Assembly: GCF_000003815.2 (NCBI RefSeq) | Contig: NC_049992.1 | Span: forward strand, 5,344,481 to 5,408,480 | Reading direction: 5' to 3' | Length of the DNA stretch: 64,000 bases | Origin: Branchiostoma floridae | Lineage: Eukaryota; Chordata; Leptocardii; Amphioxiformes; Branchiostomatidae | Shown here: piece by piece, positions 1 to 64,000 of the stretch | Layout of the letters: every line of letters starts with the position of its first letter | How positions within the stretch are numbered: position 1 is the stretch's first letter | Position numbers and translations under genes: made by a program | Notes under the pieces: model-generated | Database searches by the model: none | Seen by the model: only the letters and a program-made list of their open reading frames with translations | Told to the model about the DNA's origin: nothing

Positions 1-246
1 CATACATATCAATACTGATGGCAACATACCTGCAAGATGTAACAATTAAATCTAAAGAAAAACGAATCATAATGGTACTTTACATCAAATAATGCTTTTC
101 TTATTTTGAAAATACATGTAAGTATCAGTGACTATGCAAATTAAGTTGAAATGAGCACAAATTGATTTTTTGTCAAACATATGTATCAAATAGATATCTG
201 TTTCAATCCATCTTGATTTATCCAGTTTCAAAAGGCATGTACATAC

Positions 247-710
247 CAGCCATTGCTTTGGGTGATGAGATGGAGTGCTGTGACACTTCACACAGCACTC
301 CGGGCAATATGTTACAGTTGGGCCACACTCCTCGCAGCTTATGGGGGAACTTTCCTCTTTGCTGCAGATGGAACACAGTAGCTGGCTGGTGCCGCCATCT
401 GTGTGGCTGTTTCCAGGAGACGCTCTCTCAGCTCCTCCCACTTGGCCAGCTCTTTCTCTTTCTCTGCTCTATATCTATTTGCTGAGACCGATGCAGTTGT
501 AGGTTGGTCCAGCTAAACCGGATCAGCAGGTGGTGGCAAGTATGCTTCTGGCTGCTGAGATGGCCCAGTTCCAGGTACCTCAACAGAACTTGAACCAGGC
601 AGGTAGACGAAGCCATGCTCCTTAGAGCCATCCAGGCGGCATGAAGTTATCGGGAATCTAGGCGTCCTTGGCCTGGAGCAACTGATGCCCTCAAACTTTC
701 TCTTTCCCAT
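247..710 (-). pseudogene. Decayed 5' part of a KDZ-type transposase-like gene
   Basis: Read on the minus strand, an ATG at 710 opens a frame (MGKRKFEGISC...) that meets one in-frame TAG near 514. The same frame then continues with a charged stretch ending in KWEELRERLLE. A shift of frame is needed to reach a Cys-rich module (LCSICSK, then CEECGPTVTYCPECC and HSTPSHHP) that ends at an intact GTATGT splice donor (241-246). The W..LRERLLE helix followed by paired CxxC motifs resembles the N-terminal zinc-binding region of Kyakuja-Dileera-Zisupton transposases; a B-box-like finger is the alternative. One stop and one frameshift argue for a dead copy. No transposase core is visible, so family assignment is tentative. 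Confidence 0.4.
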
Positions 711-1900
711 ACCTGAAGGTTCAGAAGGTGAAAGAGGTCACTTTACATTTGAATACTGTCTAACATCCATTATAACACCCAACAACATCCTATAAAACAT
801 TAATGTAAAGTTGTGCAAGGATGTAAACAGGCCACATGCAATAAAATTATACTGTAGATGATCTTGTAGTGCTTAATTCATATTTCCTTTTTGCAACATG
901 AACAACCATCAATGTATGGGGCACTGTGATGCAAAACATTTTATCAGGTGTTCCTGTTCAAAGCTTTTATGATTTCTACTTGGCCATTATAGATTTCCCA
1001 CAATCATCACACTTTACAACTTGTAAACTCAGACATTAGTAGTTTGCTTTTCATACTCTTTTTTTGGCACATGTATCCATCTGGCTTTTGTCAGCTCCAA
1101 AAATATACAACTGGGTTACCTAAAACCTGTTATGGGGTTCCTTAAATTGTGTACGTTATTTAATCATCTGGCACTCATTTCCATGCAGGCTAATGTTGAA
1201 CGCTTTACTGCTATTAGCTAATTTTTGCCTTGAATATGTACACAATCACTTGTTCTTAATTTAATTGTCAAGATAGTTAAGCTGCTATATTTCTCCTAAG
1301 TATCTGATCATGGAATAGCTTAGAAATATAATAAACATATGCTCAGGAACATGTCATCTTTTATTTTTAAACTTGTAGACCTATGAAGCCTTCCAAAATT
1401 TTTTTGGGATTTTCATCACAAAAATGGTTGTTTGTGGCTACTTTGTACATGGTAACATGGAAATAATCCAATTTTCTTCCAGGGAAAGGAACAGGGCAAA
1501 ATGTCCCACCTAACATATACTTAGGTGAGGATACAGTCAGTAACTGTTAACGTTATTGCAGGGATAATATCACTGGCTGATGAACACAGTAGTAGTGAAC
1601 ATGACTACTATTCCAATACATTATACATCCACACATCAGATGCTCTTAAGATTTTGGTAGTTTTTAGGTCTTCTCTATTAGCCACTACAATTGGATTTCT
1701 TTAAGTTGTTATTTTGAGTCAAGGAGTGACAAAGCAGAAAGATTAGGCTGTTGTGTAAGCTAATGTATATAAGGCAGGCACAAAAATCAGGCCATACCAA
1801 GCTTAAAGCATGCTTAAAAATCAATTCTACACAAGATATTTGAAGTAGGCAATCCATATTGGTTGGAAGTATTGAATAAAGGTGTAAAAAAAAAATTGTG
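711..1900. other. Intergenic, no gene seen
   Basis: AT-rich sequence without a convincing exon, tRNA or structured repeat. The last part may contain the 5' end of the retrotransposon, whose boundary I could not place. Confidence 0.4.
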
Positions 1901-1947
1901 GGTCTTAGTGGCAAGTTTGCAGATGTTGACGCAGTGGAGCACCAAAT

Positions 1948-4900
1948 ATGGTGTTTTGTGCACCCTTTTTGACAGATTGTAGTCCATTCCCGTTAACTCC
2001 CCTGCTGGACAACACATGTGCCAATCACCCCCTGAAGTTAACATTAGTCTCTATCTTTATTAACTCTAATGGTAAACTAGCACCCCACTGCAGACCTAAA
2101 TTCACTCTGTTCAGCCTCACCCTGATAATCCTTCTGGCTGGAGATGTGGAGTTAAATCCGGGACCTAGGGCACCGAAGTACCCCTGCGGCGTATGCCATC
2201 GAGCCGTCAGGTGGGAAAAGGTGGACGGCCGGCATGCCATCTGTTGCGACTCATGTGATGTCTGGTACCATACTGACTGCATGGGTATGTCAACACCGGT
2301 CAATAATACCATCAACAACCCTAACGTGTCCTGGATTTGCTGCTCCTGCGGCCTACCTAACTTCAGCTCCAGCCTCTTCAACACTACAGTATTCGAAACT
2401 TCTAATTGTTTCTCTTCTTTTAACACCAGCACCTGTTCTAGTCCAGCAAGATCTATCGGCTCGCCTATCGCTACGTCTTCGCCTATCGGATATGGTATTA
2501 CTCCACCGCCTCGCGACCGCACACATACCAAACCAGTCAGGACCTGTGTGATCAACTTTCAATCTATCCGCAATAAGGTACCTGAACTGCATGCATTTTG
2601 CGAAGCTGTGCAACCAGACATTGTTGTTGGCACTGAGACGTGGCTGGACTCGTCAGTGGGCAGCAGCGAAATCTTTCCGGACACGTACAATGTGTTCAGG
2701 AGAGACAGAGCTGGCCGGGGAGGGGGTGTGCTTGTTGCTGTAAAGAACAACATCATAGCAACCCACCACCCAGACCCGGACTGTCCCTGCGAGTTGACCT
2801 GGGTCCGGGTCCATCTGGCTAACAGTAAGTCCATCTACATAGGGGCCTACTATCGCCCCCCCTCAGCTGGTCATGATGATTTTGTAGCACTAGAAAGATC
2901 AGTGCTGCAAAAGCGGGCTAATAACAACAATGCCCACATCTGGCTAGCAGGTGACTTCAACCTGCTTGATGCGACCTGGAACCCTGAAGCTAATACCACC
3001 GCTTCCAATCCATCCACTCTCACTAGCAATTACATCAGCCTTGCCAATGACTGTGGTCTGGAACAAATGGTCTGTGAACCAACTCGTACTGTGGGGCAAA
3101 CTTCGAACACCCTGGATCTGTTTCTCACCACAAATTCCACCTTAGTGGAGAGAGTCAAAATCTTACCAGGTCTCAGCGATCATGACATCCCGCTGATTGA
3201 TGTTCAAGTAAAGCCCCAAACATCAAACTCAAAAGATCGGCTCATATACCTGTGGAGGAAAGCTAACATCGATGCACTCCAGCAGGATATGGCAACATAC
3301 AGTCGAGAGTTTGCAGACCAGGCCCAGCACAACACTGCCTCAGAAAACTGGGAGCTGTTTAAGGCAGCCGTTAGTGGTGCTGCCAATAAGCATGTCCCCA
3401 GGAAAAAAGTGAGGCCACAATCCAACAAACCTTGGATAACTCCCCAGATTCGCAAAGCTATGCGTAAGCGGTCTGAACTTTTTTCCAAGGCTAGGAGATC
3501 CAACTCCAATGAAGCCTGGGCAAAGTTCAAGAGGTGTAGGAAGGGCGTTAAGCAGAGAGTTAGGAAGGCCCATAGGGATTATGTCTCCAATTACCTGGAG
3601 TCTAACATCGAGGATAATCCCAAGGCCTTTTGGAGCTATGTCAAATCCATCAGACAAGACTCTACTGGTGCGTCCGCCCTAAGACATCAGGGGATGCTAA
3701 CATCTGACCCCAAAGAAAAGGCTGATGCACTGGGGGCCCAGTTTGAGTCAGTGTTTACCAGGGAGGATAAGACCACCGTTCCTACCCTTGGCGAACCCAA
3801 AGCTCCAACTATCCCCTCCCTTAACATCACAGTGGAGGGGGTAGCCAAACAGCTCTCCTGTCTTAACCCCAGCAAGGCCACAGGACCAGACGGATTACCA
3901 CCTCGCCTCCTGAAGACCGTAGCCGAACAAATTGCGCCAATATTACAGGTCATATTCTCCCAGCCAATATCCACGGGAGATGTTCCTGAAGATTGGAGAA
4001 CAGCTAACATCGCTCCAATCTTCAAAAAGGGGGACAGAACCTTGCCATCAAACTATAGGCCGGTGTCTCTGACATCGGTCTGTGGTAAAGTGCTCGAACA
4101 CATCGTGCACAGCCACATGATGAAACATCTAGACGCTCATGGCATTCTGTCCCCTGCGCAACACGGCTTCAGGAAGGGTCTGTCCTGCGAGAGCCAGCTG
4201 GTGCTTACCCTCCAAGACCTGGCCAAGAACATGGACCAGAACAAACAGGTCGATGCCGCGGTGCTTGACTTTAGCAAAGCATTCGATACCGTGCCACACG
4301 AACGTCTGCTGAGCAAGCTCGAGCACTATGGTATTTCTGGCCTCCTTCAGTCTTGGCTTAGGGCCTTCCTTACGGAGAGAACCCAGAGGGTTGTCTTTGA
4401 CGGTGGAACATCTAAAGCTGTCAAGGTCACCTCTGGAGTTCCGCAGGGTACTGTGTTAGGCCCTCTGCTATTCCTGCTCTACATTAATGACCTACCCGAT
4501 TCCGTAGACTCACATGTTCGACTGTTTGCTGACGATTGCTTGATTTATCGAACTATCAGCAAGCCTTCTGACGCACAAGGGCTGCAGTCTGACCTCGATG
4601 CGCTAACAGAATGGCAAAATCGTTGGCTCATGTCGTTCAACCCCTCTAAATGTCACATCCTCCATATCACCCGTAAAAAGCACCCCATCATAACTCAGTA
4701 CTCCCTCTGTGGAGAAGCCCTTACCGGTGTTAAGTCCCACCCCTATCTTGGAGTACAACTGTCCGACGATTTGCGGTGGGACACCCATATCAACCACGCC
4801 ACTAGCAAAGCTGGTAAGGTCCTAGGAGTCATTCGGCGCAACTTGACCCATTGTCCATCTAGGGTCAAGGCCACTTGTTACAAAGCGCTGGTACGGCCTC

Positions 4901-5064
4901 ACTTGGAATATAGTGCCATCGTCTGGGACCCGTACACCAACAAAGGGATACAGGCGGTGGAGGCCGTCCAGCGCAGGGCAGCCCGAGTGACCCTAAATGA
5001 CTACCGGCAGACTAGCAGCGTGACACAAATGCTTTCAGACCTGCAGTGGCGCCCTCTCTCCTAA
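1948..5064 (+). CDS. Retrotransposon polyprotein: 2A peptide, PHD finger, APE endonuclease, reverse transcriptase
   Basis: The open frame encodes 1038 residues. In order: an N-terminal segment with a 2A-like motif GDVELNPGP at 65-73; a PHD-type finger from Cys80 with paired Cys and a WYHTDC core; an APE-type endonuclease from about residue 200, with ETWLD, GDFN at 335-338 and SDHD at 410-413; and a reverse transcriptase with YRPVSLTS, LDFSKAFDTV, SGVPQGTVLGP and the catalytic FADD at 860-863. The frame stops at TAA (5062-5064) inside the usual LINE C-terminus. The same frame then runs on with family-like sequence (FFPRTIPEWNALP) to a second TAA at 5329-5331, giving 1127 codons. One nonsense change therefore separates this copy from an intact one. 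The protein would nick target DNA and copy its own RNA. Confidence 0.9.
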   Translation: MVFCAPFLTDCSPFPLTPLLDNTCANHPLKLTLVSIFINSNGKLAPHCRPKFTLFSLTLIILLAGDVELNPGPRAPKYPCGVCHRAVRWEKVDGRHAICCDSCDVWYHTDCMGMSTPVNNTINNPNVSWICCSCGLPNFSSSLFNTTVFETSNCFSSFNTSTCSSPARSIGSPIATSSPIGYGITPPPRDRTHTKPVRTCVINFQSIRNKVPELHAFCEAVQPDIVVGTETWLDSSVGSSEIFPDTYNVFRRDRAGRGGGVLVAVKNNIIATHHPDPDCPCELTWVRVHLANSKSIYIGAYYRPPSAGHDDFVALERSVLQKRANNNNAHIWLAGDFNLLDATWNPEANTTASNPSTLTSNYISLANDCGLEQMVCEPTRTVGQTSNTLDLFLTTNSTLVERVKILPGLSDHDIPLIDVQVKPQTSNSKDRLIYLWRKANIDALQQDMATYSREFADQAQHNTASENWELFKAAVSGAANKHVPRKKVRPQSNKPWITPQIRKAMRKRSELFSKARRSNSNEAWAKFKRCRKGVKQRVRKAHRDYVSNYLESNIEDNPKAFWSYVKSIRQDSTGASALRHQGMLTSDPKEKADALGAQFESVFTREDKTTVPTLGEPKAPTIPSLNITVEGVAKQLSCLNPSKATGPDGLPPRLLKTVAEQIAPILQVIFSQPISTGDVPEDWRTANIAPIFKKGDRTLPSNYRPVSLTSVCGKVLEHIVHSHMMKHLDAHGILSPAQHGFRKGLSCESQLVLTLQDLAKNMDQNKQVDAAVLDFSKAFDTVPHERLLSKLEHYGISGLLQSWLRAFLTERTQRVVFDGGTSKAVKVTSGVPQGTVLGPLLFLLYINDLPDSVDSHVRLFADDCLIYRTISKPSDAQGLQSDLDALTEWQNRWLMSFNPSKCHILHITRKKHPIITQYSLCGEALTGVKSHPYLGVQLSDDLRWDTHINHATSKAGKVLGVIRRNLTHCPSRVKATCYKALVRPHLEYSAIVWDPYTNKGIQAVEAVQRRAARVTLNDYRQTSSVTQMLSDLQWRPLS
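2140..2166 (+). other. 2A-like ribosome-skipping motif
   Basis: Nine codons spell GDVELNPGP, matching the 2A consensus D(V/I)ExNPGP, after a hydrophobic run (LTLIILLA). In 2A peptides the ribosome skips the bond between the last Gly and Pro, here residues 72 and 73. That would release a 72-residue N-terminal peptide from the PHD-endonuclease-RT protein. 2A-like sequences in APE-type LINEs of sea urchin and amphioxus are known from the literature; activity here is inferred. Confidence 0.8.
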
Positions 5065-5331
5065 AGGAGGAGGAACGCCCGCCTCACCTTTTTCTATAAA
5101 GTAGTCAACAATAATATTAACATAGACGCCAGCAATATTCTGAAGCCTGCCCAAGGGCGCACCCGGGGTAGTCACGACTTCAAATATCAACACATATTTG
5201 CACGCACCGATATCTACAAACATTCTTTTTTCCCACGCACAATTCCCGAGTGGAATGCCCTGCCTGGCACGGTTGTAAGCGCTCCCAACGTTGAGCACTT
5301 CCGTGCCAGGCAGGCGGCCTGCCCGCCCTAA

Positions 5332-7962
5332 CCCGGGAGCCTCAGCTCCCCCCCCCCCTACTTTTGCCCCTCGCGGGGTCATTTGGGGGTATCCTATGCA
5401 GATGCAGATTAGCCGAGAGGCTCGGTGGGCGTCACTCCACCGTCATGCCCAGGGCCGTGCATGGCGAGTATCAAACTCAGGAGCTAGTGATTCTGATTCA
5501 AACTGCGGCTCCGAGTCTCCTTACAAACATGTGTAACAACAGATGTAAATTCTCAGAAATTTGACAAAGGAATTCACACGTACCAACGGATCTATGCGTC
5601 ATAGAGGAGTTTGCAATTTTCGGGTATATGATAATAGCTACACCTCATCAAACCACCTTGTTTGCTTCGCTCACTCTGTGGTTTTATTTGGTGGTTATAG
5701 CAAAGGCCAAGGCGTTACTATGACACCATATACACCTTGGGCTGGGTTATTAGTCCTTAATTATAGAATGGTACAGACATTTATTCTCATACAATACACA
5801 TTCACCAAACTTAAGAAAGAAACAAACTTAATATTCTTCTTAATCTTTCTTTCAATCTTCAGAACAATGCCTGGTATTACATAAAACCTCCTTGTTCAGA
5901 AGAAGAGACTAACAAACAAACAGTTGTATGTCAGTAATACATTGTTACTTGAACCATAGCATGCAGGTTATAAAATGAACCTCTATATATATAATAGTCT
6001 GGGGGCTAGAGGATGCATATGAGTATAATCAAGCACCATGAAGCTGGTGTCTAGCACAATAATACAAGGACAACAACAAACAAAAATTAAAAGCTACATA
6101 ATCACCATCACGTTGGTATGTGTTTAAACAAGTTGTTTCTATGCTATAGTCAAGATACACCAGACCTGTTGACATAGGACTGTGAGTCCTTGAGAATAAA
6201 TTTTCCATACCGTATCCAACTTTTAAAAAAAATCAGGGAAGTGGAGATGTTATTTGCATAATGATCATTTTGCAATTCTGTTTTTGAAACGCTTTGTGAG
6301 ACCGGTCAAGGTAACTTTACACCCGACAGTGTGCAATTAGCACATATAACGTTTACTTTGGAATGTAATCTAATAGAGAGGGAGATGAAACCTGAGGCCA
6401 ATTAAGTTATCACCCAATTCTAGCCTGTCAGGCCACACCTGGGCTTATTTCAATGTCATTTTAACTGTCTCATACACACACCGTGTGAATTGTATAACGT
6501 CCTTGTATAAACCAAGGTGATACTGTAACTTACGTTAAACGTTAACATTAAGGGTGAACGTTATATCATGCGCCGCACTTGGCGGTTTGTTGGTGGCAGA
6601 AAACACACGATAGACAAATATGCCATCTCCCCGTGTAGATTACGGGTAAATCATAACAAATGTTAGATATTAAAGACGAACCTTTGTCAGCGAGTACAAA
6701 AATGGCCGACGCACCAGCTAGGAGGTACTGCCGGAGCTGGGATGACCCCGTCCCATACCGGCACGCACCGCGCGAGACTTCTTCAGACTTACGTTGACTT
6801 CGATATTATCGTTAAGAACTTCCCGTTGACGGTCGAAAGGCTCGTTCTTATGCGATACTATCGGCTTAGAATGACTCCCACTTAACGATACTATCGGCTA
6901 AGTATACCAGAAAGAGCTTGCTGCAGTTGGAGAAAATTTGATATACTTAAGGAACGAAACACACTTTATACCGAGCTGGGAAGGGCTAGTATACACCCAG
7001 CATATAAAATGGTATACATACACCCAGGGATTTCACATAAATGTGATTAGTCTGAGAAGAAGGTCTGTATTTTATTATGAATATAGTCAATATTGCCATA
7101 GTGTTTTGCAACCTTCCCAGAACAAAGCATCCGAAGTGCGGAATACCTCCTTTGAATTTTCTAACATTTCTAATTACGCCACACATCAGAGACTAATTTC
7201 GGCTTGGAAAATTGTGATCACAAAAATCAAGCATTTTGCTTCTGAAACATAAAAGCTTAAAACATCCCTAGTGATTTATTACGAAATACTCTTGGGTGGT
7301 TTGAGTACAATTTTTTCTTTACTTTTTGAACCAATCTAAATGCACCCTTATACTAGCTAAAACGGATTATAGTACAGTATATTATAGAAGATGTGTTTCA
7401 CCAGACCTTATATTACGTGAGGTAAATTGTGGAATCATTCTTTTTTTGGTGCAAAGACGAATTGAAGACTCAGTATGTACATTTAAAGATCGTTCATGTC
7501 ACTAACATACATCAGTTTCTGATGACAAACAAACACCATGTGTATAATCTAATAAGCATTGTACGTTTTACATCATATTCACCCTTCTGATGTTAATGAA
7601 CATCCAATTTTACGAACCATCCTTCCAAATCTTGATTCCTGTCGCCAGGCAATAAGGCCCATGTTAACATAGTAAATATGGCAGTCAGTTAGGACTTTGG
7701 TATACCGAAAAAAGTTTGCTCGTACAATCAAAGCGATCATGTTTACTTTTCTGCTTCTCAAAAAACAACTTTTCCGATTTACCTCGCGCGGTGTCAGATA
7801 CCGAGCCGGCTGTGATGTTCACTATGACGTTGCGGGCGGAAATTAACTGTTTTTGATTCATACGAAATCAGGATATTAGATATCTAATTTAAGAGAAAAA
7901 AGGGAACCACTGTACGTATTATTATCCTGTCATGGGACGTGTTTTTTCTAACAAAGTGACAA
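5332..7962. other. Region between LINE and left lectin gene
   Basis: The LINE tail lies at the start. At 5648-5697 a short repeat in inverse orientation matches one near 38368-38403. A GC-rich patch near 6700-6780 starts with a small ATG frame (MADAPARRYC..., 31 codons) in a good start context and could be a first exon, but none of its GT sites is a strong donor in the phase needed for the next exon. No exon like the cytoplasmic exons of the right paralog was found. Confidence 0.4.
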
Positions 7963-10900
7963 ATGGAGAAACATATGAATCTTTGTTTGCACACAGATGA
8001 CCCTGAAGACGCCGGGCGACGTGCAACATCTCGTTCTTGTCTAGTCCGTGCTATCCTCATTGCTGTAATGATAACGGCCTTGTTTGGTGTTGGAGCTTGT
8101 TTGGCTGCGAACTTCATTGTCATACCGGACAACAAAGCAGACGTCTACCCGGTCAGTCAGGTAGAGAGAGAGGGGGGGGGGGGGGGGAGGGAGAGAGAGG
8201 GGGGAGAGGGAGAGAGAGGAGAGAGAGAGAGAGAGACAGGGGGTGGGATATAGCTGGAAAGACAATTCGAATATTTTTATTTATTCTAATACCTTTCCTA
8301 GCATTAATATGAGGGCGCTACCACTAATCAGATGATGTAACTTTATTTTCAATACTCCATTCAGCTTTACTTCATCACGTTTGTGTAACGTACAACACTG
8401 TTGAAGGGGATTTTAAGCCTGGTTGTCTTTTGTGTAAAGACTACAGCATACGCAACGTCGTCTGCAGCCGAGTCGTTTCCAGTCACGGACATCTCTCGAC
8501 CATCAGAGATGACAACTGTGCTGTGGGATGTCACCCCTGTGCTGTCAGGGGTCAAGGACATGCTGCCACATGTAACGACGCCGAAGCCAGATGTGACAGC
8601 TTTACCGCCAGCTTTGACAACTGTGCATGTGCAGTCTGCTGTCACATCTAGGCTGTCATGTGTCACAACAGTGTCATGGCAGTTTACAACTGCGCAGCCA
8701 GATGTGACAACTGTGAAGCCAGATGTGGCAACTGTGCAGCTAGATGTGACAACTTCACTGCCACATATGACAGCTGTGCAACCAGGTGTGGCAACTTCAC
8801 TGCCAGATGTGACAACTACACTGACACATGTGACAGCTGTGCAACCAGATGTCACAACTACACTGCCACATGTGACAACTCTGCAGCCAGATGCGCATGT
8901 GACAACCTCACTGCCTGAGATGACAACCGAACATGTAAAGGTGACTACTGTGTTCTATTTTGTATTGATTTTACCAAAATAATTCCCTTTAAATGACAAT
9001 GAAATTTATTGCATTAAAGGACATTTTCACCATCATGAAACTTTGACTTACTTTTTGGCGACGCCTCAGGGGCGGAGCCATTCTTATAGTACTGCGATTG
9101 AGTTGCCAGGAATACTAAATATTCCACGCACGCATTCCCTAGGGAATTCGTTTTTGGTAACATCTTGCGGGACCGGCGTTTGCATCTAACATTGGGAACT
9201 GTAATTTGAGTCTTTGGGCATAGCATAGGGCGTAGTTAATATACACAGTTGCAGCTTTTTGAAGATAGTTCAAACGAGTTTTTCTACATTGGCTACATGA
9301 TGCTGGCCTTTCTTTTGCATAGTCTTACTGTGTGATAGATGTGTTGTTTTGTTGTTCATTCGTGTGTTTTGTATCATGCGCATTTGTGTGACCTTTGCTT
9401 CATTTTATTGTATTAGTTTCTTTTCTTTTAGAACTATTTTGTGCTTTTTGTTTGTTTTCCTTTGGTGATATCGGCGCACGCCCCAATTCTTCCGTGACCG
9501 CGTTAGCCAGTGAATTTCTTCTGTAGCCTGAGCCGGGGGGAAGTTCACCTGTGGGTACAAAGAGACAAAATGACATACATGTAACAATGCCATTAACAGA
9601 TCCCATGTAACACATGTTCTTTGTAGCTATACCCATCCTCTGTATAAACAGAGTCATATTTCAGAGTACATTTACAAAATACAAAGGACCTCAATGTAAA
9701 AGGAAAAGTTCATAGAATGTTGTCAATTCATCAAGAAAAACGTTTTCAATGATACAAATGCTTTTCATCAGATTAACAGTTAACGACAAATACACTATTA
9801 TTTGTCTCCAGGTGCTCATATTTTGCACTATAAGACATTATCTTTCACATTGTCCCTGGCTGTGGGTCCTTTCTCTGTAACGAGTTCTTAGTCTACCTCA
9901 CCTTTATGCTCTGAGCAGTGAATTCTTTCTGAAGTCTGCGGGTGGCCATGCTACCTGTGCGAACAGAGATAGAATAGCCATAAATACATTGAAGCCATTT
10001 CTTGCCGTTTACCGAGAAACATATTGCTTTGCCTTTTATGAAAAACAACCGGTCGTTACTGGAATATCGATTCCGGTCTTGTCAAAAAGGAGAGAATATT
10101 ATATGAAGATAAGGCCAAAAAATCCGACGGAACATAACGCCAAGTAGCTAAAACTTCATGTAAACATAAATTACGTGCGTAGCTAAGTGGGCGTATGATA
10201 AGTACAGGTAGACCAGGGGTGTGTGTAAAACAAAAACTGTCCTAGGCCACTGTCCAAGGACAAATGGCGTACGTCGTTCAAAGTGCCTCGTGTAAATAGG
10301 GCCTATGTGACAGTAACCAGTAACAGCCAGCACAACGTACTTTCAAACAAATAAACACGTCATACAAGGATGTACAAGCATAAACGAACAAAGAAAAAAT
10401 CACTTTGAGAAACTGGCAACAAATCAAATCACAACAAGATCGGTACTAAGAAAAAAGAGGGAACAACAAATCATTATCATCACATAACGCATCAAACAAA
10501 AAAATAAATCCTCAAACTCTCATTTGATAAAATAACCAGAGCCTACAACTTACAAGATCAATGCCAACAACATGCCGACTACATTCTGATACGTGTACTG
10601 CAACTCTATAACACTTATCGCTATCTGTAACTTAAGATGAACCTTCACAATTGATACAGAAACTTAGTTGTATGCCCATACGTTATTATTTCCTTGAATG
10701 GTACATGTACCTGGTCGGAACGCGAAAACCCGTTTTTTAATGTAATAATAAAAAAAACAACCACCACCGCATTACCTCCCCACCAATGTGTTGTCGGTGG
10801 TCATATGGTGTTAGAGGCCCACCAGTCCATGACCCACGTGCACGTTCAGGGAGAGAAAGCAATAGTACCACAATTTGCATGCACGATAATTGTACTACAT

Positions 10901-13900
10901 ACTGTAAATCAACAGGCCAGTTCAAATCCTTCCAGATGACTCCGTCACATGGCCATAAAAAGAGTCGTGGTTTCTCGCCCGGCCTTTGTTGTGTCTCCTT
11001 TGAGTTTGTTGAAAAGAACGCGTTCATACCGTCTTTATCTAAAGCCCTGGTCACAAAGCGCTTACGATTTCATGCGATGGCATATTTCGCATATCGTACG
11101 ATGAGCAGTAAATCGCAGCAAAATCGTAAGCAAAATCAGCCATCGCAACGCATCGGATAATGTTCAAATTTTTTCCAGCGTCGAACGATTTCTCACTTGT
11201 GTCTCTTCTGATTAGCCGCCTGACCGCTTTTGCGCTTCTTTAACCAACAAAATGTGGAAATAGCTGTTGAATACCTTCATATGATATCTTTAACTGTAAA
11301 AATGAATTACAAGAGACCATAAAAATATGAGTATTACAAGCAAAAGTTCAAATCAAGCGCGAGTACTGGTATGGTTATCTCGGCCTGCTTGCCGGCTCTA
11401 CGAGTCAGGCTTTTTCGAAGATCGTATCATGATGTGCTATCAACGAAAAATGCCATCATACAAAAATCATATCATAAGCATTATATCATATATATTTCCG
11501 ACTCATAGAGCCTGTCATTCTGTTCGAGTTGTCCCTATGGTTATTACGATGATGGTAAACAAGTCAAGTCAAGTAAACTGACCCGAGACCGACGAGAGAT
11601 GAGTGATCTAATCATGAACTCACGTGCAGCAGTGTAGCGATCAAGCAATTGTCTGCATCACCTGTGCGTGACACTGAACAGTTGCGACTGATATAGTTTC
11701 CCTTTTCGTCAACATCGACAGCATCAGGGAAATAAAACTGAAACCATCACAACATGCTAAAAATTTATGAATCTTTAACCTCATCAGTAGAAAAACATGG
11801 CCGTAAAGAAGTTTGGTATGGGGGCAATAAAAATCGTACGACGATGGAGAAACTTTGAACATGTTCAAAATCCATTTCAGCTCTATTTTTCGTCATAGGA
11901 CGCCCCCCCCCCCCCGATTTACTATGATTTACTGCGATTGACACAGGTACGCTCTTATGACCTCATCGTACGATGCACTACGGGCTTTGTGACCACGGCG
12001 GCATATATTTAAACCATTGCTTCCGATTCTCCCCCGACTTACGACGCACCACGCTTATACCGCGCATCGCAAGGAATCGCAAGGAATAGCTTGTTTTGAT
12101 GTGAGGAAGAAGTTGTGTAGGTCACCACCCCCACCCCCAGCAGCTTGCTCTGCGGAGCATTGTTCCCTTAACAATTCTAAGGAGGATAGCAAAACAGAGA
12201 ACGACTTTCCATCATATTTAGCATGCAGGTGATTTAGATAAATGTATACGTAATAGCATGATGATTAAGCAAATTATGACTTAATTTGAATAATTAATGA
12301 CGAGAATCTGTAATTGGCTATTTGAACAGTGTATGCGATTCAACTGTGCGTTGTTCACCTGCAGCTATTGTACTAGGTACGACTTTGGTACTTTGATCCC
12401 GCGGCTACTGCTGGTGGAGCGCTTGTTGTAGTAAGACAGACGAAAAGCCTCGGCCGTGATGCGTTTGATATGACACGTCTTTGACAAATTTCAAACTGCA
12501 TCCTTCTCCGTATCTATCCATGCTAATTCAAAGCATTGATGTTGTTAGAGGCTCCTTCACCGGCCTCTCTGGGGGCCTACATACCTCGTCCAAGACTGTA
12601 TTACAGCGTGTAAATTGACCTCACCTTACAGCATGCATGACGTCAATAAAACATAATACAGATATTTTTTTATCATAGTTAAAAGACAGTGATGATTACT
12701 TGCACTTTAAGTCATGATTTCTAATGATGACAAGCAAATGAAGACTACAACACTTTTGAACAAAGTTATACGGTAACCAGTCCAGCTACTTACTTCGGTT
12801 AAGACTTCTCAATACCTACTTCAACGAATAAATCCAAACCGTTCCGCCATTACCTTCTTACTAATTCTCACGTCGCCAGTGTTTTAAAAAAAAAAAAACT
12901 TTTTAAGTGTGGGATCGATTGGGAAAATTAAGGGCGGCATTCCATATTCTTGACTTCTCATCAGCTTGCGCTATGTTTGTGTTGGCAGCCTTTCATACAC
13001 CATACCACAGAGATGAAACTGAGCAAGATGGAGGCGATTACAAGGCAGGAAATAACAGCGGCAATGAAAGGTGAGACTGTCGACTCACAATCAAGTTCTA
13101 TGGGCCTGTAGTATTAGGAGCATTATATATTAAGGTCTGTGTGGATTGATGTCAATTCTTTTTATTGGCAAAATATCATCTAAAGAGGGGGTTTCTGACA
13201 ACTGCTATTTTGTTTTTCTTATATTCTGTATATAATTATATTCACAGAAACCGCCTGCGAGGACCACACCTTGCGGCTGTCCTGTCCACCTGGGCAATCG
13301 CTTGTGATAGATGACGCCAACTATGGCCGTACGTCCCGCTCCGTGTGCCCCTGTACAGGCGACTGTGGGAAAACTTACTGTCGAGCAGCGAAGAGTCTGT
13401 CTATCGTATGGAGCAACTGTCAGGGCTTAGAGCAGTGCAACCTGGAAAGTAATCGTCTCTTTGGTGACCCCTGTAGCGGTGTACAGGTTACCTACCGCTG
13501 TTCCACAGGTTAGTACAGTTGTCAACATGTATGTATTTTCTGCCATATTTACGAGGGTTGCCGCCTGTAATCTCCAAGCAGATCCTACGGTAGCATATGA
13601 TAGTATCAAAACCTGGCAGAGGAGTGAAGCTGGTTTAGGAGTGTGTTTTGCTACTTGGCAAATGGACACCTCTTGGCTGACTACACTCCTTGGCCAGTTT
13701 GGTATCTTATGCCATTGTAGGATCTGCTTGGAGTTTAGCCCCCTCCCCTCCTTCGAGATAATTACTTTTCGGTGTATCATAGATTTGTGCGAACGCAGAT
13801 AGTACAGAATTTGCTTCTGAGATTGTGCCTCGCACAGCCTCTTCAAGTCTAGTATCCTGTGTTGATATACTGTAAATGCATTTAAGTTCGCGGGGATTCA

Positions 13901-16900
13901 ATTTCGCGGTAGCGGGAACAAGGGACTTTTCTTCTATGAGTCTTGTATTTAACTGATTTTGATTTGGTAGTGTTAAGCTTAATTTTGTGTTGATCAGATA
14001 GTTTATTACCCCTATGTCAGATTATTTCCATTTCATGTTATATGAATGGTTAAATTAATGTTGATTCATATACATTTTTGCAAAGCTCAGCTGTTGACAA
14101 CTGGAGGGCCCAACAAGATTATAAATTTAAAAAAAAACAACCACATCAGCTGAAACATAAATTCCTATCCCCTAGCCTGCAGTAAACCCTTTGGGATGAT
14201 GTCAGGAGCAATCCCTGATGACAGCATCACCGCATCCTCACACATGGGCCCTGATCACGAGCCTTACCGCGGGAGATTGAACGGAGAAGCTGGAGCGGCC
14301 TGGACCGCAAAAACTAACAACGTCGGGGAATGGATGCAGGTATAGGCGTCGTTAAAAAAAAGAAGAAGATTAAACCCTTCCCGCGCCTGGTGGCGCATAG
14401 GGCGGTGCCCATCTCTGTTTCCTTAGTCCTGGACCACATAACGCAATCACTACAGCAGGGGGCTAGTCCACTGGTAGTGGTGTGTGTTCAACTTCCATTC
14501 TCTTTCCCGAATGCTGAGTGCTAAGCAGAGAAAGCAGCAGGTACCATTTTTATAGTCTTTGGTATGACTCGGCCGGGGATCGAACTCACGACCTACCGAA
14601 TGCAAAGCGAACACTCTACCCACTAGGCCATTGCTTAGGCGTTGTGCTAATTCAAAACATGTTTGACAATGGGAAATTAGCTTCTATATCTAATTGTATA
14701 GAATTGATGGCCTTTAGAGCAAGACCTGCCAAAAAGCTGACACTCAAGCAACTAGATATAATTTTCAGACACATTCAGACATTTCAGATAACATCATTTT
14801 AAGATCTGGTAAAAAAAGTTTTATACCCTAACTATGAACTCGTACCCTGATTATGAATTTTATACCCAAATTATGAATCTGATTGTACCGATATTATGAA
14901 TTGTATACCATATGACTTCGCTGCTAAATTTCAATCTCAGTACATATCATCATGAAAGTTGATATACAATATGCTCTTATAGCATCTCAATTACGTTCTC
15001 TGATCAACCTCCAGATTGACTTGGGTGGCAAGGAGCGCGTTACTGGGACCATCATTGAGCGCATGCGCAACTACGTATACCACAATGGTGGCCGCGGGGT
15101 GACCTCCTACAAACTACGGTACAGTACAGAGGGGACTAACTGGAAACCGTATGCTGACACAGATGGCTCAGAAAAGGTTTCTTGGATGATACTTTTTTTT
15201 TATTTGTTGATTTGTGAAAGCATGATAAAACGATATCATGCATAGGCTGATATTGTGATCACATGCACATACATATTATACAGCACAAAAATTAACAAAT
15301 ATTAGGTAGAATAAAACAAAGCTGTACACTTTTCAAATAGTGGCAGCTGTAACATGCATGATAAGATCATAGTTTACAACTGGATGGAGACAGTGGCACA
15401 GCTGGAAGTATTACTTTTTGATAATTTTTTAGCACTTCCTAATTCAAACATATACGTTTACCTTCCAGGTCTTTCCAGGCAATGCCGACACGAACACCCC
15501 TGTGACCAATCTGTTGGACTACCCCATTGATGCCCGTTTTGTGCGTTTCGTGGTTCAGTCGTGGCAAGGCAGCATCAGCATGAGGGCGGAGGTTCTGGGC
15601 TGCAGTGAAAGTAAGTTTCTGTCATACCTTTCATGGTACAGGATGCCACAGTTTAACCTGCCCATTGATAATGCCATTTAAGTACAATAAAACAAGGTTG
15701 AATAAAGCTATCAACCCCAGTTCCAATCACAAAGTTTAACATTCTTCTCCAACAAGAAGTCGCAAGAGTCCTCTTCATAACTATTAAAAGAAAACAGGGA
15801 TTCCGGTTCTATTTTTATTTCGCTTATTTCCACAGATCTTGGTGTCTGTCAGCCTAACCCCTGTGCATATGCCGGGACATGTCTGGATCGTGCCGGCGAG
15901 TTTGTCTGTGTTTGCCGTTCTCCGTTAAAGGGAAAGAGCTGCAGCATCAGTAAGTTACAATTTAAACTAAGTAAAAAGAAATATTTATGTACGATTCTTG
16001 ATCTGTCTTCAACAAAGGAAGCGTTGCCTGCAGAATTTCGTAAATTTTACCTGCGTCTATAACTTACAAAGATAGTATCTACCAAACTCCACATATCCAC
16101 ATATACATGGCCTCATTTGGTCAATATTGACCATGGCAAAATCCTAATTGATATCAGCCCTACAGCGTCCTCTCTGGCTACACAGTCCTATACGAGAATG
16201 GCAGTCTCTGTCAGATAGGGCATATCTGCAAGCTGACTCAGGTCTGTTGCAGAGCTCTGATTATATAGTAACGCAAGTGTTTTCATAAAAGGCGCATTCT
16301 TCATGTGAGAATGTGAGAATGTTGTTGCCACCCAGAACTACGACGTCATTTCAAGAGGATGAAAATCGCTTCTTAAGACGCTGTATGTAAACGAATGACG
16401 AGAGATATGTTTTATCCCACCAGTTTGTAGCGTGGACGATCCCATCTTCACGTATGATAAATACCGCTGGGGGCTGCCCCGGCTGACGCGACCACCCTTC
16501 ATGTTTGAAGTAAAGGCCGAACGTGACGTCCACGTGGCGCTGTCCTCTCGCCAGGACCAGGACTTGGACGAGATATACGAAATTGTCATCGGTGGCTGGG
16601 ATAACATGCGATCTGTCATTCGCCGCAGCAGGCAAGGCTACAACCATGTTGATGTCCAAACACCCAGTAAGTATGTTTATTTGCATACGTTAAACGTGAT
16701 ACCGGTTTGCGCTTCTTAGTCTTGGTAGTACATCCTTCTCATGGTATTTCTTGTTCGTTCGTAGATATCGTCTCCAAGACTGAGTACAGAACCTTCTGGA
16801 TAATGTGGTCCTCAGACGGAACCATTGCAGTTGGCAGGGGTGATGAGAACTTGCCGTTTATGCTGTGGAGGGACCCTGACCCACTGCCCATCAACTATGC

Positions 16901-17524
16901 TGGACTCAAATCCGACTGGAGAAATGTTGACCGAAAGGTTGGACAGTGGAAACTATGCCGCACCGCTAGGCCTGACGGTAAGGTTGATACCATGTCAAAG
17001 TCTGAACATTTTTGCCTTATAGGTGGTCAAATATATCTTACATATGTGTTTTTAACATCTACCTAGCCAACATCATCATCATGTTATCATGAGTATCTCG
17101 AATGTGCAAGACTATCTCCCTCCATATCCAGTTACTCAAGCAGCTGGATATGAATTTGGAAACAGCCAGACTTTTCAGATGGCATCCAACATCTTCGTCA
17201 GTGACAGAAAACGGGGCCTTCGTATGGAAATTTCCTGAATCCAGTTGCTTGATTAACTGCTTTTTGGCGATAGTGAAGTTTGTCCCTGATTCTATGATCT
17301 AATTGATCACAGATGCTGAATGCCTTGTGGAGCCGGCCATGCGGCATGAGTGTGGTTGGGCGGGGATCACCTCTGACCAGTGCCGTTCGAAGGGGTGCTG
17401 CTACAATACCGCTACTACACGCCCAGAAATACCGTGGTGCTTCCACAGGGCTAAGAAAGGTGGGCTGTATTCTGAACAGAGGTCGGGCTACAGGGCTGCA
17501 GGAAAGCATGTTAAAGCACACTAA
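7963..17524 (+). CDS. Left composite lectin receptor: type II TM, SUEL lectin, F5/8C, EGF, FAMeT, trefoil
   Basis: Exons: 7963/7997-8151, 8440-8940, 12989-13070, 13248-13508, 14176-14339, 15015-15176, 15469-15610, 15836-15949, 16424-16666, 16765-16977, 17313-17524. All junctions are GT-AG and all phases match the inverted paralog at 34.5-22.7 kb. Starting at the ATG at 7963, directly after an in-frame TGA, gives 760 aa; 7997 is the acceptor position if an upstream exon is used. In order: short cytoplasmic tail, TM (RAILIAVMITALFGVGACLAA), Thr-rich heptad stalk, SUEL/galactose-binding lectin (YGR, CRAAKSL, FGDPC), discoidin F5/8C over three exons, EGF-like, FAMeT-type (Methyltransf_FA) domain over two exons, and P-type trefoil (CGWAGIT..C..GCC). 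It is probably a cell-surface glycan-binding protein. The trefoil runs on for about 21 residues where the paralog stops. An upstream alternative first exon cannot be excluded. Confidence 0.75.
8161..8239. repeat. (GA)n/(G)n microsatellite
   Basis: Purine run of GA dinucleotides with a G-rich core, just after the TM exon donor of the left receptor gene. The right paralog has a (GA)n run at the corresponding place, also just after its TM exon. Confidence 0.9.
8440..8940 (+). repeat. Coding 21-bp minisatellite: Thr-rich heptads of the receptor stalk
   Basis: This 501-nt exon is mostly tandem 7-residue units of the form VTT(x)(x)PD or VTT(x)LPH, rich in Thr and Pro and free of Cys. Such stretches act as O-glycosylated stalks. 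The paralogous exon (28773-28468) has 306 nt, so the stalks differ by 65 residues. Confidence 0.8.
9044..9953 (-). other. Possible small minus-strand exons inside left receptor intron 2
   Basis: Three exon-like pieces. 9953-9901: acceptor CACAG, then AGC ATGG start context and MATRRLQKEFTAQSIK, ending at donor GTGAGG. A piece starting at 9546 after CCCACAG stays open in the same phase for about 47 codons and ends at an AATAAA. 9206-9045 is open between a TTACAG acceptor and a GTAAGT donor. The first two could form a protein of about 63 residues. I recognise no family, so they may be chance or gene debris. Confidence 0.2.
11045..11998. mobile_element. Candidate non-autonomous DNA transposon
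   Basis: Ends are imperfect inverted repeats: CCCTGGTCACAAAGC at 11045 and the reverse complement of CCGTGGTCACAAAGC at 11982-11998. Further mirrored similarity (ATCGTACGATGA) lies inside each end. No transposase frame is present. The element lies in intron 2 of the left receptor gene and helps explain why this intron is 4 kb against 182 bp in the paralog. Confidence 0.5.
13572..13733. mobile_element. MITE of the CTCCAAGCAGA family, copy 1
   Basis: Terminal inverted repeat CTCCAAGCAGATCCTAC at 13572, with its exact reverse complement ending at 13733. The interior is partly self-complementary. It lies in the intron after the SUEL exon of the left receptor gene. Confidence 0.7.
14342..14637 (-). 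mobile_element. tRNA-derived SINE
   Basis: Read from 14637 downward, a tRNA-like head carries an A box (TGGCCTAGTGGGTAGAG) and a B box (GAGTTCGATCC) at tRNA-like spacing. It is followed by an unrelated body and a CTT/T-rich tail. Flanks TAGGCGTCGT and TAGGCGTTGT look like a target-site duplication. The element sits within a few bases of the donor of the first F5/8C exon of the left receptor gene. Confidence 0.7.
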
Positions 17525-17596
17525 AACAAGGCTTCAGAAAAGTAATAACCGCAATTTCAAATTTTTATCCACCAGACAGTCACAGGGGTCATAACA

Positions 17597-17735
17597 TATC
17601 CTTCTCTCAAGGGCTGCCCATGTGGCGTGTAGTACTAGTATACACATGTGGCAGTTTGGTGTCAACGTTATCTGCAAAGGACTACTGGAGGAACGTAGAT
17701 GAAATGCTCCAAAAGAAGGAAATCATTGAAGATCT
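17597..17735 (+). repeat. 3' flank of left receptor, inverted duplicate of 20890-21023
   Basis: Shares long stretches with the reverse complement of 20890-21023 (GCCCATGT.GCAGTTTGGTGTC, AAAGGA..., AAATCAT). The duplication that made the two receptor genes therefore included sequence past the stop codons. Confidence 0.75.
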
Positions 17736-18792
17736 ATCTATCTTTCTTAATGTTTCTAAGATAACATTTAATATTCATCATTACATTTTCGTGCGCAAAA
17801 CACGCTGTTGTCGTTATTGTTGTTGTTTGATAAATGTTTGAGTAAAAACTATAAAAAATGTGCTGCTTCAAAAAGACGGGTTAAATGTAGGGAATATCAT
17901 CAACCAAAAACAAATTAAGACCTTCGTAGTAGCCAACTTACTGACAACGTGCTGTTCATATGTTTAACAGGGACGGGACCACGGACGTCGACAGCCGAAT
18001 GACTGAAAACATTTCGCACCTTGGTTAAAATGCGGTACCGAAAACAGATCAAGAAAGAACGGACATGGCCTTACGTAAAAGAGCATGCAGATTCAGAAAC
18101 ACATTGAGAAGTGGGGTAAATTACATATTGTACTATCTAGCTAATTTCCATTATTTTCCTGTGCAGTGATAGGGGTACTCAAGGCATTTCATGATCATAC
18201 TCTTTTGTTCTTGGATTTTAAGTTTCAGTTTTGTTGTTACACATGTGCCTTTATTTTTTCTGCATGTTTGCCATGGTTTTCTTTCTGTAAAATTATGATG
18301 TTTATAAACAATAAAAAGACTAATTCATAAAAAAAAGAGCATGCAGATCCTCAAAAAATATGTCTGAGCATCTCTGTCAGTGACCGACCCAAATGGACTG
18401 GACTTTGTTGAACTATGTACTATTGCTAGACAGTAAATGATAAACGTACAAAATGAGCGTGAGTCAAATTTTATTGCTGTTTTCATATCACAGATACATA
18501 ATTTTCCTCACACGTTTTTAAAACTACAAAAAAATTTAATGTAGCCTTTTTTTAATGTTGCTACTGATAAAGAAATTGTAGCTTGTGTCCACTGATATCG
18601 ATATATTTTTACGTATCACAAAAAAAAATGTACACATCTTGTTGTCGTCGTTTAAAACTTCTTTAAGAATGACCAAATGTAAAATTGAATGGATATCATA
18701 GATTAGCGATAATGTATTAACCTTGTCACATTGAATAATCAGTCGTTTTTATTCGTTTGTCGTATCTGGTTATCCAATTAAGATGCATTCAA

Positions 18793-19085
18793 TAATAAGA
18801 TGATAATGATAATGATGATAATGATGATAATGATGATAATGATAATAATGATGATAATGATAATGATGATAATGGTAATGATAATGATGATGATAATAAT
18901 GATGATAATGATAATGATGATAATGATGATGATAATGTTGATAATGATAATGATGATAATGATGATAATGATAATAATGATGATAATGATAATGATAATG
19001 ATGATAATACTGATAATGATAATAATGATAATAATGATTATAAGGATAATTATAAGGATAATTATAAGGATAATAATGATGATAA
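18793..19085. repeat. (GATAAT/GATGATAAT)n microsatellite
   Basis: About 290 bp of GATAAT and GATGATAAT units with a few variants. Long open frames here are repeat artefacts. Confidence 0.95.
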
Positions 19086-19186
19086 TAGCACATTCTGGAG
19101 ACACTACGTCAACCTTACCTTTAAACACCCTGGCCAATCCTACTCTTTTACTGTTACAGTATAATCTGTATTTGTATTCTTGTAGT

Positions 19187-19357
19187 CTCCAAGCAGACCC
19201 TACGGTTAAAGATACATGTAGTATCAAAGTTGGCAAAGGAGTATAGCCGGCACCGGTGCCCGTTTGACTCCCTTTGACCGGCTATCTCCTTTTGCCCGGT
19301 TATACTCCTTTGCCAGCTTTGATACTATCTTTATGGCACCGTAGGGTCTGCTTGGAG
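19187..19357. mobile_element. MITE of the CTCCAAGCAGA family, copy 2
   Basis: Ends CTCCAAGCAGACCCTACGG and its reverse complement. Inner arms also mirror each other (TAGTATCAAAG, TTGGCAAAGGAGTATA), so the whole element can fold. Same family as 13572-13733. Confidence 0.75.
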
Positions 19358-20889
19358 ACTATATTCTTGTCTTGTATGTCTTTATTTCTATACATGTATA
19401 TCTGTTGTCCGTTGATATGGGCCAAGTGCCTCAACTAAAGCTGAAATAGAATATACAATTACCATAATTGTTCTTTATGGAATAATCTTCTCACGCTTAT
19501 AACTCATTTCTACTGCCATGCGTTCCACAGATTTGCACAGTATAAAGTAACTTGTTGATAGATATACAGTCACCTTCTTTCTTAGTCGTATAAGTAAAAC
19601 GTTTTTCGCAATGTTGTCAGTTCTGATGATGGCATTTTTATTTGTTATTATAGTACGGCTACCATTTCACTATTGCATTAAGTGGACGTTCTTATCGATA
19701 TTAAGCATTTCTAGAGGTCAAACATAACCTCAGTCAAGAAAGAGAAATTGTGTGTTTTTTTCCCTAAGAAAAGTATTACTCGACGGTGAAGGTAAAAAAT
19801 AAGCCAGTCTAACCAGTTCCACCTACTCCTATCACAAATAATGCTTTTTTCGAAGTAGTGAAATATTTTCGTTTGGCGAGAGTGTAACATTTGGTCAGTC
19901 TTGTGTTTTGAATATTCATTTCTCATCGTGGTTTGTATATTATACTTTAAAACAACATTAAGCACAAGTGTTTTTCAGCTTAATTATCACCAAGCCTTAC
20001 AAATATTCGTGACGTTAGTTATTTCCATGCGTTTGAATCTGCACTTGTTTCTATGATACAATATAGTATATTTGTGTATTTATATACACATTTAAAAAAA
20101 AGGGTAGTATCACTCCCTGCTGTTAGTATTGATTTCTGTTGCTAGGTAGTTGGATTATGAATAAGGTACTACTTCATCATAGTGACTGCATGGTGTCACC
20201 TCTCAAAAGAGGATGATCTGAACTGAACTGGCTGCATGCAATTGCAAGATATTGCTATCATTATTGCTTGACGGCGTTTACAAACGATATTTTGGGAATT
20301 TATGTATGTATGAATTTGATTTACTACACCTTAAAAAAAGCTACTCTAAATAATCCGGTCCCATTTTACAAAAATGATAATTTTCATACTGACCCTTCAA
20401 ACTCGGGAGGTAGAAATAAATATTGATAAAACAAGGACACAATATCTTGCATTGTATCATGTTCATATGACAAATATCATGCTCCATCTTTACTTACGAC
20501 ATGGGGTTAATTATTTCTTTGCCCCTGTGTAATACAATAATAAAACTACAAGATTTTCTTTTTTCTACATTATTACATACCAGGGTTTCTTCACTCCATG
20601 TCTCGGCTGACTCCAACCTTTTTTGTTTCTTGCTTCTTCATGCAAGCTAAATGTTATGATGCCTGTGACTTTTTTTTAGATTAAGCATCAATATATACAA
20701 ACAAACAAACGTGTCATCTTTACAAATTTAAAGATTCCTTGAAATAGGTTTTAAGCTTGCCATATGTACCTGTTGTTTGAGAGCAATGAATTTTCTGTCT
20801 CTTTAACCATGTCGGTTCTCTGTTGACGTGTCCTCAGAACGGCATTCTAGTCAAAGTGTGGAATGATCACAGTCATCCGGCTGTCCGTG

Positions 20890-21023
20890 ATCCTGTCTCT
20901 GGCAAAAACATAAACAGATGATTTCAGTTTTTGTAGCACTTCATTAACATTCCTCTAGTTATCCTTTACATATAACATCGACACCAAACTGCTACATGGG
21001 CAGCTCTTGGGAGAAGGACACCG
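20890..21023 (-). repeat. 3' flank of right receptor, inverted duplicate of 17597-17735
   Basis: See the plus-strand partner. It lies 1.7 kb past the right gene's stop, while the partner is 75 bp past the left stop. Two later insertions (21323-22216 and 22374-22543) account for most of the difference. Confidence 0.75.
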
Positions 21024-21322
21024 TTTTCGCCTGAAATTGACACCAAAGTCGGCAAAAATATTGGGATAAGAAGACATTTTGTAGAATGAGCTAAAAAAGC
21101 AATATTTTCGTGAAAATGCAAACTGTTTCCTCAAAGACTAGTGTCAACCTAGCAAGTTACGTGCGAGTAAAGAAAAAAAATACATCTGCTTGTTTTTGAG
21201 ACCTGGTTATCGAAATTATACTATACCATTTTGTGCTAGAAAAATAAAACAGGTTATGCTATTGCAAACCTGTAAAAATGCTCGATTAACAGACAAAATT
21301 TCTAACCTAAGGTGTGATTGGC

Positions 21323-22216
21323 TTATACCCCCTTCACATTAGGCGCGNNNNNNNNNNNNNNNNNNNNNNNNNNNNNNNNNNNNNNNNNNNNNNNNNNNNN
21401 NNNNNNNNNNNNNNNNNNNNNNNNNNNNNNNNNNNNNNNNNNNNNNNNNNNNNNNNNNNNNNNNNNNNNNNNNNNNNNNNNNNNNNNNNNNNNNNNNNNN
21501 NNNNNNNNNNNNNNNNNNNNNNNNNNNNNNNNNNNNNNNNNNNNNNNNNNNNNNNNNNNNNNNNNNNNNNNNNNNNNNNNNNNNNNNNNNNNNNNNNNNN
21601 NNNNNNNNNNNNNNNNNNNNNNNNNNNNNNNNNNNNNNNNNNNNNNNNNNNNNNNNNNNNNNNNNNNNNNNNNNNNNNNNNNNNNNNNNNNNNNNNNNNN
21701 NNNNNNNNNNNNNNNNNNNNNNNNNNNNNNNNNNNNNNNNNNNNNNNNNNNNNNNNNNNNNNNNNNNNNNNNNNNNNNNNNNNNNNNNNNNNNNNNNNNN
21801 NNNNNNNNNNNNNNNNNNNNNNNNNNNNNNNNNNNNNNNNNNNNNNNNNNNNNNTTCGACTTTACACATTGAAAAAATACTGTTACAGTATTGTTTTTAT
21901 GATATTGCCATAAGATGACCTGATATCACTTTTAAACATTTAAATTTTTACATGCCTTGAGGATATTGTCTAACTTGTCATTTCCTCACGGTCAGTGACT
22001 TGGATCCTTACGAGCACTTCTGGTGCCTCGAGGTGGCGGTGACATGCCAGGACTCATGGGCAGGTCCCGCTTCTCAAACATGCTGGCCAGCCCAGAAACT
22101 TTGCTTATCACGAATTCAGGCAATTTTTGGTGAGCGGCAGGGTCATGCCTCCTCGTAATTTAGAGCTCGCAAACTCATCGTCCGATCGAATCGCGCCTAA
22201 TGTGAAGGGGGTATAA
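21323..22216. mobile_element. TIR transposon interrupted by the assembly gap
   Basis: Left end TTATACCCCCTTCACATTAG (to 21347) and right end at 22192-22216 are perfect inverted repeats of about 25 bp. Most of the interior is the run of N; the visible interior has no transposase frame. It is probably a MITE-like element whose repetitive nature broke the assembly. Confidence 0.75.
21348..21854. other. Assembly gap (N)
   Basis: 507 undetermined bases. Frames spanning it have no meaning. Confidence 1.
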
Positions 22217-22373
22217 GACATACCATTACCGGCTACCTATAGCCTGAGTACTGTTCAGAGTACATCCCACCTTTTTCTTTTTTTAATTATTCTTTTATTG
22301 TTGATGAATAACATAATTTTACTCAAAGAAAATCATACAAAAATAAAGAGAAACAATAGTTACTTCAAATTCT

Positions 22374-22543
22374 CTTCAAGCAATGACTGTTTTTAAAGGT
22401 AAGGTACATACCTTCAATCAACCTAGTCTCGATCTCGTGAGAGAGCACGAGATCTAGGTCACTCTCCGTGAGCAATATTGACTGTCAGCCGTCAAAAATG
22501 TGGAGGTATGTACCTTACCTTTAAAAACAGTCATTGCTTGAAG
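22374..22543. mobile_element. Foldback/MITE hairpin with 40-bp perfect arms
   Basis: Arms 22374-22413 and 22504-22543 are exact reverse complements (CTTCAAGCAATGACTG...). The loop holds a second small palindrome (GATCTCGTG...CACGAGATC). It lies 150 bp past the right receptor's stop codon. Confidence 0.75.
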
Positions 22544-22690
22544 AAAGTTCCAGTAACTGTTTTCATACGTGACTGAAGAACCAACGAGAGTAACAACAGC
22601 ACTGAAATCCAATATCCGAACACAAAGACTATGGTCAAAGACTATGCAAATGTCGTGAGGATGATCATAAAATGCCGTGAGCCCACCGTT

Positions 22691-25600
22691 CTAAGCACTG
22701 TGGAAGCACCACGGTATTCCTCCACTTGTAGAACTATCGAAGCAGCATCCCTTCTGACGGCACTGATCCGGAGTGATCCCCACCCAACCACAGTCCTTCC
22801 GCATGGCCGGTGTCACAAGGCACTCAACGTCTGTCAAAAATCAGATCACAAATATTTTAGGGACAAACTTTTTTTCTATTTGTCATTGTTAATCAACTGT
22901 GTGCAATATACGTAAATACTGTGTGGAATATTCGCTGATGTGTTAACATCGTTTTAAATAACTGTCTTCGATTTTAATAAATGTAACACGACAGGGCAAT
23001 TCAGGGCCATCGTCCTGCCATTCTGTACCGTGTAAAGTGAGAAGAAGAAATAAACCATTATATATTTGCTTTTGAACAGACGGAGACAATGTGGCACTGC
23101 ACTCAAGTTAGTAACTTATATTAACCGTGCCACATACACAGTACGGACAGAAGGTAAAGGTAGTATTTTTCTTTAACCTCCCCGACCGAAGTCATATAAC
23201 CATTTTTATACGTGGATGAATTGAGGAAAGTCGTGTTAAGTGCCATTTTACAGCCATATTGCAGCCACTTCTTATCGTCACACTTTGTCTTACGCCTACA
23301 TTGGCACCTGCTAACAACAGGGATGATTGTTTTAGATTGGACCCGTTCTAGAGTATGCTAGTAGTAAAGTATCATTTTTCATTTTGCACATCGATGTAAG
23401 AGGATTACTAACTAGTTCCACAGTGGCAAAAATGTCCAGTCTTTGACTTCTATTTAATTAAGGAGGTCCTTGGTTCAACCTAACCTTCAGGCCGAGCGGC
23501 GCGGCATAGATCCCACCAGCCACGGTTTTTCCAGGCCGTGTTGAGTCCGGCATAGTTGATGGGCAGCGGGTTGGGGTCCCTCCACTGCACAAACGGCAGG
23601 GTCTCCCCACCCCTGCCAACTGCAATGGTTCCGTCTGAAGACCACGTTATCCAGAAGGCTCTGTACTCATTCTTGGAGAGGAGGTCTACAGAGGAACAAG
23701 AAATAACATGAGAAGCATGTACTACCAAGTCTGGTCTGAAGCACAAACCGGTATCACTTTCAACGACTAGCAAGGTATTATAATAGTGGTTCAGTGAGTG
23801 AGTGAGTGAGTGAGTGAGTGAGTGAGTGAGTGAGTGAGTGAGTGAGTGAGTGAGTGAGTGAGTGAGTGAGTGAGTGAGTGAGAGACTGAGTGAGTGACTG
23901 AGTGACTGCGTGAATGAGTGAGTGACTGCGCGACTGAGTGGGCGGGTGAGTGAGTAATCATACTTACCGGGTATTTGGACATCAGCATGTTCGAGGCCTT
24001 GCTTGCTGCGGCGAATGACAGATCGCATGTTGTACCAGCCACCGATGACAATTTCGTACATCGCGTCCAAGTCCCGGTCCTGGGAGGACAGCGCCACGTG
24101 GACGTCACGTTCGGCCTTCACATCAAACATGAAGGGGGGTCCCGTCAGCCTGGGCAGACCCCAGCGGTACGTCGTTTCGCAATGGTGACAGGCATACGTG
24201 TGAATGGAATCACAAACTGTAAGGATATAAACATTCATTTCGTCATTCGTTTACATAGACTTATGTAGTGATTTTTATCATAATCTTTAAGCGACGTCTA
24301 GTTCAGCACGAATAGCAACAGCCTTCTCGCCGAGTAGAATTTATAGACTGCCTCTAATACAGCTCAATTGTATTGTACAGCTACAATGAGCCTTTTATCG
24401 AATTTCAAACCACTTGCATTACGGTTTGACCAGTGACACGTGGAGTCAGTAAGATACTAGATTTGTACAAGTTATAAACGCAGATAGAATTTATGACATT
24501 TTGCAGGTATCATTTTCTTTGTTGAGGAGAGGTCATCAGAACCGTATAGATACAAATTTGATTCATTTCTTCGTGACTTACTGATGCTGCAGTTCTTTCC
24601 CTTTAACGGAGGACGGCAAAGACAGACAAACTCGCCCGCACGGTCCAGACATGTCCCTTCATATGCACAGGGGTTAGGCTGACAGGCACCATGATCTGAG
24701 GTAAATAGCGAAAGAACAATAATACAGGAATCCCTGTTTCTTTGAATGGTTAAAAAGAAGACACTTGTGGCTTCCTGGTGGAGAAGAATGTTAATGATTG
24801 GTGTAAGTGATATTATCAAACCTTTGTTTTATTGTACTTACCAAGAAGCAAGATGAAGTCAAATGTACTTGTTAAAAAGTAAGAGTAGATTGGACGTTTA
24901 TGATAATTGCGCATATGAATGTTTATGAGTGCTACCATTGTTAGATGTTTTTAGTTGTTACCATGTGACCTGTACTTAGCCCAGTGGTGCAGAAATGTGC
25001 CAGAAAGGTCTTCATTCATTTAATGGGATTTCCTATGGACAGGTCAAACTGTGGCATCTGTAAGTTATGACAGAAACTTGCTTTCACTACAGCCCAGAAA
25101 TGGCGGTTATTCGTATCGGCTATATAGATACAGATACACATACAGATTGTGTGCACAGGTTTTCAACGTTGGGGCACGCGGGAACAGGCGGCTCGTGGAA
25201 ACCCGTGCCCACGGTGAGGACGCCTCAGGTTTTACCATCGTGCACAGCGGTGGGAGCTCGTGAAAATTTGCCTTTTCGTGCATTGGCATCCTCCTACGCC
25301 CGGTCCCTAACGGCTAGCTAACAGCCTATTGGGGACTTTAGACACGACTGTGGTCCTAATCGTGGACAGTAACATAAGCTGGGAAGGAGTTTAGCCGGCA
25401 GAGGAGTAACGGGTCAATTTACTCATCTGCCGGCTAAACTCCTTCCCCAGCTTATGTTACTGCTTTATGCCACGGGGGGATTATGCTTGGAGATTATGTG
25501 GTCCCTCTGCGTAGGGGAATGGTGCAGTGTTAGAAACTACAAGGTATTACACTTTCACAGAAACTTACTTCCACTGCAGCCCAGAACCTCCGCCCTCATA

Positions 25601-28600
25601 CTGATGCTGCCTCGCCACGACTGGACCACGAAACGCACATAACGGGTATCGATGGGGTAGTCCAACAGATTGGTCACAGGGGTGTTCGTGTCGGCATTGC
25701 CTGGAAAAACCTGGAAGGTAAACGTATAATGCTAGTTAACCTTTATCCGTGGGGTAACCTATATCCGTTGTTCAAAAACAAGGTATTTAGGGATATTAAG
25801 TCGACGGACCGTAGTTTTAAACTACCGTATTTTGAAATTCGAAAATATTCAAGGAACTACCGATATCTTCTGTCGACTTGGTATCCATAAGTAATTAATA
25901 ACAACGGATATAGTCAACCCCGCGGATAAAGGTGAACTAGCGTTATATATAATTTAGAAAGTTCTAAAATGTAATTTCATCTGTGGTACTGTCTTCATCT
26001 TCAAGCTATTAGCTTTTCATGTATGTTCCAGCTGATAGCTTGTAGGCTATAAACATTAAGATATGTTTATTTATTCTTTGCTTTGTTAACAGTGTAAAAA
26101 AAGAAAAATAACAAGCTATATCATCACAGAAACCTTTTCTGAGCCATCGATGTCTGCATATGGTTTCCAGTTAGTCCCATCTGCGCTGTACCGTAGTTTG
26201 TAGGAGGTCACCCCACGGCCATTATTGTGGTAGCCGCCCTGAATGGTGGTTCCGGTGACGCGCTCGGTACCACCCAAATCAACCTGAAGGTTTATTATAG
26301 AACTCGCATTAGATAAGAATATATTGTTTAAGAATATATTGTCACTATGAGTATACCATGTACTTGCAATTAGCCCTCGGGTACGAACTTGCAAATAAAC
26401 TTCTTCGTTGTGAGCATAGTTTCGTTAAGACATTTACGAGATTGAAATTTAGAAGTGAATTAATAGTTAGGGTATAAAATTAATGATATGGGAAAAATAA
26501 AATTCATAATTTGTATATAAAATTCTTGATCAGGGTACGAATTCATAGTTAGGGTATAAAACCTATTTTATTATCATATCTCTTTAGTGTGCCTGACGAA
26601 ATGATGCTACCTGAAAAGTCTAAATGTTGCACAAATCATATCCAGTTTCTAGATTAACTTCTTTCTGGCTCTAGAGGTCACCCGTTCTAAACAATTAGAT
26701 CTTAAATTTCCGTTATCAAACTCATTTTGAATAAACACAAACATACCTGCATCCATTGCCCGACGTTGTTAGTTTTTGCGGTCCAGGCCGCTCCAGCTTC
26801 TCCATTCAATCTCCCGCGGTAAGGCTCGTGATCAGGGCCCATGTGCGAGGAGGCGGTGATGCCGTCATCAGGGATTGCTCCGGATGTCATCCCGAATGGT
26901 TTGCTACAGGCTAGGGGGAAAGTAAAATCGACTTAAGGTGCCTTGAGATGTGCTTTTAATTTACAATCTTGTTGGTCCCTTCAGTTGTCAACAACTGATT
27001 GCTATCGGAATCCTGCAAATATGTATATAAAATGAACATAAATTTAATCATTCTTATAACATAAAACACACATGATCGAACATAGGGGTAATGAATTATC
27101 TGATCGACACAAAATAAGCTTAACACTACCAAATCAAAATCAATCAATTGAAGAACTCATCACAGCAATAACCGTATAAATAGAACGCAACAAAACATAA
27201 AGAAATTACATGTTACGTTACACAACATTACAAATATGCAAAATAGATTAACATCAGTACCATATGAACGGGCATCTGTCGGAAAATACAACATGTATAC
27301 TAACTTTTAGACGTTCAACCAAATATATCAACACAGGGTACGAGATTAGGGGAGCTGCACGATACAAAATCTCTGAACGAAATTCTGTACTATCTAGTAT
27401 CTGCTTACGTACAAAATTATGATACACCGAAATGTGGTTATCACAAAAATGGGAGGGGGGGGGGCAACCATCGTAAAATATGACTTAAAATATATAACGT
27501 TACATATTGAAAAATGTTCTTACCTGATGTACAGCGGTAGGTAACCTGTAGGTACTTTCCAGTCCCACGACAGGGGTCACCAAACACACGAATACTTGCG
27601 CCCACGGTGCACTGCTGTAAGCCCTGACAGTTGCTCCACACGATGGACAGACTCTTCGCCGCTCGACAGTTCTCATTATTACAGGCGCACTTACAGGGGC
27701 ACACGGAGCTGGACGTCCGGCCGAAGTTGGCGTCATCGATCACTAGCCATTGTCCGATTGGGCATGACAGCCGCATGGTGTTGTCCTCACAGGCGGTTTC
27801 TGTATAGGCGTCGGAGGCATAGTTTTCAATGTCAATTCAACGTATCAGTTCCTTTAAGTAACTCCCCCTCTAGGAGTAGGAGGTAACATTAATATTTGGT
27901 ATGTATTTTTAAGCGGAGCACCACTCACCAAAATTGTATTTAGTTGTTCACAGAAAAGAAAATTTTCATTTTTGGGTCTTTATATCTCTCACTCTCTCTC
28001 TCTCTTTCTCACACACACTCTCTCTCTCTCACTCTCTCTTATATATTCTTGTGTGTTACTCATTTTAGCATTCTAGATTCAATTCAGATTAATATTTTGC
28101 CAATGAAAGGGAATTGGGATCAACCCCCACAAAGCGTACATAAAGCTCCCGTTTCTCCTGATATTACTGGCCCATACATGTACAGCTGGCTTGTGAGGCG
28201 TACCTTTCATTGTCGCTGTTACTTCCTGCCTTGTAACCGCCTCCATCTTGTTCAGTTTCATCTCTGTGGTATGGTGTATGAAAGGCTGCCAACAGAAACA
28301 TAGCGCAAGCTGATGGGAATTCAAGAATATGGAATATCGCCTTCAATTTTCGTAATCAATCCTACTCTAATGAAAAACTTAAACCTCCATTTTCATGGTG
28401 ATGTAAAGGCAATCTAAAGGGACTTTCATTTGGGTCAAAGCAGTATGAAATATGACACAGTAGTCACCTTCAAATGTTTGGTTGACAACTCGGACAGTGA
28501 GGTTGTCACATGTGTCAATTTTGTTGTCACATGTGGCAGTGTAGTTGTCACATGTGGCAGTGTAGTTGTCACATCTGGCTGCGAGGTTGTTACCTGCGAT

Positions 28601-29067
28601 GACACAGACTGCACAGTTGTCATATTTGGCAGTAAAGTTATCACATCTGGGTTCAGCGTTGTTACCTCTGACAGCACAGCGGTGACATCAGACACTGCAG
28701 TTGTAACCCCTGACATGCCAGAAGGTGGAGGGGTGTGCGTGTTCGGGAACAGCCACGTGGTGTATGCTGTAGTCTTTACACGAAAGTATTTTACAAGTTA
28801 ACCATAATCAAAATTCCTTACAACGTGGCCACTACCCCTCAGCCAATCAGAGCTCTTCAATTACTGTGTTTATATCCCAATAGTGCAGAAAAGTGTGGTA
28901 CTATGAAAAATGTGTAGTACTATGAACTCATTTTCATAAAATAGAACCACGTATTCTTAATAGTACCACACGTTTTCTGCACCACTGTCTCGCTCTTACA
29001 TCTCTGGTGACCCACCAGATCGTATTTTCTTTTTCCAGTGCATTTATCGGCCTGCAAAGGTCATTCA

Positions 29068-29146
<79 letters not shown>

Positions 29147-32100
29147 GATAGAGAGAGAGAGAGAGAGAGAGGAAGGAAGAGACAGAAAACTGTAAGAATT
29201 GTAGTCTTTAAATCTTTATCTGACTGACCGGGTAGACTTCTGCCTTGTTGTCCGACGTGTCAGCGAAGAAAATGGCAAAGCAAGCTCCTGCACCAAACAA
29301 GGCTGACATTACAACAAAAACGACGACAACACGTTTTAGGCAGGAACGGAAGGTCACCCGTCGCTCTGCATCTTCAGGGTCATCTGTGTGAAAATAAACA
29401 AAGGTTCAAACAAACAAAAACGAAAATAAGTATTCAGATCTTTCTGAGTTTCTCTATTTGACACCTTGTGAGGAAACAACACTCGTGCGAATTACCACGT
29501 ACAGTGATTTTGATGGCTAGAAAAAAACAAAATATTGTGATGCCTTAAATGTAAATGAGACAACTGCGCAATATGATGATATTAAGGTGATAACAATACT
29601 ATTTATGCAACGTACTGCGTAATGTCCCCCTGCATGACCGCTTTAAATGTCCATCTTCAGCCTATAATTTGTCTTTTCACCCAAAAATGAATGATTCTAC
29701 AATTTACATCACGCTACAACTTAACGTTTGGTGAAACGCGTCTTCTATGATATATTAGAATCAGTTCAAGAGTGCTTTTAGATCGGTACAATTTGAAAAT
29801 AAAGACCAAAGTTTCCCCGATACACCCAGTTTTTTTTTGTCATAGGCGACTAGGGTTTCAATTTCTTTTATCTTTCAGGAACAACATGTTTAATATTGTA
29901 TCACAATCTTCAAAAGATAACCAAGCCGAAATTAGTCTCTAGCGTATGGCGTAATTGGAAATGTTAGAAATTCAACGGAGGTGCTGCTATGCACATTTTG
30001 GATGTATTGTTGAAAAAGGTTGCAAAACATCATGGTAAAGTTGACTATAGCCATAACAAAATTCAGACTTTCCTCTCAGACTAATTATTCATTTTCATAT
30101 GATATCCCAGAGTGGTTGTTAGTAAAATCTTTTCTAACGCGGTAAAACTCCAAAGCATAACGTTACACATTTCGCTGACGTATTATCATTGTGCTGTTGA
30201 ATTTCTAGTAATGTAGGCTTGATTTACATGATATCATTTAAGCTTCTTTAAAAACACTTATTTTGTTTTTAAGTATGTCAAATTTTATCCAACTGTGTCT
30301 CGTATCTAATAGTTTGCAGTTTGCACTTAAAAAGCAAGAAAGGATCGTTCGTTGCTTATTTGCACCGCTATTTATTGGCCACATCTGATGGAGTTGTGAT
30401 CTAAGGTGTATTGTTACATAGACTGAATAGAAGCAATTACTTGAAACTTATTCAACAATCATCAAGATCATAATTTCCACCGCTTCTTGAATAATACTGA
30501 CATGAAAAAGTATAATGATTGCATAGCAATGTCACTGGTATCATAGTGCTGTACAATGGTATAAAGACACCGAAATGTTACGAAGAGAAGATACCTTTGT
30601 TGTCTTCATCTTGTTGACCACTACGTTCAGAATTGTGGTACACGTGCTTTTCAGGGTCGCTATTAATGTGGTTAGCAGCATAGTTGTCAGCTATTCTTTC
30701 TCTAGCTGCAGAAAAAACAGCAGTATCGTTATATGTTTTACAATATCTATAATGATAATAGGTTGTTTATTGATTGCTGTTTCATCACTCACTGAATTCA
30801 TCGCAGCGCCGTGAGGCGCTAAATTTCGTATTTAGGCATTAAAAACATAATGAAATAATGAGAATAATAACAGGTAAAACATTTATAATCACATCGCACA
30901 ATGCAGCTCTTGACTAATTAACAAAATATCTTTATCTATAAGCTACCCACTACCTACTGAGTATATACGTACATATGTACATATATGTTTTATTAATATA
31001 GAGATAGAAACTCATACCATTGTTGATTACAGATGATTTCATAACTATCCTGGATGTTGGGAGATTTGTCGTTTATTGTTTCCAATTGCGTAAAATTTTA
31101 TTTAATCGGAATAAGCATTAATATTATTTGTTTAACTGGCATCTGATTCAATTATTTAGATACGTAGTTACTAATAACTAGCGAATGAGGAAGACCATAG
31201 CAATGTCACTGACATAACAATTTTGTAAACTTATATAAAATTGTTAACATACAAAATTTAAGATAAGACAAGATACCTTTGTCTTCAGCCTGCCAACCAC
31301 AAGTTTCAGTATTGTCATACACGTGGTTGTTAGGATCGCCATTGTCGTCAGTAGTAGCTTTCAATTCTCTAGCTGCAGCGAAAACGGTTATACTCACAGT
31401 TACACGAAGTCGATTCTTAAAAAAAACAAACAGCAACAGCAGAGTCCTCCCCAGAGGATGGAATAACGGAGGCCCCCCACATTGTATGGGAGTCATATAT
31501 TATGACTAGCCCAGCTCCAACATACTACTTTTGAAATGTAGTGTGTTTCTTCCCTATTTTCTTGGTTAGTTTTGCTAAAATTCATGAAAATTCACAGATT
31601 TTTTGTGCCAAGTGGCATCACTTTTCCAGTCGGCATTGTCTGCAAAAACTTGTGAATGGGCATGATGAAAACAATAGTCATTTTGCCACTTCACAACTAA
31701 GGAATCACTATAACATGTTATACTTGTAGTATTTGACACACTTTGTCAATGCAAAATGAACCCATATTCATGAAAGCGCAGCGCGTTGGTTCGAGTTATT
31801 TTTGCCAGCCCCTCCACTATACTAAAAAATTCTGGGGAGAACCCTGAATAGTAACAGTTACACGCAATTACAAAGGTCTTCAGGTCGTAAATCCGATACT
31901 CCTATCTATGCACCTTTGACCATGTTTATTTGATTAACATTAACGGTCTTCGCTTGACGAGACACGATCAAAAGACTGCATGTATATTAATGTTTGATAG
32001 TCATATTTTGGAAATAAAATTAAAGTAACCTTAACATTTTCCCCTTCCACCTCAAAATTAAAAAAAAATACAAAATGGCGAATTTGCGGTACAGTTGCGA

Positions 32101-34525
32101 ATTCGGCCCCCCTCCAGATGATATCCTCTGTACAACCCAGAACAGATCATCGAATTGAGCATGCGAAGAAAAAAAGGTGGACATATTATATGAAGAAAAG
32201 TTGCCTTCATTATGGAATCTAAGTGGTCAGGAAGTTTGTCATTTATTTTTCTATTTATTCATTTACTTCTGTATTCTTTCACCAGGGTAAGCTACCATCA
32301 GTGACTAGCACTGCTTTTCAAGGAAGCCCTGGGTACACGTACGCACTATATTTACATTGCACAACATATCGTCAAACACAAAATCATGTCTTTACTCATG
32401 TACATATCCGTGCCAAATCATGAAGAGTTGGAGGTCAGAACAGATGACTGAACACGCAGAGTATGACATAATAAACAATAGATTCTTCATTTTTGTTCTT
32501 TCATATCTTTTCTTCGACCTTGGAATCGACAATGTCATTCTATGACATCAGTATTCGTTTCCCGGCACATTTTATCAGTCATGGCGTATGTTTGGTCATT
32601 TTTAAGCTGCTTTGTACGATTTGCAGTGAAACGGTTGAATTTTTGAAACGGCCAAAAAGTGATGCACGCGCGGATGTCATCCATATAACGTTAGATTATA
32701 ACCAATTCAACATCAGCTTACGTTGTTCTATTCTAATTGCTTTGTAGACTTTAATACGAGAAGGATGGACATCGAATAAGAAAAATAGTATTTGGTACAA
32801 ACTAGAAGGTCACGAAAGAAAATGAACCTAATGTTTTCAATGAGCCATATTAGTTATTACTTTATTTCCATGAAAAACATATGCACGATTAAGGGGTGTT
32901 GTGAAATAGAAGAAAAACACCAAACCCCTAATTTAATCTTCTGTGCAGCTATTGAAACATGCGCGAGGTTTCGATGTTTGATATATGAGAGAGAAAAAGC
33001 AATCAAATCACGATGCATGAAAAATGATATAGCAGCCAATCGCGACTGATTCTTGCTGAATATTGATATCAGGTCATCGCTCCTTAACACTTTTCATGCT
33101 CGTGTCTACAATATGGCTTTAAAAACCTCATAGGAGACGTTAAAATCGGTATTTTATCATGTAAAATGTACAAATACACAAAGTATCTGATAAAAATATC
33201 TTCAACTGTACGCACGTTAGGTTGGTTATCTGCCATAACCAGAACAATAACGAGTGATTTCTGCCTTTTGTTCCAACATTTTCAAAACCTTTTCACCATC
33301 TAAAATGTATAACCTGTGAATCGATTTCTTATATTGTTGACTTTGTACTAAATTAATGAATACATTCTGGAGTATTCCAAGGAAATGTTCAACCTCCTTG
33401 CGTATTCTAATGTGTTAGAAATATTTGCAACGTAGATAATTTGTATTAGTTTCTAAACTGTTCTGTCATGGATTGATATTTTTTCTTAAATATTAGAACA
33501 TTCAGTAAATTGGTCATTGGGTTGAAAATGAAGCAATTCCCAGATCCCTGCAAAGTTTATCTGTGTGCCATAAACAGACGGCTCGCTACAAAAGAGCCAC
33601 AAGTATCTAGTTGAAAATTAAAAACACATCAAGCAAGACTATCCCACCTTCTTTTATGTGGAAAATTATCCAAATCTAAACACAAATTGCTCTGACAGTA
33701 CTCTTATCAGATAGATATAACTCCCTTGGAAATCAGTTTGTAGGGACTACACTGAAAAATTAATAAACAAAAAAACATAAGCTGCCCGATATGTGTTTGC
33801 CATCAAATTATCATTGATATCAGTAACATACCTTTATCTTGTTCAGAAGAAGAGGGTCCAGTGTAGCCCCCTTCATCACTTCGGCCTTTTAGATTTTGCT
33901 TGGGAGGAATCGGCTTACAAATCTCGTATCCGGACGTCTTTGGGGCTGAATAGAGCACGGCATTGGGCTCTTCTTGATATTTGGCTTGAACAGCTTTGCT
34001 TTCTGCCTGTTGTGCTGATTCATTTTGATCTGTTTTGTCTCCCTGCTTGTAGAGCTTTGACGCAATCGTGTTCCCATCCGGACCAGTTTCGTCAGCAGAC
34101 GTTTTCCGAGCTAGCTGAGGAGAATCCCTGTCACCTGTCGTGTCGCCGTAAAGTTTTGACGTAGACTTGAGTCCCTCTTGACCTGTATCGTCATTACGTA
34201 TTTTTCTAGCCTGTCGAGGCGATTCTTTTTTATCAACAATGTCTCCATAGAGCCGTGACATCAACTTGGAATTTTTGTGTCTTGCGCGCTGGTTGTCATG
34301 TTGTCCAGCAGCTCCGACTGTTGTGTCCCTGTACAATGGTGAAGTCTTAGTGGTGGATTTTTGTTGGTCAGGTAGTCCATCTCCGTTTCCATCCTGACCA
34401 GTGTTGGGAAGGACGGGCACCTCGGCATTAGGTTCGATACAGTCGGTAGCTAACATCTCACACTCTACGGTGTTCTGGTACTGGTGCTGTATTTCCTGCA
34501 CTGCATTCTCCTGTTTCGTCTGCAT
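22691..34525 (-). CDS. Right composite lectin receptor, 14 exons, 959 aa
   Basis: Exons (high to low): 34525-33832, 31372-31277, 30705-30595, 29383-29229, 28773-28468, 28285-28204, 27799-27524, 26910-26747, 26283-26134, 25710-25569, 24695-24582, 24216-23968, 23685-23485, 22830-22691. They sum to 960 codons with every phase consistent. The ATG at 34525 follows an in-frame TAG. Residues 1-318: cytoplasmic head with LY-centred 33-residue repeats (Tyr 65, 93, 126, 159, 192) and VYDN/VYHN motifs (Tyr 250, 286) in two duplicated 1-1 phase exons. TM about 319-341; Thr-rich heptad stalk to 454; SUEL lectin about 485-573; F5/8C 574-725; EGF-like 726-763 (QPNPCAYEGTCLDRAG); FAMeT-type domain about 778-905; trefoil 917-958 ending CFHSA. 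With no signal peptide and an N-terminal TM it should be type II. Likely a glycan-binding surface receptor with signalling tail; ligand unknown. Confidence 0.82.
23793..23960. repeat. (GTGA)n tetranucleotide microsatellite
   Basis: Long run of GTGA with a diverged edge (GACTGAGTGAGT), within about 10 bp of the donor at 23967 of the first FAMeT exon in the right receptor gene. It makes the exon appear to read on into a Ser/His/Thr/Leu repeat. Confidence 0.95.
25368..25492. mobile_element. Hairpin MITE related to the CTCCAAGCA family
   Basis: Arms AGTAACATAAGCTGGG...GGAGTTTAGCCGGCAGA and their reverse complement enclose a short loop near 25410. The right edge reads CTCCAAGCATAATCC on the minus strand, like the ends of the copies at 13572 and 19187. 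Intronic in the right receptor gene. Confidence 0.65.
26340..26402 (-). repeat. Dispersed repeat, GAAGTTTATTTGCAAGTTC family, copy 1
   Basis: On the minus strand: GAAGTTTATTTGCAAGTTCG, then TGCCCGAGGGCTAATTGCAA with small variations. Copies recur at 45857-45906 and 63062-63121 on the plus strand. Confidence 0.7.
27988..28041. repeat. (TC)n/(AC)n microsatellite
   Basis: Pyrimidine-rich CT repeats with a short ACACAC interruption, in the intron before the SUEL exon of the right receptor gene. Confidence 0.85.
28883..28982. mobile_element. Small hairpin MITE
   Basis: GTGCAGAAAAGTGTGGTACTA at the left is mirrored by its near-perfect reverse complement ending at 28982. It lies in the intron between the TM and stalk exons of the right receptor gene. 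Confidence 0.6.
29070..29172. repeat. (GA)n microsatellite
   Basis: About 100 bp of GA repeats just after the TM exon of the right receptor gene, mirroring the run at 8161-8239 in the left gene. Confidence 0.9.
32490..32716 (+). repeat. Dispersed repeat, copy in right-receptor intron 1
   Basis: Shares CTTTCA(T/C)ATCTT, GACATCAG/GGCATCAG, AGCTGCTTTG and CGCGGATGTCATCCATATAA in the same order with 41193-41412. A minus-strand partial copy lies near 40535-40575 and a weaker one near 52160-52215. Probably a SINE or MITE family; ends not defined. Confidence 0.6.
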
Positions 34526-35969
34526 CTTTGCACTAAAGTTGTCTCTTTCTTTACTGATATACTAGTATATCTCCAAGATTTTTGAAGGATATTGCTGCTC
34601 TAAGCAGAAAATAACACCGTTTTTAGGTGGACCAGGAAAAAAGACCCACTCTTCGAGACGGATTTTTCCTTCTGCGCAAACTCATTTGGAAAGGGATCTT
34701 AATATAATAAGAAAACAACACACTGCAGACAATTTCATTATGTCTGAAACATTGTTTCAGTAATACATACATTGTAAAGGCTTTCACAACCCCTATAGGC
34801 AAGACGTCAAACCTTATTTGTATAAACTGAAACTCTTTGCATTCTTTTGATCATAGTATAGTGACCTGTAGCTCAGGGAAAAGGTTGGAAGATGTAGAAT
34901 GTATTGAAACGAAAAGAGAACCAAGTGACAAGAACAGAACATCTAAGCGTTTTCAACACCTTTAATTCGATTTAGGTCGGGATAACATTTATTTGTGAAT
35001 GCCTTCTAAGCTGTCTTTACATTGATTTCTGACACGTAAAATAATGCACCTCAAAATACGCTAAAGATATGAATCTGCAATACTTAGTATGGAATTCGCC
35101 CCTAGCATTAAATAGCTTTATACTTGAAAACAACACCTTTTCCAAAGGGTTTTGTTGATTATACATGATAGATTTATATTGAAATAGATATTTCGTGTAG
35201 TATTATGTATGATACTTATGATATGACAGCATTCGGTAAAGAATACCGAATTAAAATATCACCGAATCTGTTGGATATAGAAGTTTTCTTATAAACAAAG
35301 GAACATGCGATTATAGTAGTATTGTATGTACATGCGATTATAGTAGTATTGTATAGGCAGGCAGTATGTACATCTATTCAATATATTCAACATCATAACT
35401 CCAGAAGGCCATAAAGACTTTCATTGGTAGTGCACCCGGTATTTAGTATGTCGATGGGCCTTGATGAGACCGTGAAATGATTAGATTTTGCCCCCCCCCC
35501 CCCGTTACTTACTACAGTACTGCATCAGAACGTTCAGTGTCCAGTGTCTCGAGTTCTAGACATGTTACGGTGGTGATATATGCTCTTTGTTGATAGTGTG
35601 GGTGTGAGCCCTAGCGACCTCAGCCAGTTTATCTTCAGATTTTAAAAGAGAATAACTCGAGGTTAAAGGGTTAGCATATCTTCATGATTTTGGTGTGTAC
35701 TCCCAACACTTCTTCTCATAGATAGTACAACATTAAGTATAACAGAAACTGATAAACAGCAAATTATTTCAACTGAAACCATAACCATAAACCTTATTGT
35801 TACCTACTTTTTATGTATTCATCTCTTGTAGAAGCTACATTTGTGTCCTTCATTACATGCATTCCTTAATATTAGCATAAGGGGTTGATTTGTTTCCTAT
35901 CATTGCTTCAAAAATTATCATTATTCCGATAATAATGCTATTCCCAAGATATATATACAGGCTCCAGAT
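34526..35969. other. Spacer between the receptor kinase and the right lectin receptor
   Basis: 1.4 kb with no exon seen. It should contain the right receptor's promoter and the kinase gene's 3' UTR. It has a C-run at 35494-35503 and a short direct repeat (ACATGCGATTATAGTAGTATTGTA) around 35302-35355. No TATA box was obvious. Confidence 0.45.
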
Positions 35970-38900
35970 TCAGGACCTAACGGTGTTATAATCACTGAAG
36001 AATTTTAACAGTACTCTGTCGAACTTGTCCTTGAGCTGTGAGAACGTTGGTCTGTCAGCGGGTTTTGCCTTCCAGCAGGATTTCATACAATCATACCTAA
36101 GATAAAAAGAGCCTGTTAATGAACCGGTGCATGAAAACGACATAGAAATCCTAAAGGTCCATGTGTCTTATCATTCTAACCATCATAATTAAATGTTAAA
36201 GACGATGTGCACACAATCTCAACAGCTGCCTATGGTACTGTTTGTTTAAGTGACAAAGATAGCGTACAACTGAGAAGAAAATAACTTACGGGGAAAAATC
36301 ATATATTTATGAGGACCTACAGTTTGTAACTCAAATGTAACAATTAATACAATTGACATCATGCCACAGAGACAACGATTACAACATAGAATGAGCTGTA
36401 CATTTCTAACCAATGGTGAATCTGGGTCCACGTGATAGGTCTAGTATATTTTGTACTTTGCAATCGTTAACACCCTGATATAAAGATAAAACTAGATAAA
36501 GTGATACATCGAGGAACAGAGGTCAAACTTACATGAAAAAGCTGCAATCTTCTGGCATCTCCATACGCCAACCTGCACTCAACTTATCCCGCAAAATCTC
36601 AGCAAAGTGGATATTGGGATAAGGAGGTCCCCCTAAGGATGCACATATAATGTGATACAATACATTGATACCAAGAATATTCTATATTGCTGACTTTTAA
36701 AGGGATTTGTTGATAACACAGCTAAACCCACGTTCCTAAGATCACTAGAACACAAGAAGAAGCCGAACCTACTTATCAGAATAGTTTTAGACCCTATTTG
36801 TAAATTACTACGTATTTCATCATGACTTTTATACTTTTTGTACTAGTACCACGCCCTATGGGCAAGGATAAAGGCTATCATTCATTCATCAAATATCTCT
36901 TGTTCAAAAATTTAGCTTGAATTGCATACCGCCATGCACTTATAGTATATGTTATCGTACCTAAGGTGACGACCTCATACAGCAGAACTCCGAAGGACCA
37001 CCTTGAACGGAGAAATAATGCAACACTATTGGTGATATTGTTTATTGAATATTTTCCTAATGATACATAAAGAGCATGCATATGAGTGAATACAAGTGAT
37101 TTTCAAAAGAATACCATCAGTACACAATTCAAAGTTTGATCAGTTCTATAACTTTAGCTACGGAAGTTTTAGTGATGCTCTTACTTGCTGTATTGAATAA
37201 CACATGTATTAAGAAAACAAAATGATATCACCATCATCAATTTATCTATAAATCAAGAAAAGGAGTGATAGAAGTCGTTTAAATCGGAGGCTATCATCCA
37301 TCCCTCAACCTAGACCGGGGCAACTATCTTCTGACGGGCACCTTTGTCCTTTGTTTACGTCACGCTTCCTTTCTGTTCACATGGCGGGTCATTTCAACTT
37401 AAGAAGGGTCAGAGAACTGAGCTAAAGCTTGTTGCTCATCACCGGACTCTATGGACGGCAATAGAGTATAAAATCGTTGCTTGGTAAAGATTCAATATTG
37501 GGGAATATGTAATGCAAAAGTCATAAATACAGAAATATTACTTACACATCACTTTTCTCTGTACATCTTCCGTTGACCTGGAGTCTCTCCAAACTGATCC
37601 ACTTGTAGGGGACCAGTTGGTCCGGGTCTTGTCTCTTGTACCCCTTCTGGTAGATGTCCGCTGTCAGACCGAAGTCGGAGATCTTCACCACGATGGTCTG
37701 TCCTTTACTCACCAGGATGTTCCGGGCAGCGAGGTCGCCGTGGATGTATTTTTGCTTGCAGATGTATTGCTGAATGAAAGGAAAGTCATATTTTTAATCT
37801 GTATCTTGGTAACATGTATCATGAACACTTCACTTGACTTTACAAGACCAACACTGTATACTGGCACTTAACCCCCAAAACGTTTGGCTTTAAAGTTCTT
37901 CAACTTGGTCACTGAATGGACGCTAGACGGAATCCTTAAAAGAGCAAGGCTGATTAAAATTCAGCCGAGACCTTTGGTGCTATTACCAATTCATTTAAGT
38001 AGGAGTCTTGTAAAGTTCAGTCCATTGTCTATAGCATAGCCATATGTTTATTTAATAGGTTAAATGGGTTGAAATTTAGGAATTGAATAAAGAAAATTAA
38101 ACAAAAATGATGGCTGCAGCTGATAACCGATCAGGTAAACAGTAATGTTATTATCCATGACTCACCATTCCACCTGCCACCTGGCTCCCGATCTGGTACT
38201 TCATCTTCTCCTCCAGCAGGTACATTGGATCGTCACAGGCTGCACCATTCCTAACCTATTGACAATATTCAATTTTTTTTAAAGATTTGCAACGTTAACT
38301 AAGAGTCAATGACCCGTCCTGATATGCTAATGATGGCATAACGTTTGGTCTGGTGATCACCGAATTAACCACAGAGTGAGCAAAGCGAACGAGGTGCTTT
38401 ATGAGACGGTAATTGTTCAATAGCCTGGTGCCACGTTCCCGTTAAGACTGTAATTCATGGCGTCTCAATCCAATAAGACTGGGGCGTTTATAGCCATTAT
38501 AAGGCTTATTATAGGTCCACATCCATCATACACGGCAGTTGGCTACAAGACTTCTTAAATGTTTAGAGAAAAAAGTGAAAGATATATCTGTATGTCATTT
38601 GTCGAATTATATAGTACCTCTTTACACTTCTCCAAGAAGTTGAGGAGATTCCCATACGGCATGTACTCCATGACGAGGAGTGGTCTACTGGGATCGTGTG
38701 TCGTGCAACACCCGCGCATGCGCAGAACATTGCCATGGCTCCCTATGTCGATGACGATGCCGATTTCCTCGTAGAACAGTTTTGTTTCCTCTTCTGTCGC
38801 ATTCTCTGAAGAAACAATTGTGTGTGTTTAGTTTCAAACATGATGACATTCAAACAACACATATCTTATCCCTTCTATCTGTAAGGTTTATATGGTTTCC

Positions 38901-41900
38901 GTTTATAACTTTCTGTCACCAAGGAAAGTGCATCTTGTTTCTTTCTATTTCTCAGAAGATCAGTGCAATACTTAGTGACTGCAACCAAAGTTTACTTGGC
39001 AAAGATTAATCCTATAAAAAATTTGTATTTTTTATCAAGACATAAATCAATCCCAGAACTTCAAGTACAGAAATGACAAAATTTGTCTTTGGCAAATGTC
39101 TTCTTCATATCGCAATTATTCCACATTTTCATCGTCAAATACCTTTGATGGTCTTGATCGCCACTTGCTCTTCCCTGCCCTTTTCTATAAGGGTGCCCTT
39201 GAAGACTTTCGCGAAGGCCCCACGGCCGATGACGTGGCTCATGTCGATGTGCAGACGGTCGAGACCCAGTTCGTACTTTGGGAACCGCGGTTTGGGTCTC
39301 GGCAGAGGCATCGGGGGACGGTCGTCCAGGTCCACTAGCGCTACACTCTGTGCCACATCGTCAGGTTCTTCGTGAGGTCTGTCTTCTAAGCACAAACGAA
39401 ATGCATTACTAGTACTTCACCGCATTAAGATTCTTCCGTATCGTTACCTCCATATTCATGGATTATTATTTTTTCACTAGCGTTTGTGTGTGCGCGTCTC
39501 TCTCTGAAAAAGCTATGGTCATGATTTTGATAGCTCTTGTGCTCAGGAACAAGTGACATAAGTCGATGAAGGTTAGACATCCAGGTAATAAGATGCGCCA
39601 TAAAGCAGTTACTCAAGCAACATTTCGAGATGGGAAAGCGACCAAAATATTTCCCTACCTGCCACAGTATCGTGTAAAAGCTCTTGACCATCCACAGACG
39701 CAGGGGCCAGTCCTTCTTGCCTTCTGCTTTGTGTGCGCCCTCTCTTGACATGCATGACCACCCCCAGTGTCAGAATAGCCACTGCTAGTCCACCAAGAGC
39801 GATGCCTAAGTATTCCACAGTTGGATTCCTGACAAGTTCTGTGGCTGAAATGGCTGTGAAATGATGTACGGTAGATTTTGAAGAGGTGAAGTAAAAAAGC
39901 TTAGTTTTCAACACAATGAAATGCTGCATATTCCAATAAATGCAATTATTCTGTCCAATATGGATCAATATTGAATCAAACTTATCTCAGATATGTCATG
40001 TAAGTATCTAAGGGTAAAAAGAAAACACACTTGGCTTAGGATACATCTGGAAGATCAACAAAAAGCTAATTATAGATCATAATACGTTGTCAACGATCGC
40101 CAGTTTGATAGCAATTATCTATACTATTAATGCACTTTACCTGTTACGGTTACTGGCCTCTCTTCTAGTCCACATTCTTTATCTGTCTCACCTAATAGGA
40201 TGGAAATAGTCATTATTAGATACCATAGAGACCAAAGACCAGACTAACATATGAAACCATAAGCGAAACCAGTAGATCAGATTACAGCTTCTCAGCAATG
40301 CCTGTTTTTTTAATCCCCGCAAAGATGGAGCAACTAGATAGGTCTGTCGCTGTGTTGGTGTTGGCGTGTCAATAGTTGGCCTAGATCCAAACTTGTCATA
40401 CGGAGTTGCCATTCTTGTTTCAATGCAGAACAACATTAAGGCAGAACCAATGCTTTCTTCTTATCACATCACACCCTCTGCAAACGTTGGATTGCGCATT
40501 CGTGATATAAAAGGCAGTTTTACATAAGGCCATGTTGATTTGATTATATGGATGACATCCTTTGGGAACTCCAAAATTGATGCGAGCGAGCGAATAAAAA
40601 AAAAGTTTGGCAAAAAAAAAAAAGTTGGCTTCAGTATGAAATCATTGTGGCCAGGAAGGCTGAACATAGGACTAAATGCACATAGTATGGTATACCAACA
40701 GTTTGATGTTGCGACCAGTACATCATACGGGTGCAAAACATTTTTTTTTCTTCTTGGACCAATCTGAAATAAACAGACCTGAAAAAAATCAGACGAACGG
40801 GGTTTGCCAATTGCAAAATGGGCACACTATGTCGGTGGGTGTTTGGGGTCTTACCGGGCCAAAAAGACAACAAAAGCGAAGTGAGTAGAGGTTATAGTCA
40901 CTTGCACCAAGTTTCTACAGGCAAAGGTACAGAGACAGTGAGCTTTTATTACATGAAGATGGGATTTTAAAATGCCAGTGGTAGTCCAATGATCCACCAA
41001 ACAGATTCCTTTGTAGCAAAATTGACCAATTACCATTGTTTTGAGTATTATCAGTTCTCAAGTTTCCACAGACAATCAGGTCCAGGTTCACGTCCACTTG
41101 GAAATGATCCTCTGGACCTGAACGGGACCTATCCTGAATTTACTGGTACATGTACAAACCCCTACCAAAAATACTTTTTTTTTTTCCTTTCTGTCCTTTC
41201 ACATCTTATTCTTTGACTTTTGATATTTATTTTGGCATTCTATGGCATCAGTTATCAATTTTCTGATACTGTTTTTTTCAATCTACGGAATATTTGTGCT
41301 CATTTTACAGCTGCTTTGCACAATTTACTATGTGGTCCAAAACTTTTTTTTTTGGAAATGGTTGAAAATTGGTGCGAGCGCGGATGTCATCCATATAATC
41401 AAATCAACATGGCCTAAGCTGTTCTTCGTAATACTTAGTAATAGTATGCTTAGTTAACAAACGCCGTGACAACACACCAGTGTTTAACTCACATCTTATG
41501 GAAGCTCTGGTAAGGTCCAAAGAGTTTTCCGCCACGCAAGTGTAGAGCCCAGTGTGGTTAGCCCCTTGAGGCGAATGTGTGCTGTATGTAACTGAGTTGA
41601 CTTTACTTCCGTTGGTCCTCAGAAGGGTTTCGTTTCCCTTCTTCAGTAGGATGTAAGTGGCAGGAGGGTTGGCGTCTACCTCACAGGTTAGGTTCAGACC
41701 TTCTTCGCTCATGCGAAAGCTAGTGATGCGGGGAGCATCTGTAAATGTGTAAGTATACAGGAAACATCAGCAGGGTTCATTTGGGTTTGTATTATGCAAA
41801 TAAGGACCGAAAGAAAGTACCTTTTTTTGTATCACTTATGGAAGTTTCATGATGTTTTTAACTTCTGGAGATTAAAGTCATGCAAACACTAAGTTGCACA

Positions 41901-44451
41901 ATTGGTAGAATGTTCATAACTGTATATCCCGAGTTGAGATGGTCTTACATTACATAATAGACATTACGGTGTATTCCGTATCATCCATATTGACAGAGCC
42001 CCGAAAATAATGAGTAAAACGATGCATGATTATCAGCTGAATTAAACGGTTAGGTCTTCTAACTAACGAGTTTCTATGTAAACAAGATGTGAAACTACGT
42101 CACGCCCCAACACTTTGACCCCACTCTGTAGGTCGCCAATCGACCTATAGATACAGAACATGTTACTTGAGGCTAAACAAGCATTGGGCACAGGGTCCCC
42201 TACGTCGTATCCAAAGTTTCGTGCTTAGTAACCAATTTAGAAACAGTGGTGAATGTAAATTCTTATATGTTAAAATTAAATGCAGGAACTACTATCGTTC
42301 AGTATTGTCACGAAACTCAAGACAGATAATCTGTAAAATTATGCGGATTCACTCTTATTTGGCATTTTGCTATCGAGCCGTATGGGGTCTTTAATAAAAT
42401 GGTGTGTTCAATGTAACTTGAGGTCGTTCTTCCGCTTTCGGTGTACTTTTTCTTTGGCTAATCTTAATGCTAACTTATTTCTTAACCTATAAGTTACATA
42501 AGATACATAAGTTAAACCTTGTTCGACTTAAAAACTCTAGACATACTTACACAACACGTTCAAGGTCACGGAACGTTCAAGGACGTGCCCGTTGATCAGA
42601 GGATGCCGCTGTTCCGCCACACAAGTGACGTTCCTCTTGTTATCAGCCCAGGAGAGCGACAGGGGTCCCAAAGACACACTGTGCCCCTGTACGGGACCTC
42701 TGGTGTCACTGTCGCTCGCCCCATTTGTCCACTGTAGATACGGTTCAGGTATCCCGTTGGCGGAACATGAAAGTTTCACTTCCTCTCCTTCCCTGAATGT
42801 TGTGTTTGTTGGTTGTAATTCCAGCCGTGAAGTCGGCACTATCGTCATGAAAAAACAACAAAAACAAATGAGTTCTTTATGTATTTAGTAAACATAAAGG
42901 GCTACAGGTTACGGACAAGAATTTGTTTTCGAATTCAAATCGGCAACAGGAACAAGTTCTAGATTACGTAGAAACTAGTCTCATAGGTTAATGTAGTTTC
43001 TTTCTGTATTGTATCATGTGTAATATTTGAATCAAGCAGTTTTTAAAATGCGATTATGATTCAAAACACTAATGCACATAAATATACAAATCATCGTTTC
43101 AAGGTTAGACATCCAGGTATACAATAAAGATAAATCACTCTCTCCGACATGAAAAGATTTGGAGATTGCGTCTGTACGTTTCGAGTGACATCCATAGTCT
43201 TACTTCTCTAGCTGGATAAGAATGGGACATAATTTCAATCAGGGCATATAAGGGACATCCATTACTATTCATTTAATAGCGCCAATAATTGTTTGAATAC
43301 GAAAGAAAATTTCGTACCGAGAACAGTGAGATGGCTCTTTATCCGTGTGATGTGAGAACTGCTCCCTCGGAGTCGGCAGTGATAGAACCCAGTGTCTTCC
43401 ACAGTAACGTTTGAGATGGTGAGCTCTGAAAATGATTCCGCGACGGTTCTCCCGTACCAGTGATAGTGCCCTCTCTGGTCGTCTGGTCCATTGTATTCGA
43501 AGACGTGTTGTGGCGCTAAAGATTCCTCTCTTCTGGTGTAAAACCAATGGACTTGCTGCACTTCTCCCTCCGTTACGATACTGTCTGGAGCTGTGCAGGT
43601 GAGTGTGACATTTGTGTGCTCCAACACAGGGACAGGGCGGGTGACCAGGCTGAATCGTTGTGCCAGGCCTGATGAGAGAATGGGAAATTTGAGAAAACAA
43701 AACAGATTTCTTTCCTTCAGATACATGTAATAGTCCGTAGAACTGAATGCCAAAGCCATTTGACTATACCTTTGCATGAGCTAGGTTCCATATTTAAATC
43801 ATCATCAAAATACTGTTTAAAGACAAGTTTAATTGTGACAAAGGTTCAAGTAACAGTGAACCATAGTTTTACAACCTGTGCCATTAGGACTGTGTGGAAC
43901 CCTTTCCGATAGCGTGCATACCGTGTCGGGCGACAAAGCTGGAATCGAACTCACGGCGTCTAGCTAGCGCTAATCTCCAGGCAGATAAACCGGTGGTACA
44001 AAGCAGCACAGTAAATGTATATACAGCCAAGGAGAATAACTGGTCAAAGGCTGTCAGCCGGCCACCAGGAATATGCCCTCAGTCGGTTAGAAGAAAGACT
44101 CACACCTTTCGCCAGCTATAATTGGCCAATCGTATGCCACCGGTAAATCTCAGGACATTTGCTTCTAGCCCCAAAACCGACGGAAGGGCTGCTAACCACT
44201 GCGCTAGGCACGCTACCCACTACAGGGCTCACTGTCACAAATGTATCACTAAGTCTAAGCCAGGCCTAGGTGCGACCGGACGACATGCGGTTGGCTTCAA
44301 GACAGTTGACACGTACACAATCGGGATACAACCATCGCTATGACCAGCGAGATTAGCTGCTGAAGTTTTAAGAGCTGAGTGCCTGAGACCAACTGACTAA
44401 AATACCTGTCCAATATCCGTATGCAAGCACAAGGAAGACTCGCATCTCCAT
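35970..44451 (-). CDS. Receptor tyrosine kinase with Ig-like ectodomain, 729 aa
   Basis: Exons (high to low): 44451-44406, 43668-43318, 42838-42551, 41738-41493, 40191-40141, 39853-39659, 39385-39143, 38805-38618, 38255-38166, 37769-37546, 37001-36961, 36632-36533, 36096-35970; they sum to 730 codons in frame. Exon 1 encodes a signal peptide start (MEMRVFLVLAYGYW). Three Ig-like domains, one per 1-1 phase exon, follow (residues about 16-310), then TM about 342-364. The kinase has a P-loop GRGAFAKV at 446-453, VAIK with Lys470, catalytic loop HGDLAARN from 576, DFG at 598-600, VWSFGVLLYEVV, and a closing WKAKPADRPTF. Arg of HRD is Gly. The layout recalls FGFR-like receptors, but the kinase is too divergent to name. 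It would phosphorylate tyrosines after ligand binding at the surface. Confidence 0.85.
39508..39560 (-). repeat. Repeat fragment shared with 44876-45195
   Basis: The reverse complement (CTTATGTCACTTGTTCCTGA, GAGCACAAGAGCTATC, ATGACCATAGCTT) matches the plus strand at 44878-44945. It lies in an intron of the kinase gene. Confidence 0.65.
41193..41412 (+). repeat. Dispersed repeat, second copy
   Basis: Collinear with 32490-32716 (see there), preceded by a T-run that may mark one end. It lies in the intron after the third Ig exon of the kinase gene. Confidence 0.6.
43890..44245 (-). mobile_element. tRNA-related SINE-like repeat
   Basis: On the minus strand an A-box-like TAGCGCAGTGGTTAGCAG lies near the upper end, and a B-box-like GAGTTCGATTCC lies about 260 bp on, near 43950. 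The spacing is too large for a single tRNA head, so this may be a composite or two nested pieces. It occupies intron 1 of the kinase gene. Confidence 0.35.
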
Positions 44452-44875
44452 GTCCAACGGCGCTGTGCGTCTTGCTCTTATCACAAAATGATCCTCGCTG
44501 AGCCCAGTGTGCGCTATGAACATGTAACAAACATAATATGGTGTGCCAGGGGTGCAATGTGTAGTTCACCGAAAGTGAAAGGGTACATACCAGGAGGCTG
44601 ACGTGAACAAAAACAACCGACAGTGAACAATAGGATCATTTATTGCCTATCGACTCTGAAAAACCTGAGAATACCCAATAATACCCAATGAATCATTCTC
44701 CTACGCAGAGGGGACCAAATTAAAGTCGTTGCAAAACTGACCTCTTGGTCCCAAGAGGAGTTTTGTAGCGATTTTGGTTCCCGCTGCGTAGGCTGAGAAT
44801 GGATTTAATCAGATCTATGGTTCGCCGCCTTTGGCAAAAAAAATAAAAATACAAAAAACTAGCCGCTAGGGGGCC

Positions 44876-45195
44876 CAAACTTATGTCACTTATTCCTGAG
44901 CACAAGAGCTATCTAACACCCCAAAATCGTGACCATAGCTTGTTCAGAGGCGAGATAGCAAACCTGGAAGTTGCGCTGCAGTACCAAGGGAAGCCGCTGG
45001 GGGGATGAAAATCTAATCATTTCCAGCTTTCATTACACACTACCAACACACCAAGTATGAAACCAATTCACCAATCCGTTCTTGAGTTATCTTGTTTACA
45101 CACAGACACACACACACAGACACACACACACAGACACACACACAGACAGACAAACGCAGGGTAAAATATAACCTCCATGACATTTCATGGAGGTA
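44876..45195 (+). repeat. Dispersed repeat ending in an (AC)n/ACAG microsatellite
   Basis: The first part matches the kinase-intron fragment at 39508-39560. The element runs through CCAATCCGTTCTTGAGTTAT into ACACACAGACACAC repeats (about 45104-45150) and closes with TAACCTCCATGACATTTCA. This is the form of a non-autonomous repeat with an internal microsatellite, common in marine invertebrates. Confidence 0.6.
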
Positions 45196-45856
45196 AAAAA
45201 AGGTTTTACGATAGCGTTTGTAGCCTGGTCATTACACTTCACGTATTCGCTAGGAACAAACAAACAAACGGATCTATCGGTACCAGTCTGTTACATGTAA
45301 ACATTGGCCTGTTATATTTTTAACTGACCTTTCCAGTTATGGCTCCCCCGGGGGTTGTTTTTGAAACCAAACCCGTGAAAATCCACCGGTGTGTGCCAAT
45401 GAACTAGGCGGGCGGGCAGCACTCTTAGCACCGTAAATATAGCGGCGAGATTACGATGGTACTGTTACCAGGCTATATGATTTTCTACCTATCTATCTAT
45501 CAATATATCACGTATGTTCATTTCTCTTTCGATCTCTCTCTTTGATATAAATGCGCAGGTCACGTTAAATCAGGCTAGTTCACCGTCGAGTGTTGGACAC
45601 ATGTCATGTTAATCAGAGGCTTATTTTGGATTAATCTAATCACAGTTAAGCAACACATACAGTCATTCGCTCTAAAGATTTATTGCGTTTTCTATCGAAT
45701 TGTTGCGTTTCAGTTTCATACTCGTGAAGTAATCCAGTTGCCATAGTAACTGCTATTTGCATTAACTTTCAGGATCTTTCAGTCAATATCAAATGCTCAT
45801 GTCCGTCACGATGACTTTTCCCCCCATTGCGGTTAAACTTTGTGCGTAAATATATA

Positions 45857-45906
45857 TTGAAGTTTATTTGCAAGTTCTTGCCCGAGGGCTAATTGCAACA
45901 TGAAAC
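45857..45906 (+). repeat. GAAGTTTATTTGCAAGTTC repeat, copy 2
   Basis: Same core as 26340-26402 and 63062-63121. Confidence 0.7.
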
Positions 45907-46407
45907 ATACAGAAAATATAGTAAACATACATAAAATAAAGTAATTTGGTATGGATAACAATGGTGAAAAATGTAGACAAGTGACTATTCTATCAATGAT
46001 ATGGACTGCTGAGAGCTACAATCTACGCATTTGGGGTTTGACTTCTTTTCTGGAAGCAGTGGAAGACGAAGTACCCCACTTTTTCTATGATGAGTGGGTT
46101 ATGTGACGCATGATAATGTTCGCCCGCGTTTTCTTATGGACTAAAGTAATCAACATAGCGTACCAGCTGACGATTAAGCTCAGTTATGTGAAATTGGGCG
46201 ATAGATTTGAAAACGGCGAAAGTCAGCTATTGAAACCGACCTTAGAAAACCCCTGCACCCCCGACAAAGCCTGCGTAGGAGGCTACGACTTTGAGGAGTG
46301 CTTCCGGGTTACACAGCAGACCATTATCAACCATATCTCTCCCCTAAGCCTTGTGCGCATTGCAGTACGGAAACCATTAGTGCGCACTTTCATTTTCACT
46401 TTCCGCC

Positions 46408-46851
46408 ATGATTTCGCTAGGGGTAGTCGACAGGAGCATCAGTCGCAGTATGTTTGTATTCGACCTCCGTGCAGTGCACGAGATGCAGAAGGTATGTTGC
46501 ACTAGTGGTCTTCATAATCGTTGGCTATACAAATACCTCACCCTGAGATTCCCGCTAAGCTTGTGTCAGTGTGAATGCCAGTTACACATTACCTCCTTGC
46601 TGCAATATCTTTTCATGGTGTACCAGTCCTGAAGGTAGCCACAGCGGCACCACAGAAAGAACGATTTCTGTAGACACCTTATTCCCCGACCAATTTTTCA
46701 CCCTTTTGAAATCCAACTCTAGTTGACCCGCTTCCGTTTCAACTTCAGGAAAATATATTTTTTTCACTCTTTGTCATTTTTCTTTATTCCGGTGCCTCTG
46801 TGCAGTTTCTTGCACAGTACCTGAGCGCTGATACACATCAGGGTGGATAAC
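46408..46851 (+). other. Possible two-exon small gene
   Basis: 46408-46490 encodes MISLGVVDRSISRSMFVFDL and eight more residues and ends at donor GTATGT. A second piece starts at 46805 after CTCTGTGCAG, is in phase (FLAQYLSADTHQGG) and hits TAA just before another donor. The result would be a peptide of about 42 residues. No family is recognised; chance splice sites are likely. Confidence 0.2.
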
Positions 46852-47757
46852 GGTAAGGTGTCGTAGCTAAATTTGCTTCAGAGGCAAAGGCCCTTGTAAA
46901 CGTATCCCGCCAAAATTATGTATAAGGTGCACATTAGTCTTTGTACCCACTGGCAACTGACCTGAAACGAAAACATTCCCGTCGTCCCCTGGCTGACCTA
47001 CAGGTATTGCATCATCTATTTGGCGGGAAATTCGGTATGAAAAGCTAGTCGCCAATTTGCTTCCGCGTGTTCATTCTACTCAGGTATAGAATGAGCACCT
47101 GAATGAGCCAGGGGCAACATTAACGTTATGTTGGCAGAAGATCGCTCCGGTTGGCTAAAAAAACGATTAATTATTTTCTTTTTTGTTGACTACTATAAAC
47201 GTGGCATGCTTATTTTTTCGGCCTCAAACACAACGGGCCTTCCGGTACGCTGAGGTGACATGCATTTGTTTTTGTCGTGACGTCACAAAGATCGCATGAG
47301 ACGACAAAATACCAAACAAATCGCCTTGTAATAATGTTAGACAGACCTTTTATCTGTAAAGGTGGCGCAAATTTCACCAATCAGTCACACTCAGGCTAGA
47401 TTAGTTCATTTTTCGTAGATACTCTTGGTTCGTGGAAAACAAAACATGACGCTTGCACTTCAAGCTCTCTCCGCTAGATAGCGCTATTATGGTAATTTTT
47501 CTAATTTTGTTAATTTGAGGTCACATTAAGAACCCTGCCTTTAAAAGAACGGCCATACATAATCTAGTAATGACTATTTATATAGTCTGCCAACATCTAC
47601 GTCGAAACATGAGTAACTAAATCAGCAAAAGAAGGTAAAAGATGATGTATCTGAATGGAATGCTACCTTTCCTCTAGCCTGAAATCAGCTGCAAATTTGT
47701 GCAGTATTGTATATAGTGCGTATCTTGGTGGGTATTTTGCTCTAAAAGTTACGCAGG

Positions 47758-50700
47758 ATGAACGGCAAAGCGAAGTTGACAGTAATTTTCATACTGTGTG
47801 CAGGTAAGGCGAAATGTCCATAAACCATGCGTTTACACTTATTTAAATGAGAGGTGCGGCTGCATAAGAAAATTTTGCATATGTAACGTTATGTGAGTCT
47901 CGTGACCCACCTGTAACGTGGGGAGGGGGGCATAATTATTTTCCTAAATTTACGATGTTGTAAGGGTTTTATCTAACTAATTCTTAATTTAATTAACACA
48001 TAATTCAATATTTGTTTAGCATCATGGTCAAAATGGTTTATAATGAAGTTGTAGAGCTGTGTAATTTTAGGTACAACAAAAAGACATTTGTATTAGTACT
48101 TGTAAGGGTACTAAGGTACAGGTCAGGACTGGAGGACTTATAAGTACGTAACATTACCTGAAATACTATATATATGGGTACAATGTGAACGGTTAACAGC
48201 AGGATGTTCAGATGTACTAGATGCAGGCCTTTTAAAGTTTTATAAAAGGGTAAGTCAGCTGAGGTATCCATTTTTACACCTGGGTGGAGTGAGGAAAGTC
48301 CTTGGTCAGATGTTTAGTGCCTTTCCAAAGACACAGCACTGGTAGCCTGTGCCTGGTCACCATTATCTGCTGATTGGCTTTGGGGTGCTTTACCCGGCCC
48401 AGTGCTAAGGCACCAGTGTACAAAATATTTTTCTGAGCCAGGTTGCACAGTGTGCAACCTGTGGCAAAAAAAGGTTGCACAACTGAATTTCAAGTTGCAC
48501 CATGGTGACCTACAATTCACTAATTTAAAAAAAAAGGTACAATTACACTGCCTCAGTCCATTTATTTCTTCCAAGTAAGTTGACAATAAAATCAAGTTCT
48601 GAGGCACAAAATCTAAGTTGCACCCTGTGCAACCTGAGTTTAGAAGTAAGTTGCACCAAGCAAAAAGTGGTTGCAATTTGAAAGTGTGCAAGTGGGTAGT
48701 TTGCACGCTGGGCACCGACCTGCTTCTGTCAGCCTGTCTGATCAAGCTCCTTGGTCTGATTAGCTACCCTTCAAGATTTTTTTGCTAGAACTTGTAGTCG
48801 GCTTATTTACTTAGTTTACACTGGTAGCAGATGAAACCTATACATAAACCCAACGCCGTAAAAGTTCCCTGGCCTTCGCTGATTAACTGGCTGCGGCAGG
48901 CTACCCCTACAGTGCCGTAGAGAATACGGCGAGCACCCGATGGAATAGTCACCAGGCTACAGCACTGGTGGCATATCGGAATTCAATCCCCAGACCTCTG
49001 GGTTCTTGACCAAACACCTTATAAACCATTAAAATAACATAATGACAAAGCCGTTAGATGTAGATGGGATCTTCATCACCAGGCCACCAGCGCTGATATG
49101 ACTCATTATGAGGACAGCAAGTAGTCACTGTGATTTTTTATGAAAAAGTCTGACCATTCCAAACTCATATCTACTTGCTTGAGTAATTGCTATTAAATAA
49201 TTTGGAGTATGTTGAATGAATGTTGTGTGAAAAATATAGCCTACAAAATTGAAATTCTTAATGATATTTGTTCTGCTGTCCCTGGATGCCAGTGTACAGT
49301 GGCTATGTATCTGGAGGGCAGCTTTGGTGTCCAGTCAACTGTCCTGATGGAGTTGGAAATGTCCTCGTCTGGGACATAACATCTGGGCCTGCAAAGGAGG
49401 TAAGTGACAAACCCATTATTTTGGTAGGGTCTAGGGATAAACATGTTGTGTTTCCAATTTCAGACCTGAAAACATCAGGGTTGGTACATCATAGGTAGAG
49501 ATTGTCATTTTTTAATAGTTTTTTTGTTTTAGACTTTGGCCCAAACTTCAGTGATACTGGTCTGCATTTTACTGTGTCTCAACAGCCTCTGCTTGTAACA
49601 GGCTTCCAAGAATATTTCAAACGTGTTTGGGCATGCAGTTGAAAATCAGATTCGGACATCAGAATCGATGTTGCTGACATTAATTGTATGAGAGCAACAG
49701 TTTTTCTGCTGGCATTATGTATGCGACAAAAATGAACAAAATACGGTGTATCACCCTTGCTCTCAGCCCTCCCAAAGGAGCCCTAAAATCATACGCCCTC
49801 CAACCTTCTTTCATTGTAGCCTCCATAGCAGGCTCTCTGACTTTTTTGGCACTTTTGCTGGCCATTTCTTTTTGTACTGGGTCGCTGATTGCTGGCCTCT
49901 CTCATAGCCGTCCATTTTAGAGCCTGCATTTTTTCGGCGGTACAAAGTCATATTATAAAATGATTAGGGCGATTAACAAGGAGGTGCGAATTCCCTGCCT
50001 GCCGTGGACGGCTAATAAACTGCACGCATCTCCGCCGGACGCGGACAGTGCGCTGTCACGCCCCGTGTGCACTGACCCGACAATTCTCTAACGGTTTCGG
50101 GGTCAAACTGCTTTTTAAAAACACAGAAGTGAAACTTACCAGTTCGACGTTCTTTCGGTATGTCCGACGCCTTTGCTCGGGCTGAGCGCGTAGCGCATGA
50201 CAGATGGCGGCCGGGAGGAGCGTGTCGTCCGAGTTGTAAAATGCTTGCAGCCAACATGATAATTGCCTCTCCCGGTGTTGTGATTTATTCCTAACGTATG
50301 TGTTAATAGGGCAGATGAATGGCTAATCGTTATATAATATGACTTTGTACCGCCGAAAAAATGCAGGCTCTAAAATGGACGGCTATGAGAGGCCAGCAAT
50401 CAGCGACCCAGTACAAAAAGAAATGGCCAGCAAAAGTGCCAAAAAAGTCCATAGAGAGCCTGCTATGGAGGCTACTTTCATTGGGTGATCCGGTGATCCA
50501 ATCATCAGTCAGGTGGTTTGGTAGCCTGGGTAACATCCTATTTCTACCGGGGCTCCTTACACTCACTTCCCTAGGGGTAGCGAGTGTAAGGAGCCCCGGT
50601 AGAATACAGTATGGTACTCAGGTTAGTGGTTTGGGTGATATGAAATTTTTTAATTGCCATGTTCTCCATATCATCTTTCATCTGAGAAAACAGTGAAATT

Positions 50701-53260
50701 CTTCAGGTTTTAAGAATTTGGGTCTCAAAACACTCGTACAGACTCCCATTTAGACAAGTTCCATCTTTTAAATGATTAAACAATATGGTAAGATGATTTG
50801 TTTTTCCTTTTCAGGTGCACTATTGCATTGTTGGACAAAACTGTTCAACATCTCCCAGTACAAAACCATACACCATGATTGTGTATGTGCCCATGAACAC
50901 ATTCAGACAGCTGCAATGCGGGGTGGGGTCTCCCATTCTTCATAATAACACAGTTGTTGACTTAGCAGGTAAGATTTTAAGTAATTTCTTGCTAACCTTA
51001 ATTGTTTAATATTTTCTTGGGCGAGACATCCCTAATTGAATGTTCTTATTTTCTCTTGTGAAAGTAAATGCAAATCACGTCAAAGTTTTTATTGGACTGT
51101 TATTTGGACAATGATTGTAACAGATGCAATATAAAAGCAAATTATTAATTATGTAAGACTGGCTAGTTACATTCAACTTGACATAGTTACAATCTATACA
51201 CATAGACACATTGAGGTGCTGACTGTTCTGTATGTCTACTGCAGACTATACACAGTACCCATTTTCTCATTCTATGGTTTGTGTTTTGTGTAGAGGTACA
51301 CATGTGCATGGAGTGGCCTATACAGGGAGAAATATAGTGTTGGTACATTATGCATCTATCCACATTTGTACCTTTGGGTAATATTGTACAAGTCGTACAC
51401 TTAATCGTATGCATTAGTATACAGTAATTCTTTCTCCCTTATGATCAAAACTTGACATATTAAGAAATAGTACTGAGTACTCATGTTCTTTGCACATAGG
51501 GCACAGTCTCTAACTGACATGGTATATCACTTTTTTTCCAAAGTCATAACATCATAGCTTGTTGGGGATTTGAACCCAAGAACTCGAGCATCTGAGATTC
51601 TGACCCTTCAACTCATACCATTTAGTAATGTATGGACCACAAAAGAAATAATGGGTTTTTCAATATTCACATTGCATGTTTCATTTTAGCTTCTTATCTA
51701 CTGCAAGTGTACATCTCATGTCAGATGAAAGCTAAGTCAAATACAGTTTAAAATTCATTTTTTTTTTTAGTTTTGGGAGCAGTTAAAACTTTCCATGTGG
51801 CTGAAATCATTAGACCTTATAAAAATATATATTTTTGTCTCATTGCATGTGTTTTCAGACTGTTTTGAACTGCAGTTCAGCACCTGTGCTTATGGAACCC
51901 CGTGCCAGGTCTTCTGTCCTGTCTCTGCAAATGCAAGCTACAGAATCTGGAACAAGAATGGAGATGAGGTAAGTCTTAAACCATGTTGAAGCATAATGCG
52001 CATTGCAAGTTTTGTGCAGAAAGTACAAACTGTGTAAGACCTGGTTGTAAGGTTTGATTCGCTGACAATTGGTTAGATATGTAGTAGTACTCTTTTTTTT
52101 TTTAAATCTTAAACATCTTTTCCCGGACCTGTGACTTTGGGTTTTTCAGTCTAACTTACATGTATTTGCTCATTTTGCAGCTGCTTTGTACAATTTGCAT
52201 TATGGTTGAATTAAAAGATTGTCATGTATTAATCAAATCAAAAAGTTGTTGTTCTTAGATGTTGCCCATTTCACCATGAAATGTAATACTGTGTCTTTAT
52301 TGCAGTTTCAGCCCTGCAAGTCTGAAGACTGTCTGAGTGAGTTATCTGACAGCTGGAAACCAGATGGTGGCAACTCTACCATCCTGCCTGTGCGTCTTCA
52401 TGCAGGAGGGATTCATGAGTGTCGTGCGGATGATGATTTTGGAAACTTGAAGCTGACATACATCTACATGACAGGTCAGTCATCTTACTGATATGTATAC
52501 TTCTGTGCAGGTAAGATTGGGGCTGTGCAGGTATTTCTTTAAATGTCAGTCTGAATCTAGCCTTATACTTCCCCATGTAAATGCATCTAGATTTTGGTTA
52601 GAATCGGTTTATGAATCATTTCAAACCACTGTAATATAAATTAGTCACTTACATGTATTATATAATAATAACCATCACCACAACATACATACAAAACATG
52701 TTTTGTAGTATTTCATATCCTTTGCATTGTACAAGTTTACTACACTTGTAATGTAAGTGTGGCTAGTAGCAGCCATTACTACAATGTCTTAGTGTTCATA
52801 CAATGAAGGAGCATCCATTTGTTGTTTTCTTTTTACAAAATTTAAAATATTGCTAATGTTAAGAGCGTTCAATGCAAAATAATGTACTAAAAGGGAAAAT
52901 ATCAAAAACAGCTATGACAAAAACAAGACAAATGAATCATGTAAAATAGTCGTTTACAAGCAAGTCACATATCCTTAAATCTGAACAGCTCCACCAGGTG
53001 AGGATGATGATAAGGAGATGAAGACGACAACAGCTGAACCAGCAACCACCCTCACAATTCCATCTCGCACAGGAGCCGAGACCACCACTGGAGCCCAGCT
53101 GACCAAGGCAGTTCCCATGATGGCTCCTGCTGGAGGAATTGGTGTGGTCCAAGTCATTTCAAACATTGTTATTGGCCTTATATTGTTTGTTACTATAGTA
53201 ATAATAATCTACTGGAAAATACTGTTACGGAAGCAAGCTTCTGCAATCTATAATGCGTGA
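47758..53260 (+). CDS. Type I membrane protein with two Ig-like regions, 285 aa
   Basis: Exons: 47758-47803, 49293-49399, 50815-50968, 51859-51968, 52306-52474, 52989-53260; they sum to 286 codons with consistent phases and GT-AG sites. Exon 1 is a signal peptide (MNGKAKLTVIFILCA). Exons 2-3 form one Ig-like region (LWCPVNCPD, VLVWDI, VHYCIVG) and exons 4-5 another (CPVSANASYRIWNK, GIHECRADDDFG), each split by a phase 0 intron. Exon 6 encodes an acidic and Thr-rich stalk, a TM (IVIGLILFVTIVIIIYW) and a short basic tail ending SAIYNA. I do not recognise the family. A cell-surface adhesion or recognition role is inferred from the layout only. Confidence 0.75.
49816..50475. mobile_element. Foldback element with about 142-bp arms
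   Basis: Arms 49816-49957 and about 50330-50475 are near-perfect reverse complements (GTAGCCTCCATAGCAGG ... ATGCAGGCTCTAAAATGGAC). They enclose about 370 bp of unrelated, GC-richer DNA. The element lies in the second intron of the Ig-like membrane protein gene. Confidence 0.75.
50140..50257 (-). pseudogene. Captured first exon with mitochondrial-presequence-like coding
   Basis: Within the foldback element, the minus strand has an ATG at 50257 and 39 codons rich in Arg, Ala and Ser, with no acidic residue before residue 32. It starts MLAASILQLGRHAPPGRHLS and ends in a strong donor GTAAGT. This looks like exon 1 of a nuclear gene for a mitochondrial protein. No following exon was found on the minus strand nearby, so it is probably a captured fragment; the parent gene is not recognised. 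Confidence 0.4.
50544..50602. repeat. Perfect 21-bp-arm hairpin
   Basis: CTACCGGGGCTCCTTACACT at the left arm is mirrored exactly at 50582-50602 around a 17-base loop. It sits just beyond the foldback element. Confidence 0.8.
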
Positions 53261-54487
53261 CCTACTTTATTTAGATTAGGCCGCACAAATCTTATTTGTT
53301 GGCTCTCAGATTTTTAGGCAAAGAGGGTAAACTGAAATATTACCATGGAAACAGAGCGTGGGAGTGCAGTTTCCAGGAGTAGTATGATACAAGTTTTCCT
53401 CCCAGACTTCTCGTTTATCTTGACTGAAAGCTACATTTTTACTGTAACATCAAAATGGCTGAGAAACAAGGAACAGAAATGGAGCGACTGATATATTTGA
53501 GAAAATAGTTGAAATTAGGGAAGCAATATCATAAGTTTAAAGTGGAATTTTTTAGCCCAGGGGCTAATTGCATTAGTAACAAGAAAAAGATGACAAGCAA
53601 CATATAGAGAACAATATAATAGCTGTTGACTGTAAATCCAATCATAGAAGAACTTGTTGCAACTTTTAAATTTTGATAATGTTTGAGGTCTGTGCTTTGA
53701 AATGCATTGTTACAGTTAAGAGAAAAATAGATTTTAGAGCCCTGTTATATTGTGGACATGTCAATCATGTATCCAAAGCAATGTACAGTTGTACCTGGTT
53801 TTATCCTGATGCACTTTTTAGCTCTTTTAGGGAGATGGCAATAGTCAATACCAGTTGGATAGAATATTTTGATAGAATGTGGTTGTAATGCTGTTTATAA
53901 AATCCAATGGCATACTATGCTGCTCTGGGACTGTTGCAAAGATGCAGTCACGAAGAATTTGATATGAAGAAGACCTATATTTATTGTAACATTCTCAATG
54001 TTGTACATTTTTTCACCACAAGAATGTACTTTTTTACTTTTGCTTTCAATGAAATGGTGTAAAGACATTATTGAAGAAAACACTGACAAGATTTATAATG
54101 ATTAAAGTACATACATGTATGTTGTTATGATAGTTTTAAGTTAAAAGTGTAAAAGAGTATGTGACTACAATATCTTATTTACTAGATACAATTGTAGTTG
54201 AGCTTGGTTGTGCTTAGTTGAAATCTACATGTATGCAGCTATATTTGCATTTGTAATTTGATAACTGTAGATGTCAGAAGGTTTGTTTGACAGTTAAGAT
54301 TTATCAGACGTAAACATCTTCGAGATTCTTTGTTAAAATATAGATATGTATGTCAAACATGTTTGGACAGAGAGCTAAAGCAAATGTTCGACTCAGTATT
54401 TTGACAATGGTGGTCAGGCATTGGTTTTTTGGGGTAGAGGGAGGATATCACAGTTGGCATCTGTGCCAAAAATCCACAGTTGTAAGA

Positions 54488-54493
54488 AATAAA
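54488..54493 (+). terminator. Poly(A) signal candidate of the Ig-like membrane protein gene
   Basis: First AATAAA that I saw after the stop at 53260, which would give a 3' UTR of about 1.2 kb. Confidence 0.4.
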
Positions 54494-55869
54494 AACAACT
54501 TGAAGGCTTTAAATCATTGATAACCATTTTTTGCTGTAATTTTATGTTAAATCTGGATAGTATAGGGATTACTGTGTTGGAAGGTCTCTATACTTGAATT
54601 AGTTGTACAAAATGACTTTTCCCCATCACTAGTTGGCTGCTTTTGAGCCTGCAGGACCAATCCAATGGCTATAATTGGGGGTGGTTGATTTTACCTACGA
54701 TTCACCTGCGATCATTGTGCGATTTACGGGGTATGCTATCGCATTCGCAGGTACATCACACGATGTATAGGACCGGGGCTTGAAGAAGCTTCAGAATACT
54801 ACTTTGTTGTCAAAAACAATAGCCATCTTTCGCTTCTACTTCATTCAGGTGATATTTTTATAAATTTGAAAGCGCTTAATGAAGTCCAAGAATGCACAGT
54901 TTAGTAAGTTTAAAGTAAAATCAATGATGATGAATCCAAACTTTTGAAATGACTAAACTTTTTTTTATCAATAGTCTTTCATAATCTGGGGTTCTACCAT
55001 TATGTAGCCACAAACATCAGTTGGGAAATCAGTATTTTTTGTTTGGTAATAGTGTAGGTTGTCATGGGCATTCTTCTTTGGGGTCCTTAACTATGTAAAT
55101 TCCCATGGGCAAAATCGAAAAACTGTGTTTTGGTTTCAATCTCCATTAGTGGCTGATGCCTCACTATTCTTCCTGGATTCCGGATGAATGATGTAAAGAC
55201 CCGGGTAGCTGACATGAGAGGCATTAGGGTGATTGGTATTGAATCACCAACTCCAGACCGAAGGATTTGCACCAATTGGCACACTGGGGCATGCCCTTAC
55301 TCTTTTTCGAAAGGTCTGTTGGGTTCTTTAACATGCGTGGGTTGTGATACTTGTAGACCACAACTGAATGATTCCTTCTTACCTTTACTTAATTTAGGGG
55401 AGGCATCTTAGCAAAAGCCCCAGCACCGCGTCAAGGTGTACCTCCATTGCTGAGGGAATTTGGGACGTCATCCTGCCCACAACCACCAACTTCTCAACAT
55501 TATAGACAACAGAACAGCAATATTTCAAGTCTTGAGTGTCACTTGGCTCACAGATATTTACAGTCAGATTTTACAGCTGTAAAATTGGAAGGTCAGAATA
55601 TTCAAACAGTTTGAATACTTTTATTGTCTGTCTAACAGAGGAGAAACCGATATAATTCTGAATCTTATTGCAAAGAATGTTTTAAATTTGCATGTCTAAA
55701 TTTTTAAGATTTGAGCCAGGTGCGCACTAAACACAACGTTATATGCAGAGACTGTTGGTGGCCATGTCAGGATGCGCGTCAATGCTGCCGAAAATGAGTA
55801 CCAATTAGAATTAGTCAATTTATTTCATACAAGACGAGTGGGTAATCCCTTTAACTTTAGAAAATTGTT
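54494..55869. other. Intergenic, no gene seen
   Basis: A stretch at 55140-55440 has slightly higher GC and short open frames on both strands, but no splice-bounded exon or known domain. It may be an unidentified repeat. Confidence 0.4.
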
Positions 55870-56372
55870 AAAATTGCGGCACAACCACTTAGAAAAAATT
55901 GCTGTAGCATTAAAGTTACGGCACAGCCACAAAAAGTCAAAATAGTTGCTGTAACAGTAAAGTCACGGCACAACCACGAACACAAAATCGTCGTTGTAGC
56001 AGTTAAGTCACGGCACAATCACGTAGTCAAAATCGTCGTTGTAGCAGTAAAGTCACAGCACAACCACCAAGACAAAATCGTCGCTGTAGCAGTAAAGTCA
56101 CGGCACAACCACGAAGACAAAATCGTCGCTGTAGCAAGTTGCAGTACAACCACAAAGACAAAATCGTCGTTGTAGCAGTAAAGTCACGGCACAACCACGA
56201 AGACAAAATCGTCGTTGTAGCTAGTTGCAGTACAACCACAAAGACAAAATCGTCGTTGTAGCAGTAAAGTCGCGGCACAACCACTAAGACAAAATCGTCG
56301 CTGTAGCAGTCACGACACAACCACGAAGACAAAATCGTCGTTGTAGCAAGTTGCAGTACAACCACAAAGACG
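55870..56372. repeat. Minisatellite with 45-bp and 41-bp units
   Basis: Tandem array of GTAGCAGTAAAGTCACGGCA-type 45-bp units, interspersed with a 41-bp variant containing AAGTTGCAGTACAACC. Units share ACAAAATCGTCG. The left end is more diverged. The open frame on the minus strand is a by-product of the 45-bp period. Confidence 0.9.
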
Positions 56373-56985
56373 TCGGGAAGCAATAAACCGATCCTAACTG
56401 CCCATCACAATTAGCGCTTCAGCACGTCAAGAGAATGACAATTATTAGTGAAGCCAATGAGATATAGAGAGTCTATAGGTCCGTCATATATTTGCATTTC
56501 TATGCTTTTATTTTCCATCCTAACCGAGGTAGGTTTAGTACATGTGCTTTAATGTTTCGCAGTAATACCATCATCAAATGATTAAGAATGGTTGATAGAA
56601 GTAGATATTAAAAAACAGAACTGTTCCGGTTCTAAAGGTACCAACTTCTGTCCGCCGGCGCTTGAATTAGTTAGATTGTATCCGTCAATAAGTATATGTT
56701 AGTTACTTCTCGAAATTAAAGTTCGTTATACTGAGACAAATCTCAATAGATATACAAGTACCATTGTACCGTTGTGTATGTAACTAACTGACTTAACGTA
56801 TTGTGCTTAGCTTTCGATCACTATATTAGCCTGTGTTTACACAATCCCTCGCTGGCTGGGGTTAATGAGCGGCGGCAATTGTAGGGCCGGCCGCTAGGGA
56901 GCGCGATTTGGCCAGGCTAGTCCAATAGTATCCAATAGGAAACAAAAGTAAGACAAAGTCAGGACAATATTTTTTGTTTGATTCA

Positions 56986-57517
56986 TTAAAGGGGCATTCC
57001 ACTCCACACGGGAGTGTTATTTTCCGATAGATATCAATTTTAGGAAGTGATAACTGCATACGACTTCACATTATACGATAAAGTACCCAGTTGCTCCGCA
57101 TGCCTCAAAAGCATTCAGTCTTCTACTAAACTCCCCAAGTACCCTCTAATTGAATAAATCCTATGGCTGTATACAATGCAGAACTTTTAGGTAAGGTTAC
57201 CAAACTAATTTCAGTTCGCTAAGAAATTTCGTATTGTTCTTGTATTCTTTGCTATCTTAAGAGAAATTTGCCTTCTCGGTGTGCTCAGCGTACCTCATTT
57301 ATTCCGAAAATATGTACGATAAACAAAGTGTCTATGCGTATAGGGAATACATGGGTAGGGTCTGCATGGGTTTAGTGAGTGTCATTATTGTTTTATAAAA
57401 CACACATCACGTAATTCATCCTAAGGTGAATTCCACAAATTTTGGCTGATTATGTATTCATTGACACATTATTTATTGGAAAACAAGACTCCCTTCTGGA
57501 GTGGAATGCCCCTTTAA
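56986..57517. mobile_element. MITE flanked by TTAA, piggyBac-like
   Basis: Both ends are TTAAAGGGGCATTCCACTCC in inverse orientation, with about 30 bp of inverted similarity (roughly 27 of 30). TTAA at each edge fits the target site of piggyBac transposons. No transposase frame is present in 532 bp. Confidence 0.75.
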
Positions 57518-57772
57518 TTACAGACACCGGGTAGCGTTATGTAGTGTGCTTTGTTCGCTTTGTATTGTACATATTGTATGATAGCTTGTTGCATCTGTAA
57601 CCTTCATCAACATAACTGTAACGTTGATTTGATAGGCTTTTCTCTCTTTCATAGATTGTCTGATATCGATCCCGCTCTATGCAAATTAGCGTAGTAAGCA
57701 TTTGTAGTCTTCCATAATCAAACGAAAACCTGCTAAACCAGTTTTATTGCCAGCTGTCCACTCATTAGCCAT

Positions 57773-57780
57773 ATAAAAGA
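57773..57780 (+). promoter_or_regulatory. TATA box of the zinc-finger gene
   Basis: TATAAAAG. Transcription would start near 57803-57810. A noncoding first exon would end at 57885, followed by GTAAGC, and splice to the acceptor just before 58762. Confidence 0.55.
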
Positions 57781-57908
57781 TCTAGACTAACCCACGCTGA
57801 CACTGTGATTCCAGACTCTTTGGACCGCTGTTGCAACCGAAACATTCGAATTCCGCCGTCTCTTGGTTCGGACCGTTCTATTTCGGTAAGCACACTGGCT
57901 GTTGTTTT

Positions 57909-58085
57909 GTCTAGTGGTACGCTGGTGTCGTCTAGTGGTGAGTATTGTAGTCTCCATTTTCATTTAATTTCCATTGCGTAGAGTAACCTTTATGTAACTT
58001 TATTGTCTAGTGGTACGCTAGTGTCGTCTAGTGGTGAGTATTGTAGTCTCCATTGTCGTTTTAGTTCCTTTGCGTAGAGTCATAG
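57909..58085. repeat. Tandem duplication, 96-bp period
   Basis: GTCTAGTGGTACGCTGGTGT and about 60 following bases recur at 58005 with few changes. The motif TCGTCTAGTGGTGAGTAT resembles a tRNA D-arm region. It lies in the first intron of the zinc-finger gene. Confidence 0.7.
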
Positions 58086-58228
58086 TCTGCATAGACTGAC
58101 AGTAGTAGGTACGCATAACAGCAAGCCACTACCAACAGTTTCCCTGTCACCCCTGGAGCATTTTTTGTAGATCTATATACAGCATGATTTTTTTCTTGGA
58201 CAAATTGCGATGTGGTCTCTCTTTAAGG

Positions 58229-58460
58229 CCCCCTTTCCACTAGACGGCGATCGCGCTGCGCTCTCACTGCGACCTAAATAGGATTTGTGTAACACTGGTG
58301 TGACTCAAGTGTGACTAGTCGACTGAGAAGACAACAAAACACAGAAAGTGTAAAAAGATTCGTTTCTTTCCTATACATTCCGTTTAGGGGTACGTCAAAT
58401 TTTAGGTCGAAGAGAGAGAGAGAGAGCGAGCGGCGACAGCGTTGTCCTAGTGGAAAGGGG
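58229..58460. mobile_element. Short TIR element
   Basis: CCCCCTTTCCACTAG at 58229 is mirrored by CTAGTGGAAAGGGG ending at 58460. The interior has GCGATCGCGCTGCG against a similar inverse stretch. Intronic in the zinc-finger gene. Confidence 0.65.
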
Positions 58461-58504
58461 ATATAACGACACTCGTGTGTAAGCCACATTTACATACATA
58501 TAAT

Positions 58505-58605
58505 GTTAGTACCCTCGGCCCTGGCGGAGAAGTGATGCCACTTTTGTGCACTTTAAACGTGCACAAAAGTAGCATCACTTCTCCGCCAGGGCCGACGGTA
58601 CTAAC
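58505..58605. mobile_element. Near-perfect palindrome (hairpin MITE)
   Basis: Arms of about 46 bp (GTTAGTACC...CGGCCCTGGCGG...CTTTTGTGCAC) enclose a short AT loop near 58550-58558. It lies 157 bp before the coding exon of the zinc-finger gene. Confidence 0.8.
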
Positions 58606-58772
58606 AGATGACGTAACCTAGCCTGAAAAGTGATGAGATGTTGCATAGGAACGTTTTACCAACATGCCATCCTGATGTGTCATTTTTGTTGGGTCATGCT
58701 TTTATGTGATTTGTGACGAATTATTCTGAACCAAGATGTAACTTCTATTTCTTACACAGCCATTCGACCATC

Positions 58773-59720
58773 ATGGAAAACAGGCCTGTGATTACTCAAG
58801 GCTTAGTTGAGAATGCGGAAGAACTAGGACGATGCTTCAACTTGGCGACCAACAGCATGGAGATACAGATTCAGTCGAACACTTGTGGTCGAACGCACCT
58901 GGAATCGCACAGTACAGAAGCGGGGGATCAGACAAGGCCTGAGAATCTCCACAAGTGTGAGGAGTGCAGTAGGCACTTCACTAAGCAGTGCCTTCTGAAG
59001 AGACACATGCAGCGTGTACACACCAAAGAGAAACCGTTCCATTGCGATCATGAGGGGTGTGACGAGCAGTTCCGTCTCTTTGTTGAGCTAAAGAGACACA
59101 TGCGGGTTCACGCCAAACCGTTCCAGTGTCAGGAGTGTGATAAGCAGTTCCTTAGGTTAGGTCTGCTAAAAAAGCACATGGTATCTCACAGCGACCAGAC
59201 ACCGTTCCAGTGCGATCATCATGGGTGTGGCAAGCAGTTTCGTCGGAAGGGCGAGCTAAAGAAACACCTGCTAACTCATACCGACGTTAAACCGTATCAG
59301 TGTGAGGTATGTGGTAAACAGTCACGTTTGATGGGTGATCTAAAGAAACACATGCTGACTCACACCGGTGAGAAACCGCATCGCTGCGAGGAGTGCGGGA
59401 AGCAGTTCACCCAGACAGCTAGTCTAAAGAAGCACTTGAGGTCTCACACAGGCGAGAAACCGTTTCAATGTGAGAAGTGTGGCATGCAGTTTACCCAGAT
59501 GGGGTCTCTGAAAGTCCACGCGCGGACTCACACAGATGAGAAGCCATACATGTGTGAGACGTGTGGCAAGCGGTGCAGGCAACTGAGTAACCTGAAGGAA
59601 CACATGATGACTCACACAGGTGAGAAACCTTACATCTGCCAGGTGTGTGGCAGGCAGGTGAGACACATGTCTGCGCTGAAGAAACACATCATGAGGAATC
59701 ACGCCAGCAAACAGGTATAG
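58773..59720 (+). CDS. C2H2 zinc-finger protein, nine fingers, 315 aa
   Basis: The frame is open from 58713, but an acceptor TTCTTACACAG at 58751-58761 shows that the exon starts at 58762. The first ATG inside it (58773, context ACCATCATGG) is the likely start: MENRPVITQG. Residues 1-60 carry no domain. From about residue 62 come nine C2H2 fingers to the end, most with TGEKP/THTDEKP-like linkers and an LKKH core. Fingers 2 and 4 have the longer CDHxGC spacing. The coding region lies in one exon. It is likely a DNA-binding nuclear protein; targets are unknown. The neighbour on the other strand (DDAH) converges on it. Confidence 0.85.
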   Translation: MENRPVITQGLVENAEELGRCFNLATNSMEIQIQSNTCGRTHLESHSTEAGDQTRPENLHKCEECSRHFTKQCLLKRHMQRVHTKEKPFHCDHEGCDEQFRLFVELKRHMRVHAKPFQCQECDKQFLRLGLLKKHMVSHSDQTPFQCDHHGCGKQFRRKGELKKHLLTHTDVKPYQCEVCGKQSRLMGDLKKHMLTHTGEKPHRCEECGKQFTQTASLKKHLRSHTGEKPFQCEKCGMQFTQMGSLKVHARTHTDEKPYMCETCGKRCRQLSNLKEHMMTHTGEKPYICQVCGRQVRHMSALKKHIMRNHASKQV

Positions 59721-60839
59721 CGAGTTCACGATAGCGGACCCGAATTCAAGTCCTTGGGTAAACGAAAAATTAGGACAATCCGCAAAAGTTACCCTAAAAT
59801 GCTATCCTACGTTTCCACAATAGCACCGAGAACAAGAAAAGACTAAATGGATCCGTCGCACGAGTCCGGAAGTTCAAGTTCTTATGAGTTGCGTGTTGAC
59901 ATTCATTGGTTTCGGAAGCGCTGCGGGGAAGAAGTTACTTAGTACTATTTTTGTTTGTTTGTTGGCCCACCGTTGTGCAGCTTGGTTATCTAACCTTAAA
60001 TACTACGTCTAATTTTAACCATCAGTTTGCTCGACTTTCTGTTTAAGTGGATAAAGAGCTGTATGATACAGAATATGGCTCTTTTCATGTAACGATACAA
60101 TGATTTAGGAGTGCATGCGAATGAGGGTATCAACCTTGTGCATTAGGATCAGATGGAATGACAAATTAGATGTTGTGGGAAGTTATGTTAAAAAGTAGTC
60201 TGCTGTGTTGTTACGTACTAGTATTAGAAGAATCTTGTTTGCTCTTAAAGGCCTTGTCCATGTATTACATTGTATCATTTCCAATAAAGCATGAATGAAT
60301 ATGATCTTGACGTGCAATTTTTTCTCAAGTCGGGATGAGAAAATCGGTCTTCAATCGATCAAACAAGGAAAATAGTACGTATGGCAATAACTTTAACTTT
60401 GGTGATACATCGTGACACAACGTGTTTTATAAAACTTTCTATTTTCTCGACATTTAGTACCTGGGAATCGTCACCATCAACAACATGTCTGGTCCATTAA
60501 GAAAAGTTAAAGATTACAAAATAAAAACAGTTGCCGATGTCTGTGTAAGGGGATGTGATATCTGCTATGTTAAACTGTGAATATATATATACATACATGC
60601 TTCTGAAAAATATATATTTCTGAATAAAATACATATCAATACAGAAGTAAAACAATGTTATTTTGAAGCAATACTATAAAACTATGTTTCCCAAATAAAG
60701 GATGGTGTTACATCGGGTTCTAACTGACATGATCGTTATTCACGAAATGCCTCGGATTGTAAGACACTTTCGTCTGCAAACCATAATTTACCATATATAG
60801 ATATCTTTTGTTAAATCTATTAATGCGACTTATTTAGTC
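59721..60839. other. Convergent 3' region between zinc-finger and DDAH genes
   Basis: Contains the zinc-finger 3' UTR with AATAAA at 60283-60288, then AT-rich sequence. No gene seen. Confidence 0.6.
60283..60288 (+). terminator. Poly(A) signal of the zinc-finger gene
   Basis: AATAAA 563 bases after the stop, in TTTCCAATAAAGCATGAATG. Confidence 0.6.
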
Positions 60840-63639
60840 TTAGAACAGAACCGAGCAGCATGACAGCCCGGCGTCCACCTTCTTCAGCTCCCCCACTGTC
60901 AGTTCGATTCGCTTGACCTCCGGGAGCTTGTCTGCAAACGCCTGTAATGATTGAACAGGACATGATTTGAAAATTTAGATTTTCTCCATCTACAAAAAAT
61001 GACTAATCGGAATTTTCGAACGAATCTCTCAGTCGTTTGGTGGCCCGCCTGGTGTTGTAAGTATAAATAGGATTATTTTGCCGAAAAGTGGTACATTAGT
61101 ATGTTGTTGTCAAGTCATTTAGACATTAGAAAAATCATAAACTTGTCTCCTTTGAGTTTCAGTCTGATATTGCCAGTTGAGTGTCGGTACCGTCTGTACC
61201 TTTCATTCTTCCAGTTTGGCGGGAAGAAATAAAGCGGTAAAGAAAGAAGGCAAGATAAAACGCCTAAAACAATTGATACACATAAAAAACAGCCGGAGTC
61301 GAACCTCTGCTTGGAGAGTAGTCCCACCTTACCTTACAGCTGTTGGGCCAGTCCTCCGCCCTGCAGTGTATAACGGTCCCGTTCACGTGGATACAGTTCA
61401 GACCCAGGTAGTCAGGAACCCACAACGCTTCGTACGTGCAACCGCTGCTTTTACGTATGATCTGTAAATAAATAAAGACATCAGCTTGTGCCACACGTGA
61501 TGAATCAGGTTTTTGCAAATAGCAACAAGACATTGAAATCACAAATTCTGACATGTAGAAATCACAAAATCTACGATTATGTACAATTATGAGGAATTTT
61601 ACAATTAGTCTGCATTAATAATTGTATCAGAGATATTGGCAGAATAAAATCGTGTCTTCAACATGGTCTGCCCGCACAGAAATCGCACATTGACTTTAAA
61701 AGTTTTAGCAAAATATGCTTTCAGGAAAAAAAATCCACATTTTCGTGAGTACTAGTAGCTCCTTTCAAAACGCGCTTTAAGAAAAAAAAATGAATATGAA
61801 CGAAACCGGCCTTTTTAGGTGAACAAAATCTTACACATTTGGCTACATCTCGCTAGGTGTCGCAAATGCACTGTAGAATTTACGTGACACCATCACAAAA
61901 GGGTTGTCGCCATTAAGAATGAAATGGATGAAATGTCTCTGATCAGCGGACGCAAAACTGTAAACATATATTTAGTGCTGCTTACCTCCCAGGCCTTCCG
62001 TCCCGACTTATGGTTCCCGACAGCGATAACGCCCGGCCCCGCGCAGCACACCACCCCTTTCAGGTGGAACTCTGGCGGCTGAACAGGGATGGAGGTCACG
62101 GGGTAGTCAGGGAAAGTCTCCGCTAGGATCTTCCGACCAGCGTTATTGGACTGTGTCGAGTCACCCACGAAGAATTCTTTTCCTGTCCAAAAGAAAAGAA
62201 CATACTGTTAATTGCACAACGGATAACCGCACACTTCTTACCTCCGACCTCTTCCACTCCGTTTTTGAGTTAATATTACCAAGTTTTCTGTTAATTCAAT
62301 TGACATTCTGTTGTATAAATAAAAACTAAGTTGATTTATTTTATTTTAATTCACGTATGTAAATCACTGATTTTTAGTTTACCATATGTTTGCTTTCTGT
62401 TATTTCAAAGTTATAATTTGTATTGTACATTTCTGTTGCTATTATTTCTGTATAGTTTTAATGTGGACTCCAGGACGACTAGTGTATTTCACTAATGAAA
62501 ATCTAAATCAACCAAACCAAACCAAACCAAACCAAACCAAACCAAACCCCCAAATCCCGTGATGGTGCAGTAGGTGGATAACTTCGCTTTGTTGCACCGC
62601 TTGGATTATTGTACGAAATATATGCTGGAGCGGCAAATGTGGTGTGCATGCAATTAAGCGGCTTCTACTGTACCGATTAATCTATTATAAGTTATCAACA
62701 AACAAACAAACAAACAAACAAGCAAGAAGACAAACAAATGTTCCGATTCGTCATAAAAAAAAAACGACCAGTTTATTGGTTGGATTACAAACCTGTAAAT
62801 ATGACGTCACCGCCCTCCAGAGTTGCTCCCTTGTCCCGTATCCTGTGTACCTCCAAACCCGAGTCCTTCAGTAACTTCTCTACACAGTCGACCTGCAAAA
62901 CAGCAAGATTTCATTTATTTTATTTTATTTTACCGGGGTAAAAATCATAAACAGACCAATGTACAAAAGAGCATCGGATGCCAAGCATTCAGAATGGCGT
63001 TTTGCATGCCGAAGTTTGACTCCGACTGTTTTTCGTGTTTCTAGGATCCATCTTTTTAATGGTGAAGTTTATTTGCAAGTTCGTGCCCGAGGGCTAATTG
63101 CAAGTACATGGTATAAACATAGTAGATATACAAGTGACAATGGATAGTTATAAACAATTTTCTACTCTAATTCAATAGACGTTTCAAGTTGTAGTAGACA
63201 ATTTTTACCGTTTTCTTTATGTCTGTCGGCCGACATAAAGAAGATGGGACAAAATAGAAAGCCTAATAAAAACAACTAAACAAATATCAGTAAAGAGCCT
63301 AACTTCTGCTTGGAGAGTAGATCTTCTTACCTCTTTCCGACGTACTGTATCTACAGGCCTGGTGACCAGCGCCCTGTTGCCGACCACCACACAGGTGTCC
63401 TCCACAAACGGACAGTCCGGAGTGGACTCGTCCGCCGGCAGAACGGTCATCACGTCCAGTCCCAGGTCCCGCAGGGTCTGGGTGTAACGCGCGTGATCCT
63501 CCCGAGCTTTGACCAGGTCTATGATGTCCTTTGATCGTCTTTTCTTCCACTTGAATGCCTCGGAGTGGTCCCGAATGGAGTCAGGAATCTCGCGAACTAT
63601 GGCCCTGGAATACTGCGGTAGGCTGTGGCCTTCCGCCAT
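60840..63639 (-). CDS. DDAH: Dimethylarginine dimethylaminohydrolase, 278 aa
   Basis: Exons: 63639-63331, 62892-62793, 62182-61986, 61461-61333, 60941-60840; they sum to 279 codons with matching phases. DDAH hydrolyses asymmetric dimethylarginine and monomethylarginine to citrulline plus a methylamine, removing inhibitors of nitric oxide synthase in the cytosol. Family marks: CPFVEDTCVVV and RALVTRP in exon 1, TLEGGDVIFTG across exons 2-3, EFFVGDST, a catalytic-type His176 in EFHLKG, CAGPGVIAVG, and the C-terminal GLSCCSVLF with Cys273/274, one of which is the nucleophile. Length is close to the usual 285 or so. Assignment to a DDAH1 or DDAH2 type needs a tree. A 5' UTR exon may precede the start, since TTTAACAG lies just upstream. 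Confidence 0.93.
61264..61319 (-). repeat. Short repeat with CTCCAAGCAGA edge, copy A
   Basis: On the minus strand it begins CTACTCTCCAAGCAGAGGTT, 10 bases after the donor of DDAH exon 4, and also has a B-box-like GGTTCGACTCC. It resembles copy B at 63262-63318. Confidence 0.5.
62516..62547. repeat. (CCAAA)n microsatellite
   Basis: Six to seven AACCA pentamers in a DDAH intron. A (CAAA)n run follows at 62697-62724. Confidence 0.9.
63062..63121 (+). repeat. GAAGTTTATTTGCAAGTTC repeat, copy 3
   Basis: Contains GTGAAGTTTATTTGCAAGTT and CGAGGGCTAATTGCAAGTAC; same family as 26340-26402 and 45857-45906. DDAH intron 1. Confidence 0.7.
63262..63318 (-). repeat. Short repeat with CTCCAAGCAGA edge, copy B
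   Basis: Begins CTACTCTCCAAGCAGAAGTT on the minus strand, 12 bases after the donor of DDAH exon 1. Partner of 61264-61319. Confidence 0.5.
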
Positions 63640-64000
63640 CGGCTTGGCTATGATTATCTGTTAAAGATTACGAACGAATATATCCAGTCGGTGCTTCAGT
63701 AGTAACTGCTTTTTGGCGAAAACTTGAATTAAATATTCTGCTTATATTTTGGGGAAATTATGCATAATAATTTGTACCAAAGGGACCGTTATTTGAAGTA
63801 CATACTATTATTTATTAGTTATTAACACTCATAAAACAGTGAAAGTATAGATAACTCAGTGAAAAGTCATACAACCTGAGAGAAACATGAACATGTGGCC
63901 TGCTGAAGGTGAAGTTTTAACCCGTCTTTCTGGCGCAACTAGTTTTCCGTATACCGGAAGTGACAATGAGCAGACCTGTAGCGGTGTCATGGGTCACGAC
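63640..64000. other. Upstream region of DDAH
   Basis: No exon seen apart from a possible 5' UTR piece. A TATA box or CpG-rich promoter is not obvious in the 360 bases available. Confidence 0.4.

Follow-up and report, generated by a model that had tools for sequence, protein, structure and literature searches.

A predicted cytoplasmic head rich in tyrosines recurs in a family of candidate receptors of Branchiostoma floridae

Introduction

A lectin gene of the lancelet Branchiostoma floridae raises the question whether the tail that the protein would hold inside the cell has been built up from tyrosine sites on which SH2 proteins dock, or whether these tyrosines are there for other reasons. The gene lies within a stretch of 64,000 nucleotides, referred to here as the window (C14:5344481-5408480). 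The original prediction, made from the DNA letters, had taken the former view, based on LY pairs that recur in the first exon and on two small exons adding VYDN and VYHN.

Several tyrosine motifs provide the frame for this question: the ITAM consists of two Yxx[LI] placed 6-12 residues apart, the ITIM reads [SIVL]xYxx[ILV] and the ITSM TxYxx[VI], and Src kinases like G/E and D after the tyrosine. As to the neighbouring positions, I, L or V at -1 is strongly favoured by Lck and c-Src, which also have a moderate preference for a bulky hydrophobic residue at +3, whereas ZAP-70 favours an acidic one at -1 (PMC5889215). The pYxN motif is recognised by the SH2 domain of GRB2 (PMC10968029). In Branchiostoma belcheri a homologue of Lck is described and tyrosine phosphorylation in the gut increases upon immune stimulation (PMC8211107), and a Branchiostoma homologue of SLP76 has been studied (PMC5431462). 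The Grb2 homologue of B. belcheri co-precipitates a receptor that has no cytoplasmic tail (PMC10199209) and therefore sets no precedent for a docking tail.

Results

Gene model of a predicted type II lectin receptor

Rebuilt by splicing, the minus-strand gene comprises 14 exons with GT-AG junctions and consistent phases (Table 1). Exon 1 and the two 1-1 phase exons lie exactly where the original prediction had placed them, and their junctions with the transmembrane (TM) exon are likewise GT-AG and in phase. The model encodes a type II membrane protein made of a 300-residue cytoplasmic head, a TM segment, a Thr-rich stalk and SUEL lectin, F5/8C, EGF, Methyltransf_FA and trefoil domains, the last of these outside the coordinates that the original prediction had given. 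It counts 959 residues with exon 14, or 914 with the frame stop at 23480 if the exon-13 donor is unused; the Pfam domains of exons 7-13 were matched on the 914-residue model.

Table 1. Exons of the lectin-receptor gene and of its inverted paralogue, in window positions unless a contig is named.
Feature	Position	Strand	Content
Exon 1	33832..34525	(-)	ATG at 34525; cytoplasmic head residues 1-231; phase-1 donor at 33832
Exon 1 tyrosines			YQNT at 16; SxLY at 65, 93, 126, 159; also Tyr 183, 192, 200, 221
Cassette exon 2	31277..31372	(-)	96 bp, phase 1-1, VYDN; counterparts in + paralogue and paralogue A
Cassette exon 3	30595..30705	(-)	111 bp, phase 1-1, VYHN; + paralogue counterpart has VYDN
Exon 4	29229..29383	(-)	basic juxtamembrane stub and single TM at about residues 319-340, acting as type II signal anchor
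Exon 5	28468..28773	(-)	Thr-rich extracellular stalk
Exon 6	28204..28285	(-)	short linker PFIHHTTEMKLNKMEAVTRQEVTATMK
Exon 7	27524..27799	(-)	SUEL (galactose/rhamnose-binding) lectin domain; Pfam PF02140 E 3e-18; PDB 5h4s, 2zx0
Exon 8	26747..26910	(-)	F5/8 type C part 1; exons 8-10 together match Pfam PF00754 at E 1e-31
Exon 9	26134..26283	(-)	F5/8 type C part 2
Exon 10	25569..25710	(-)	F5/8 type C part 3
Exon 11	24582..24695	(-)	EGF-like; Pfam PF00008 21.6 bits vs cut-off 21.5
Exon 12	23968..24216	(-)	Methyltransf_FA part 1; Pfam PF12248 E 4e-38 over exons 12-13
Exon 13	23485..23685	(-)	Methyltransf_FA part 2; phase-1 donor GTTAGG; if unused, TAG at 23482-23480
Exon 14	22691..22830	(-)	trefoil (P-type) domain and stop; Pfam PF00088 E 9e-16
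+ paralogue	7997..16977	(+)	inverted copy in the same window
+ paralogue TM exon	7997-8151	(+)	
+ paralogue stalk	8440-8940	(+)	
+ paralogue linker	12989-13070	(+)	
+ paralogue SUEL	13248-13508	(+)	
+ paralogue F5/8C	14176-15610	(+)	
+ paralogue EGF	15836-15949	(+)	
+ paralogue Methyltransf_FA	16424-16977	(+)	
+ paralogue trefoil-coding stretch	about 17310 on	(+)	
+ paralogue head and cassettes	about C14:5339226-5341166		left of window; head at 5339226-5339817

The open frame of exon 1 would arise by chance with P about 4e-7 (from intron stop density), and an in-frame stop is found 39 nt upstream of the ATG. The SUEL domain scores 66.4 bits with PF02140, compared to a curated cut-off of 31.4. 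Hydropathy peaks at 2.51 at residue 320, the highest window within the first 290 residues being 0.42, and basic residues are found on the N-side of the single TM segment (flank RRVTFRSCLKR); the protein is predicted to be a type II membrane receptor, an orientation read from hydropathy. The head is hydrophilic (Uversky H 0.345, under the boundary of 0.428) and, low in hydrophobicity, is probably disordered. No match to it was found in Pfam at E 1 or in the PDB at E 10, and of eight pattern matches in viral contigs 0 were confirmed as relatives.

As the model rests on sequence and erroneous predictions have been flagged for lancelet proteomes (PMC6071037), it could be argued that the head exons stem from another transcript and were wrongly joined to the lectin. 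We consider this highly improbable, since the same exon order is found in the inverted paralogue and, on another contig, in paralogue A, the TM exon requires a preceding phase-1 exon (it matches the TM exons of both paralogues), and the kinase gene upstream appears to have a stop of its own. The head as the tail of that receptor kinase was rejected, as the stop is in the apparent last exon of the kinase, read by eye. The lectin-receptor gene model appears to hold.

The kinase (35970-43780 (-)) consists of Ig-domain and tyrosine-kinase exons, taken as one gene, directly upstream of the head; its catalytic loop reads HGDLAARN, HRDLAARN being usual, and DFG is present. Elsewhere in the window, 1930-5340 (+) holds frames of a non-LTR retrotransposon with the reverse transcriptase FADD at about 4525 and, at 2140-2166 near the N-terminus of a long retrotransposon frame, GDVELNPGP, which we take to be a 2A-like peptide. 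A C2H2 zinc-finger frame of 336 residues is found at 58710-59720 (+) and a dimethylarginine dimethylaminohydrolase exon at 63217-63660 (-).

LY modules of the head

Upon translation LY falls at residues 64-65, 92-93, 125-126, 158-159 and 191-192, exactly as predicted, and these five pairs in exon 1 compare with 0.48 expected (0 of 20,000 shuffles reached five). The last four are indeed 33 residues apart (P about 3e-4 for four of five being equally spaced at random positions), and self-alignment of the head at lag 33 scores 93, as opposed to a maximum of 58 in 1,000 shuffles. Yet the strong match is confined to residues 78-126 on 111-159, so that the periodicity is largely one duplication, clear for the units of 93 and 126, and is not conserved in other heads. 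Similarly, the SxLYGD-like context ascribed to these four applies to 93, 126 and 159, of which the first two are the sole exact LYGD and the third has its GD shifted by two residues (LYKQGD), but not to 192 (AVLYSAP), which is no unit copy and whose distance of 33 residues looks coincidental; residue 65 (SPLYRDTT) fits instead, being a copy of the motif at different spacing. We therefore regard the periodicity as incidental and S-x-[LI]-Y, after which G/E and D come in most cases, as the recurring feature, one whose copy number and spacing vary between heads.

Of the 12 tyrosines of the head, four belong to S-x-L-Y modules, three (16, 250 and 286) to Y-x-N sites and five to neither. An I, L or V precedes 7 of the 12 (P 8e-5), or 3 of 8 when copies are collapsed (P 0.045). 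The LY codons differ synonymously across modules (TTG TAC, CTC TAT, CTT TAC, CTC TAC), and dN/dS between the two main units is 0.35, a rough ratio given a dS of 1.36.

Tyrosine cassettes

The two 1-1 exons had been described as duplicated, and cassettes 2 and 3 are mutual copies that include flanking intron (score 76, maximum 27 in 300 shuffles). Their VYDN and VYHN fit the pYxN motif at the sequence level; to these sites (YDNT at 250 and YHNS at 286) we add YQNT at 16, which the original prediction had missed. The three YxN lie barely above what is expected by chance for 12 tyrosines (P 0.044), and the two YxxP do not exceed it (P 0.13). Extra cassette copies were also sought in the introns that flank the cassettes and in the stretch from the kinase to exon 1, and none scored above shuffles.

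With both cassettes in phase 1-1, single Y-x-N sites could be included or skipped by splicing with the frame unchanged, and translation of the joins confirmed that they are in frame with both cassettes omitted and with the first alone kept. Of the 11 remaining donors of exons 1-13, 9 have G at +5, whereas both cassette donors read GTATCT and are devoid of it, which is a weak hint of optional splicing; the corresponding donors of the + paralogue are GTATCT for the first cassette and GTATGT for the second.

The inverted paralogue

The inverted copy of the gene, on the plus strand of the window, might be taken as headless, as DNA homology upstream of its TM exon ends at 30295/6924 and no cassettes are found in 5300-7000 or 1-1930. 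This was rejected, since a genome search placed its head, and tblastn both its cassettes, left of the window; the first cassette is 93 nt long, in phase 1-1, and the second, counted by hand, 108 nt. The exon-1 products of this nearest paralogue and of the gene under study share 148 of 197 aligned residues (75%), and the + copy keeps 5 of the 8 aligned tyrosines, namely Tyr16, 65, 93, 159 and 183. All five fall in residues 1-188 (5/5 tyrosines, 123/154 residues identical); beyond, none is kept (0/3, 25/43 identical), Tyr192, 200 and 221 being lost, and the unit carrying 126 is absent. Between these two genes, then, tyrosines as a class fare no better than the remaining residues, and the head dN/dS of 0.54 indicates loose constraint.

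Two further observations concern the ectodomains. An F5/8C exon with its flanks, 25557-25728 (-), is 95% identical to 15451-15622 (+), other longer matches being 71-82% identical, a pattern suggestive of recent gene conversion. In the + paralogue, the SUEL domain (13248-13508) is without the KYL stretch that follows the DPC motif in the gene under study and in 5h4s, and its sugar binding may accordingly differ.

A family of tyrosine heads

Three head sequences served as queries (E cut-offs 0.001, 0.1 and 0.01) and, with overlaps merged, revealed no fewer than 13 head loci, which are spread over five contigs (C14 and C10 with three each, C9 with two, C15 with four and C19 with one) and each have E < 0.001 in at least one search; an in-frame TAG interrupts two of the 13, A' and C9:1949186. 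Eight heads were counted (the gene under study, the + paralogue, A, A' up to its TAG, B, C, D and E), three C15 loci, the C19 locus and C9:1949186 being outside the counts. The eight hold 29 Sx[LI]Y sites, against a shuffle mean of 0.43 and a maximum of 5 in 2,000 shuffles, and I, L or V at -1 in 40 of 61 tyrosines against 7.5 expected, counts that overstate independence given shared descent, duplicated modules and LYGD-rich queries. Successive sites in the seven other heads are 15 to 48 residues apart, a distance of 33 being found once, in E. Weaker matches to the TM exon were detected on C16, C18 and at C14:9.3M.

The order of head, cassette and TM exon is common to the + copy, A, D and E. 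The more distant paralogue A (C10, 2.398 Mb) has RVLYGD, SHLYGD and SQLYGD, after which IYSV and GYETM stand where the gene under study has 192 and 200, followed by a 105-nt 1-1 cassette (VYEN), TM exon, stalk, linker, SUEL and F5/8C parts 1-2, the fetched flank ending after the second F5/8C part. The YETM at the place of Tyr200 is YxxM, presumably a PI3-kinase type site. As head B likewise has LYSV and EYET at these places, Tyr192 and Tyr200 look ancestral and lost in the + copy. Heads D (C9) and E (C15) carry SHLYGD, SRIYED and SRLYED or SRLYGN, and both are followed on the same strand, within about 11 kb, by a cassette with a tyrosine (HYED in D, HYEN in E), then by a TM exon and by a domain of fibrinogen type, an order read from sequence in lieu of a full splice model. 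The E cassette is a 1-1 exon of 144 nt; the D cassette, 139 nt as cut, falls out of phase 1-1, and D may accordingly be damaged or spliced in another way. Near D (C9, 1.944-1.974 Mb), histone-like frames lie downstream of the head, and the TAG-bearing C9:1949186 is a second head-like stretch. The flanks of B, C and A' (about 30 kb, that of B holding 1,673 N) were compared with the domains of the gene under study and of D, and gave no match to the former or to the fibrinogen-type domain of the latter at E 0.02.

Across seven cassettes, N at +2 is kept in five: YDN and YHN here, YVD (N lost) and YDN in the + copy, YEN in A and in E, and YED in D. Tyrosine is present in all seven, a count that is biased as the cassettes of the + copy, A and D were found by similarity to, or by, the Tyr motif; those of D and E, which match each other, were equated with ours by position, without a significant sequence match.

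Based on these data we read the tyrosine head as a gene-family trait, and the claim of a built-up tyrosine tail on a lectin is borne out inasmuch as modules and cassettes recur in paralogues ahead of a TM exon, after which comes a lectin domain or one of fibrinogen type; conservation of the tyrosines was compared here among paralogues of the same genome. It is conceivable that the head is a disordered spacer under loose constraint, growing and shrinking as repeats duplicate, the tyrosines being passengers with no signalling role. The varying module number (four here, three in the + copy and five, spaced by 27, in C) would agree with such a spacer, as would the head dN/dS and the three tyrosines lost in the + copy. 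We nevertheless find it unlikely, as S-x-[LI]-Y recurs on several contigs, despite the diverged spacers between its copies, and before two unrelated ectodomains, and as the module codons differ synonymously.

The similarity between modules runs past the tyrosine (LYGDKTDHKES, LYGDTTGDRDS, LYKQGDKTDQNES), and so the module could be a phosphotyrosine-independent short linear motif, for example its D..T/D..ES part or a site of Ser/Thr phosphorylation, acting as a scaffold or trafficking signal. Among paralogues, however, D and E change after the tyrosine (SRIYED, SGIYVCG, SRLYGN), and what stays is S, the aliphatic residue and Y, which renders this explanation less likely still than a passive spacer.

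Signalling motifs in the head

ITAM, ITIM and ITSM were each tried and rejected: there is one Yxx[ILV] among the 12 tyrosines, Y93, which has R at -2, and T at -2 precedes none of the 12. The same Y93 (GDI) would suit a role of the head in endocytosis, as a carrier of AP-2 sorting signals (Y-x-x-bulky hydrophobic), but a single Yxx[ILV] in 12 tyrosines is at chance level (P 0.74, F and M at +3 uncounted), and of the explanations considered we give this one the slimmest chance.

The residue at -1 agrees with Src-family substrates (aliphatic in 7/12 and 40/61 tyrosines, respectively, of this head and of the eight), and the residue at +3 does not, the modules having T, I, T and G there, of which Y93 alone fits. 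The LYGD modules are not of GRB2 type; their aliphatic -1 is in line with Src-family kinase substrates. For the cassettes, YxN does occur in the predicted cytoplasmic part and a GRB2 (pYxN) reading is plausible, as a motif match alone.

Discussion

Having weighed these explanations, we propose, with a probability of roughly 0.6, that the disordered head is phosphorylated by Src-family kinases and docks SH2 adaptors such as GRB2. The lectin part would cluster on its ligand, upon which Src-family kinases would phosphorylate the modules, by virtue of their aliphatic -1 residue, and the Y-x-N sites. Phospho-Y-x-N would recruit GRB2-like SH2 proteins and the modules other SH2 adaptors, repeated sites would give avidity, and splicing of the cassettes may add or drop single Y-x-N docking sites.

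Lectin receptors with cytoplasmic tyrosine motifs are known, and the receptor proposed here appears to be a variant of these. CD72 has a GRB2 site, Dectin-1 and CLEC-2 share the type II orientation, and adaptors of the LAT type have many tyrosines in a disordered tail with several YxN sites of GRB2 type; LAT itself, which is no lectin, is a substrate of ZAP-70. The present head resembles LAT-type adaptors in its many tyrosines and YxN sites and differs from them in the aliphatic -1, ZAP-70 preferring an acidic residue (PMC5889215). CD72-like type II C-type lectin receptors are alike in orientation, outside lectin and cytoplasmic tyrosine motifs, two ITIMs of CD72 recruiting SHP-1 (PMC6018527); unlike the C-type lectin CD72, the predicted receptor has a SUEL/F5-8C/EGF/FA/trefoil ectodomain and a 300-residue head with repeated SxLY that does not match the ITIM consensus. 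Dectin-1 and CLEC-2, as hemITAM receptors, also signal from a lectin via a cytoplasmic tyrosine, but the hemITAM is one YXXL (PMC9287148), whereas our head has no YxxL and many tyrosines with aliphatic -1. A lancelet receptor that invites comparison is BbLcLRR, the Lck-associated LRR receptor of amphioxus, a membrane protein in which Lck phosphorylates several tyrosines (PMC8211107); it differs in its LRR ectodomain, its ITIM or ITIM-like motifs and its recruitment of SHIP1 and SHP1/2. The SUEL domain resembles those of PDB 5h4s, an L-rhamnose-binding lectin (E 5e-58), and 2zx0, CSL3 (E 1e-24), a likeness that covers SUEL alone, as both chains are SUEL domains only. Among the open-licence literature matches listed, none describes the receptor or such heads, which is weak evidence of absence.

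More tentatively, and with the odds against it, we suggest that the head exon and its 1-1 Tyr cassette together form a signalling unit that can be transferred, present at no fewer than 13 loci (a minimum) and joined to unrelated recognition domains (SUEL, fibrinogen type). Its bearers might be immunoreceptors of the lineage's own, docking at multiple sites, driven by Src kinases and without ITAM, ITIM or Syk-type motifs, among which paralogue pairs would have the same ectodomain and different docking sites. The family would bear on the question of how repeated phosphotyrosine docking originated before vertebrate immunoreceptors. As homologues of Lck, Grb2 and SLP76 have been studied in lancelets, the idea is directly testable there, and, if true, it would represent a separate solution in which one cytoplasmic docking head is reused by different recognition domains.
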